A stretch of DNA of 54,292 nt from Diplocarpon mali (taxonomy: Eukaryota > Ascomycota > Leotiomycetes > Helotiales > Drepanopezizaceae), in contig JAENRP010000223.1 of assembly GCA_024741835.1 (NCBI GenBank), positions 18,159 through 72,450 on the forward strand. The letters run 5' to 3'. Under the pieces are notes generated by a model that was not told where the DNA came from, did no database searches, and saw nothing but the letters and a program-made list of their open reading frames with translations. Made by a program: the position numbers and the translations under genes. Every line of letters begins with the position of its first letter. The first letter of the stretch is position 1. Shown piece after piece: positions 1 to 54,292 of the stretch.

Positions 1-1368
1 TGTTGGTTCTGGTGTTTGGATTGATTTTTGTAATGGTGATAGGAATGCTTATGGTTAGTATTGAGGTTAGAATTGAGGGTTGAGATGGTGTAGATGGGGA
101 TACGAATGGAGATAGAATGGAGAGTTTACGGAAGGGAAAAGAAAAAGGGAAAAGGCCATATACCCCAACCATGCTCTTGAGGTCTCCAGAGCGTGTCCTG
201 AACTGCGTTGGCGACCGTGGTATGTTGCGATTTGGATTCTAAACTTCGCAGCCCTTGTTGGTTGATTGGTTCTCGGTTTGTGTCATCACTTTAAAGCCGA
301 CATCAGTTCGTACATCTGTCTTTCGATCGGTTGGTACATGACGGTTTTTAGAGACGGCAGAGGACGGACGACTAATTATTGATCCAGCGAAGCGACTATG
401 CGCTTGGATGATGTGGTCTTTTTGCCCAAGTTCGCTGCATATATCAATACCGTTTTTGGGGTGGGGGGATAAATTACTTCACCTCATATTTCTTTTAATG
501 CCAAGATCATTCACGTTATCATTAGTACTAGTAGGGGATATCGAGAAAAGTATGTTAGAGAGGTTTCCAGCCTCGAATGGCTTGATGGATTGTACTGCGA
601 GATGATAAAAATTGCAAAGATATATGATGCTGGTCGTGAGTAGGCCATGGCTTTACCTCTGGTGTAGACTCTTATAGTTGTATGGTGATTCGTTCGCTTA
701 AACCCCTTTTCTTCTTCGCAGAAGCAGCCCTCTGATGCTTAGGCATCAAGATCTATGGAATGAAGTAACCCTGCTCTAGAACTGTATGGAGTGACAGTGT
801 CATCCAACGTGATAAATTTTGGGTTCAGGTTAAGAGACTTTGGGGAGATGGTATTCACCTCAGGCTTGCATGCCTAGCAAATAATACTCTATGTATTCAA
901 ATATCAAAGGAGAAGTGGCCGGCCTAAATCATACCTTTTCTTACAATACGCATGTCAGGAGGAAAGAAGCTAATGGGACTAGTGATTCTGGGAGTACAAA
1001 GTCATTATAAGTTAGACTGAGATGTTTAACTGAACATTGTTGACAACGTCGCAACACAAATAACTTCATTAGATATTCTGAACCACGACTCTTCTTATCA
1101 TGTCATCTCTGCGATGGCAAATCCCAGATTTCCTAGCTTCATATGGTACAATCAGTACAATAACTTTGATAAAAACTCCAAGGATTTCGGAACGAGTCAG
1201 ATGGTACTTACAATAGTTCACTAGGCTTAGATAGAAAAAATAGCCAGGGTTGCAGGCAGCTAGCGTCTGGCTTTCAACAAAAACTTTTATTTCCGATAAA
1301 TATTCGCTCGCGATTGTTCTCTAGATTCCTTGTTCTCACTAGCAACATAAGATATGTCTTAGAGATCA
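1..1368. other. Intergenic, no gene recognised
   Basis: I see no ORF with convincing coding character and no RNA gene here. The composition is ordinary for the gene-bearing part of the window. The only reading frame of note (about 65 codons near 408) has no recognisable domain and is treated as chance. Confidence 0.5.
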
Positions 1369-1369
1369 T

Positions 1370-1970
1370 TGACCTTGTTCCCCAGAAAGCCGCGTTGTAT
1401 CGTTGCATTCGTTACTAGTTCCGAGGATGCAACGTTCTTCGACTACAAAGATCTCGCAATTTTACAATCCACGTCTTTGGAATGGCCTCTGAAGGGAAAG
1501 CGAAGGAAGGTCTCGCCTGAGCCACGAAACTCGAAGATAACGGAAAAGAGACACTCGGCCTACTCGTGGAATGGATGTACGGCCAATAGCGATTCCTCAG
1601 GCCGCGCCTGCAGAATGATACTCCCAGCGCTATCTCCGATAGTCAACGTTCTCTCAAGGATGAGAGCGTTATCACATTCATCGATTTCGCCTGCAAGGGT
1701 TTCTCGGGCTGGATTGAGGATATTCCATGTTGGAGGGCGTACTTCTGAGCGAGTTTATGCTCAGCTGGTTGGGCTCGTACGCCCCGGAAAGGAAGCCGTT
1801 CCTTTCGCCTGAGATATTCGTCGACATTATCGACTTGGTGGAGATTCGAATGGAGAGATCCAGCTCGGCTGGGAGTTCGAGGCAAGGTTTTCAGGAGTTC
1901 TTCGTTAAGGTTGCGAGGAAGGACTTGGCTTCTGGTCGGGGAGTATCGAGCGCCGGCATGAGATAAATAT
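1370..1970 (+). pseudogene. Broken BTB/POZ-domain gene
   Basis: Reading the plus strand across frames gives pieces that match the usual order of a fungal BTB/POZ domain. First comes FFDYKDLAILQSTS (from about 1,437), like the 'hKDLL...S.FF' start of the domain. After a frame change comes GKAKEGLA, then a stop, then KLEDNGKETLGLLVEWMYGQ (about 1,530-1,590), which resembles the 'L.ED.PE.F.LLV.WLY' signature. A further piece, ITFIDFACK, follows near 1,674. At least two frameshifts and several stops separate them, so no intact protein can be made. BTB proteins normally act as dimerising or Cul3-adaptor modules, and single-domain BTB genes are numerous in Pezizomycotina. The family call rests on my recognition of the motif pattern and needs a profile search. 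The overlapping open frames at 1,369-1,812 and 1,727-1,966 are what remains of this locus. Confidence 0.45.
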
Positions 1971-4597
1971 CGATGGTTTCACCTATCGAATCTACTCATG
2001 GCATGGTAAGACCGCTTAACCATCTGGAAGTTCATAGGACTTTGTGAGTTTCGGCCTCTACCGGCATAGGCTATGCGCATCGGGTATATAGGACATTGCA
2101 TTGCATGCAGTACTTGAAATCATTAACGGCCTCCCCTGGGGACGTTAACTTGTTCAATCCCCACGAGAATTTAAACTGCGTTCTCAGTACATTCAAATAG
2201 CAATGAAGTAGGACAGTAGTCGTGAACATTTTCTGTAGGATCCCGTCCATACTGCCCTCTATACCGAGCTGGACGTCTTTGTTTCATTTTTTGGACTTGT
2301 AATTCTTTGGGTCTTCCAGGCACTTTTTCGAAGCAATGAGAGAATTAAGAGCAGAAAATTATCATTTTAGTTCCTAGAAAATGAGTCTATTAGTCCAGCC
2401 AGCGTAACAGGGCTGGCTTTCATGGTTATAGGCGAAGTAAGCAACGCTAGTGGCTCATCTCTACTTCACATGTTTGAGCTTCTCTTTTGACAGCTATCAC
2501 ACTGCGAAACTCTAGACCCAGTTTCGGTCATATCAGTAAATTTTTTTCAATGTCAAACTTCGCCATATTCAGTTAGAGAAGCTTGACAATATGCAGACAG
2601 CTGTTATCGGAATTGGTAATGGCAAGTGCTAACTTGTGTCTTGCAACAATGTCAACTTCTTTCAGCTATATTATGCGCCAAAATGACATTCAGAGACGAT
2701 TCAAATTAGAAAGTTCATATAAAGAACATAGGAAAGTGTATTATAAATCTTAAAGTGGTCGATTTTAGATCTGACTAGCTTGAAAATTAGACTCATTGAC
2801 TGTTTTTTATGCCTGCAGAAGATCCAGTGTCCAAAAATATAATAGACCCGCGAGGGTAATATGGCATGAACTAGCGGAAATTTTAGATAGCTGCCTTGCA
2901 GATGTCTTGCAAGGGTCATAATAAAATGATACTGTCAAGAAACGCCTGGACTGTGGTAACTACGGCCCAACAATCTTAAGCACTACTGCTGTCTGAAAGT
3001 TCTAACATGCAGGTTGAGAATGAAACCTCGAATATCTATTCAGATACCTGCTATATATGATTTGACTTGTTTTATTAATGTCCATTCACTGTAGCAGTTT
3101 ACCCACCCAGCCTTGCTTAATTTGCAACAAGTTCAAGAAGTAGAATCTCTAAGCTATTTCTTCGAGTCCTGTTCTACACCAAGAATATAAATAGAGCCCT
3201 GGAAAACTACGGGTATTGCAGCAAAGAGACAAGAGTGAGTATCAGTAGTCACCTACTTGCTTCCTAGGAAACCTTTGGAATATTATCACACCACCTACAA
3301 TCCGTTGTGATTGTATGAAGCGCAGGCCGTGTGATTCTTATTCTAGCGCAGGCACATATACTGTCTAACAAATGGTATAGGTGATGAGGTCGGCACTACT
3401 GGCGACTGATTGCTGTAAAGAGGGCTGTGAGGAAGGATGTAGCACCGAAGCAACTTGGCTGGAATGTTTTTTCCTTTTCGACTTCATTGCTGTTTTCTCT
3501 TCCCCCTTCTCATTTATGTTTATTCTAGCCGAAGGTTCCATCAATCCTGCAACGCTGCTCGCCGTGCGCTAGCATTTGAGGGCTGATCACCACGGGGATG
3601 TTTTATTATTGGAATTTTATCAATAGGAAGAAGGGTGCAGTAGACCCCTTCTATGCACATGCATAGTTCTTTGAGCTTGCATTGAACGCCAACTCGATTC
3701 CTGAGCAAAAGGCATTATGAGATGAAGAAAAAGAGACGCAGCAAGTCTTGGAAGCTACAGACCTATATGCGAATGCACTGGTACCCTTGGAGTCGCCTAC
3801 ATCAGTCGACGAAAATATTGCTATTGGCTCTTTTCTTAAGACGAATTTCATATATGACAGTCCTGTAAGTGAAAAAGGTAGGATTATCTAGGAACTTGGC
3901 AGATATTGAAGATCAAAGATAAACGCTCGACGTAGGAAGGCAGGTTATTCTAGTGTAGAGGAAATACATCACATTTCAGGAGTCGAAATTCAACGCAGCT
4001 GCATGCTATTTAGCAGGAAACCCAAACGCTTTGCGAAAATGAGATCCAAGCTTGAGTACGGCACATGAACATTGATGTCTTCTGTACCGTCTGTGTTGCT
4101 TGTTGCTCCTCAGTCGTCTTGACGGAGCAAGAAGAGATTATAAGACGTCAATACTTCTTTGAGATGCTGTGTTATGTAAAATTATTTTACATGGCTGCAA
4201 CATTTAACTTGAATACTGCCAGGATTGTGAAGGCGGAAATGTAAGACTCATGGAAAGGACAGTTAGAAGATTGGAGAGTTGGTTTGTGAAATATGAATCT
4301 CACGTTACCATCGGCTAAGGCCTGTGTTATTGGGATAACCGTTGGTAAGGAGGAGGATGAAGCTGAAAAGTTTTGTCTCAAAGTGGCTTAGAATGCCGCA
4401 AGCAGTCTGGGGTAATTTGGAAATTGGATTTCGTTTTTCGGATCGATCTTCAGAACCCAAACCTCAAAGTTGAGTCTCAATGACCCTCCATCACGTGTGA
4501 GCAAGTACCATTAGTCGGCCTTCTCAGCCGCGTCTCTCTAGCTACCTGGTCCATCAACAGCCACGTCAAACAACCACACGAACCCACCCCCTCAAAA
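1971..4597. other. Long non-coding stretch, degenerate
   Basis: Nothing of gene quality is visible. Short open frames (for example near 3,381 and 4,187) lack any domain. The last 120 bp form the RPN12 promoter and leader, with an E-box-like CACGTG at 4,492-4,497 and a C-rich leader directly before the start codon. Confidence 0.45.
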
Positions 4598-5517
4598 ATG
4601 GCCGAACGAGAGCTCCAGGACGTCCTCCAGAAGCTGAAATCCAGCCGTACGTACCAAGACCAAGCACCTCTTCTCTCCTGCGCCAAACTTCTCCTCCTCA
4701 AGCTCAAAGGCCTCACTCCCCTTCCAACAACTTCCTCCAGCATCCTTACTCTCGCGCGCGACGTCTTCGAAACCGGCGCCTTACTCTCCATCCGCGCCAA
4801 AGAACCAGCGACGTTCACGCGCTACGTGCACCAACTGACGCCGTTCTACGAGCTGCCCGCGGAGCGTGTGGCCCCAAGTAACGAGAAGAACAAAATCACC
4901 GGCTTGTACCTGCTGCTGCTGTTGACGCAGGGAAATTATGCGGGCTTCCACACCGAGTTGGAGGGTCTGGAACTAAGGGGAGGACTGGGCGGTGGTGTGG
5001 ACTGCGAGCATGATAAATATCTGGGCTATCCGATCAAGTTGGAACGATGGCTGCAAGAAGGGAGCTTCGATCTTGTGTGGAAGGCGATGGCGAGTCGGGA
5101 GGTGCCTAGTGAGGAGTATGGGGTTTTCAGTGAGGTATGCTCTGTCTCTTTCTGCGCGTGATTGAATGTTTGTTTGTTTCATTGCGTTCGGATGTATTAC
5201 ACTACGAGTCGGGGAACAAAGCTAACAAGACCTAGATTCTCACCAACCATATCCGCACCGAGATCGCTACATGCAGCGAGACCGCTTACCCCTCGCTCCC
5301 CATATCCTCGACCAAGAACCTTCTCTTCCTCGACAGTGAGGGCGCCGTGATTGAGTTTGCGCAGAACAGAGGCTGGATTATCAAGGACGGCCGCATCTAC
5401 TTCCCGAACCAGAATCTGAAGAGCGGCGTCGATGAGCTGGGTAACGAGAAGGAGCTGAGCCAGATGGCTATTGAGAATACGTTGGGCTATGCTAGGGAGC
5501 TGGAGACGATTGTATAA
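4598..5517 (+). CDS. RPN12: 26S proteasome regulatory subunit RPN12
   Basis: This encodes a lid subunit of the 19S regulatory particle of the proteasome (PSMD8 in animals), needed for the final steps of lid assembly and joining to the base. Two exons are supported: 4,598-5,134 and 5,236-5,517, with a 101-nt intron that begins GTATGC, has CTAAC near its 3' end and closes at CCTAG. Splicing keeps the frame and gives 272 residues, the usual size for the fungal protein. Residues about 70-250 form the CSN8/PSMD8/EIF3K-type PCI helical region, with family blocks such as KYLGYPIKLERWLQEGSFD and, in exon 2, GWIIKDGRIYF. Reading through the intron would end the protein at 5,161 and lose the winged-helix part, so the spliced form is clearly correct. 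The alpha-COP gene lies tail to tail, with its stop 257 bp away. Confidence 0.95.
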
Positions 5518-5774
5518 GAAAGAGCTAGTGCAAAATGGCAGGCGCTCGGTCTTTTCGTAGCTGCATTTAGGACTTGTGGGAAGCAGATCATGAGAGGAGC
5601 TGATCGAGCTTGTATTCTAGACTGGCGCTCAGGCGTAGAAACTACAGGAATGACCACAACGGACTGACTGCATATAATATGATTTTACTATCATTTATAT
5701 CTCTAACCAGCTACAAGAGCGCCATTTCGCTTAGTGCTGTCTTCGTCGCCGGCATCATCAAGGCCATGACCATT
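5518..5774. other. Short convergent intergenic region
   Basis: This holds the 3' ends of RPN12 and of the shortened alpha-COP gene. On the minus strand the alpha-COP frame stays open for 23 further codons after its TGA (5,706-5,774), starting NGHGLDDAGDED, before a TAG at 5,703-5,705. I see no remnant of the missing alpha-COP C-terminal domain in any frame. Confidence 0.6.
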
Positions 5775-8551
5775 TCATTCTTCGACCGGCTCGTCGTCTA
5801 CAGACTGCTCGTCTTCTAAAGACAAATCTTCAACTTGGCCAAGGAGTGCCTTCTCGAAGAATGATTGGGACGTGGCCTTCGTTGGCCAATTGGCCTTGAA
5901 GGTGGAGACAATTGGTTTGGGAGGGGAGAGCGGCGAGCCGATAGCTGGCAGGGTGATCTGGTCTTCTGTAAGGCCAGTCGCTTCCAGAATGGATTCACAT
6001 TCGTCTTCCAGACCATGAGCCTTAGCAGTCATGTAGGCGAGAGGATCTATAGAGGTTAGCAACACTGTCCTGGTCTCCTGGGGATTCGAAGTACTCACAA
6101 AGGTTGATTTCCTTGAACATGGCTATCCGGTCGTGAATATCGCCGAGGTATAATGCATTCTGGAACCGAGCGGTAAAATCCCCGCGATGTTCGGCAATCT
6201 TAGCCATCCGAGTAAGTTTTGCATCATCTCCGGTAGCAAGATACAGGAAAGAGAGCTTGTCAAATTGTCGTAACTTCTGGTAAGTCATCTCCACAATTTG
6301 ATGGTTGCCATGTGCGAGAGCCTCGGTTGTCAGTCTCGACCAAAGCTTCGGTTTGTCCAGCTCCTTTGCCATCTCAACTGCAACATCCAAGTTGCCACAT
6401 TCGAGTGCAAGCTCAAACCGTGTCTGAGGATCTTGGACGAACTGCAAGGCGATCTCGGGATATCCTTTCTTTTGTAAATGCGATATAATGCTTTGACCGA
6501 CCAGACTCGAGTTCTTGATGATCTGCAGCATTTCCTCGTAGTTCCTCTCGACCAGCGCGAGCTTGAATCGATACTCCGTTGGATCTATATTCAGAATCTT
6601 GGGCTTTGCATTTCTATCCAGGCAGTAGACCGTTCGTGCCTTTACCCGGACAAGATACACTGTTTGGTCTAGGGTTCGAACGATACCGTTGTCGCCGTTC
6701 AGTAAAGTGTATTTGATGTGATTGAGGGTCGAATAGAGAAGAACACCGGCATCGTCCCATGTTGCGCTCTTGATTCTGATGGTCTCGTGAAGCGTACTAA
6801 CTTGCTCCAAAGTCTTTGTGACAATCGTGACATTGTGCTTGCTCAGAAGCGCGGCATACGAACCATCATTGGACCAGACGACGTATTTGACTCCTGTAAC
6901 CGCCAATTCCGCTGTCGTCTTCTCCTGTTGACTCTCGTACAAATGAACGGCAGTGGGTGTGATTAGCAAAAGGTTTCCAGTTCCTCCAAAGTAAATATCG
7001 GTGGTTCCAGTTGGTGGCTTGATGGTTTTAGTTGTCGCATTTGAGAGATCCTTAATCTCAATCTGTTGAGTAGCGGTAGTGAAAACAGCAAATCTATTAC
7101 GAGCCACAAACACTGCCGAATTACCCTGGCCACGCTTTGTATCCGAAGTATCCCCAGAGCCGTCTCGAGGTAGGTTGATCAGCTCGTAGGAACCTCCGTC
7201 AGCTGGAGAAGTGACAAGGATGGCTCGCTCTGCTGGGTTGAAGGACAAGGACCGGGGTGGAACCCATGGACTACCAAGTTTCTTCAAGGTCAACAGCGTA
7301 GGACTCTCAATGTTCTTCTGGAAGTCGTAAGAGCGGACATGCTTATCCTTCGTAATGAAAAACAGGTTGTTCTGGTAGAATGCTGAGGCTGGTCTCTCTC
7401 TCTCTAGCTTGAAAACCATAACTCCATTATCGTGTCCAGCAGCAAACAGGTTGATCTCAGAATGAGCTGCAATGACCCAGAATCTGTCATTTTCTCTCTT
7501 GAATGACTGCACCGAGGTCCGCTTGTTGAGGTCCCAAACTCTGACCGTCTTGTCTTCGCCCACTGACAATATCAAATCCTGGTGAGGGTGGAATAAGCAA
7601 CCAGATGCGTTCTGGAAATGTCCTCTACAAGTATCAACTTCCCAAGCTTTCGTCTCACTCATTCTCCACAGCTTGACCAGTCGATCATCGCCAGCCGAAA
7701 CAATCAGAGGTAGTGAGGGGTGGAAAGCGACCCAGTTTACACCTCGATCGTGTCCTTCCAATACGAACTTGACCACCGCATCTGTATTTCCGAACATATC
7801 CGCCTGGTTTTGATTTGACCTCGAAATTTGATCCTCGAAAGTCATTGATGTAGGGGCCGAGTGCTTCTTTCGCAGCCCAGAAATATCCCAAACACGGACC
7901 GATTGATCCAGGGAGGCAGAAACAACCAAGTCCTCCTTTGGATGGAATTGAGCGCACATAGTATAATGATTATGGCCAGTCATTGTGCAAACTTAGAACC
8001 TAGTTAGCGGATAACAAAGTATGAGAGATATGTAAACTTACTTAACGATCTGTTCTGCCAATTCCAAATCCTAATGGTTTGATCATCAGAGCTGGAAATA
8101 ATCCAAGGGAGCTCATGATGGAAAAAAACCGTGCGAACATAGTCCAGATGCCCGTTCAAAGTAAAAAGACTTCTGCGAGTCTGATACGACCAGACTTTGA
8201 TTTTGTAATCATCACCACCAGAAACGAAGAGAGGTTGTGTCTTGTGGAAGTCAATTCCCCGAACTGGCCCGTCATGTTCCTCAAATCGATCAATTAACGT
8301 TCCCATACGGTAATCCCATAGCTGGATAGTCGAGGAGTGGAGGGAGACAAGAATCCATGGTCTGAGTACTGTTAGCTATGCATGCGCGCAAGGGCTGAGA
8401 GGGGCACCTTTTGGGGTGGAAAGCGATGCCTTTTGCCCTCGAGGACTTCGACTCAAACTGCAGGTCGTCAGCGACTGTATGCGCAGGTCAAAAAACCAAT
8501 TCGGCCCAGACAAACCTTGGTGAGCATATTAGGGGAGGAAGTGGAAGCCAT
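5775..8551 (-). CDS. COP1: Coatomer subunit alpha (COPI), C-terminally truncated
   Basis: Alpha-COP is the outer-coat subunit of COPI vesicles, which return cargo from Golgi to ER. Five exons join cleanly: 8,516-8,551, 8,408-8,457, 8,042-8,361, 6,099-7,991 and 5,775-6,046, with introns of 58, 46, 50 and 52 nt, GT...AG ends and CTAAC branch sites. The start [12 protein letters not shown] followed by [17 protein letters not shown] fits the family N-terminus. Residues about 15-330 are a WD40 propeller (repeated 'VRVWD' and 'IRIWNW' blocks). The second propeller and the coatomer WD-associated alpha-solenoid follow, to about residue 800. The product ends at 856 residues in an acidic linker, whereas the family is about 1,200. 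The COPI_C region that binds epsilon-COP is absent, and only 257 bp separate the stop from RPN12. All splice sites and the rest of the frame are intact. It may be a recent truncated copy, a gene whose 3' part was moved, or an assembly error. The family assignment is certain; functionality is not. Confidence 0.92.
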
Positions 8552-9067
8552 CTTGACCGACGCTGCGAGGACCGAGGAAGCCTAAGCCTCTGGCATCAAG
8601 GACAGCAGCAAGTGCAGTTCTTGAACAATTTCAGCGCAGACGCCTTTTTCGAAAGAGATTCGTAAGTGTTCGCAAGGACTGTGTTAAAAGCTGACAATGT
8701 GTGTGAAGTGAACAACTCGCAAGTCGCAGTTTCTCACCAAGATAATTGTGGCCTGAGGCTCAACTTACCCCAGGCGTCACTACCGCGTCGCTTTGGAAGC
8801 TCCATCCTAGTAGGTTGTCAACTTCTGGCAAAGTGGCCTCAATCTTGTCAACACTGGAAATCTCAGCCTTCCGATTGCTTGCGTATGCTTGATGTAGAAT
8901 CAAGGAGTATGTCACTTTCTAATACAGCTTGATCACCGACTCACCCTCTTCCGCTGGCGGACTGCAAATCCATCCTATCTGCAGCTACTACGGCACCTAG
9001 ACTGCATATTCCCTGAGAGGCTACCAAAGGCTTCGTAGCCTCCTGCTAGCTCCCCACGAAAGCCAAG
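8552..9067. promoter_or_regulatory. Divergent promoter between alpha-COP and UGGT
   Basis: This 516-bp interval separates the start codons of two secretory-pathway genes read in opposite directions. The open frames crossing it have no domain content. I looked for a canonical unfolded-protein-response element and found no exact match. A GGCGTCAC stretch near 8,773 is the closest, and I would not rely on it. Confidence 0.5.
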
Positions 9068-12000
9068 ATGGAGCTCTTCACTATGCCATGGAGCTTGACT
9101 GGAACTCTGCTGGCAACGACATATCTCCATTCTTTAAGTGTTTCCGCAAGCCCATCTATAAATGTGGGAATGAAGGCATCTTTCTCCTCTGCGCCATACC
9201 TTCTAGAGTTATTGTATAAGCTCCACTATGTTTAAACAAGAGTCTGAAGCTTATTGTGTGTAGGGAAACTGCTGGAAATGAGAATGCGACATCCTACTTT
9301 CCCCTCCTTGACCGCATTGCAGACGGTCACTTCTCGAAAGCTTCAACGGACAAGGAATTGTTCGACGCATTTGCGAAAACCTTGAAAGAAGATGGACACA
9401 TGGTGGAGCCAGAGACCCTTTCCTCCTGGAAATTCGCAGTATCAATGCGGGCATCCGCGCCTCAAATCGAAGCACATTACCAATACTACCATACTGCTGC
9501 GGAGCCATCGTTAGCGTCGGAGCAGGATTCTTCATGCCCGGTCTGGGTGTTGTTTGACGGAAAGCAGTATTGCTCCCCAGTATTAGACGCCGCAATTGGA
9601 GATATCATCGGAGACTCGTAAGCCACCTATTTTGAGCCTTGTCCCAATGGCTAATTTGCTGGCTGGTAGACAAATACAAGAGTTACAATTCGACAGAATC
9701 CTGGGTAACCCTTCATCTCCCCCATCAATCCTTTACGCCGATATTACATCCCCGACATTCGGAAAATTCCATAAAATTTTGGTAAAAACTGCGCGTGAGG
9801 GGAAAACTTCATACCGCATACGGCACAGAAAATCACCTACAGCCGAGGATAAGCCACTTATCATTCCAGGATACGGGGTTGAGCTTGCTCTGAAGCGAAC
9901 GGATTACATCGTTATCGATGATCGCGAGGAGAGCGATATCAAGACAGCCAGTGCAACGCCCGAAAAGGAAGTGAAGTTCGAGGATGAGGAGTTTGCGGAT
10001 CTGAAGCCACTCTCAACCTCAGAACTTTCTTCCCTTGGCCTAAAAGCTTCAAGCTTCATTATGCAAAGTGAAAACTCTCTCGACTCCCTGGTCAAGCTTT
10101 CTCAGGATTTCCCAAAGTATTCCAGCGCCATTTCGTCCCACAATGTCTCCAGTAAATTTATAGCCGAGCACCAGTTCAACCGTGACCAAATGGTACCCGC
10201 TGGAAAGAATATTATTTGGATGAACGGTGTTCAATTGATGGACCGAGAAATCGAGGCCTTAGACTTGCTTGATATCTTCCGAAAGGAGCGAAAACTTATC
10301 AACGGTGTTAAGGAACTTGGCCTTACGGGACCTCAAGCAATCCAGTTACTTTCTCACCCTGAAATTTCCATGGTTAACGCTGAAAGCGCTGCACCCAGAT
10401 TTGACTGGAGAGATGATGCTGAAGGCGGGAACGTTATTCTTTGGATGAACAACATCGAAAAGGATAAGAGGTATGCCGGCTGGCCTACCACACTTCATGC
10501 GGTAAGCACGCGAATCGAAAGTTGTTCTTCTCGGGCTAATTTTCAAGTTCCTCCAACGAGCTTACCCTGGACAGCTACCAACTGTTCGAAGAGATTGTTT
10601 CAACGTAATTCTGCCGGTCGACCTGACGAATCCTCAGGATATCCTGGTAGTTGCTGATACTGTGTTGAGTTTTGTCCAACGTAAACTTGCTCTTCGGTTT
10701 GGCCTTGTACCTCTCACCAGTACCCCAGATTCCGTGGCGCATGCTAAAGTCGTGTACTACTTGTTGGACACTTATGGAATCCAAACTGCTATGGCATACC
10801 TTGAGGCTGCATACACTTCGCGGATACTCTCAGCTCCAACCGCCACAAATTTTCAAACCGCTATTGGAGAGCGGACGGTTCGAAAGGATAAAACAGCTAT
10901 GGGACTGGAAGAGGTTCTCGAATCGGAGAGCTACCAAGGTCGTATCGAATCTTCGAAGAAGTGGGTAAAGAGACTTGCTGCAGATAGCATGATCCCGCCA
11001 ATGTTCGTTGATGGCGTCGCAATCCCCCGCGATGAAAATTGGCTTCAGTTAATGAGCCAGACGGTAACAACTGATCTCCAAGTTATCAAACAAGCCATCT
11101 TTTCCGATACGTTTGACGAGGACACTTGGCTCCCCTCGCATTTCCTACTTGGAGCTGCAACTCGTCGAAACGCTCTGATTGTCCCGGAAGACGAAAAGAC
11201 CTTGATAATCTTTGATGTCAACAAGCTAATCGAAGAGAACAAAGATACTCTGAATATCCTGCCTCGCATCGAAGCAGAATCTTCTTCCGAAAAGGCTGAC
11301 TGGGCCCATTTGATCTTGGTTGCGGATTTGGATTCACAGGCTGGCGAACATTTACTTGCTGCAGCTGTTGTGTTTCGTGAAGCCAATCCATCCATTGAAC
11401 TTGTCATAGTACACAGCCCGGCTTCTGCTAACAAAGAATCTGGCCTTAGCATTGACTTCTACAATCATATGGTCAGAAATGATCACAAAGCCTTCTCGCA
11501 TATCAATGATCTTACTGCCGTCCTGACTGCCGAACTGGCTGCTCCAGGCCAAGAGATTCAGCAGCATTCAATCGAGTACTGGCGCGGAGGCAATGCTGTG
11601 ATTAAGTCTCTGGGACTTCTGCCTGGCCAGAACGCACTGCTTTTGAATGGACGCCTAGTCGGACCCATTCCAGCAGATTCAGATTTCGATCAGGGGGATT
11701 TTGAACAGCTCCTCTCCTATGAGCGATCAAAGCGCATCACTCCGGCCTATGCTGCTTTGGAGGCACTCGGATTGCTGGAGAATGTCCCAACTCCGCAGGC
11801 TGCGGCTAAGATCTCGTCTATCGTGGCTACCTCAACCATATCCGATACCCCCGATGGTATATTTGAGCAAGCTTCAACTTTACGAATGAGTCGCTTCGAC
11901 GTCTGGAATTCGACGTATACTGCGATCGAGACCGGTGATGTACTGACTGCAAGTATTCAAATCACTGTAACTCTGGACCCGGCAAGCCAGCTTGGCCAAA

Positions 12001-13682
12001 AGTGGGTCCCTATTCTCAAGGTGCTCTCTGAACTGGACGGAGTGTTCATGAAACTATTCTTGAATCCCAGGGAACGCTTACAAGAACTCCCTGTGAAACG
12101 TTTCTATCGATATGTCCTGGATTCTAAACCAACATTCGACGAAGCTGGGGCTCTGAGACCGCTCAGCGCTACTTTTACTGGTGTTCCGCAGGAAGCTCTG
12201 CTCAATCTTGGGATGGACATACCTCCTGCCTGGCTCGTGGCCCCGAAGGTCTCTATTTACGATCTAGACAACATCAAACTTAGCTCGGTTAAGACAAACG
12301 TGGAAGCTCTGTACGAGCTCGAGAATATCCTCATCGAAGGACATTCTCGCGAGGTTCCTGGTGGAGCCGCTCCGAGGGGTGTTCAGCTCGCTCTTGGCAC
12401 GGAGAGGAACGCCCACACAGCAGATACAATTATCATGTCTAACCTCGGCTATTTTCAGTTTAAGGCAAATCCTGGGTATTACAAAATCGGTCTCCTCGAA
12501 GGCAGAAGCGCCGAGATCTTCAATATTGACAGCGTAGGATCGAAAGGATGGGGTCCAATCGCTGGTGATGAGAACACCGAAGTTGTCCTAATGAGCTTCA
12601 AGGGTGCCACCCTCTACCCCCGTATCTCACGTAAACCTGGCATGGCGACCGAAGACGTTCTCGAATCCAAGTCTGAATCCAAGATAGACTTTGTCTCGCG
12701 CGGACTGAACTTCGCCCAGGGCATTCTAGGCAAGAGCAAGGCCGCGGTCAAGAAAGAAGTCCAAGCAGAGATCAACATCTTCTCCGTCGCCAGTGGCCAT
12801 CTCTACGAACGCATGCTCAATATCATGATGGTCAGCGTAATGAAACATACCAAACACACCGTCAAGTTCTGGTTCATTGAGCAATTTCTCTCTCCCTCAT
12901 TCAAAGATTTTATCCCCTCACTGTCCGCCGAATACGACTTCAAATACGAGATGGTTACCTACAAATGGCCACACTGGCTGCGAGCCCAAACCGAGAAGCA
13001 GCGCGAGATCTGGGGCTACAAAATTCTCTTCCTCGACGTCCTTTTCCCGCTCTCACTTGATAAGGTCATCTTTGTAGACGCAGACCAAATCGTACGCACG
13101 GATATGATAGAGCTTGTGAATCACGATCTGAAAGGTGCACCGTACGGTTTCACGCCTATGTGCGATTCTCGCGTCGAGATGGAAGGTTTCCGCTTCTGGA
13201 AACAGGGATATTGGAAGAAATTCCTGGGAGGCTTACCATACCACATATCTGCCCTCTACGTCGTAGATTTACATCGCTTCCGCCAGATCGCCGCCGGAGA
13301 CCGACTTCGCCAGCAATATCACCAACTGTCCGCGGATCCGAACAGTCTGTCTAATCTCGATCAAGACCTGCCGAACCATATGCAAAGTGTACTGCCGATT
13401 CATAGTCTCCCACAAGAGTGGCTATGGTGCGAGACTTGGTGCAGTGATGAAAGTTTGAAGGATGCGAAGACAATCGACTTGTGCAATAATCCGCAAACGA
13501 AGGAGCCGAAGCTGGATAGGGCACGTCGGCAGGTGCCAGAGTGGACGGTTTATGACGATGAAATTACAGCTGTGGATCGTAGAAGGAAGGGACTGCCTGT
13601 GAGCTCGACGGCGGAGAGAAATATCAAGAGTCAAACTTCGGCGGCAGAGGCTATTACCGCGAGTAAAAAAGATGAGTTATAG
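9068..13682 (+). CDS. UDP-glucose:glycoprotein glucosyltransferase
   Basis: This ER-lumen enzyme re-glucosylates N-glycans of misfolded glycoproteins so that calnexin rebinds them. Four exons are supported: 9,068-9,213, 9,264-9,617, 9,670-10,501 and 10,548-13,682. The introns of 50, 52 and 46 nt all keep frame, giving 1,488 residues, typical for the family. Exon 1 supplies a signal peptide (MELFTMPWSLTGTLLATTYL, then a small-residue cleavage region). The family opening INVGMKASFSSAPYLLELL follows and continues across the first intron. The thioredoxin-like domains and beta-sandwiches fill the middle. The GT24 catalytic domain starts near residue 1,194 (GHLYERMLNIMMVSV) and carries the metal-binding DxD within FVDADQIVRTDM (Asp1288 and Asp1290). 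The protein ends in KDEL, an ER-retrieval signal, which uses the COPI route served by the divergent neighbour. No truncation or frameshift is seen. Confidence 0.95.
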
Positions 13683-15146
13683 ATCTGGACAGAGGATGGA
13701 GATATATAATGAGTTGAGTATTGTATAGTAGGCAATCGAATATTGAAAAAGAATCACAATTAACCTGGGGTGTATAACGTAGAGTTAGTTGTACCGCTCC
13801 CTGGGTACATGCTGTTTTACGGATCTTCGGTTTTACTTTTAACCCCCTTTTCTTCTTGGATCCTGTTTGGGGCCAGTCGGGGTATTGTATATACTTTGAA
13901 CAATATAGTAATTGTGAGATAGTGACACAATAGCTGTTGCTTTGACTCTTGAGAGTAATCTCCTTTGAACTGCTATTGGAAGATGCAAGACAACGTGAAT
14001 CTTGCAACCCCTGTCTACGCGCTTTTACCCACGTATATAGAGATCATCGTAAGGAGTTAAGTAAGAGTATACCAGCATAAGCCAGATAGGTGAGACTAAG
14101 CACTATTGCTAATGCGCAGAATTCAGTATTGAACTAATAATAGTCTGAGCTCCCTCGGTACCTTTGGTCAGTGATACAAGCAAACTTTCCTTGACATTTC
14201 AACACGTCGCAACAATCAGTTTCAAGTATTTCAAGGGCTTCCGAGTTCTTTAATATCCGCCATTTCTCCAGACTCAAGCCACGAGTGTTGCTTCTGAATC
14301 TTATCAGCTCCGTGGACCTTCTGCATCTACTTGGTGATAACCATGTCTTCTCAAGCTTACCCAAGCACCCTAAAGCAGAGCTTTGAATCCTTTTTACGTT
14401 TTGAAACCCTCTCTGTGCTTACTATCTACCTTTTGTTTTCCCTTCGAATGCGACTACTTGAGCGAAGCGCGTCACTGCTTCTAAGGCTAAGCACTAACTG
14501 TTAGAATATCGGAAAAACAGGGCATATTTTTGTAGTAATTAGAGCGAGACTGAACTAGACGGTTGCTGCTAGGGAAATACCATGGATAACACATCTTCAG
14601 AATGTAGACCAGACTCAAGCTCTACTACTGTATTGTCGACTGGAGCAACTTCTCCTCGGGCTATCCCAGCCGCTACTGCCTAAGCTTAATTCAACTTCTC
14701 CGACTGTTATAACAGAGTCTCCTCCTGCCGCAGGTGCACCAGTCGCTACTCATTCATCAAAACCCACAACCGCCGCCAAATAGTTAACATATCAACCTCC
14801 GAAAACCCCTGAGAACAATCGGCTTCTCTTATTCACAGACGATACCAGCTGCCCTAGCCAAGCCTTGTAAGCACTTGGTGGATTCTGCACCAAGTGCCGT
14901 GGAATTTCGATGCCATAGTTGGCCGTGGTCTCATACAGAGCTGTACCTCAAAATAGCAATGGTATTGCACAAGCCCCCCCAGGTAGGATACTGAGAAACT
15001 CTCAGTTGAAAAGTGACGATTGTATCGCTGTCCTCTCAGTGATAGCTCTCCTAGGTATCGCCAACCGCTTCTAGCATGAAGTTGCTGGGCTCCCCGCCAT
15101 GACGGCTCGTTACCCAGAGTCTGTAAAGGCTGGACAACAGATTGCA

Positions 15147-15190
15147 GATCTTTTCATTCCTCTGCGTCGATCTTTTCATTCCTCTGCGTC
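15147..15190. repeat. 22-bp tandem duplication
   Basis: A unit beginning GATCTTTTCATTCC occurs twice in perfect direct repeat (15,147-15,168 and 15,169-15,190). The length is not a multiple of three, so it would break any frame crossing it. Confidence 0.85.
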
Positions 15191-15526
15191 GATTTTCCGG
15201 CCTGAGTCATAAGATCCCTCAGTTCCCCGATATCAATGAGGCCGCTCTCGTAGATACCCACCTCACTTGGGAGGTTTTCGAACTCTATCATGAGAGATTA
15301 CGCACCGGTCATCCACTTCGGTTGTGACCGTCTACAGCGCGTTGGAGCCCCTGCAGTCCGAGTTAGAGCTATCAATAGTACAGATTCCAAGCCAAAAGAC
15401 ATTCGAGAAGTCATACCTGACAAGATGATCTTCCGGAAGCGAAGTATCCCCAAAATTAACGAGAAAAAGTGTCTGGCACGCTCAACCTGGGCGAGGGCCC
15501 TGAAAATATGTGCCGGGTACGAACAT

Positions 15527-15580
15527 ATCTGGAGCCAAAGTAGGAGAACAGGAATGATCTGGAGCCAAAGTAGGAGAGGG
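15527..15580. repeat. Direct repeat spaced 30 bp
   Basis: The motif starting ATCTGGAGCCAAAGTAGGAG occurs at 15,527 and again at 15,557, so the local period is 30 bp with about 24 bp matching. Confidence 0.75.
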
Positions 15581-16184
15581 AGCAGGTGGTGCAAAGACTG
15601 CTGGTAGTATTGAGAAGCATGTTCGGGTGTCTCGAGTAGGTCAATACGGTTCGGTGTGTTTCTCTGAGAACGTCCTGCCGAGGGGATGTGGCAAATGGCA
15701 AAAGATGTTGGGTATCTTGAGTTAACCATTGACTACGAAAGAAAACGACAGGTTATCTGTGATTCAGATTTAGCCATGATCTCTCTCTACCAAGCATGTT
15801 TGTCTCCGTCATGTGACGGTAGGCTAAGTGATTCCGCATAGGTGATTGACCTTCTGACTTGATTTTGGCGACGGAGCAAAGCATTATGAGAATTGCTGAC
15901 TGCATCGCACATGATCTTGACCCGAGTCCTCGATCCTCCTTGGTATTGCTGCTACTTTATTGACATATCTTGGTTTCATATTCGGAGAAGTAGCATGTGA
16001 TATAATGTCACCACTCTCAGCCTGTGGAAACAAGCTTCGTTTTGCCGCCCAAGTGCAACAGCGAGGTCAAAATAAATTCTATCGTTGAAGCTCATCACTT
16101 GAGACAGAGTCAGTTCTGGGATACCCAAACAAGCCGGTTTCCGCCTCGCCGCTTGGCAAGAAAAGCACCGCACCCCTCCCATTT

Positions 16185-16307
16185 TGTTAGAAATATACAA
16201 GGTTCGGACATTGCGCACGGAACGGAGACTAAGGCTTGGTAAGCCTACCTTGTATATATACTCCTGCAGCTCCATAGAACTCGATACTACACTTTTAGAT
16301 TCTGTCA
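16185..16307 (+). repeat. 5' LTR of copia element
   Basis: This is a 123-bp direct repeat of 17,885-18,010, with TG...CA ends. Inside it ATACAAGGT and ACCTTGTAT form inverted arms about 45 bp apart, which could make a hairpin in the terminal transcript. I did not recognise a standard tRNA primer-binding site just downstream. Confidence 0.9.
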
Positions 16308-16673
16308 TAGTAGCAATTCCTAGAATATATTAACACCCCGATCAATCTTATCAATTGAAAAGAACCCTTGAACCTGCTTTTTAGCAAAAACAATCATACA
16401 ACACCCTTCATATATACCCTTACATATATGTTGCGCCATGAGGAGCCTCAGGCTCTGAGGACTGGCTTATGTAATATACCCCTGAAGTGGCCACGGAGCA
16501 CTTCTATAAAGGGAGCTCAGATATACAGTTAGAGGAGAATTGTACAAGCTTCTGCCACCACTAGGAATCCACCTCTAAATACAGCACGAAAATATACATA
16601 CCCCTGTTTTACCCCTTTTCTTCACGAAAATCTTTTCAACACTACGACAATTCGACAACCCCAACTCGATACA

Positions 16674-16874
16674 GTGGCTAAGGAGAATACAACTTCATCT
16701 GTCTACTCTTATTCCTCAATACGTAAAGTCGGCTTGACAACAGAAGCTATTGAGACAGCTTTAAGCTCAGAAGCAGATCAGCCTTCTTGGAAAGCAGACT
16801 CCGGCGCTACAAGACACTTCTCTGAACAGCAAATGGCGCGCTCTCAGAAGCAACTGGCTATGGAGACTGTATAA
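16674..16874 (+). pseudogene. Copia gag-pol fragment with protease motif
   Basis: The frame has no ATG and is a piece of the copia polyprotein. It contains WKADSGATRHFSE, matching the 'W..DSGATRH' entry to the aspartic protease/gag-pre-integrase region. It ends after about 66 codons at a stop and is followed by a 20-bp tandem duplication (16,905-16,944). Confidence 0.6.
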
Positions 16875-16904
16875 TCAACGATAAACTGATGTTATATAAC
16901 ATAT

Positions 16905-16944
16905 GTTTTACTTGATTTCCAAACGTTTTACTTGATTTCCCCAA
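16905..16944. repeat. 20-bp imperfect tandem duplication
   Basis: GTTTTACTTGATTTCC occurs at 16,905 and again at 16,925, inside the copia internal region. Confidence 0.8.
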
Positions 16945-17079
16945 ACGTCCCCTCAATGGAACAAGAGGCCCCACCCCGGAAAGCTCCCGCGCTGCCCCGA
17001 ATCGCAACGCAACCACCGGTCGCTCTTCCATAGCTGAACTTGGCGCGCAACTTGCCGCTAACTTCACGATCACCAACAA

Positions 17080-17329
17080 TGAGAACAAGCCCGAGTATCC
17101 ACTCACGGTTCATCTCATCGAATATATAGACGTTCGCCACTTCTATATAAGAGACGATATGGTAGCTAAAGGCAAGATGACGGTAGCTCATATACCTGGA
17201 AACGATAATATGGCAGATTCCCTTACAAAAGCTCTGCCAGGACCCGCTTTCGAGAAATACAAGGGTTATATAGGCCTACTAGAGAGGAAACCGATAAAAG
17301 AAGGTCATATAAAGGGAGGAAAACCATAA
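17080..17329 (+). pseudogene. Copia RNase H C-terminal fragment
   Basis: This stretch of continuous frame ends at a TAA (17,327-17,329). It reads IEYIDVRHFYIRDDM, then AHIPGNDNMADSLTKALPG, the standard end of Ty1/copia RNase H ('K.I..RYHFIRE...ADI.TK.L'). Upstream it is fused to a Ser/Asn-rich piece of uncertain, possibly gag, origin, which marks an internal deletion junction near 17,090. Confidence 0.75.
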
Positions 17330-17390
17330 AAAGGCCATATATAGGGAGGAGACCTATAAGAAGACTATATAAAGGGTGAAAAGCTATAAT
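17301..17390. repeat. Three 30-bp tandem repeats at the end of copia pol
   Basis: Three diverged 30-bp units start at 17,301, 17,331 and 17,361. Each begins AAGRYCATAT or similar, has a purine-rich centre (AGGGAGGA, AGGGAGGA, AGGGTGAA) and ends in CYATAA. The first unit is still within the RNase H reading frame; the TAA ending it stops translation. Confidence 0.8.
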
Positions 17391-17884
17391 ATAGCTATGT
17401 TGGTACGCAGATTCCTGTACAAGAGGCAAGCTGCCCTCGTTCCTAGGGTCATCCTATACAGCTGTACCATATGCGATATAAGGGGTTTCATATGTATTTC
17501 GGACGGCTATTCAGCCGGAGGACTTCGGAAGGATATCCATAAACGGCTAGGAGGGACTATAGGAGGGAGGACATCCAGATGTATAAAGGTACTATCTCGG
17601 TCATGTATAGAAAGACAGACATTACAATAGATTCTTTTTAATAATAAGCACTCAATATTATTCACATGAATATCGATTACCGGTATAGAACCTATAGGCT
17701 AAGTCAGAGGTACTCTTGTACTATAACGCACGTTTTTTATACTATAGGGCGGCTGAACTCCATCTAATGGAGACGTAGGCGCCATATACTAGAGAGTATA
17801 TTGTAGGAGTCAATGAGGCCTAGACAACTAAAAAAAATGTGGGGCACTTTACTCTGAGTTTATAGAGCTTTGGAGTAGGGGGCA

Positions 17885-18010
17885 TGTTAGATATATACAA
17901 GGTACGGAGATTGCGTACGGAACGGAGACTAAGGCTTAGTAAGCATACCTTGTATACATATACTCCTGCAGCTCCATAGAACTCTCAATTTACACCATTA
18001 GATTCTATCA
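17885..18010 (+). repeat. 3' LTR of copia element
   Basis: This is a 126-bp partner of 16,185-16,307. It is followed directly by the CATTT target duplicate at 18,011. Confidence 0.9.
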
Positions 18011-18015
18011 CATTT

Positions 18016-21000
18016 GCCAAAACCAAGACAGTTTAAGATGTACAAGATTTCTTTGTGCTATGAATGACCACAAATTATCTTGAAAGCTTCTACTAACTAA
18101 AATTCCAGCCTAAAGAGCCCTAGCGAGGCATCTGACTACTTTTCCCTGTTGAGCGACCAGAAAAGTGCACAACTATAAACAAACACTCTATGAATTTTCT
18201 GGTGGCATACATGATTTGAGTTTGTACTAGGAATCGATACCAAATATCGCGTAACTCGTTTTTTGGAGCGAGAAACAGACACCCAGACCCATGGGTCATA
18301 CTCCCTGGGTAAGTGCTTATCTAGTATCTCCAAATCGCTTTTGAAAACTGTTTTGCGATTAAGTTTCAATAAATTTTTCTAGAGACCTAGTAGGACAAAG
18401 TTTTTAAAGGAAAAAGCGTTACGTTTGGCGACGTATTTGGAGTTGAGTTTTGCAAAACAGAACTCTGATAGCCTGGACAAGCTATTATTAAATTAAAAAT
18501 ATTTATTAATGCTATAGATCAGCCATTCTCAACAAAACTATGAGTGATTAAGAGTTCCTAGTTTTATTGATACTTTACAGAGCTCTATAAGCTTAAGTAA
18601 TAGGTTCAGCTAACTTAGCTGGTCCAACTAGCCCCTTCAATCAACAAAATTGTGGATCCGAAAGCGAAATCTCGAAATCGAGATCTTCGCATACTACTTG
18701 CCAAAAGGGGCTTAAACGTTATCAGACGCTAGATCAGTCTTTATCCTTAGAAACTTTCCAAATAGTGTTTGAAGCTGCAAATTTGAAGTTACCAAACGCA
18801 CCCTAATTCTCCTGCTTTAAAGACGGAGCCGTACTTCAACGCTTCAGTGTCACCATCAAAGCCCATACAACGCTTTCTACATTTGTGCTAAAGATAGTGC
18901 GGTGCTCTAATTCGCTATTGATTCCCTCGTTCACCTACGAAGTCAGAGCAGCTCGGAATACATAATACGAGAAAAGCCGGAAGTAAGAGGAGGCAGTTGA
19001 TGGCAGACCTAAGTCAAGCGATAATAACACTGCCTTCAAGTCTTTCCAAAGCGTGAAGAACCTTCCGCAACTACAAATAGTTGCCATTCTCGCTTAGCTG
19101 GGAAATACAAGGAGTAATATTTTCACCCGAAATGTTGTAATAAAGAATAAGAAGTCTTTATCCCTCATCAAGAATGTCCATAATATGAGTGAAAAGATCA
19201 AATTGAACTCTTGACAGTTTTGCGTGAATAAAAGCTGGATAAAGTCGATTTGCGCTCCATTGTATTTCAGGACCAGATATCAGTCAGACTTCTTCACCTT
19301 GTGAAAGGGAAAACTTGGGGTACAAAAAGAGAACCCTAAATGGGAGATTCCCCAGTCACAATAGCCGCTCTAGAACCGAATAGCTGGATTCAATAGAAAG
19401 ATATTGAACCTCCTTACATTCCTAATTGGCGTGGGCCATGAGCGATTAGGGATGTCAAATTCCTTCCCTGTTGTTTTATTGGTTGTACGATGCTTCCACC
19501 CAAGAGACTGTCTATGAAGTGGCTATGATAAGTTCAAAATATATCCCTTTTTTACATTTAGCTGTTGTCAAGTCTTTGCCATTTTTACAGAACCCACGCT
19601 GACCCCGCGAATGATTTTATACTACGCAAGCTGTAAGAGATACGAATTCGGAAGAATTTAACATCTTAGGTTATAGTTTTCTCTTATGTATTATTCTATC
19701 CAGGATCTTGCTTAGTACGATTTGGTTAAGTAGACAAGTTTTGATTAACCCCTGGTTTCCTTGGCGGTCATCCTACTTCCCTTTCGCTTAAGGTCTCTCA
19801 AATACCGAGAAATGCTAGTCACGTGAAACAACCTCTGCCAAGCTCAAATTTCCTAGGGGCGGATTCATTATTCTTGTAACATTTCTTACTAAATTACTTG
19901 CCAGGATTCAATATAGGTAGTAGCTTTGACCAGCCTGTCAAATTATTCGTCAGATTTAGGATTATATTGAATATTCATGGCGCTATATTGCCTCTCCTCT
20001 TCTGTGCGTGCGCGACTTGGCTAATGCTTCTGAAAATTTTGATCTGAGCTGACAACTATAAAGAGGGAGAAGAAGCACGAGATCTGATCTTACTCTTTTA
20101 ATTCTAGTGTAATATACACCCGAGTATAAAAAACATGTGTTGAAATTTGCGGTATTGGAAGGAATGTTACGGCGATGAGTGAGCCTCGTAGATGTTTCAT
20201 TGCCTGATCTTAGGGAATCATAAGTAAACTAAGGTTCTTCAGTTGTTGATCTTGATTTTCTCAGTTAGTTTAATAAACTTTATATTGCGTCAAATATGCT
20301 TTCCTACAGCTGCCCAGATTTCCAGTTCCGAGAGATTCGGAAGGCTATATGTAGATTAACTCTCCCTTGCACTATATTCCCTGATTAGATTCTGTATTTG
20401 ATCTCCAAACTCATCATTACCCGATACTGGGTCAATTTTTCCTCCTCGTATCTCCCACGTCGTCTTCTCTGTCTGTCTCTCGGGCCTTGATCTTAGGAAA
20501 ACGCTATCGCAGAAGCCGCCAACATTTACATAATGTATTCTACTTGGAGTGAAAAACAGCAAAGATTCACTAGGAAATTGATATAGGCATCAAAAATATT
20601 CGGCTCCAAGGCAACCAGGCTATTGTGTCATTGTTTCTGTGATCTTTACGCTATCAAACCGTGGCACTGGCTTTCCAGAAATCGTAAGATGGCCGGTGAT
20701 TACATATTGCTACCAAAACTCCGTCAATGCTGCTACACTTGGCCGAATGTCTAGGTAAAGCTGCCAGGGATAATTCAGAGTAAGTCTTGTCGCCATTTTA
20801 GATGCGTAGAACGCGCTCGCTGATCCGGAGGTGGCTTCTGAGCAGTCATTTATCTACCAGTCAGCCACTATTAGACTTGATGATGCGAGTCACCTTTTTG
20901 TCCACTAATAACAGAAACAGTAGCTGGGGCTGCGCAAGCTTTTGAAGAAAAAAGATTGTTAGAAGATTCTGGTTTGATGGCCTTACAAGAACTCTTTGGC

Positions 21001-23482
21001 TTCCAGACCTATAGCACGCCCGCCACCGAGAATATTTGCAGCTAAATTCATTCTCGGTAGCAGTCTTCGAGAACGAAAGACGATGTTTCATATGCTGGAA
21101 AGATCGCCAACAAGGTATAATATATGAGTACAAATAGAAAAAGTCGAACACTTTGTATTATGGACTGCATAAACAGGCTTTTCAAACAAAAAAGTACTAG
21201 CCTACTAAAACCTGAAATCGAACCTTGACCAAGTGAGGAGGCGAGCAATAAAGATATTATAAAAGCGTTTAAGCTGATTAGTTAAGATTGACAGATGTTC
21301 TACTGCCTAAGTTTGAGGAGTAACAATAAGCACCAAGCTGGGAGTTGCTAGCAGGGCAAACAACTATATAATATAATATCTTGGTTATTTTTTCCTAAGA
21401 AGTCAGGCTGAATAACTGCAAAACGCTGTAAAACAGCTGAGATGCAATATTATCTGTTTGTGAGAACCGTAAAATTGCTCAATTCTTGGCAAAGTGGAAG
21501 TAAACACGATCAATTTTACTTATTTGAATTATTATCTAATTATGATTCTTGAATGATATCTACTCCCTGTCTTTAGTTTGCCCAATCACATATGAATACT
21601 AAGTTCATAACATCCTCTGTTTACTATAGACCTTTGTTATCTTCTCCAAAAACCAGTTGACCTCTTGTATAGCCACCTGGCCTCGTCTCCTATTCTAGCC
21701 TCCACGTTTCTATAGAGACAGCTCATTAAGATACTTCTGTATAGATACAACCTCTGACCTTTCAACTAGCAATTAACACTGTTTACCAAACAACTTCCTC
21801 AATGGTATTTCTGGAATTTTACTATATCTATACTTTTCATTACCTCTTGCGTCTCTTTCTTTGATGATCTTATCTCCACCCTCCAGTAATGTCAAGACCT
21901 TTCAGATGTATTTGATAACAATCAACGCTAAAGCCTTGACTCCCTATTCCTACTAAGCCAACTTCACGGTAACGCTGATGGTCTGTAGAATCAAGAGATT
22001 GCTCAATGCGTCCAGAAAAGCAAAGATTATTGATCAAGTTTGTATTTACAAAACTCCAAACAATTCAATATGTTTTCTCAAGTGACTCTATAGTAGGTGT
22101 ACGTTTTCTGCGATGGCGCTGAAAACGCATATGAAACTTCAGCTTTCTTTATCTGGCGGAAAGTAGTGCCCATCCGGAATTTCCTTGGATATTCCACTTG
22201 CCTGGTCTTGTGTTACCGAAAGATGACAGCGCTATAGTTCCAGGCAGAAATATCTACAACTTGAAAAGTTGTTGTTGATAGCCACTTTCTTCTAAGCGAG
22301 AACTCGCTTACAGGCTTCCGCCATTCTATTGGCTGTGCACTGACGGCGGGTAGATGGCCTGCTCCACCTGTTCATTCTTAGATGGCAGGGTATTTCATAA
22401 TTTTTTGAGAAAATATCAAAGTAACAAATCCTACATCCTCCCAAATATGAATGATCTTGAAAAGTGCAGATTGAAATATTCGCCTTAACTGCGATGACCA
22501 GTAATGTTTCGGAGGAGAAGAGAAAGTGGAGTTACTGGTTACGAAGATCCGAGAATCGGAGTGTTGATGTTATGGCAAAGCAACCTGATAGAGCAGTACA
22601 AAGGATTGTACAGACTAGCGTGATGAAAGAATTAAACTTGCTACCTGGTCCCAGAATATAAGAAAATATTCAAAAACTAATGAAATTGCAGCTCTTGGAA
22701 ACCAGCACTGAATCCGACTTTCGCGCCAAATTTTGAGTGGGCTATCAGACTTCGAGGTCAATATGCTTGTCCCATAGTAATTGGTGAGACATCCTGAAAG
22801 ATTGAAAAGCAAGATTCTCTCAGCACTAAACAATAAGAATATGTTATTGACACATGCAGGGCAGATATGAGAAATGATAGCTACGGCCATCGAAGGCCGT
22901 AAATCCCAATTTCGTCAGTTTTCGTAGACTTCAGCCCTACACTGCCATTTGACACACTAAATATTAGGCACTTAGAGGCAAGAATATAGCTCTACTTCAG
23001 TGGACTACTCAGACCTGATCGAAGCGAAATTTTGATAAGCAGTCGAATCTGCTCTCTCATCCTAAAAAACCAGCTTGGCAGATACACTGCTTCCAAGCAC
23101 AGGAGCTGAAGTCCAGGGCATGCACCAATATTTTAAATGAATACTGCTACTTACTATATCTCCATGCAGGAAGAAGTTGTGTAACAATGGCAACATATCA
23201 AAGGAATCCATAGATTTACATAAATATGATATTCAGCTTTGAGAGACATTCTAGGGTGTGCAGAGAAGGTGTCATGACGAATTCTTAGACTATGCTAGAT
23301 GGAGAAAGTTTATATCAGCTTCTTGTTCAAGACACTAAAATGAGTTTCCTAGCAGGGAACAATCACCAAAGAGAGCTTGGTTGAGAATATTACGTATGCA
23401 CGTTCCTTGCATGTATCAAACTCCCTCGGCAGTCTATTCACTTCCTTCCAACGCTACCAGGTTCGTGGGCAGACTCATCTAC
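18016..23482. other. Long gene-free stretch
   Basis: About 5.5 kb of moderately AT-rich sequence holds no open frame longer than about 100 codons, no recognisable domain, no tRNA and no clear repeat. It is not as AT-rich as the block after 32,300 and does not show the same density of TA dinucleotides. It probably represents old decayed insertions. Confidence 0.4.
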
Positions 23483-23707
23483 CTACGGATGATTCGGCAT
23501 CTGAATCTCTTTATCATCCTCGGAATCATTCCTCGTCTCCATTTCCTTTCCATTGTCTCTCTTTATTGGCGTGTTTGAATATTTAGGCGCACTGGTGGTT
23601 TCCTTTGTAGCGGCAGAGACTGTTTTGCTCCGTTTGGCCCTTGGCTTAAGGAATTCAACCTTGTTTAAATTATCACCAGATTCATCATCATCTGCCACAC
23701 TCTTCAT
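23483..23707 (-). CDS. Hypothetical 74-residue protein, doubtful
   Basis: An ATG-initiated frame on the minus strand starts MKSVADDDESGDNLNKVE. It continues with a basic KPRAKRSK block and an acidic, Lys/Glu-rich tail. The composition resembles a disordered nuclear protein or a single exon of a larger gene, more than chance AT-rich translation. I recognise no family, found no neighbouring exons, and think a decayed remnant is equally likely. Confidence 0.2.
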   Translation of the reverse strand: MKSVADDDESGDNLNKVEFLKPRAKRSKTVSAATKETTSAPKYSNTPIKRDNGKEMETRNDSEDDKEIQMPNHP

Positions 23708-25144
23708 AGACTGAGAAAGACACTAGTGGGTTAAAGCAAGGCGAGTTTAGACCCATTAGACACACTTCTACTCCAGACTCATTTCTCTTTATTTCTTTAA
23801 GGTCTAGCGTCCTTTCAATTATAATTGCATAACTGATTCTTAGGAGCTATTGCGTGAAGGTGGTGAGTATAACCAGTTTTTCCTCCCTGGAAAGTAGGCA
23901 CCTAGTTATATGGGTCCTAGAACAAATCCTAGAAACAAAACCAGCACTAGAATGTTTCATAAGTACTTGGTCAGTCAGCTGGGATACGTATCTGTATCCT
24001 TGTATACCCGTTGCTATTGATGCCAGAAACTGGCCTACTTTATATGACTTTTCTCTGGAAAGGGGGTTTATTTACTATTGATAACTCTGCGTACCCTTAA
24101 ATCACTCAAAGCCGTCACTTCACTCCGCGCCTCTGTGACACCTTCCAATCACCTCATTTCTTTAACAATAGGAGTATCATCCTGCATAGATGGTAAGAAA
24201 TATAACTTAGTTGGATTTGACGTCCAACTCACCAAAGATTTGTATAAATTGATTCCATATCATTGTTTTTCTTAGCAGCTCAGACCAGCTACCTCGGATT
24301 ACACTGTGTCATATCTAGGCCTGGAGGGTTGGCGGTAACAGAATGGAAGTGCTTCCTCTTGAAGCTCAGTGCGGAATCTAGACACAATAATACTAATGAA
24401 AAATACATTCGAGTTGCCCAGAAGCATTGCAGGAAGGAGAAAACATGCTGTTACAAACCCAGATAACTTTGGACTCTGGATCTAATTCAATGCACCGCTC
24501 AGAGTCGTAAGCATTTCCCGAGAGATTAGTAACTTCAGTACTATCTGCTGTATCTGTTCTATTCCTTAATCCTTGCGATAAACTTGTCCTTTCAATGGCA
24601 AGATCACGAAGCTGCTTATCCGAACCCGCCCCTTCCGTCTCGTCATCATTGACCAAGCCAGCATTATTGCAAATACTCTGATATGGACCATTCCTGATCA
24701 ACCCGAATTTTTTTCTGGATATCTAACGGCGCCGACGAGTCAGCGCCTTCAGGCTATCAGTTGATTTCCATGATGGTGCGTCTTGCCGGTCTAAGATGTT
24801 GTGCGTAACATAGCTAGCGTTTAATATAGATCCGCCGATCTTCTTTCGTATACTAAATGGCAACTAAGTACGTTGAATGATCAGGAACTCCTGATCAAGC
24901 TCTAGAGATGTCCAATGTGGAAACTCATACGGGCTCTGTACTAGTTTTCCTGTGGACAGTCAAGGGAGCTCAGGAATTCTGCTCTTCCTAATACCTCTTT
25001 TCAGTGAGATTTATAATATGGGACATCTGAGACTGGATAAAAAAGACTCATTGTAATAGTCTTTATTGCTGAGTGGATCTGGGGGCAAAGTTGGAAGTAA
25101 TTCTTATCCGGATGAGCGCTCGCTACTCTATTCCTAAAACGGGG
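23708..25144. other. Intergenic, weak open frames only
   Basis: A 102-codon minus-strand frame (24,393-24,701) with a polar N-terminal half is the best candidate, but it has no domain or supporting context. Nothing else is seen. Confidence 0.35.
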
Positions 25145-25534
25145 TTAGCCAGATACTAGGATAACAACGAAGAGTAGAAAGCTTATATCCCTGCCATTCT
25201 TGTGCATTGTTTTTGACGTCCGGTTATCTAACTTCACAATTCTGTCCCTGACATAGTCTCGCAAAGCCTGCGCGCTTTCCACGACCACCGCATCAACCTC
25301 GCGATTGGCATTCGTAAGTGTCTTGACGGCCAGCTCCAACTTCGGGTCCGACATCTGAAGTATCCCGATTCTTGCCATTGTATCTTGTTGAACGATCGAT
25401 AGATTGGCGATGGTAAACTTCGGCCCCTCAGAGGTCGCCCAGAAATGCATGGCGATAGCTAGTTTCCGAATGCTTGGAGCCTTCGTGAGATCGAAACAGG
25501 CGACGAGATCGTCTTGAGGAGCTGTGGATGCCAT
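25145..25534 (-). CDS. Hypothetical protein, 129 residues
   Basis: This ATG-initiated frame has balanced codon use that stands out from its AT-rich surroundings. The product starts MASTAPQDDLVACFDLTKA and is mostly amphipathic helix (AIAMHFWATSEGPKF, then LELAVKTLTNANREVDAVV and ALRDYVRDRIVKLDN). A short hydrophobic end (ISFLLFVVILVSG) could be a tail anchor. Alternatively the end may be intron sequence read through, the real gene continuing in another exon that I could not locate. I do not recognise the family. Confidence 0.35.
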   Translation of the reverse strand: MASTAPQDDLVACFDLTKAPSIRKLAIAMHFWATSEGPKFTIANLSIVQQDTMARIGILQMSDPKLELAVKTLTNANREVDAVVVESAQALRDYVRDRIVKLDNRTSKTMHKNGRDISFLLFVVILVSG

Positions 25535-27442
25535 CCTGTGTTCTTTTTTGCTGGAAGAAGACTATCAAGAGCGATGATCATGATCAGAGGAGGGAGAATT
25601 CTTCGTTGGGGCGTAAAGTAAAGCGAGGGGCCCAAGAATATGCGGGAACGGCCCATGATAGAGTCGAGGAAAGCGGCGGCCACTTCTCTCATGATCTCTC
25701 AAAAGTAATAATCAGTGTCCGGAAATATTGCGAATAAGAGTCCCGAAGCAAACAGCATGAGTGAGAAATACAGGCTGAGGCTGAGAGAGGGCTTACTTTC
25801 AACAGAGACGTTCGAGTTGAGGGAGCAGCTCATAGTAGCTCGTCAAATGGGAGGGCTGCTCCAGAGTGCTTCTAGTCGTTCGGGCGTTCGAGGAGCATGT
25901 TAGCTGAAGTCAACAGTGAAGTAGAAGGATCACAAACAAGGTCGGCTAAGTGCCACTGGTCGAAGGAGAAAGAGAGATCAAGATCAAGGTTTCTTAATAC
26001 TATATATGTTCCACGTCTCTATACTGAGAGATGAAAACCAGAATACGTTGGAAGAGCTTTGCGTAAGAGAACTGAGAGCACCAGGAGCCGAGAACTCCAA
26101 CAGTGGCACTGTTTAGAACATTTTTGATTCTTCCTTACACATCTTTCCCTAACTTTGAAGCATCACCTTCACAGTCGGAAGAAGAGTCAGAAGGCATAGT
26201 ATCGGCAGCTCGCTTTCCATCTGCGGCTGCCAGCTATGAGAAGAGTGAGCGCATTTTGAATGCATCTAATCCCAGCGACTCGACTTACAGTAGCAATTCT
26301 AGTCACCGCAAATGGGACCGCTGGTATTCCAGCATACTCGCGCAGAGCTTGAGTGTCAATGAGGATCGTAGGAAGAAAGCGTCGGCCACATCAAGCGAAT
26401 CGGCTCAAGGGAGAGAGATAGAGTAAGACGTCTGCTCACTTTCGTAGATCTGAAGATGGAGGAGCGGCGTAGGAAACAACTGTCTGACGTAGTAAGGGAG
26501 ATCAGGAAGTTTTTTGTATCTGAAGCGAAATCTGAAAGAACAGTTTTAATGTAGACATTAGTTGCATAAAAAAAACCCGAGCAAGAACGGTTGAGAAGGC
26601 TCTTACTATAGCTACAAAAAAGCATAATAGAATAACCAATGATTTTACATTTAGAAAACACCAATTTAATATACAACCTAAATACAAATACTTCAATTCA
26701 AAAAACAAGAGACACTATGGATCTTCAAGTATTAGGATGTCTTACAAATATATATGTAATATATGTACACACACGTACACACACGTACACACAAAAAGGA
26801 CATTAGACACAATCGAGACATATAAATGATGTAGAAAAATCTTTGATTTCTAAAATCATACAATCTACAATCATACAAGCCGACGAAGGAACGGGGAAGA
26901 TGTTTTAGGGCCCTGGGACTTCGGGTCCAAGTTGGAAAAGTTAGGAGTTGGGCTAGCTAGTTAAACTCATGCAGCCCTCTGGTTTCGCATGGGACGTTGC
27001 TTTCAACGAAAACCCAAGGTGCAGCAGATGAGAGCCTAGGAATCGTTCCAGTAAGGCCCTAGCTCCTGCGTAGCTATCCCGAAGAGCAATCTCATGGCTA
27101 GTTCGTGGTAAAGGTTAGAGGGAAAGCAGTCTTGATCGAGGCATAGTAAGACCAAAATGATCGTATTGTTCCAAGATGAATACGCAACCGTGATCAAGAT
27201 GCTGACTGGTTTGGTAGCTTTCCTTGCGCTGTTAACTACGCTCCTTACTGCCTTTTAAGCAGGAACATACGGGGTCGATGCGCAGCAGAGATTAGCCCCT
27301 GAATAGCTTCAGTCGTTTTTCGATCCCATTCTAGGGGTCCCGTCCTTAGAGCTCACATAGTGCGAGCAATTGATGGTGGAATAGCCACCCCGCCCACAGC
27401 GTCCCAGAGCCTCTGCGGGCTCCAATTGCGATCTGAAAGCCG
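25535..27442. other. Intergenic, with one weak ORF
   Basis: A 107-codon frame at 26,103-26,426 (+) lacks an ATG. It is Ser/Glu-rich with a SHRKWDRWYSS block and may be an exon or a remnant. The rest, including the 3' flank of SPC34, shows nothing recognisable apart from the microsatellite at 26,765. Confidence 0.35.
26765..26793. repeat. GTACACACAC decamer repeat
   Basis: About three head-to-tail copies of the decamer GTACACACAC form a minisatellite-like tract in AT-rich intergenic DNA. Confidence 0.85.
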
Positions 27443-28264
27443 TCACCGCAGCAATCCTCCCAAATCCCTCTCCATCCCACTCACCATCTCCTCAAGCACC
27501 CTCTTCTTCCTCTCCAGCTCTCTGATCTCGTCCTCCTCAGCCATTAAGTCGTCATCAGTAACATCAACCTCAAACTCCCTTGGTCCGTTGAACTTTTCAT
27601 CGTCCTCGCCGTAGTCCTCGAAGTCCTCGTCATCATCCCCCGGCGTAGCCCCCCGATTAATCCTCTCCAGTTCCCTCGTCTGTCTCCGCACCTTGTTCTC
27701 GTAAAACCTCAAACCGTCCGCAATCTTCGCGTATCGATTCCTCAGTCCCGAGATCCGTTCCGGGACCCCGTGTACGCTGTACACATTATTCAGTTTCTCG
27801 GCGCCGCGCAGCAACACCTCGATATCAATATCCCCCTTTCCCTCCGTCTTGCGGACCTCACTGTGCAGCTCCGCGCCCAGGACGGCGGCCACGGCCGTGT
27901 TGCGTCTTGGTGCGCGGGTTCCAGTCGGGATTCCCGCTGTCACTTCGCCCTGCGCGACGTTGAAGACGGTCTTTCTGCGTGAGGAGGGTGCCGGGTCTGG
28001 GTAGGGCGTGCTGGAGGATATGTGAGGAGGCGGCGGAGGCACTGAGAAGAGCGCGCGTTCGTGGGGTTCGGTATCCCGGATTAGAGAGGTAATGTCGGGG
28101 GTGGAAAGTAGGGCGTTGGTGAATATCTGGGGAGGTGGGAAGCTTAGTCGGCGGGGTTCGTTAGCAAGGGGGCTGCATCTACCGGCGACATTTACGTACG
28201 GGAGGGTGGCGATTGATTCGGCAGAGAGGGAGATTTGTTCCAAATGTCGTTCCAGGAGGGACAT
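27443..28264 (-). CDS. SPC34: DASH complex subunit SPC34
   Basis: Spc34 is part of the DASH/Dam1 ring that couples kinetochores to spindle microtubules in fungi. The family block QIFTNALL, DITSLIRDTEPHERALFS is clear near the N-terminus. A helical region follows (LLRGAEKLNNVYSVHGVPER, then ISGLRNRYAKIADGLRFYE), and a second coiled coil precedes the C-terminus after an acidic linker. The whole span can be read as 273 residues, but 19 of these (28,143-28,199) interrupt the conserved 'LPFPPP.IFTNALL' start. That 57-nt segment begins GTACGT, contains GCTAAC and ends CTAAG, so I read it as an intron. Exons 28,200-28,264 and 27,443-28,142 then give 254 residues with TLPFPPPQIFTNALL restored by splicing. 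The intron has no stop and a length divisible by three, so retention would go unnoticed by translation. Confidence 0.92.
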   Translation of the reverse strand: MSLLERHLEQISLSAESIATLPYVNVAGRCSPLANEPRRLSFPPPQIFTNALLSTPDITSLIRDTEPHERALFSVPPPPPHISSSTPYPDPAPSSRRKTVFNVAQGEVTAGIPTGTRAPRRNTAVAAVLGAELHSEVRKTEGKGDIDIEVLLRGAEKLNNVYSVHGVPERISGLRNRYAKIADGLRFYENKVRRQTRELERINRGATPGDDDEDFEDYGEDDEKFNGPREFEVDVTDDDLMAEEDEIRELERKKRVLEEMVSGMERDLGGLLR

Positions 28265-29500
28265 TATGTTGTTATGTGGGTAGAATTGGGTTTGTTCCTG
28301 ATGTTGTCAATCTGCCTGTTCTTCACGCGTCAAGGCTACAAAGTAACGACGGAAAGCCTTGGCGCCCTCCCTCTACCCACACGTGACCTGTCTTGCATGC
28401 TGCCAAAAGCCGAAGCTCTGCTGATATGACATTCGCATTCCGGTGCGCAAGGAATATTCAGTGATACCAAGAGTCTTCTCACCTGTGAAAATCGACTGTC
28501 TGTGCAAGCTTCCACGTGCTCCCCCTCCTTTCTGAGACAAGCGACCCGAGGCCGTTGGGTAAACAACAAACATCGGATCTTGGCCACACAAGGTCGTCAG
28601 GCATCCGTCTCCTCTGGACCAAGACAACTCATACTTTCCATACGACCTCAAGGATTTCGAGCTTGCGCGGAGTCTGGGTAAGAAGAACTTCTACCTTACC
28701 GGTCAGCAATACGAGGCAACTCCACCCTAAAAGGGCCTCTACGTCGGGCCGCAACAGGACAACGGGCGATGCTACCAGTTGTCCTCTTCTGCAGGCGTAT
28801 CTTGTGGCATGTCTCCAATGGTTGACAAGCCCGAGTATCCGATGTCCTATTGTCTTCGCTGTCGTTGGATGCTTGGCGACGGGAAGATCGCTGCAAGATG
28901 CCTTGCAGGGTGGTCCTCGTGAGTTTTCGTCGCAAAGCGGATTGATGCGAATGTACTGTGAGATGTTTGCGGCGCGAGAGAGCAATCCGAGGTCTCGATG
29001 CTACTCTAGATGGACTACCTCTCTCGATCCAACGGAGAGTGTGGGCTGGCCGTGGCTTATTTGGTCTTCCGAGACTGGCTTGGACTGGAAATAGGAACAC
29101 GAGAATATGATCATGGAAAAAGCAACACGTGCTGCGCCGTATCATTCGTCTTCTATTGACAGTCAGCTTGATCAGCTGTACTGACATTTTGAGAATCATG
29201 AACAAAGGTAGAGCGAGAGCAAGGAAGAATGAGTGGATAAGAGACGGTTGGAACGCAGAGACGAGCCGCGGCTTGCAGGTTTATATGGGATGAAGAGAAG
29301 GGCTATAGGGCGGCACATTTCTTAAAGGCTAAAATTATTGTTTATTTTGAAAGGAGAGGAAAGGCGAGCGACACAGGAGAAGCCAGGCCTTATCGACCTA
29401 CCTCAAAAAGTAAGAGACTTATAACTCCCGTGGTTAAGTGTGCTGATTTTACCATGCTATATTTTTTTTTTCATGTCACGTGTATGAGTACCCCTCCAAG
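28265..29500. other. SPC34 upstream region with possible gene remnant
   Basis: The first few hundred bases are the SPC34 promoter. Open frames on both strands between 28,516 and 29,205 disagree with each other and have no domains. A third plus-strand frame gives better protein-like pieces (see 28,577-28,919). Confidence 0.35.
28577..28919 (+). pseudogene. Possible decayed gene, unknown family
   Basis: One plus-strand frame reads SYFPYDLKDFELARSLGKK and NFYLTGQQYEATPP, then one TAA at about 28,728. It continues with GLYVGPQQDNGRCYQLSSS, and CGMSPMVDKPEYPMSYCLRC follows, until a TGA at about 28,919. The even composition and the four clustered cysteines look like a real protein, possibly secreted, broken by one stop. 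I do not recognise the family and cannot exclude chance. Confidence 0.2.
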
Positions 29501-30709
29501 ACCCCTGCCGCCCACAATCGGGCGGCCCGTCTATGATTATTTTTTCCCCCTCCGTCTCTCTCTTTTGCTCTCACTCAACCATTCAACCATTCAAATCTCC
29601 GCGCGTACGTGCTCGAATAACCTATCCTCCCCGAAATCTGGCTGTTGACAACGCATCAAACACTGCTGCCCTTCGAATCAGAACTCCCTGCCACCGGCCA
29701 GATTCTCGTGGGCTCCGGACAGTCGTCGGCGCCTTATCGTCCGTCGAGTCACCATCGCCGTCACCCTCAGTGTCACGACCATCCCTCCTCTCCTCCGGAT
29801 CTTGGACGTATCGTGTGGCTCTCTCGCAAGAACCGTATCAACGCACGACACCAAAGCACAATTGCCCGGTAACACGCACAAGAATATATAGAGCACATAC
29901 AACTCAGCAGTCGCCCGGTCCAGTCTAGTCCCATCCAGTCTATACAGAGGCAGAGGCCCTTTCACTGTTGCTCGACAATCCATATACAGACACAGGCCGA
30001 ACCTGGCTGGCTGCTCTTCTTCTTTTTCAGTCCTCTTCTGCAACCTCCGGGTACAGATCTCACCCGTACCCGTCCCCGCCCGTACCCGAGCCCGTACCCG
30101 AGACCCTGGTCCTGTCCTCCACTCCTTGGTAACAGTTCACAAATCCGACAATCTCCTTGACCTATCTGCTGGGCGATATTTCTGCACAACTACAAGTCTG
30201 CGGTTTGCCGTACTTTCTCTTCCCCGAAGTCTCTATCCCAGAAGCCTATCGGACATCTTACCTTACCTCACTCCTCACCCCCTACCTGTCTTCATTTCGA
30301 AACAAGTCTGCCCCTTCTATCTTATCAAGGAACACCGGCCTTTCTTCGCCTCCTCCACTAGCACATCCACCACCGGCTGCCCGCAGCCCATTCTCCTTGC
30401 CTGTCCCCGAGCTAGCAGAGTGCAGGCTGGGACACGAGCACCACTCAACCTAAGATTTAGGAGTCCTGACATCCCTTTTGACTGCACAAAAACCTTCCCC
30501 TGTCTTCCTGGATCGTGTCAAGTTGCGAGGCCCCGTGGCATCAGAGCTCTTCTCTACAGGACAGGATACCTATCATGAACTGCAATCCTCCTCGTCTTCC
30601 TTCTCCTTGCTGGAGATATATACCGCGGGCGTTGACGCCTTAGGCCTCTATCCTACGTCGGTGCCATAGCACATCGAAATTTTCGAAACGAAGCCATAGA
30701 TTTGCAATT
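29501..30709 (+). promoter_or_regulatory. CT-rich promoter and probable long leader of the 30,710 gene
   Basis: A pyrimidine-rich block at about 29,540-29,600 (CTCTCTCTTTTGCTCTC, then a duplicated ACCATTCA) is typical just upstream of fungal transcription starts. From there to the ATG at 30,710 are about 1.1 kb with several ATG-initiated short frames (for example at 29,533, 29,645, 30,126 and 30,157) and three copies of CCCGTACCCG (30,063, 30,079 and 30,091). A long leader with upstream ORFs is the simplest reading. Leader introns are possible. Confidence 0.4.
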
Positions 30710-31642
30710 ATGCGTTCCTTCACTTCCGATTACGGTTTGGTCCAGCAAGCAGTACCATCCTCTCCGCCGCAGACTCCGATAGCTGGTCCGTCCTTTCCGC
30801 TCAAGAACCGCAGGAACGGCATGCACTTTGCGCCCCCGGAGCTTGCAGAGAAGAGCGCCACGATAATCCCCAACGGCGATGGCCTCCACTTCTCGTATAC
30901 ACCTTCCAACCGGCCTACAGATCTGTCCCCGCGATCCTCCTCCCCCGCCTCTTCAACGCACTGCTCGGACTCGAGTGCCAGTCCTCCAAGATCCATCTCC
31001 TCTTCGCCCGTTGCCCCGTTCTCCGAATCCCCTCCCCGACCAAGACGCAACGTGATTGCAGAAGGAAATTTCATAGTCGAGGAATTCGGGAAGAGCGATT
31101 ATGAGAAGTGGGACTCGGACGAGGAGGATGTCATACGGCCGCACCAATATGAAGACGCGGAAAGCGATCGAGCGGGCTCCACCAAGTCCGTTCGGCGGAG
31201 CGAGATTGATCCCCGAGTTCTCCATGGCCTGCAGAACCTGCACTGCGAAACAGAAGTCGATGAGCGAGAGTTATGGCTAGAGGCTATGCGAGAGGAGAAA
31301 AGAAGGAGACGGAGGAGTTCAGGAAGCGTGCAGAAGCGGACTATTAGCCAAAGTATTGGTAGTGATACAGATGATGAGGACCTGAAGCCAGTCACTTTCG
31401 AGGGAGCCAATGAGATCGGATCTAGTGCTAGGAGATTGCGAAGAAAGACAAAGGGTGAGAGGACGAGCCTCATCTTCGACGATCCACCTCCGAGGATCGA
31501 TGAGGAATATGAGGGTCCGGAGAGCGTGGAGGAATTGGTCGAGCTACAAGATAGCGAGGAAGAGGCCGAAGGAGGTGATCTCAGGGAGTTGCCGTACTTT
31601 CGTTATGTCCAGGATATGGACGTGGACTCTGACGAGGAATGA
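30710..31642 (+). CDS. Conserved-looking acidic disordered protein, unknown function
   Basis: This is a single-exon frame of 310 residues starting MRSFTSDYGLVQQAVPSSPP. The first 110 residues are Ser/Pro-rich with many SP sites. A more ordered central part carries FIVEEFGKSDYEKWDSDEED and ELWLEAMREEKRRRRR. A basic RRLRRKTKGERTSLIFDDPP block follows, then an acidic end (ELPYFRYVQDMDVDSDEE). The mix of Arg clusters and acidic runs suggests a nuclear protein, but no catalytic domain is visible. I believe similar proteins occur across Pezizomycotina as hypotheticals, which is recollection and not a search. Codon use and composition match the neighbouring genes, so it is very probably real. Confidence 0.75.
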   Translation: MRSFTSDYGLVQQAVPSSPPQTPIAGPSFPLKNRRNGMHFAPPELAEKSATIIPNGDGLHFSYTPSNRPTDLSPRSSSPASSTHCSDSSASPPRSISSSPVAPFSESPPRPRRNVIAEGNFIVEEFGKSDYEKWDSDEEDVIRPHQYEDAESDRAGSTKSVRRSEIDPRVLHGLQNLHCETEVDERELWLEAMREEKRRRRRSSGSVQKRTISQSIGSDTDDEDLKPVTFEGANEIGSSARRLRRKTKGERTSLIFDDPPPRIDEEYEGPESVEELVELQDSEEEAEGGDLRELPYFRYVQDMDVDSDEE

Positions 31643-32370
31643 TTTTATGAAAGATTACGGGTTCATGAGCCACCGAAATGATTGATGACTTTTAGATATG
31701 GGTAGGCGGACCTGGGACTGGGCATGGGCATGGAACTGCATTGCTTTGGGGATTTTGCCGAGCACAGCGTTTGGGTTTCTGGGTTGCGTTCGAAGTCTGC
31801 ATAGCATAGAAGTGCTGTTCTCACGAATCAGACCATGGATTGGTATTTGAATATGCTTTGCATTGTGCCCTGGCCCGCAGACCAAACTTATGACTTGGAG
31901 AATGGCCCAGTAACAATCAGGAACAAGTGGTTTATTTTACACACAAGTTCTAACACTATGATATATATCTATATCATCCATTTATGCTTGACCTCTTGGT
32001 TGCTATGATTTTTTCACAAAGAGGAAATTTTGGCTTGCTTGTAGCAAGTCACTACCACTTACTCCAATACCAAGAAGAATATGAAGATAAACAAGGTTGC
32101 TTGGCTGAATAAGCTCCAGCGGATCCTAAGTTTTATAGAAATTATTTGTACCATATAAAGCATAGGGTTTTTCCATTGAAAAACACCCTTTCAAAATAGC
32201 TAATTTCATAATTCCGATTCGTTAGTACACTGACCTTTTTTTCTTCCCTTTGATATGCTATATTAGTTCCAAACTGTATTTTATAAGCAGGAAATGCTAT
32301 AGTTGGACTAGGTATATGAGGAAACTAGTAGTAAAACTCCATAAGTTTGATATATAGCCTATTATACTTA
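31643..32370. other. Transition from gene-rich to AT-rich DNA
   Basis: The 3' flank of the preceding gene is followed by increasingly AT-rich sequence. I see no gene. The density of TA dinucleotides rises sharply after about 32,280. Confidence 0.6.
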
Positions 32371-33590
32371 TGTTGCAGGTATGCCCGTCACATGTTTGTC
32401 ATATGATCTGTCACATGATATATCATATATATGATATGTCATATGACTTGCCATATGACTTAGCGGCTTCGCTAAGAAGCCCGCTTACCTTAAGTAGCTT
32501 GTAGTTAGAGAGCTCTTATGAATTAAGATACCTAACATTGTCGTTTGCACCTTATACTTCTTCGTGCCCTTTTCTAGTTTACTATCAAGTTCACTATTAG
32601 AGAACCTTATTGCTATAGGTTATAAGCCCTGTATGCCTATAAATAGCATTTGACAAATTCCATCGATTAGAGTCTCCTTTATAAACGAAAAGGCTGATTG
32701 ATATTTTTAAGTTTTACTTAACTAATAATGTATAATAAGCGTTATTTTAATAATAAAATAGTAGCTACTCCCCTTTTAGAGCGCTATATAATAATCTAAG
32801 CTTACGCAAGATTCGTTACTATAGCTGAATCATTAGGACTGATAGCTGAGATTACTAGCTTAATTGCTAAAAGTACTCTACTACCTGAATTACCTATTTT
32901 TAAAGGGACTAATATATAGTACCTTAAACTCGAATTTAATAGTTTATCTCCTCCTCCTCTTCCTTCTCTTCCTTTTGATAACTCTATATATATATATATA
33001 AATAAGATATTATTATTATCTTTAGCTGCCCTTAGCCTCCTTAAGTCTTAAAAGCTTAAAGGCGTAAAGGATTATAGCTAGTAGAGGAATAAGGTTTTGA
33101 ACCTTGTAAAGTCAAACGCCTTGACTATATATCTCTATATAAAAGCTAGAATATATACTCTACTTGAGGTTGACTTATAGGACTGTTCTATTATACCTAA
33201 GGAAAGGGACAATTGGGTTAGATAGGAAGCTAAGGAATCTTAGATAAAGCTTGCTATTATACTTAATTGCAAACTAGGCCTACTAGCTTATATAGAAGGC
33301 GACAAATCTGCCTTGGATATATGGGAAGCTCTTTAAAAATAGTATAAAGGATCTGGAATAGTGCTTGAATATAACGTTATACAGACTTATATTACTATTA
33401 AATATAATAACTTTAATTCACTTAAAGCTTATATCATTGCCTTTAGACTTTTAATTACTAAATTGGAAGCTCTTGACTCTGCTCCTCCCTTTTACTAGCA
33501 TCCTATTATATTTATTACTAGCTGTTCTAATAGATGGCCTATTTAGGTAGATTGATAACGCTTTAACCTTCGCTTAGCTATAGTAGTATA
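32371..33590 (+). mobile_element. RIP-damaged retroelement 5' region and gag relic
   Basis: The stretch 32,382-32,462 is a cluster of ATATGAC/GTCATAT-type inverted and direct repeats, like the start of some fungal LTRs. A frame opening with ATG at 32,728 then runs to about 33,590 with about twenty stops, nearly all TAA or TAG. It contains LKGVKDYS (then stops), GDKSALDIWEAL and YKGSGIVLEYNVIQTYITIK, and SLKAYIIAFRLLITKLEAL. This resembles a copia-type gag ('L.G..Y..W', '.A.E.W..L...Y') more than a gypsy gag. It has the same codon phase as the gypsy pol that follows, so it could be that element's gag or a separate truncated copia. I could not settle which. Confidence 0.55.
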
Positions 33591-33700
33591 ACGGCTGCAC
33601 CTCCACTTAGTGCAATTACCTGGGAGTATAGCGTTTTAAGGTTTCGCAATCTCGATTCGATATAGGGTTTTTTCGAATCGACCCTAAAGGTGTAAAAGGA
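33565..33700 (+). other. tRNA-like (SINE-type) segment, tentative
   Basis: The gag relic breaks off into TAGTAGTATAACGGCTGC, which resembles a mutated polymerase III A box. About 70 bp later CTCGATTCGATATAGGG resembles a B box, with the TTCGATA T-loop pattern. A small inverted repeat follows (AGGGT near 33,668 and ACCCT near 33,690). I could not fold a full cloverleaf, so a tRNA-derived SINE is a suggestion only. Confidence 0.25.
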
Positions 33701-33899
33701 TATTCTTATATAATATTATATAAATGGACAAAGAGCCTTAAGCTGCTTATATATATAAGGAAGAAGGGCTCTCTCTTAAAGAGGGCTCCCTAACTTCTTT
33801 ATTTCCTTTGTATTAGACCTATAGAATACGCCTTTTGCACTACTTCTTGCTCTTATACTTGATCTCGCACTTTAGCGGTTCTATATTATTATATTAAAT

Positions 33900-36800
33900 A
33901 AAGAAGTTCTTCTTTACTAAGGATAGCTTTTAATAATATCCTACCCCTTTTGAAATTCGATTTGCAATTGTTTCGACTTTCAATAGAGTCAAGATCCTAG
34001 AGATCTCTTAAACAAACTAAGAGCTTAAGTATAGCTTATTAACTAGTATAATCGAGGAACGCTTTTATTAGCCGGATTTTCTTAACTACTCCTTTTATAA
34101 AAGTGCTATAGGCAGAAGTTAAGAGAGTACTACGCTATCGGAACCCTTTTTCTATAGAACCCCTTTTTAACTAAATTACTATTAAAACTAAAATCGGTAA
34201 AATAAATTCCCTATTAGCCGGAAGCTAGCAAATATAGAATATACCTAGTTCGTTTAAGGAACTAGCTTTTATAAAGAGTACCCCTATTCTAGCCCCTAGG
34301 GCCGGACCTTCCTTTACTGCTAAGGGCAAGAGACTATAATGCTATAGCTAAGCCAACTGAGATAAATAAGACTTTTCGAACCTAAATGTATTATAAGAAA
34401 TAGTCTTAGGTTTAAAGGAATCCTTGCAATACTAAGATCAATTTAATTGATAATTATAAAGTAAGATTAATAGGATTGCTTAAGCTATCTTTAGCCTAAA
34501 GACCCTAGCTTATTAAAGCTAAGAGACGGCTTAGCGCATATATTAGACTACTGAGTAAGAATCTACCTACCCTTATTAAAGCGAGACTCAGCCTCCTTTA
34601 GAAGTCGATATAGATATAAAACGGCTAAAAATTCAGCTAATTGAAAAGATTACCCTCTTTAATAATAGGACCTCTTTAATATATAAGCAGTAGTTAGCTT
34701 TAGTCTAAGACTGATTGTAAGTTAATGCTAACCTATATTTAAATAAGCGAGCTTATTAAGCCCTTATTTAAGGATCTACTATAGGATAAGCCTAAATATA
34801 CCTTAAACCCTAGTACCTTTTAGAGACTAACCCCTTTCGAAATTGTTAAGAAATAGTAGAATTGCTAAGCAGTTACTTTTTAACTAGCTAAAAGGTAGAC
34901 TTATTTTAATCTACTTTTTATTACTTCTATATAGGAGAAGCCGGTTATTTTAAAGAAACTTTCCCTTAGTTTTAGGCTTAATTCCAATCTACTGCAATCT
35001 AAGGAGAGGTCTTAAAATCTGAGTAGTTCTTCTTTATATAAAATAAGATTACCCCCTAGCTTAAAGCTACTTGCGCTTTAGCTAAGGCCTTTTAAGGAAA
35101 GGACTATACTATTATAGTTAATTAATTAAACGCCCTTAATGCCAAATGCTAAAGTAATTAACTTCTTAATCCTTTAATTAGAAGTAAGGCGACCTTAGTA
35201 TTATATTAAAAGATATCCGGTTCGCTCTTTAATAAGGCCGCTCGCAGTCTAAGCGCCGGAAATACTACCTAAGTTTCTAGGCTACTAGCCCTAAAGCCTA
35301 CTACCCCTTTTCGCTAAGATACGCCAGCTAAGGCTAGTTCTTCTACTTTGCCTTTTAAGTAAGCTACCTATTAGACCTATAGTAAAACTAGTTATTATAA
35401 GACCAAGTGCCCTTTTATAGGTAAAATTAATACCTTAGAAGATATAAAGGAAGATAATCTGACTTTAGATTTAATTAAGAATAGGGTTGAAATAGAGGAA
35501 GATTAGGAAAACGAAAAGGCCTAAGAAAAGACTCTTACTTAGGCTTGCAAAAGTGCGACTTATCGAAGCTAGATCTTAACTCTTTAATAGAAGGAAAGCA
35601 ATTCCTAACCTCTTATACTATTAGTATAAATGGACTTAGAGTATTATTATTAGCTTTAGTAGATACTAAAGCCCTTAATTACCTATTTTTAAATTGTTCC
35701 CTTTTTATATGTCTTTTAAAAGCGACTGGCTTTAAAATTCTTCCTCTTTTAGCCTTTATTCTTATCTATAGATTTTAAAATACTATTTGCATATAAGCTA
35801 TATACTATATGCGCTTTTACTTAATAATTGATAAAAGGCGTATTTATAACTATTCCTAGGTTATTCTCGACTTAGGCTAGTGCAATGCTATTATTAGAGT
35901 TAAATGGATATGCCGATTCCGATTTAAACTTGATCTAAAGGAAAACCGATTCATATAGCCTTTGTATTACCTCTTATCTCTCTGATTTGCAAAGGAAATT
36001 CTCATCTATCTTCCCCCTTTTAAAGGACTTTGGATTCGATCCGATTATTAAGCTAATATTAATTGCAAAGAATAAGAAATAGCTATAGATAAAGCTTGAT
36101 AGATTAATAGAAGATAGTCTTACGTTAATTTGATAGTCTTAGCTAGGCGCAAGATCCCTATTGCTATTACTAGGCCAGCGCCCCTGCTTATGACTAAGCC
36201 GGATCTAAGAAAATAGTCTAATACAAATCGACTATAATCTAACCTTATTTGCAAATGCCTTAAAGCTGCGGTTCCTATTTATAAAATCAGTACTAATACC
36301 TTTTATTATAATATAAAGTATAAGGAGACTGAGTTCTTTTAAACTAGTATTTATAAAGTAGATAGGATTTTAAAGGAAAGATATAAGCCTAAGAATCCTA
36401 ATATTAAAAAGCTAATTAATAATCGACTCCTAAAATAGTACCAATCTCTAAGATAAGCCTTTTTTAAAAGGGACGCAGATGCCTTCCTTCCCTATTAGTA
36501 CTATAATCATAAGATACAGCTAGAAGGGCCCTTGCCTAACGCCTATTCGCCCCTTTACCGTTAATCTATTAAGGAGCTTAAGGTTATAAAGGAGTACTTA
36601 TTCGAGAATTTAAACAAAGGCTTTATTAAGATAAGTACTAGCCCCTTTGCTTCGCTAGTGCTATTTATAAAGAAGGCCGACGGTAGCCTTCGATTTTATA
36701 TAGACTACTAGAAGCTAAACGCACTAACTCGGAAAGACGCTTACCTAATTCTGAGGATAGACAAGCTTTTAAGGCAAGTATCTAAAGCTAAGATTTTTAT

Positions 36801-39030
36801 AAAATTAGATATTCGAGCCGCTTTCAATTGAATACAAATAGACCCTGAATCTAAGGAATATACCACCTTTTAAATAAGGTATAGATCTTACAAATGCAAG
36901 GTTCTCCCTTTCGGCCTTTATAATAGACCTAGTACTTACTAGCAGTATATAAATAATATTCTTTTAAATTACTTAAATGATTTTTACATAGCGTATTTAG
37001 ACAATATTTTAATTTACTCTAAGAATATTAAAGAGTATTAAGGATATATTAAAAAGGTACTGAAACGACTCTTAGAGGCAGGCCTTTAAATAGATATTAA
37101 GAAGTGCGAGTTTTACATTATTCAAACTTAATATCTTAAATATATTCTAATAATGACTAGGATTAAACCAGACCTTAAAAAGGTTGAACTACTATATAAT
37201 TAGAAGTATCTAAAAACTATTATTAAAGTAAAGTCCTACTTAGGATTTTGCAAGTTCTATTAATAATTCATTTATAACTTTAAGCTAATCGCCAAACCCT
37301 TTTCTATTCTAACCTAACTGATAGTACTTTAGAATTGGATAGAAGAGTGCTGAATCGCTTTTGAAGAGCTTTATAAATAACTGCTCTCGATTTAGCAGAT
37401 TTACCATTTTGACCCCGACTTGCCTATAAAGCTAGAAACTGATACTTCTAATAGCATTATCGCCAGAGTACTTTCTTAGCAATACTCTAATAAGCAATAG
37501 TACCCAATTGGCTTCTATTCGCATATACTCTCTAGCTACGAACCTAATTAGGAAATATATGATAAGGAACTCTTTACTATTATAGAATCCTACTATAAAT
37601 AGAGACCTAAGCTTATATCACTTAAGGAGCGAGTTGATATTTACTTAAATTATCGCTCCTTTAAGTACTTTATAACTACTAAAGTTCTAATTGCAAAATA
37701 GTACTAATAGATGGAATTCCTATCTGACTTCAATTTTCGAATTATATATACTCTAGGTAAAGACAATCGGAAGGCTAATATTCTTAGCCGCTAAGAGTAA
37801 GATATGCCAGTTTATAAATAAGTAAAGCTAGATAGCCGATCTTAGGTTTTGATTTCCCTAGCTCAATTGGACCTTTGAATTAATACTAAACTGGCCGATA
37901 AATTTCTCGCCGAATCTGCCAAAGGCACCTTTACCTTAATATTAACTAATGCTTCCGATTCGACTTCGAATCGACCTAAGGATTCCTTTGATTTGATTAA
38001 GAAGCTTTATTAAAACAATTGCGAATCCTTTTAAGAGATTTATACCAACCTCCCTAAGAACTACTCTTTAAAAGATAGATTGCTTTGCTTTAAGAAGCGT
38101 CTTTGCGTATGCTGCAATACTCTCTTATACACTCGTCTAATTTAAGAAGCTTATAACCAACCTTTAAGCGCATACCTTAGTAGCTTAAAGACCTATTAGC
38201 TACTTGCTCCTAAGTACTATTAGGTTAGGATAAGTTCGGATTGCAAAAGATTTATTATAAACTGCAGACCTTATTAATTCTCGCATTCGAAGATAATTAA
38301 ATAATAAGGCCTTTTATAGCCTTTCCCTATTCCTAACTATCTTATATAGCACTTATATATAGATTTTAAGGATTTTCCTCTTAATAAGCATAGTTTTAAT
38401 CGAATCCTAGTTTTTATAAACCAACTTAGTAAGAGCGCTATTACAATCCCTTATTATAAAGATATCGACGCTTAAGGAACTGCCCGATTATTCGTTTAGT
38501 AGATATATCGATTCGGCTATACTCTAGAGACAATTACCTTAGACCGAGGCCCCTAATTCGTCTCCTTATTTTAGAGAGAGTTCTACTATATTATTAGTAT
38601 TAAGATTAAACTCTTTATAGCATACTATAAGGAGACTAACGGCCAAACGGAAATCATAAATAAGTATATTGATTTAAGGCTATAGCCTTTTATTAATTAC
38701 TATTAAGATAATTAGAATAAACTAATTCTATTAATAGATTATACGCAATCGACTCTCCCTTACGCTTCGATTGGTATAACCCTATATTAGCTTAAGTATA
38801 AAGTTGCGCTTTAGATAAGTTAGGATTAGATCTCTTTAAAACCGTCTAGCTTATAAGAGAGACTAAACTAAGCAAAGGCTAAGCTAGTAGTAGAGAGAAT
38901 GCACGCAGCTTAAGAAGTAGCAAAAGGCAATATAAAATGCGCTTAAAAGAAAATGTATAAGTCTATAAATCAATACTAAAGGGAGATTGATTAAAAACCT
39001 AAAGATATAGTATAGAGACCTGAGATAGAT
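33900..39030 (+). mobile_element. Ty3/gypsy retrotransposon relic 1, RIP-inactivated
   Basis: Domains follow in order. A probable zinc-knuckle area lies near 34,340. The protease (35,545-35,778) reads LALVDTKALNYLF, with the catalytic DTG changed to DTK at 35,662-35,670. The reverse transcriptase (about 36,560-37,260) has [19 protein letters not shown] and LPFGLYNRPSTY, with YLDNILIYS at 36,994-37,020, so the catalytic YxDD has lost its second Asp. RNase H lies at about 37,420-37,800 and ends NRKANILSR. The integrase (about 38,060-38,760) keeps NGQTEIINKYID. The frame is cut by dozens of TAA/TAG stops. It ends near 39,030 after HAA, EVAKGNIK and KMYKSINQY, and I found no matching 3' LTR. No palindrome of the 40,940-54,283 family was seen in it. 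Confidence 0.85.
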
Positions 39031-39960
39031 AGGTCTTGTGACATATATCATATGATCGACGCAAGACAGTAGGAGGATAAAAGGGCCATCTTCTATATAT
39101 AGAGATAGCATATATTGCCATAGTACTAAATATACCCTATACTTAGGACTTGTTCCTAATATCTTATCTAAGAGAGCCTACTTATAGTGCTTCCTCCTCT
39201 TGTTTTTAGGTCTTCCCTTAGGCCTATTCTTATATTATCTCCCCTTAGTTTTATATTAGTGACCTACGCAGGGATTGATTTCTTAAGATTTCCATCTTTA
39301 TATAACCTTATCAATCTCTTAGTTCGCAGATAAGAGACCGGCCTTTTAAAGAATACGTCTTTGAAACACTTATAGCATTTTGATTGACTTTAAAACCCTT
39401 ATCTTTAATCGCTTAGTTACTTAGAACTGTCGATTTTCGTTTAGCAACTATTAATAACCTTAGATTTTCCCTTTTCGGCTCTGCTCCGAAAACCCCTATT
39501 TTCTTCCTTAACTCTAAGATTTTCGGAATTTTCGGCTTCCTAGTATGAAAAGTTTGGCAAACCCTATAATAGCAATCTTAAATAATAGTGGTTTTGAGTA
39601 CTTAAGTAATACTAAGCGCAAACTCCAACTGGAAGTGCCTCCTTAGAATCTTCAGAAATCCGAATCCGATAATTCAGCCGCCTTAGCTTAATAGAACTTT
39701 AAAAATTGCCTTGGAATCGTCTTTAAAGACCCCTTTATTCTAAGGACTAATAGGAATTGGCCTAAAGGCTAAGAAGAATCTTAGATATAAACCTTATTTT
39801 AGAAATTAGTCCTTAATTAAGTAAACCTTATTTTATTACAATTAGTTGCAACGCTCCTATTAGCTATTTAGTACCTACTTAGAATCTCTTAGCAAACTCG
39901 GATTAAACTTTTAGCAGAATCCGGAATTCTACTCCTAAGCTTAGCTTATAAGTAGAAGGA
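39031..39960. other. AT-rich spacer between the two gypsy relics
   Basis: The first 30 bp (TTGTGACATATATCATATG) recall the motif cluster at 32,382 and may be an LTR edge. The rest is AT-rich, stop-filled sequence that may contain the 5' LTR and leader of gypsy-2, but no repeat partner was found by eye. Confidence 0.4.
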
Positions 39961-40939
39961 TAAAAAGATATCCTTAAATAACTTAAGACTGCCACCTACT
40001 TTTTCAATATTAATATTAGAAAACACTAAAAATAATAACAATTTTAAACTTTTCATTAACCCTTTATTTAAATCTTTTCAAACTCGTCTTAATCACTTTA
40101 AGATTGACTCGGATTTTAAACGTTCTTTAAGCCCTTTTGAATTTCGAAGTACTCCTCTTAGTAATCAATCTCGCAATATTAAAGCTTCTCCTTTGCCTCT
40201 TATAGATTCTATTAACTTAGACAGTTAGTATAAAACGATAATGGCCGCATTTAGGGCTATTATTAGTCACTTTCCCTTTCCTAGTTCCCCTAGCGCTCCT
40301 TACTTTATAGGCGCTAATATTACTGATTTCCTTAAGCAATATAAGGAAACTTATTACGATTTTAGTATTATATAAGAGGATATGATTTCTCGACTTCCTT
40401 GCTACTATAATTATATAAGTAAGGATATTATCAAGTCCCTCCTTAAATGGAAAACTTATAGTTTATAAGAACTCCTTATCAAGGCCTTTAAATCTGAATT
40501 TCGCGAATTTAATAGACAGCAGATTCGCGATACCCTAGCTTTCTTAAAGGAATTTGTTCTAATCACTTATACTCTTAAGGAACTTAAGAACTACTATCGG
40601 ACTTTTACTTATATATCAAATACCTTAATTAGCTAGAAAATACTTAATAAAGTTGAAAGAGGCCGCCTTTTCTTACTTAGATTACCTACTAGACTTTAAA
40701 ATAAGATTATTAAGCATTTTAAGATCGATAAGCAAGACCTTATAACCTTTGCCTTATTTAAGGAATTCGCGGCCTTTGCTTTAAAATCAGATCTTAATAA
40801 GAGAACTATTAATACTATAGAGTAGGAAAAAGCCCTTACTCCCTTTTATACTAAAGACCTTAAGAGCCTAGTCCAAGAATACTCAAAGGCTTTAGAAGTT
40901 ATAGAAGAGGCAAAGAAGAACCTAGTAGTCATACCTTTC

Positions 40940-40962
40940 ACTTGCGAGCCCGACCTAGGAGT
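40940..40962. repeat. 23-bp palindrome, copy 1 (gypsy-2 gag)
   Basis: Arms ACTTGCGAGCC and GACCTAGGAGT around a central C. It is in frame with gag (233 codons after ATG 40,241) and reads FTCEPDLGVK. Confidence 0.85.
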
Positions 40963-42855
40963 AAAATCCAACTTTAGAATTAAGGAACTTAAGACCTAAT
41001 TTGCAAAACTCCAAATCTAAAGCTTAGAAACTAGGATTAATAATCTCTTATAAGAAAAATAGCATATTCTCTAATTTGGTAATAGGCAAAACTCGGCCAC
41101 TATAAGCTAATATAATAGTTCCTATTACTAGACTCTTGCTTCTTATCATTTAGAACAACCTACTAATATAAGAACTCAATAGTTAATTAAAAAAGGAGAA
41201 ATTAATCCTAACTAGCATTCTACTAATATTAATGCTATAGGGTACTAAGGGAATGGTAATAGAAGACGACTAACCTGCAACTTTTGCAATAACGAAGAAC
41301 CTAACTGCGCTCTATATAAGTATTGTAATAATTGCCTTCTTTTCCTTTGTTTTATTAATACTAGGGTTATGCATATTAATAAGTATAGGATGCTTTGCAT
41401 TAAGGATCCTAGGCTAAAAGCTATCCTTATTAAAAAGCACCAGAATCACTTATAGTTATAAACTGTTTAAACGATAATATATAGTATAAAATAGAATAAG
41501 AATTTGGTCGAATAATAGCGTATTATAAATATAAATGCTAAAATTCCAACTTATATATATATAAGTCCAATTAGCAATCTACCTAAGGGAGTTCTTAAGG
41601 ACCTAGCTTCTAATCAAATAGCTATAGAAGTTAGAGGCATCTCTATCTTAAGATAGGTTAATAATAATATTTCAGCTGATATTAATACTACTTCTATATC
41701 TAAGAACCCTTGGAATTCTCAGTGTCCTTTTAGATCTTCCACTCTACTAATACTAATAAAACCAGCCAAAGTCCAGAAATTAGCGCGTATAACTTAAGAA
41801 TCTTAATATAAAGTCTAAACGCTAAAAGACACCTAATAGTCTAGAACTATAGTAGATGAGGATAAAGCTAATATAGCAGATAAATTGATTAAAGATATAA
41901 TAGACGAAGATGGCTTTAAGCTTAAAGATTAAGAAGTTGAAGTTATTATACAGACCCCTAACCTTAAGCAAAAGAGACAGATATTAAAATAGGAGAAATT
42001 CATTAATAAATACGCTAGTTCAATCGCAATAGAGAAAGCCGTAGAGAATATTATAGCCTAGCAAATTAACCTTACGTTTAAAGACCTATTTAATTTGACT
42101 AAACGCTTTGATAAAGTACTAAGAAAGCATATCTTAATTACCTTTAAAGATTTGAATAATAATAAGAAAATAGAAATTATAATGCGAAAGAACTTTAAGA
42201 AGCACTTAGCTTTAATTAAATATCTTTAGATTGCAAAAGACGAAGGAACCTAGAGGTACTACAATATTATGGCAATAGCTTTAATATCTTAAAATATTAA
42301 TCGAAATTATTCAGTAGTTGTAATAAAAAGCCCTATTATTATTTATTCTATAAAAGAATTAGTTAAAGTAAAGGCTCTAATCGATTATAGTTCAGAAGTT
42401 AATGCAATAACTAGAAAAGTGGCAGAAATAGCTCAATTGATAATCGTTAGCAATCGACTCCTTATTTATTCGACTGTCTCTAGATCGAAATACAATTTTA
42501 ATAGATAGGTGAAAAATGTAAAGGTTAGAGTTAAAGGAATTATTAATTATACTGACTTTCTAATAATAGAGAATTCCTTAAACGATATTCTTTTAAGAAT
42601 GCCTTTTATTTTAAAATCTTAGCTAACATTTAACTATCCTAAAGATAGGCTTATAAAAGCTAGCCTTTAGAATATAGATCAATCCTTAAAAGGATAAATG
42701 GTTATTATAAAAGATATAGCCGAATTTTAAAATAAGGTTTTAGGAAACGATTAGCTAGTATAAAGGCTAGGCTTAATGCTAATAAAGGAAGGCACTTAGC
42801 GAGGAGTTATAGTAAAAGAAAGGTAAGTTTGCCGATTTTGAATAATAGCGATTTG

Positions 42856-42878
42856 ACTTACGGTCTTAGACTAGGAGT
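42856..42878. repeat. 23-bp palindrome, copy 2 (start of gypsy-2 pol)
   Basis: Arms ACTTACGGTCT and AGACTAGGAGT. The symmetry extends outward through ATTTG on the left and CAAAT on the right, to 42,851-42,883. It is in the pol phase and reads LTYGLRLGVK. Confidence 0.9.
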
Positions 42879-43017
42879 CAAATCTGGAATTTTGAAAAAT
42901 AGTACAATCGGCGTTTTATCGGCTTAATAATTAAGAAAAAAGAAAAATAAGGTAGAAAAGAGAGTTCGTTTTATAAATTTCGATAATTTACCAATCATTT
43001 TAAAAAATTCAAAAACC

Positions 43018-43040
43018 ACTTATAGGCTGGACCCGCGAGT
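43018..43040. repeat. 23-bp palindrome, copy 3 (gypsy-2 pol)
   Basis: Arms ACTTATAGGCT and GACCCGCGAGT around G. It is in the pol phase, 162 bp (54 codons) after copy 2, and reads TTYRLDPRVK. Confidence 0.85.
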
Positions 43041-46000
43041 AAAAAATAATAAAATTACTAATAACATTTCCATTTACGCACTTTAAATTAATAACTTAGA
43101 AAATCTTTTATTTGTTTTTAAAAAGGAAAATTCGGACTGTTTTGCAAGATTTGATAAAAAAGGAAAGAAGCAAAGAAGCATAGTACTAGCTAATATTTGA
43201 ACTATATATAAAAGTAAGGCCGATAAAGTACAACTAGTGGATTAGGGAATCTCTAATGGCTTAAAGCCTAGAGGATTGGACGATTGGTTTGAATAAGACG
43301 AGAAGCTTCGACCTCTAAAGCCGGGTGGCAAATTCGATAAGTTTATTATAAGCAGATTTTCTAATAAACCTATCAGATATCAGCTAATAAAAGAACGTTT
43401 TAATATGCTGAAAATTAGAGATGACTTAATAGAATAAGAATGCAAACTACTTTATAAAACCTTAATAAATCGAAAGGACGCCTTAGCTTTTAATTAAATG
43501 GAACTTAGCTAGATTCGAAAAGAGGTCACGCCTTATATTAAGATTAAGATAATACCTTATAAAGCCTAGTAAAAGAAAACATTTAAGGTCCTTAAAGCTC
43601 TTTAAGAAAAGGTAATTAAAATATTAAAGGATAAGCTAAAGCAAGGAGTTCTTAAGTTCTGTAATAGCCCTTATAGGAATAAATGGTTCTTAATTACTAA
43701 GAAAGAGAAAGGAACTTATAGACTAATAATAGCAGTAGTAGAAATAAACCAAGTAACTGTTAAGGATACTAATATTCCTTTAAATATAGATGAGTTTTTA
43801 AATGAATTCGCAGGATTAACCTGCAGCTCTTTTATTAACTTCTTCTTTAGATATAACCAATTCATTCTTAATATTAAATTGAAAGATATAATAATAATTC
43901 AAACCCCTCTTAAGCTACTTCAGATAATAAGATTACCTTAAAGGGCTATAAATTCAATTACTCAATTTGTTTAAGTAATCTATAAGATACTAGTAGATTA
44001 TATACCTAATATTGCGCTCTCTTATATAGACGATATAGGAGTAAAAGGATCAAGATCATTCTATAATTATAAAGAAGTTCTTCTTAGCATACAACAATTT
44101 ATAATAGAATACATTTAAAACCTAGACTAAGTACTTATACGATTCGAAAGGGTAAGAGCAATAGTTAGTCCAAAGTTATAATACTATCTTCTATCAATGG
44201 AAATTATTAGTTTTATTACTAATTCTAATAGCCGAAGTCCTTAAAGGGCTAAAGTACTTAAAATCGACAAATGGAAAAGGTATAATAATATGGCAAAAGC
44301 TCGCGCGTTTATTAGCGTTATAGTATACTATCGCATTTAGATTAAGGATTTCGCTAAAAAGGCAGCGCCTATTTACGCCTTATTTCGGAAAGGGGCTGAG
44401 TTTTAATAGGAGGAACCTTAAATAAAGGCTATAAAACAACTAAAGCAAGCGTTACTTAAAGCACCATATCTGATTAAAATAGACTATAGAGCCGACGCTA
44501 GGCCAATAATACTAATAGTTAACGTAAGCTTAATCGGATAAGGTGCCATCCTTTAATAAGCTAATAGCTAATAGAAAAGACATCCAGCTTACTTTAAAAG
44601 TAGTCTTTAGAATCTAGTAGAGACAAAGTATAATACTACTAAATAGGAATATAAAGGAGCCTTAAAAGTAATAAAAAAGATGAGAAGCGACCTTTATAGC
44701 ACTTACTTTATCTTTAAAACTAATGCTAAAGTGTTAATAGAACAATTGAATAGAGCTATAAGCGACCTACCTAAAGCCTTGCTAATAAAATGGATTGCTT
44801 AAATAAGACTAATAGACTTTAAAGTCAAATATATTCTAGAAATGAAAAACACTACTGCAGATAGCCTTTTAAGAAGAACTCGGCCCTACCCCTCTAATTT
44901 AATTAAAGAAGACGAAATAGATATTAATAAGTAGGTAGAAAACAAAGTTAATTATCTATTAATATATTACCTTAAAGGGACTCAACTTATAAGCCTAGCC
45001 TATAAGTCAAATAAGAGAATTTTATTACCTAACTACTTAAGTGACTTTAAAGAAATCGCAAAGTTTTTAATTACACTTAAACGACTAAAGACAGTTGCTC
45101 TTAAGGATTTTTAGAAATTTAAAGCTAAAGCTCTAATTTATCTAATATAAGGAAGACGATTATTCAAAAGGAGCAATAACTCATTCCTTATACAACTCTA
45201 TTTAGATAATAAAAAACTAAGGGCTAAGGCTATCTAGGATATTTATAAGGAAACTGGCCACTAAGGAGCTAAGTCTACTTACTATTAACTCTTAAGAAAA
45301 TTCTTTTGGAAAGGCTCTTTTAAGGACTGCAAAGCTTTTATAAAAAGTTGCATCCCTTATTAGAAACGAAAACCTAGTTATAAGGAAAATCCCTTATTTC
45401 TAACCTAGCTATTAGGCCTTTTCTATAAAGTCAGCCTCGACGTTATATAAGTACTAACTACTAAGAATAGGATAATATATTTTATTCTAGTAAAGGAAGA
45501 CCTATTAGGATGGCCTAAAGGACGACCTTTGAGATCTGCTAACTCTGAATCTATTGCAAAGTTCCTTTAGGAAGACGTAGTCTATTGCTATAGACTTTTT
45601 AGCAGATTAACTATTAATAAAGGCCTTAAAAACAAAGGAGTAATTAAAGCTTTCTTATGAAAATATAGCATTAAATAGGTTCAAATCTTAGCATATAATT
45701 CGAAAGCTAATAGAGTAGTAGAACGAGGATACTATAACATTCTTAATAGTCTATCTAAAGTTATTTACAAAGGATTTAAAGATTGGATAAAACGCTTTTA
45801 TAGAATACTCTTTACTTATTAAATAACAATCCATAAACCGACCGGAGTTATACTATTCTTCCTTATCTATAGTAAAGAGGCATAGCTCCCTCTTGAATCC
45901 TAATAGCTTATTTAAAGATTGTTCGACTATAGTCAAATTCGGAACCATTCCGATTTACTTATAATAAAATGCCGATAACTTAAGCTCTGAGATATAGATA

Positions 46001-46419
46001 TAAAGGAAATTATTCTGCGAAAGAAACGATATTAGGAAAAAGCTAAGGAAGCGTAGGCTGCTTCTAAAGTACTTAAAACGCACCCTATTTAAAAAGATGA
46101 TCTTATCTTAATTTACAATATTATAAAAAGTATTAATATATCCGCAAATACCAAACTTGACTATCGATAGCTTAATCTATTTAAGGTTAAGTCTAAGTAG
46201 GAAGAAAAAGGATACTATTCTCTTTAGGAACTTAATAGAGTCGATATTAAAGGAACCTTTGCAGCTAACCGACTAAAGCACTTTTATTAATACGATTAGA
46301 CCTTATTCCTCTTAAAAGACAAATCAGAAATTAATATAACCTTCGAATCTTCTATAAGAACCGATAGCAATATAAGCAATTTTAAACCCTTAAATAAAGA
46401 CTAAGATTTTTCCAATTTG

Positions 46420-46442
46420 ACTTATAAGCTAGTCTCGCAGGT
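46420..46442. repeat. 23-bp palindrome, copy 4 (end of gypsy-2 pol)
   Basis: Arms ACTTATAAGCT and GTCTCGCAGGT around A. It lies downstream of integrase in the same phase and reads LTYKLVSQVK. Confidence 0.8.
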
Positions 46443-46500
46443 AAAGAATATTAAAATACCTAACTAATCGCAACCTTAAGTCATTATTTCTAAAATATCT

Positions 46501-46838
46501 AAAGAACGCAAGTAGGAATACTAAACGATTTCCTAGCCTATCAATTGTCTTACCTTCCTTTAATCCTTATTTTTACATTTTCGGTAAGGTCGCCTCTTTT
46601 ATTATTTAAGATATAGATCTTTTAAGATCACCTTAAATTCTTGCCTACTCTAACTTATTTTGCATTCTTAATATTGGCCTTTAATTATAATATTCCTATT
46701 ACTTTCCTTAAATAATAAATAAAAAAAGTCCAATTTCCTTAATATATATATAGTAAACCTATTGCAGCTTATATGCCCTTTTAATTCTTATACCCTATTA
46801 AACTCTCTTATTTATACTCCCTATCTTTTATAAGCAAT
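46501..46838. promoter_or_regulatory. AT- and pyrimidine-rich spacer before ORF A
   Basis: This separates the end of gypsy-2 from ORF A. It contains TTCCTTTAATCC and ACTCTCTTATTTATACTCCC stretches. The pyrimidine bias on the plus strand is what a fungal leader would show after RIP. No LTR is recognised. Confidence 0.35.
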
Positions 46839-47684
46839 ATGCCTTTAAAGAACTCATAAATGGTTTTATCTACTGCGATAGGAGATAAATAAGCACTAGT
46901 TATAAACTTCTCTTAAGATAATAGAACTATTGCATTATTAAAAAGCTTCAAATCGACCTATGCAGCCTTAGGAGATATAGAGTAATAAAAACTCCTTTTA
47001 GCTTACGCAAATGCTATTAGCAACCTTTCAACCTAAGTGGCCCTTGGAATTCTCCAATTTGACAACTTCCTAATTAAAGAATTAAGATTAAAGGGAATCT
47101 CTAAAGAGGAATTCTTAGCCGACGCAGATTAATATATAACCTTGGCCGACACTTTCAGAACAGACTAAGATAAAAGGGAAGAATCTATTCGACAACTGGA
47201 TAATTTAGCCACTAATAAGAGAGGACTCCTATTTCGTTTACATTTCCTAACAAATATTAATTCTAATAATAGAAGGCAAGTATTATTAAAAATTCTTAAG
47301 GAAAACACTCCTATAGCTAAAGCTATTCAAATTCTCAATTTCTTTATCATTTAAAAAGAAGTAGCAAAATTCTAAGGCAATCGAATTCGCGGTCGCAGAT
47401 TTATAGGCCTATCTAATGCAATACTTATAGCAGCTAATAGAGCTATAAAAAGATCAAATTGGGCTATAGATATTACCTTACCTAATAGCACTATTATTAA
47501 TATGCTAAGGCTTTGCGCTTTTGCTTATAGGTTACTTGTTTTAAGAGAAAACTGGACTCTTATACTAGAGTTTGAATGAGATTTCTTTAATAATAAAGAA
47601 GAGAATTGGTTATTTATAATCAAGCCTACCTTAAAATTCGCCTCTTAGCCTAAAGATATAATAAGCGCTAAACCATATAATTTA

Positions 47685-47707
47685 ACTTGCGGTCTTAGAC
47701 TAGGAGT
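47685..47707. repeat. 23-bp palindrome, copy 5 (ORF A)
   Basis: Arms ACTTGCGGTCT and AGACTAGGAGT around T. It is in frame (codon 283) and reads LTCGLRLGVR. It matches the place of copy 8 in ORF B. Confidence 0.88.
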
Positions 47708-49070
47708 TAGAAATAAGAATTTTAAAACTAGACCTAACCTACCTCTTATTAAAATAATTCTAGAAACCGCTATTAAACAAACTGCTCAAACGCTTAGCGC
47801 AGCCTCTTTAGAATTTTCAAAATCTTTAAAGGACTTTCCTTTAGCTAAACGACCAATTTTAGCTCAACCTTTAAAAAGGATAGATCATTTAATAGCCACT
47901 TTAGCTGATTTGCAATTTGAAACCAAAGGATTGTACGCTCGCTTAAACTCCTTCCTTAATAACTTAAAGGAGCTAGTTCTTAACTTCTTTATATCTATAT
48001 ACAACCGATTTAAAAACGACAATATAAAGGAAGACCCTATTCCTCTTATTCTAAAGATAATTGAAAGAGCTATTAGATAAATTCAATAGCTTATCCTAAA
48101 TGAGTTCGCCTTTATAGATATTATTCAATTCTTTAATAATTGCAAAAGTCAAAAACCTAGTCTCTTAAATGCTAAGCGGGACTATTTTATCTTATAAGAA
48201 AGAGAATGCAAAGAGGAATCTATTAATTAGGACATTTGTAATTATAGCAATATGCCTTAATCGGTTATTCTTAACCTCGAACTTAAAGAATAATATAACA
48301 TTTAGATATCCTTTATAATGAAAACTCGCTTTCGATAGTATCTTCCTAGCGTAAGAATCAAAGGAAGAAGACTTTGCGACCTTTATATTCGCTCTCTTTC
48401 GGTTTACTATAGTCTCAATTATAAAGGATTTAATATTAACGAAATTATTAAATACCTTAAACTTCTTTATATAATAGAAGATATCGATCTTTTTCTAATC
48501 CACTTTAATAATCAATTCTTTATCTCTTTAAGGATACGCAAATCTAACCTATTAATAATAGAGGCATCTTTAGGTGCTGCAAAATTCAAGGCTAATCCTA
48601 AAGCCTTAAAGGCATTAAAGCCAATTGAATAAGACAATTCCTTCTTATTAATATTACTAAATAATAAATAGCAAGAGGAAATAGAGGAAGAAGGGTTAAT
48701 TGTAATGCCTGAACCCTTCGGATACCGCTTCCTAACTGACAATTTTACTACTAATAATAGTACTTTTATAAGTACATTCCTCTTTATTATAAGATAAGAA
48801 GCAAAGATATATCTTTATCACTTCTACCCTATGGATAGCGCGACCTTTATACCTTCTTATTTTCTTTATAATATGATATTCAATCTTACTTAATAAGTCC
48901 TTCGAATATACTATGGACTCTACCTCTTAATTATAATAGTAAGAAGTAAAGGAACCTATTAGCTTATAGCCTACCCTAAACCTCCCTAATTGATTGGCCT
49001 TAGTCTTTATAATCAAGTCGTTTTAATAAAGAGAGATGCAAGTACTACTAATAAAGAAATTCCGATTTTC

Positions 49071-49093
49071 ACTTACAGTCTTAGCCTGCGAGT
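49071..49093. repeat. 23-bp palindrome, copy 6 (ORF A)
   Basis: Arms ACTTACAGTCT and AGCCTGCGAGT around T. It is in frame (codon 745) and reads FTYSLSLRVN. It matches the place of copy 10 in ORF B. Confidence 0.88.
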
Positions 49094-49955
49094 CAATTTT
49101 ATTAGAAAGCAAGTCTTGGATTATCAGATCCTACTAATTGGATAAGGGCCAGCTTTTGAAAGCCTTAATAGGTAGGTCGGCTCTTAATCGAATATGAAAC
49201 TTACTCTATTTGCAAAGAAGATAAGTTGATAGACTTCTTAAGCACTTAGTTTAAAATCTCAACTAGCTTAAATAACCGCAAAATTAAAGCAAAAGGAGAT
49301 CTTGCGACCTATTACTAATAATAGCAATCCAATTATAGTAATAATAAAATAAGGATACCTTCTTAAAATGCTTTCGGACAATCCTTATAAGACTAGTAGT
49401 TTTATAGCCTTTTATAATAACTATATAGCCATTTGTAATAAGAATACCTTGGAAAATAAGACTCGAATCTTCGACCTTATCTTTTCAATCTCTACTTTAA
49501 AGCAACCTCTAATACCTTAATAGATTAATATAAGCAGGACTACTATACCTTTCAAGGCAGCTTTTCATCTTAAGAACTGCAGCAGCCTCTCTAAAGCCAT
49601 TATTAGTCGACGCTCTTAAACGGATCCATTAATTATAATTGAAGTATAAGAGTTATTTCTTCTTAATAAAGACGAATTGAAAATCTACCTTATAAAATAT
49701 AATCAAAAGCTCTTTAACGCCCTTATTAAGGCCTAGACGAATATTATAAATACTAAGTCGCTTCTTTATAGACTTAAGTCTTAAGGATAATACAATAAAG
49801 TAAATGCTATCTAAGAGCCTAATATACTAATTGATAAAGGCATTATTATAAGAAAATTCGGAAAAGAGACAAACTAAGACGCTAGTATAGTATTAGACCC
49901 TAATTTAGGAACTAATCCCCTATTTTTACCCTTAAGTTCAGAAACGCCAAGACTG

Positions 49956-49978
49956 ACTCGCAAGCCCGGCCCGCGAGT
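49956..49978. repeat. 23-bp palindrome, copy 7 (ORF A)
   Basis: Arms ACTCGCAAGCC and GGCCCGCGAGT around C. It is one of the most GC-rich copies, in frame (codon 1,040), and reads LTRKPGPRVR. It matches the place of copy 11 in ORF B. Confidence 0.9.
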
Positions 49979-50231
49979 AAGGTTAGACTTAGCTAGCTTA
50001 AGCCCATAAGAAGGTTCGGATAAACCTTAGTTACTAAATCTAAGGGTATTAATAGAAGATCCTTTAAGAGAGGTCCCTAAAGCTGAGAAATCACTAAGAA
50101 ATAAGAACTAACGTAAGAGAAGAAGACTCTAAAGTGATAATAGAACTAATAATTAAGTCGATTCGATCTAGAGAATCATAGTCTACCTCCCTTTTGAAAA
50201 CCATTTAAAGAAATTGCGAATTAGATATTGA

Positions 50232-50667
50232 ATTTTTTTAAGATTATCTACTTTTTATATACCTATACCTCTTTATTCTCTATTTATTATTCTATTCTAT
50301 ATATATTCTTTACTCTACTTTATTCTTTATATAATCTACCCTTTGATTATTTCCTTTGTATACAACTTTCTAACGCTTACCTTTGAAATGTCATCCTTAC
50401 CTTTAAAGAATTATCATTCACCAATTATAGGTCCTTATATATATCATAACCTACTTTTATTCCTACTTCTAAGCTTATTATACCTACTTTTCCTTTGTAT
50501 ACTAGCGCGATTCCAAACTCTATAAATAAGCCTCTTCCTACACGACGATTTTACTTTTTTACTTTCTCTATAACCCTATTAGACCTATAATACTAGCACT
50601 ACCACTATTATCTTTCTATTATTAATCTTTTTTAGTATAAGCCTCCTATATTATTAATCTTTCTTAA
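50232..50667. promoter_or_regulatory. Pyrimidine-rich spacer before ORF B
   Basis: This is strongly T/C-biased sequence (for example TTTATTCTCTATTTATTATT near 50,270 and further CT-rich runs to 50,660) with TATATA elements. It fits a promoter and leader for ORF B. A 60-codon open frame at 50,343-50,525 is hydrophobic but is probably just translated pyrimidine tract. Confidence 0.35.
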
Positions 50668-51603
50668 ATAATCATCTCTTCGTTTAAAGCTACCCCTCCT
50701 GCCGACTAATTTATTATAGTACTATTAAGCTTAAATAAGAAAGCCATACCTAAGAAGAACATATCAGTTGTTACCTTAGGTAGTAAGTCAATAAATACTA
50801 CTAGCAATAAGCTAATATTAAAGGGTAGCTTTTTATAAGAGGGCAAGTCACTAAGATCATTAGAAGATATGGTAAGCACTTATAAAATATTAGGTAAAAT
50901 AGAACAATAGGTATTCCTAAATTCATCTATTAAAGTGTTGAACTACAGAATCTCTATAGTCGAAGAAGGATTTTTAGACTTTAATGATTTTCTTAAGAAT
51001 AAGCTTAAGATAAAGGGAATTGATTATGAAAAATTCCTATAGGAATATTAAAGGTATACTAATTCAATCGATCTATTTCGAAAGAATCGAGATAAGAAAA
51101 ATAAGTGTATGAAAAGGTTATTGCAATTTATAAGTAGCACTTATAGTATACTTTTTCGGATATACTTTATAACTGATATTACTACTAATAACGCCCTGCA
51201 AAGGCTTAGCAAAATTTTTAAAATATACTAACTAGTAGCAAAGGCCATATAGGTATTGAATTATTTCACCATCTAAGAGGATATGAAAAAGCTATAGGAA
51301 AATAGTACGTAAGGTAGAAAATTTATAGGTTTCTTAAGTACTATTATCCACTCCGCTATTCAGACTATAAAGGATAGCCCCTCCTAGTACAATAATATTA
51401 TATTACTAGACCAAATAGTTTTAAATACCCTCGGTTTACAATAGTTATAATATAGTTTACTTATTATAAAGGAAAAGATGATCTATTTAGCTAAGTATAC
51501 TATAAACTACTTTAATAATAAGATAGAAAGATAGGAGTTTATTATACCTGCTACTTAGAAAATGCTGCTACCCTTAGAAGATTCAACTGATAAGTAAAAT
51601 TTG

Positions 51604-51626
51604 ACTTATAGGCCTGGCCTATAAGT
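51604..51626. repeat. 23-bp palindrome, copy 8 (ORF B), perfect
   Basis: Arms ACTTATAGGCC and GGCCTATAAGT are exact reverse complements around T. It is in frame and reads LTYRPGL, a stop, then V. Confidence 0.95.
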
Positions 51627-51789
51627 GGAAGTACTATATAAGGAAGATGTCCTTAAGCCGGAGGTACCTATAATACTTAGAACTCAAATAGCTAACTATT
51701 GCGATCACTAATCATTAGACTTAAACGAGTTTGATTTACTATCCCTAGAGATGCCCCAAACACCTAGAACACTAGTAGTAAAGAAGTTG

Positions 51790-51812
51790 ACTCGTAAGCC
51801 TAGCCTATAGGT
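51790..51812. repeat. 23-bp palindrome, copy 9 (ORF B only)
   Basis: Arms ACTCGTAAGCC and AGCCTATAGGT around T. It is in frame and reads LTRKPSL, a stop, then V. ORF A has no copy at the matching place. Confidence 0.88.
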
Positions 51813-53019
51813 TAGAATATATAATAATATAAACTTTAAAGATAATCTAATAGACGAAGAGAATAACCCTATTACTAACGTAATAGAAATTTTTAATAAT
51901 ACTAAGAAGGATATAGCTAATATTATACAAACCTTTTCCAAAGACCTATAAAAATTTATTCTGAAATTCTATAAGTTAATAATAAAGCGTTTGAAAAAGG
52001 AAGGTTAAGGAGAAGTTTTACTAGCATAGGAAGCGATAGCAAGAGCTGTTAAACAAATTATAAAGCTATAATAAGACGAATTTTCTATAGACAATATTAT
52101 GCATTTCTTTATTAAGCATAAGAAATCGAAGGGCGACTACTATATTCTTAAAGAAAAGCCAGAAAATAATATAATAATCATATCTATAGAGTGCTATAAA
52201 GTTCCCCTTAATATTAAGATAATACTTTAATATAGCGATAGATTCAAGATTGCAGTAATATTAAAGATAAAGACACAATTAAGCAAATTTGTAATAAGGA
52301 TATTTAAGGACTTCAGTTTCGAAAAATTTTATACTTTATATAAACGATAATATATATAATATTATAAGCTAATAACAGTATCTCTGACTAATAAGCAAGT
52401 TTCCTTTAATATATATAAATTTTGCACTATATCTGATCTAAAGTTATTTTTACTACACCTAAGGAATTATGCAATTATAACCACTAGTAATAGAATAGCA
52501 AGCCAGATTAAGAAAGATATATTATTAAGTTTCGCTAAGTTTAAAGTAGAGCCCAAAGCTTTAAAATTATTCTATAATATCGCCTGGACTCCCGCCTAAT
52601 ATAGTACTATACTAACTAGTAACAACCTAATATTACTCTATAGCAAAGGTTTTTTAAATATACCTAAATTGTTCAGCTGCGCTTTCCTAAGTACTATACG
52701 CACGCATAGTTATAGTAATTGTAAAAAGAATTCATTTTTAATAATAGTATAAGAGGAGCTAAAAATGTACTAATACCATTTCTAAACCTTAAATAAGAAG
52801 CTAAGCCCCCCCTTCGCCTTCCTTTATAATATGACTTACAGCTTGATATAGCAAACCTTAAGGATACACTATAGTCTATATCTTAGTGCTCTATTAACTT
52901 ATTATAATTCTTCATATAAGCTAGTAGCGTATCCTAAGCTTATACAGTTTATAAGCATTGACTACCATTTGCAAATTATTTCTATTAAGATTAACGCTAA
53001 TATAAGATTTATAAGATTA

Positions 53020-53042
53020 ACTCTTAGGCCCGGCTCGCAGGT
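53020..53042. repeat. 23-bp palindrome, copy 10 (ORF B)
   Basis: Arms ACTCTTAGGCC and GGCTCGCAGGT around C. It is in frame and reads LTLRPGSQVN. Confidence 0.88.
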
Positions 53043-53841
53043 CAATCCACTTAATAATAGAACTATTAACTATTATATAATTCCAGCAGCCAAACAATCG
53101 ACCGGAGAATTTGCTATATAGGAAAAGTCTTATAAGTTATCTATACTTATACCCTATTGCCTTAAGAACTCTTAATAGATCTTATTAAATCTAGTATAAA
53201 GCGCAGCTTAATAGAAAGAATTGAATATTAAAGATAGAATAATTCTAAAGGAGTATATCTTTAATAAGACTACTCCATTCTTAGTATTTATAAGATAAGG
53301 CACCTTTATTAACCTGGATTCTAATAGAAAACCTAAAAAAGGTGGTTTTCTTACTATTAGTAATAACTATATAAAAGTTATTAGTAATAAATCACTTAAG
53401 AATAGCGCTAACCTAAAAGAATTCATTATCGATTCCATCTATATAAAGAAACTAAGCATAGTAAGATAGAGTGTTACTAGAGAAGCCTTAGCCAAGTTTC
53501 ATATAACACTTAATATAACAAAAGGTGGTCTACTATCAGACGCTCTTATAAGAAGACGATTATAGAATAATCTATTAGTAGTAATAACTATAAAGGATTT
53601 GTTTGCAAAAGACGTATCTTAGCTAATAGCATATCTAAAGAAGTATAAATAAGAACTTTTTAAAGATTTTACTAATACCTAGAAGCTGGTTTAACAACTA
53701 GAGCTATAGTTATATAGTAATAAGTCTTAGATAAAGACTAAGGATATAAATGATAATATTAAAGCTAATAATATAATTGATAAGACGATACTCCTTAAGA
53801 AATATAGCACTAAGAAGCCTTATATAAAGACACCTAATATG

Positions 53842-53864
53842 ACTCCTAGGCCCAGCCCGCAACT
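53842..53864. repeat. 23-bp palindrome, copy 11 (ORF B)
   Basis: Arms ACTCCTAGGCC and AGCCCGCAACT around C. It is in frame and reads MTPRPSPQLD. This is the least symmetrical copy. Confidence 0.75.
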
Positions 53865-53952
53865 TGATCTATCAAAGGGCAAGGCTAAGGAAGTAGTATC
53901 TATAGAATCTCCCGCCTCTCTCTCCTCTATTACTAATAATTCCCTTAAGGAT

Positions 53953-53976
53953 AATAATAATAATAATAATAATAAT
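53953..53976 (+). repeat. AAT microsatellite coding poly-Asn
   Basis: Eight AAT triplets lie in the ORF B frame, in its low-complexity C-terminal region. Confidence 0.85.
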
Positions 53977-54260
53977 ACTACTATATAAGTCTCTCTCCCT
54001 ATCGGCAAAAGCCGTTATACTATACTAGCATCCGCAAGGAGTATAAAAGCTCCCGCCACACTAAGACCTGCCTTATCAGACACTAATAGCAATGCTATAA
54101 GAAGAAGTGGTCGTTTAGCAAAGAGAGTATTATCTAATAATAGTTCTCCTTATCCTTTAAAGAGAACTAAGGAAAACTAATGCCTAGGTTGGTTCTATTT
54201 TAATTGTTTTTTTTTATAATTCTATAGCTTATTTATTTGTTTTACTAGTTTCTTTTTCTA

Positions 54261-54283
54261 ACTCTTAGGCCTGGCCTATAGGT
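54261..54283. repeat. 23-bp palindrome, copy 12 (after ORF B)
   Basis: Arms ACTCTTAGGCC and GGCCTATAGGT around T. It is the only copy outside a traced ORF, 81 bp past the ORF B stop and 9 bp from the window end, so it may belong to a further element. Confidence 0.88.
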
Positions 54284-54292
54284 AAAAAGCGC

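Follow-up and report, generated by a model that had tools for sequence, protein, structure and literature searches.

A recurrent 23-bp palindrome in LTR-type retroelements of a Diplocarpon lineage

Analyzing a stretch of 54,292 nucleotides from Diplocarpon mali (the window), we found 14 copies of a 23-bp palindrome, 12 inside open reading frames (ORFs) and 2 outside, all of them within a single RIP-damaged Ty3-like element. On balance, we favor the reading that these copies belong to a short palindromic repeat family of a Diplocarpon lineage, which spread between and within LTR retroelements and was then multiplied as their passenger. This reading is based on the DNA likeness of 25 sites in unrelated repeats, both coding and non-coding, on shared variants and tandem expansion, and on the lack of the encoded peptides in a homologue from the related genus Rhynchosporium.

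Results

The Ty3-like element lies on the forward strand from 39012, a start placed approximately by similarity, to 54292 and extends beyond the window end; no palindrome was seen adjoining its start. The first copy (39931 to 39953, no strand assigned) is in the leader before gag and has an ACTCCT arm. Forward-strand copies follow in gag (40940 to 40962, encoding FTCEPDLGVKS in the frame of our own ORF reading), in the pol linker before the reverse transcriptase (RT) domain (42856 to 42878 and 43018 to 43040), in the linker between RNase H and integrase (44985 to 45007), and in the pol tail after integrase (46420 to 46442). ORF A (approximately 46820 to 50150, forward strand), which has an intact homologue in D. 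coronariae, P0001, carries three copies (47685 to 47707, 49071 to 49093, and 49956 to 49978), while ORF B (approximately 50869 to 54120, forward strand), which is 26% identical to P0001, carries four (51604 to 51626, 51790 to 51812, 53020 to 53042, and 53842 to 53864), the last two with the ACTCCT arm. The final copy (54261 to 54283, no strand assigned) lies 3' of ORF B and is apparently non-coding. The copies at 42856 and 47685 are T9/A15 variants. A Pfam search with 426 residues of ORF A returned no family, and one with three ORF pieces from 35491 to 39177 returned no match.

The preliminary description had reported twelve copies of an 11-1-11 palindrome between 40940 and 54283 and none elsewhere. 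All twelve exist, but the copies at 39931 and 42856 had been overlooked, and the absence of others is borne out only for the window before 39931, where no convincing copy was found. A score tolerant of C-to-T and G-to-A changes was at least 30 at 13 places in the window, namely 12 of the copies given above and a chance-like place at 31873, compared to 2 places in ten simulated windows. The copies at 42856 and 47685 score 26 and 27, values that simulated sequence attains too, and were accepted because less damaged copies of the element have clear palindromes at the same positions.

When up to 3 mismatches were allowed, the palindrome was found at 1317 places genome-wide, and its RIP-tolerant form matched exactly at 784, with none for the reversed-pattern control of either search. 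Many of the 1317 places are one site multiplied by the copy number of its element rather than independent insertions. For example, the flank pattern of site 49956 occurs at 197 places, and all 15 that were fetched (L023 to L037) are that site. Homologous element copies, whose 3-kb flanks are 79 to 90% identical, have palindromes at fixed spacings, so that palindromes occupy homologous positions in many element copies, as passengers of LTR retroelements do. The best 50 of the 1317 places are all within repeats read as retroelements (18 from loci read directly and the remaining 32 of 32 by flank). These repeats comprise two Ty3-like elements, one of which is the element with two extra ORFs, as well as a Copia element and a short LTR-type element; none of the 50 places was seen in a host gene. 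We catalogued 25 sites, which occur in linkers within coding sequence as well as in leaders and at 3' ends. Copies occur within RIP-affected retroelement-like repeats of many contigs, the largest measuring 560 kb, and this argues against a mitochondrial location. One element inserted beside a palindrome (L022) was considered as an instance of target choice and set aside as a single case.

Among the 12 window copies inside ORFs, 11 have ACT as a codon. The claim that all eleven ORF copies known earlier share this phase thus stands for ten of them (11 of 12 with the copy at 42856) and fails for the copy at 44985. There, a single pol frame spans RNase H and the integrase part and gives LASPACES, with the A as third codon base. 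The odds of 11 in 12 are P = 1.4e-4 with three phases and 0.003 with two, on the assumption of independent sites, which does not wholly hold. Over all elements, the ACT phase is used at 17 of 18 coding sites (12 in the main element, 5 in Copia, and 1 in the second Ty3-like element; P = 7e-5 with two open phases, with tandem copies and the ORF A/B pair making the sites non-independent). Because the coding status of the short LTR-type repeat is uncertain, its copies (L049 and L050) are left out of this count; both are in the ACT phase of one of its frames. That stops do not force the phase, as had been stated, is partly right, but the usual left flank TTG gives TGA in one phase. The phase bias exceeds what frame tolerance alone predicts, a point against the favored reading.

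The paralogous sites of ORF A and ORF B are identical at 15 to 16 of 23 bp, and the mean over 66 site pairs is 16.3. The pairs do not exceed this overall mean and are as compatible with independent gain of these copies as with their common descent.

The Copia element has two copies in the linker between gag and protease, three in the linker between integrase and RT, and one after the ORF. The integrase-RT linker varies between 2, 3, and 4 tandem copies, with spacings that are multiples of 3 bp in 30 of 30 cases. A 15-mer, ATTAAGGGGTGATTT, is found upstream of two of these copies, the one at the 3' end and the first of the integrase-RT linker, in line with the favored reading. As a point against it, the 15-mer also occurs once in the 3' end without a palindrome after it and once more as a variant, and may thus predate the palindrome. 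The Copia piece in the window itself (32444 to 33586) was rejected as an empty site, since it ends before the linkers and covers no site.

Conservation is strongest over the 23-bp core and continues weakly for about 5 bases on each side as RATTYN, graded outward. At position -2 a pyrimidine is the rule, from which a single departure was found in the 784 exact places, both strands included; this resembles a binding-site preference, again in tension with the favored reading. An identical 23-mer with T9, A15, and G19 is present in pol (L021:729) and, reversed, in a second repeat, where the outer flanks differ (L049:280 and L050:274). Flank runs of at least 7 shared between sites number 12, compared to 1.84 in controls, and 3 of these runs link one Copia site with another. 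For target duplication, no period from 26 to 45 was significant over 25 sites, the best being 30 (P = 0.07 before correction). Flanking direct repeats with runs of at least 5 are in weak excess (4 of 21 sites, P = 0.035), and AAAAAC at 43018 and TGATTTT at the Copia 3' copy are suggestive single cases, but no target-site duplication reached significance across the sites. Hairpin folding is better than in shuffled sequence for 3 of 6 copies (z = -5.2, -2.6, and -2.5). For the other three, to which the window's copy and the Copia array belong, no clear gain in stability over shuffles was seen (z = -1.05, -1.43, and -0.24).

The one close Copia homologue found, a protein of Rhynchosporium graminicola, is 59% identical and has none of the palindrome peptides. 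Its gag-protease linker is 26 aa shorter than that of D. coronariae, and since the latter has two units 16 aa apart, the difference leaves 10 aa for one unit. Palindrome peptides are present in two intact proteins, P0001 and P0035. Two results run against the favored reading: peptide scores of at least 8 occur in 8 stretches of 33 homologous pols compared to 4.8 in shuffles, making a trace elsewhere possible, and a gapped comparison of 26 sequences revealed no empty sites at the DNA level. The peptide as a motif of other fungi was rejected, because the best score, 12.4 in P0002, is within the shuffled range (median of maxima, 11.6). That score comes from another part of P0002 than TREPVSQA and THEPVSSV, which this protein has in the linker before RT, where P0003 has LREPGSR. 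Exact searches with the GC-rich form yielded no match in a prokaryote genome collection or in viral contigs.

Discussion

If the family spread between and within retroelements, each founding event would have lengthened a linker between domains by about 30 bp (10 codons). The added TRxPGxRV peptide would be nearly harmless there, and copies in harmful frames or positions would have been eliminated. The ACT phase would be favored because of the TGA contributed by the flank in one other phase, and the Pro/Gly-rich peptide of this phase is perhaps the most benign, adding to the preference. A palindrome hairpin in the element RNA could stall reverse transcriptase and cause a template switch, upon which the hairpin and a little flank would be copied to another position, in that RNA or in one packaged with it, or would be multiplied in tandem. 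More tentatively, the palindrome could be viewed as a hairpin-forming RNA word that parasitizes LTR retroelements and multiplies by provoking template switching between the co-packaged RNAs of different families. Such a word would need no enzyme of its own, would be confined to retroelements and grow into tandem arrays, and might survive in ORFs because one copy amounts to whole codons for a harmless linker.

A rather unlikely alternative is a functional cis element, such as a protein-binding palindrome or a packaging or dimerization hairpin, kept or re-evolved by selection in many copies per retroelement. The graded RATTYN preference, the nearly exceptionless pyrimidine at -2, and the occurrence of copies from the leader through the ORFs to the 3' ends are consistent with it, as is the likeness of the ORF A and ORF B sites in proteins of only 26% identity. 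However, the multi-base variant in common, the shared flanks, and the tandem arrays point to copying, and the site is not a general need, given the Rhynchosporium Copia without peptides and the lack of any Ty3-like homologue significantly above shuffles.

We consider it improbable that the palindrome is a mini element of the MITE or REP type, with a transposase acting on the palindrome ends. The few flanking direct repeats would fit, but no constant target-site duplication was detected over 25 sites, and all of the best 50 places are within repeats read as retroelements. A functional TRxPGxRV peptide, serving for instance in proteolytic processing or as a flexible linker at domain junctions, with coincidental DNA symmetry, is likewise improbable. 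The single phase of 17 of the 18 coding sites and their position in the gag-protease, pre-RT, RNase H-integrase, and integrase-RT linkers agree with such a role, which is disfavored in its pure form because the copy at 44985 is out of phase in just such a linker and those at 39931, 54261, and the Copia 3' end look non-coding. Moreover, the sites have DNA in common as well (the first triplet is ACT at 11 of 12 tabulated sites), and the Rhynchosporium homologue does without the peptide. Chance, low complexity, or a RIP artifact is refuted for the family as a whole, because the reversed controls are empty, RIP would reduce GC-rich arms rather than make them, and intact proteins contain the peptides, even though copies lie in AT-rich RIP-damaged DNA and two of them, at 42856 and 47685, score no better alone than simulated sequence.

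Bacteria and mitochondria are known to harbor short palindromes that spread through genes. No description of a family like this one was found in the titles and abstract openings of the papers searched, and no word starting with "palindrom" occurs in the main text of the D. coronariae genome paper (PMC11527701). A nuclear family borne by retroelements would document natural sequence exchange between unrelated retroelements such as Copia and Ty3-like elements, would test how hairpins drive recombination in reverse transcription, and would supply in-frame linker peptides to polyproteins.

Rickettsia palindromic elements are described as having entered unrelated ORFs in frame, where they encode a peptide in common (PMC10969869). 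The resemblance noted in the preliminary description holds in that an in-frame palindrome is found in unrelated ORFs and is absent from the Rhynchosporium homologue, with a common peptide in gag, pol, ORF A, ORF B, Copia, and the second Ty3-like pol and with further copies in non-coding parts. It does not extend to the hosts or the size, since the Rickettsia elements are about 150 bp and reside in bacterial genes, whereas here a 23-bp core resides in nuclear LTR-type repeats of a fungus and, among the best 50 places, not in host genes. Mitochondrial GC clusters, such as GC42 of yeast, are likewise related short GC-rich palindromes with copy-number change and putative co-conversion of flanks (PMC4478555). 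The present family shares with them the several related forms, the change in copy number, and the sharing of flanks, but it is nuclear and mostly coding, while GC clusters are mitochondrial, mostly intergenic, and reported with short flanking direct repeats. Bacterial REP sequences are palindromes of 20 to 40 nt tied to RAYT transposases; they too reach high copy number but are extragenic. Finally, the integrase-RT array of Copia resembles a coding minisatellite in being an in-frame tandem repeat of variable length, yet its unit also occurs alone at many unrelated sites and is present in other elements. By analogy, this palindrome family works like the Rickettsia elements and the mitochondrial GC clusters while belonging to neither.

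Palindromes are confined to one element in the window

All 12 palindromes counted in the preliminary description are present in the window, and two more, at 39931 and 42856, bring the count to 14, all inside one RIP-damaged Ty3-like element. Scores of at least 30 are reached by 12 of the 14, a level found at two places in ten simulated control windows; the copies at 42856 and 47685 score 26 and 27 and were accepted because of less damaged copies of the element. By similarity the element starts at about 39012, and it extends beyond the window end, in the order leader, gag, pol and then a pair of long additional ORFs, A and B (46820-54120). In the copy at locus L021, pol carries RNase H and integrase zinc-binding families (Pfam), and ORF A (426 residues tested) has no Pfam match. 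An intact homologue of ORF A, P0001, is found in another Diplocarpon coronariae assembly, with 175 of its 193 residue differences from the L021 copy explicable by C-to-T or G-to-A changes; this places the host in Diplocarpon and makes D. coronariae the probable species. Stops occur in all 42 ORF A matches scored in this assembly, the best 42 of 623 candidates. ORF B and P0001 share 26% identity across 1070 alignment columns, and ORFs A and B are paralogous.

No convincing palindrome copy was found in window 1-32000. This part has higher GC, adjoins an AT-rich repeat block and bears genes, including those for a COPA/B-like coatomer protein, a UDP-glucose:glycoprotein glucosyltransferase and DASH Spc34.

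Genomic distribution in retroelements

Across the genome, the GC-rich form occurs at 1317 places with at most three mismatches and the RIP-tolerant form at 784 places exactly, with 0 places for the reversed control of each. The flank pattern of site 49956 is common to 197 places, and all 15 of those fetched are this site. Flanks were inspected for the 50 best-listed of the 1317 places, a sample biased to less damaged copies: 18 fall in loci that we read, all 32 others matched a known context, and none of the 50 lies in a host gene.

Four contexts were recognized: the main Ty3-like element; a Copia element, at its gag-protease linker, integrase-RT linker and 3' end; and, by our reading, the RNase H-integrase linker of a second Ty3-like element (L051, L052) and a short LTR-type repeat (L001, L022, L049, L050) with ends related to the main element, perhaps a non-autonomous relative. 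This repeat (L001 957-1523; also L022 and L049) holds four palindromes within about 570 bp. Our catalogue comprises 25 sites, among them L001:957, the counterpart of 39931. A Copia piece of the same family lies in the window at 32444-33586, is 89.7% identical to the copy at L056 and ends before the palindrome-bearing linkers.

Codon phase

Frames in the main element were taken from open stretches, for pol also from alignment with nine homologues, and that of gag is our own reading. The preliminary description held that ACT is a codon in every ORF copy; this is so for 11 of 12 coding copies of the main element (42856 included), the exception being 44985. All five coding copies in Copia are in the same phase, as is the single one in the second Ty3-like element (frame by our reading), giving 17 of 18 overall. 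Were all sites independent, P would be 2.9e-7 for three phases or 7e-5 for two, but Copia copies are partly tandem and ORFs A and B paralogous, so we take this proportion as support for a real bias toward the ACT codon and not as a precise P. The further claim that stops do not force the phase fails for one phase, which is disfavoured since the A after the customary TTG flank completes a TGA.

Comparison with homologues

A homologue lacking the motif was found in Rhynchosporium graminicola, whose Copia protein P0036 is 59% identical to the intact D. coronariae protein P0035. In the integrase-RT linker, P0036 reads RGDS, without the palindrome peptide motif, and P0035 reads RGDLTPGPGPRV. Between fixed anchors, the gag-protease linker of P0035, with two units 16 aa apart, is 26 aa longer than that of P0036; subtracting one tandem period leaves 10 aa, and thus one unit would span 10 aa (30 bp), which we only infer, since the linker is otherwise poorly conserved. 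In 33 Ty3-like homologues the peptide was not distinguishable from shuffled proteins (8 weak matches versus 4.8 expected). In its linker before RT, at residues 26 and 55, the metagenomic Ty3-like pol that comes nearest, P0002, reads THEPVSSV and TREPVSQA; these are not significant.

Tandem arrays and possible copying between sites

The Copia integrase-RT linker contains a variable in-frame tandem repeat around the palindrome, with 2-4 units at spacings of 45-54 bp (L056, C45:202600-208000, reverse-complement 3084-3199). Sought in 19 places, the array was absent from two (L057, L063); the other 17 have two units in five cases (one rearranged upstream), three in eleven and four in one, and all 30 spacings are multiples of 3. 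Directly upstream of both the first integrase-RT copy and the 3' copy stands ATTAAGGGGTGATTT, repeated at the Copia 3' end (L056 reverse-complement 5006-5140) and also present in the coding integrase-RT linker. It has three occurrences and one variant in the element; since the palindrome follows only two of the four, the string may be the older.

The arms come in two types, ACTCGCGGGCC and ACTCCTAGGCC. A T9/A15/G19 form is shared by 42856 and 47685 and recurs reversed, with different outer flanks, in the short LTR-type repeat. Likeness between sites extends past the palindrome core: flank runs of at least seven identical bases link different sites 12 times versus 1.84 in controls, three of them between Copia sites and nine not.

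Origin of the repeat and relation to known palindromic repeats

We propose that the palindrome may be copied during reverse transcription of retroelements, its hairpin perhaps provoking template switching. Such copying fits because all examined places lie in retroelements, the repeat grows in tandem, flanks are carried along and the families concerned are unrelated. Of six hairpins folded, one is clearly more stable than shuffles (z -5.2) and two are moderately so (-2.5, -2.6); counting against the proposal, three are not clearly more stable (-1.05, -1.43, -0.24), including those of the Copia array and of the copy from the window. Also against it, no DNA-level pair of filled and empty sites emerged among 26 sequences, and no target duplication holds up.

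One rival to this copying is a site for binding or packaging kept by selection, which would be compatible with a graded flank preference and a pyrimidine at -2, to which one exception was found among the 784 exact places. A transposase-driven mini element also competes, though the lack of a target duplication weighs against it too. Of these three rivals, selection acting on the peptide alone is weakest: 44985 is out of ACT phase, and some copies look non-coding.

The preliminary description likened the palindrome to Rickettsia palindromic elements, and in-frame insertion and a common peptide are indeed shared, but those elements are about 150 bp long and bacterial (PMC10969869). Like yeast GC clusters, it is a GC-rich palindrome that comes in several related forms, with putative co-conversion of flanks, but those clusters lie in mitochondria and mostly between genes (PMC4478555). 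Because of these differences we assign it to neither family and file it as a variant of the short palindromic dispersed repeat.
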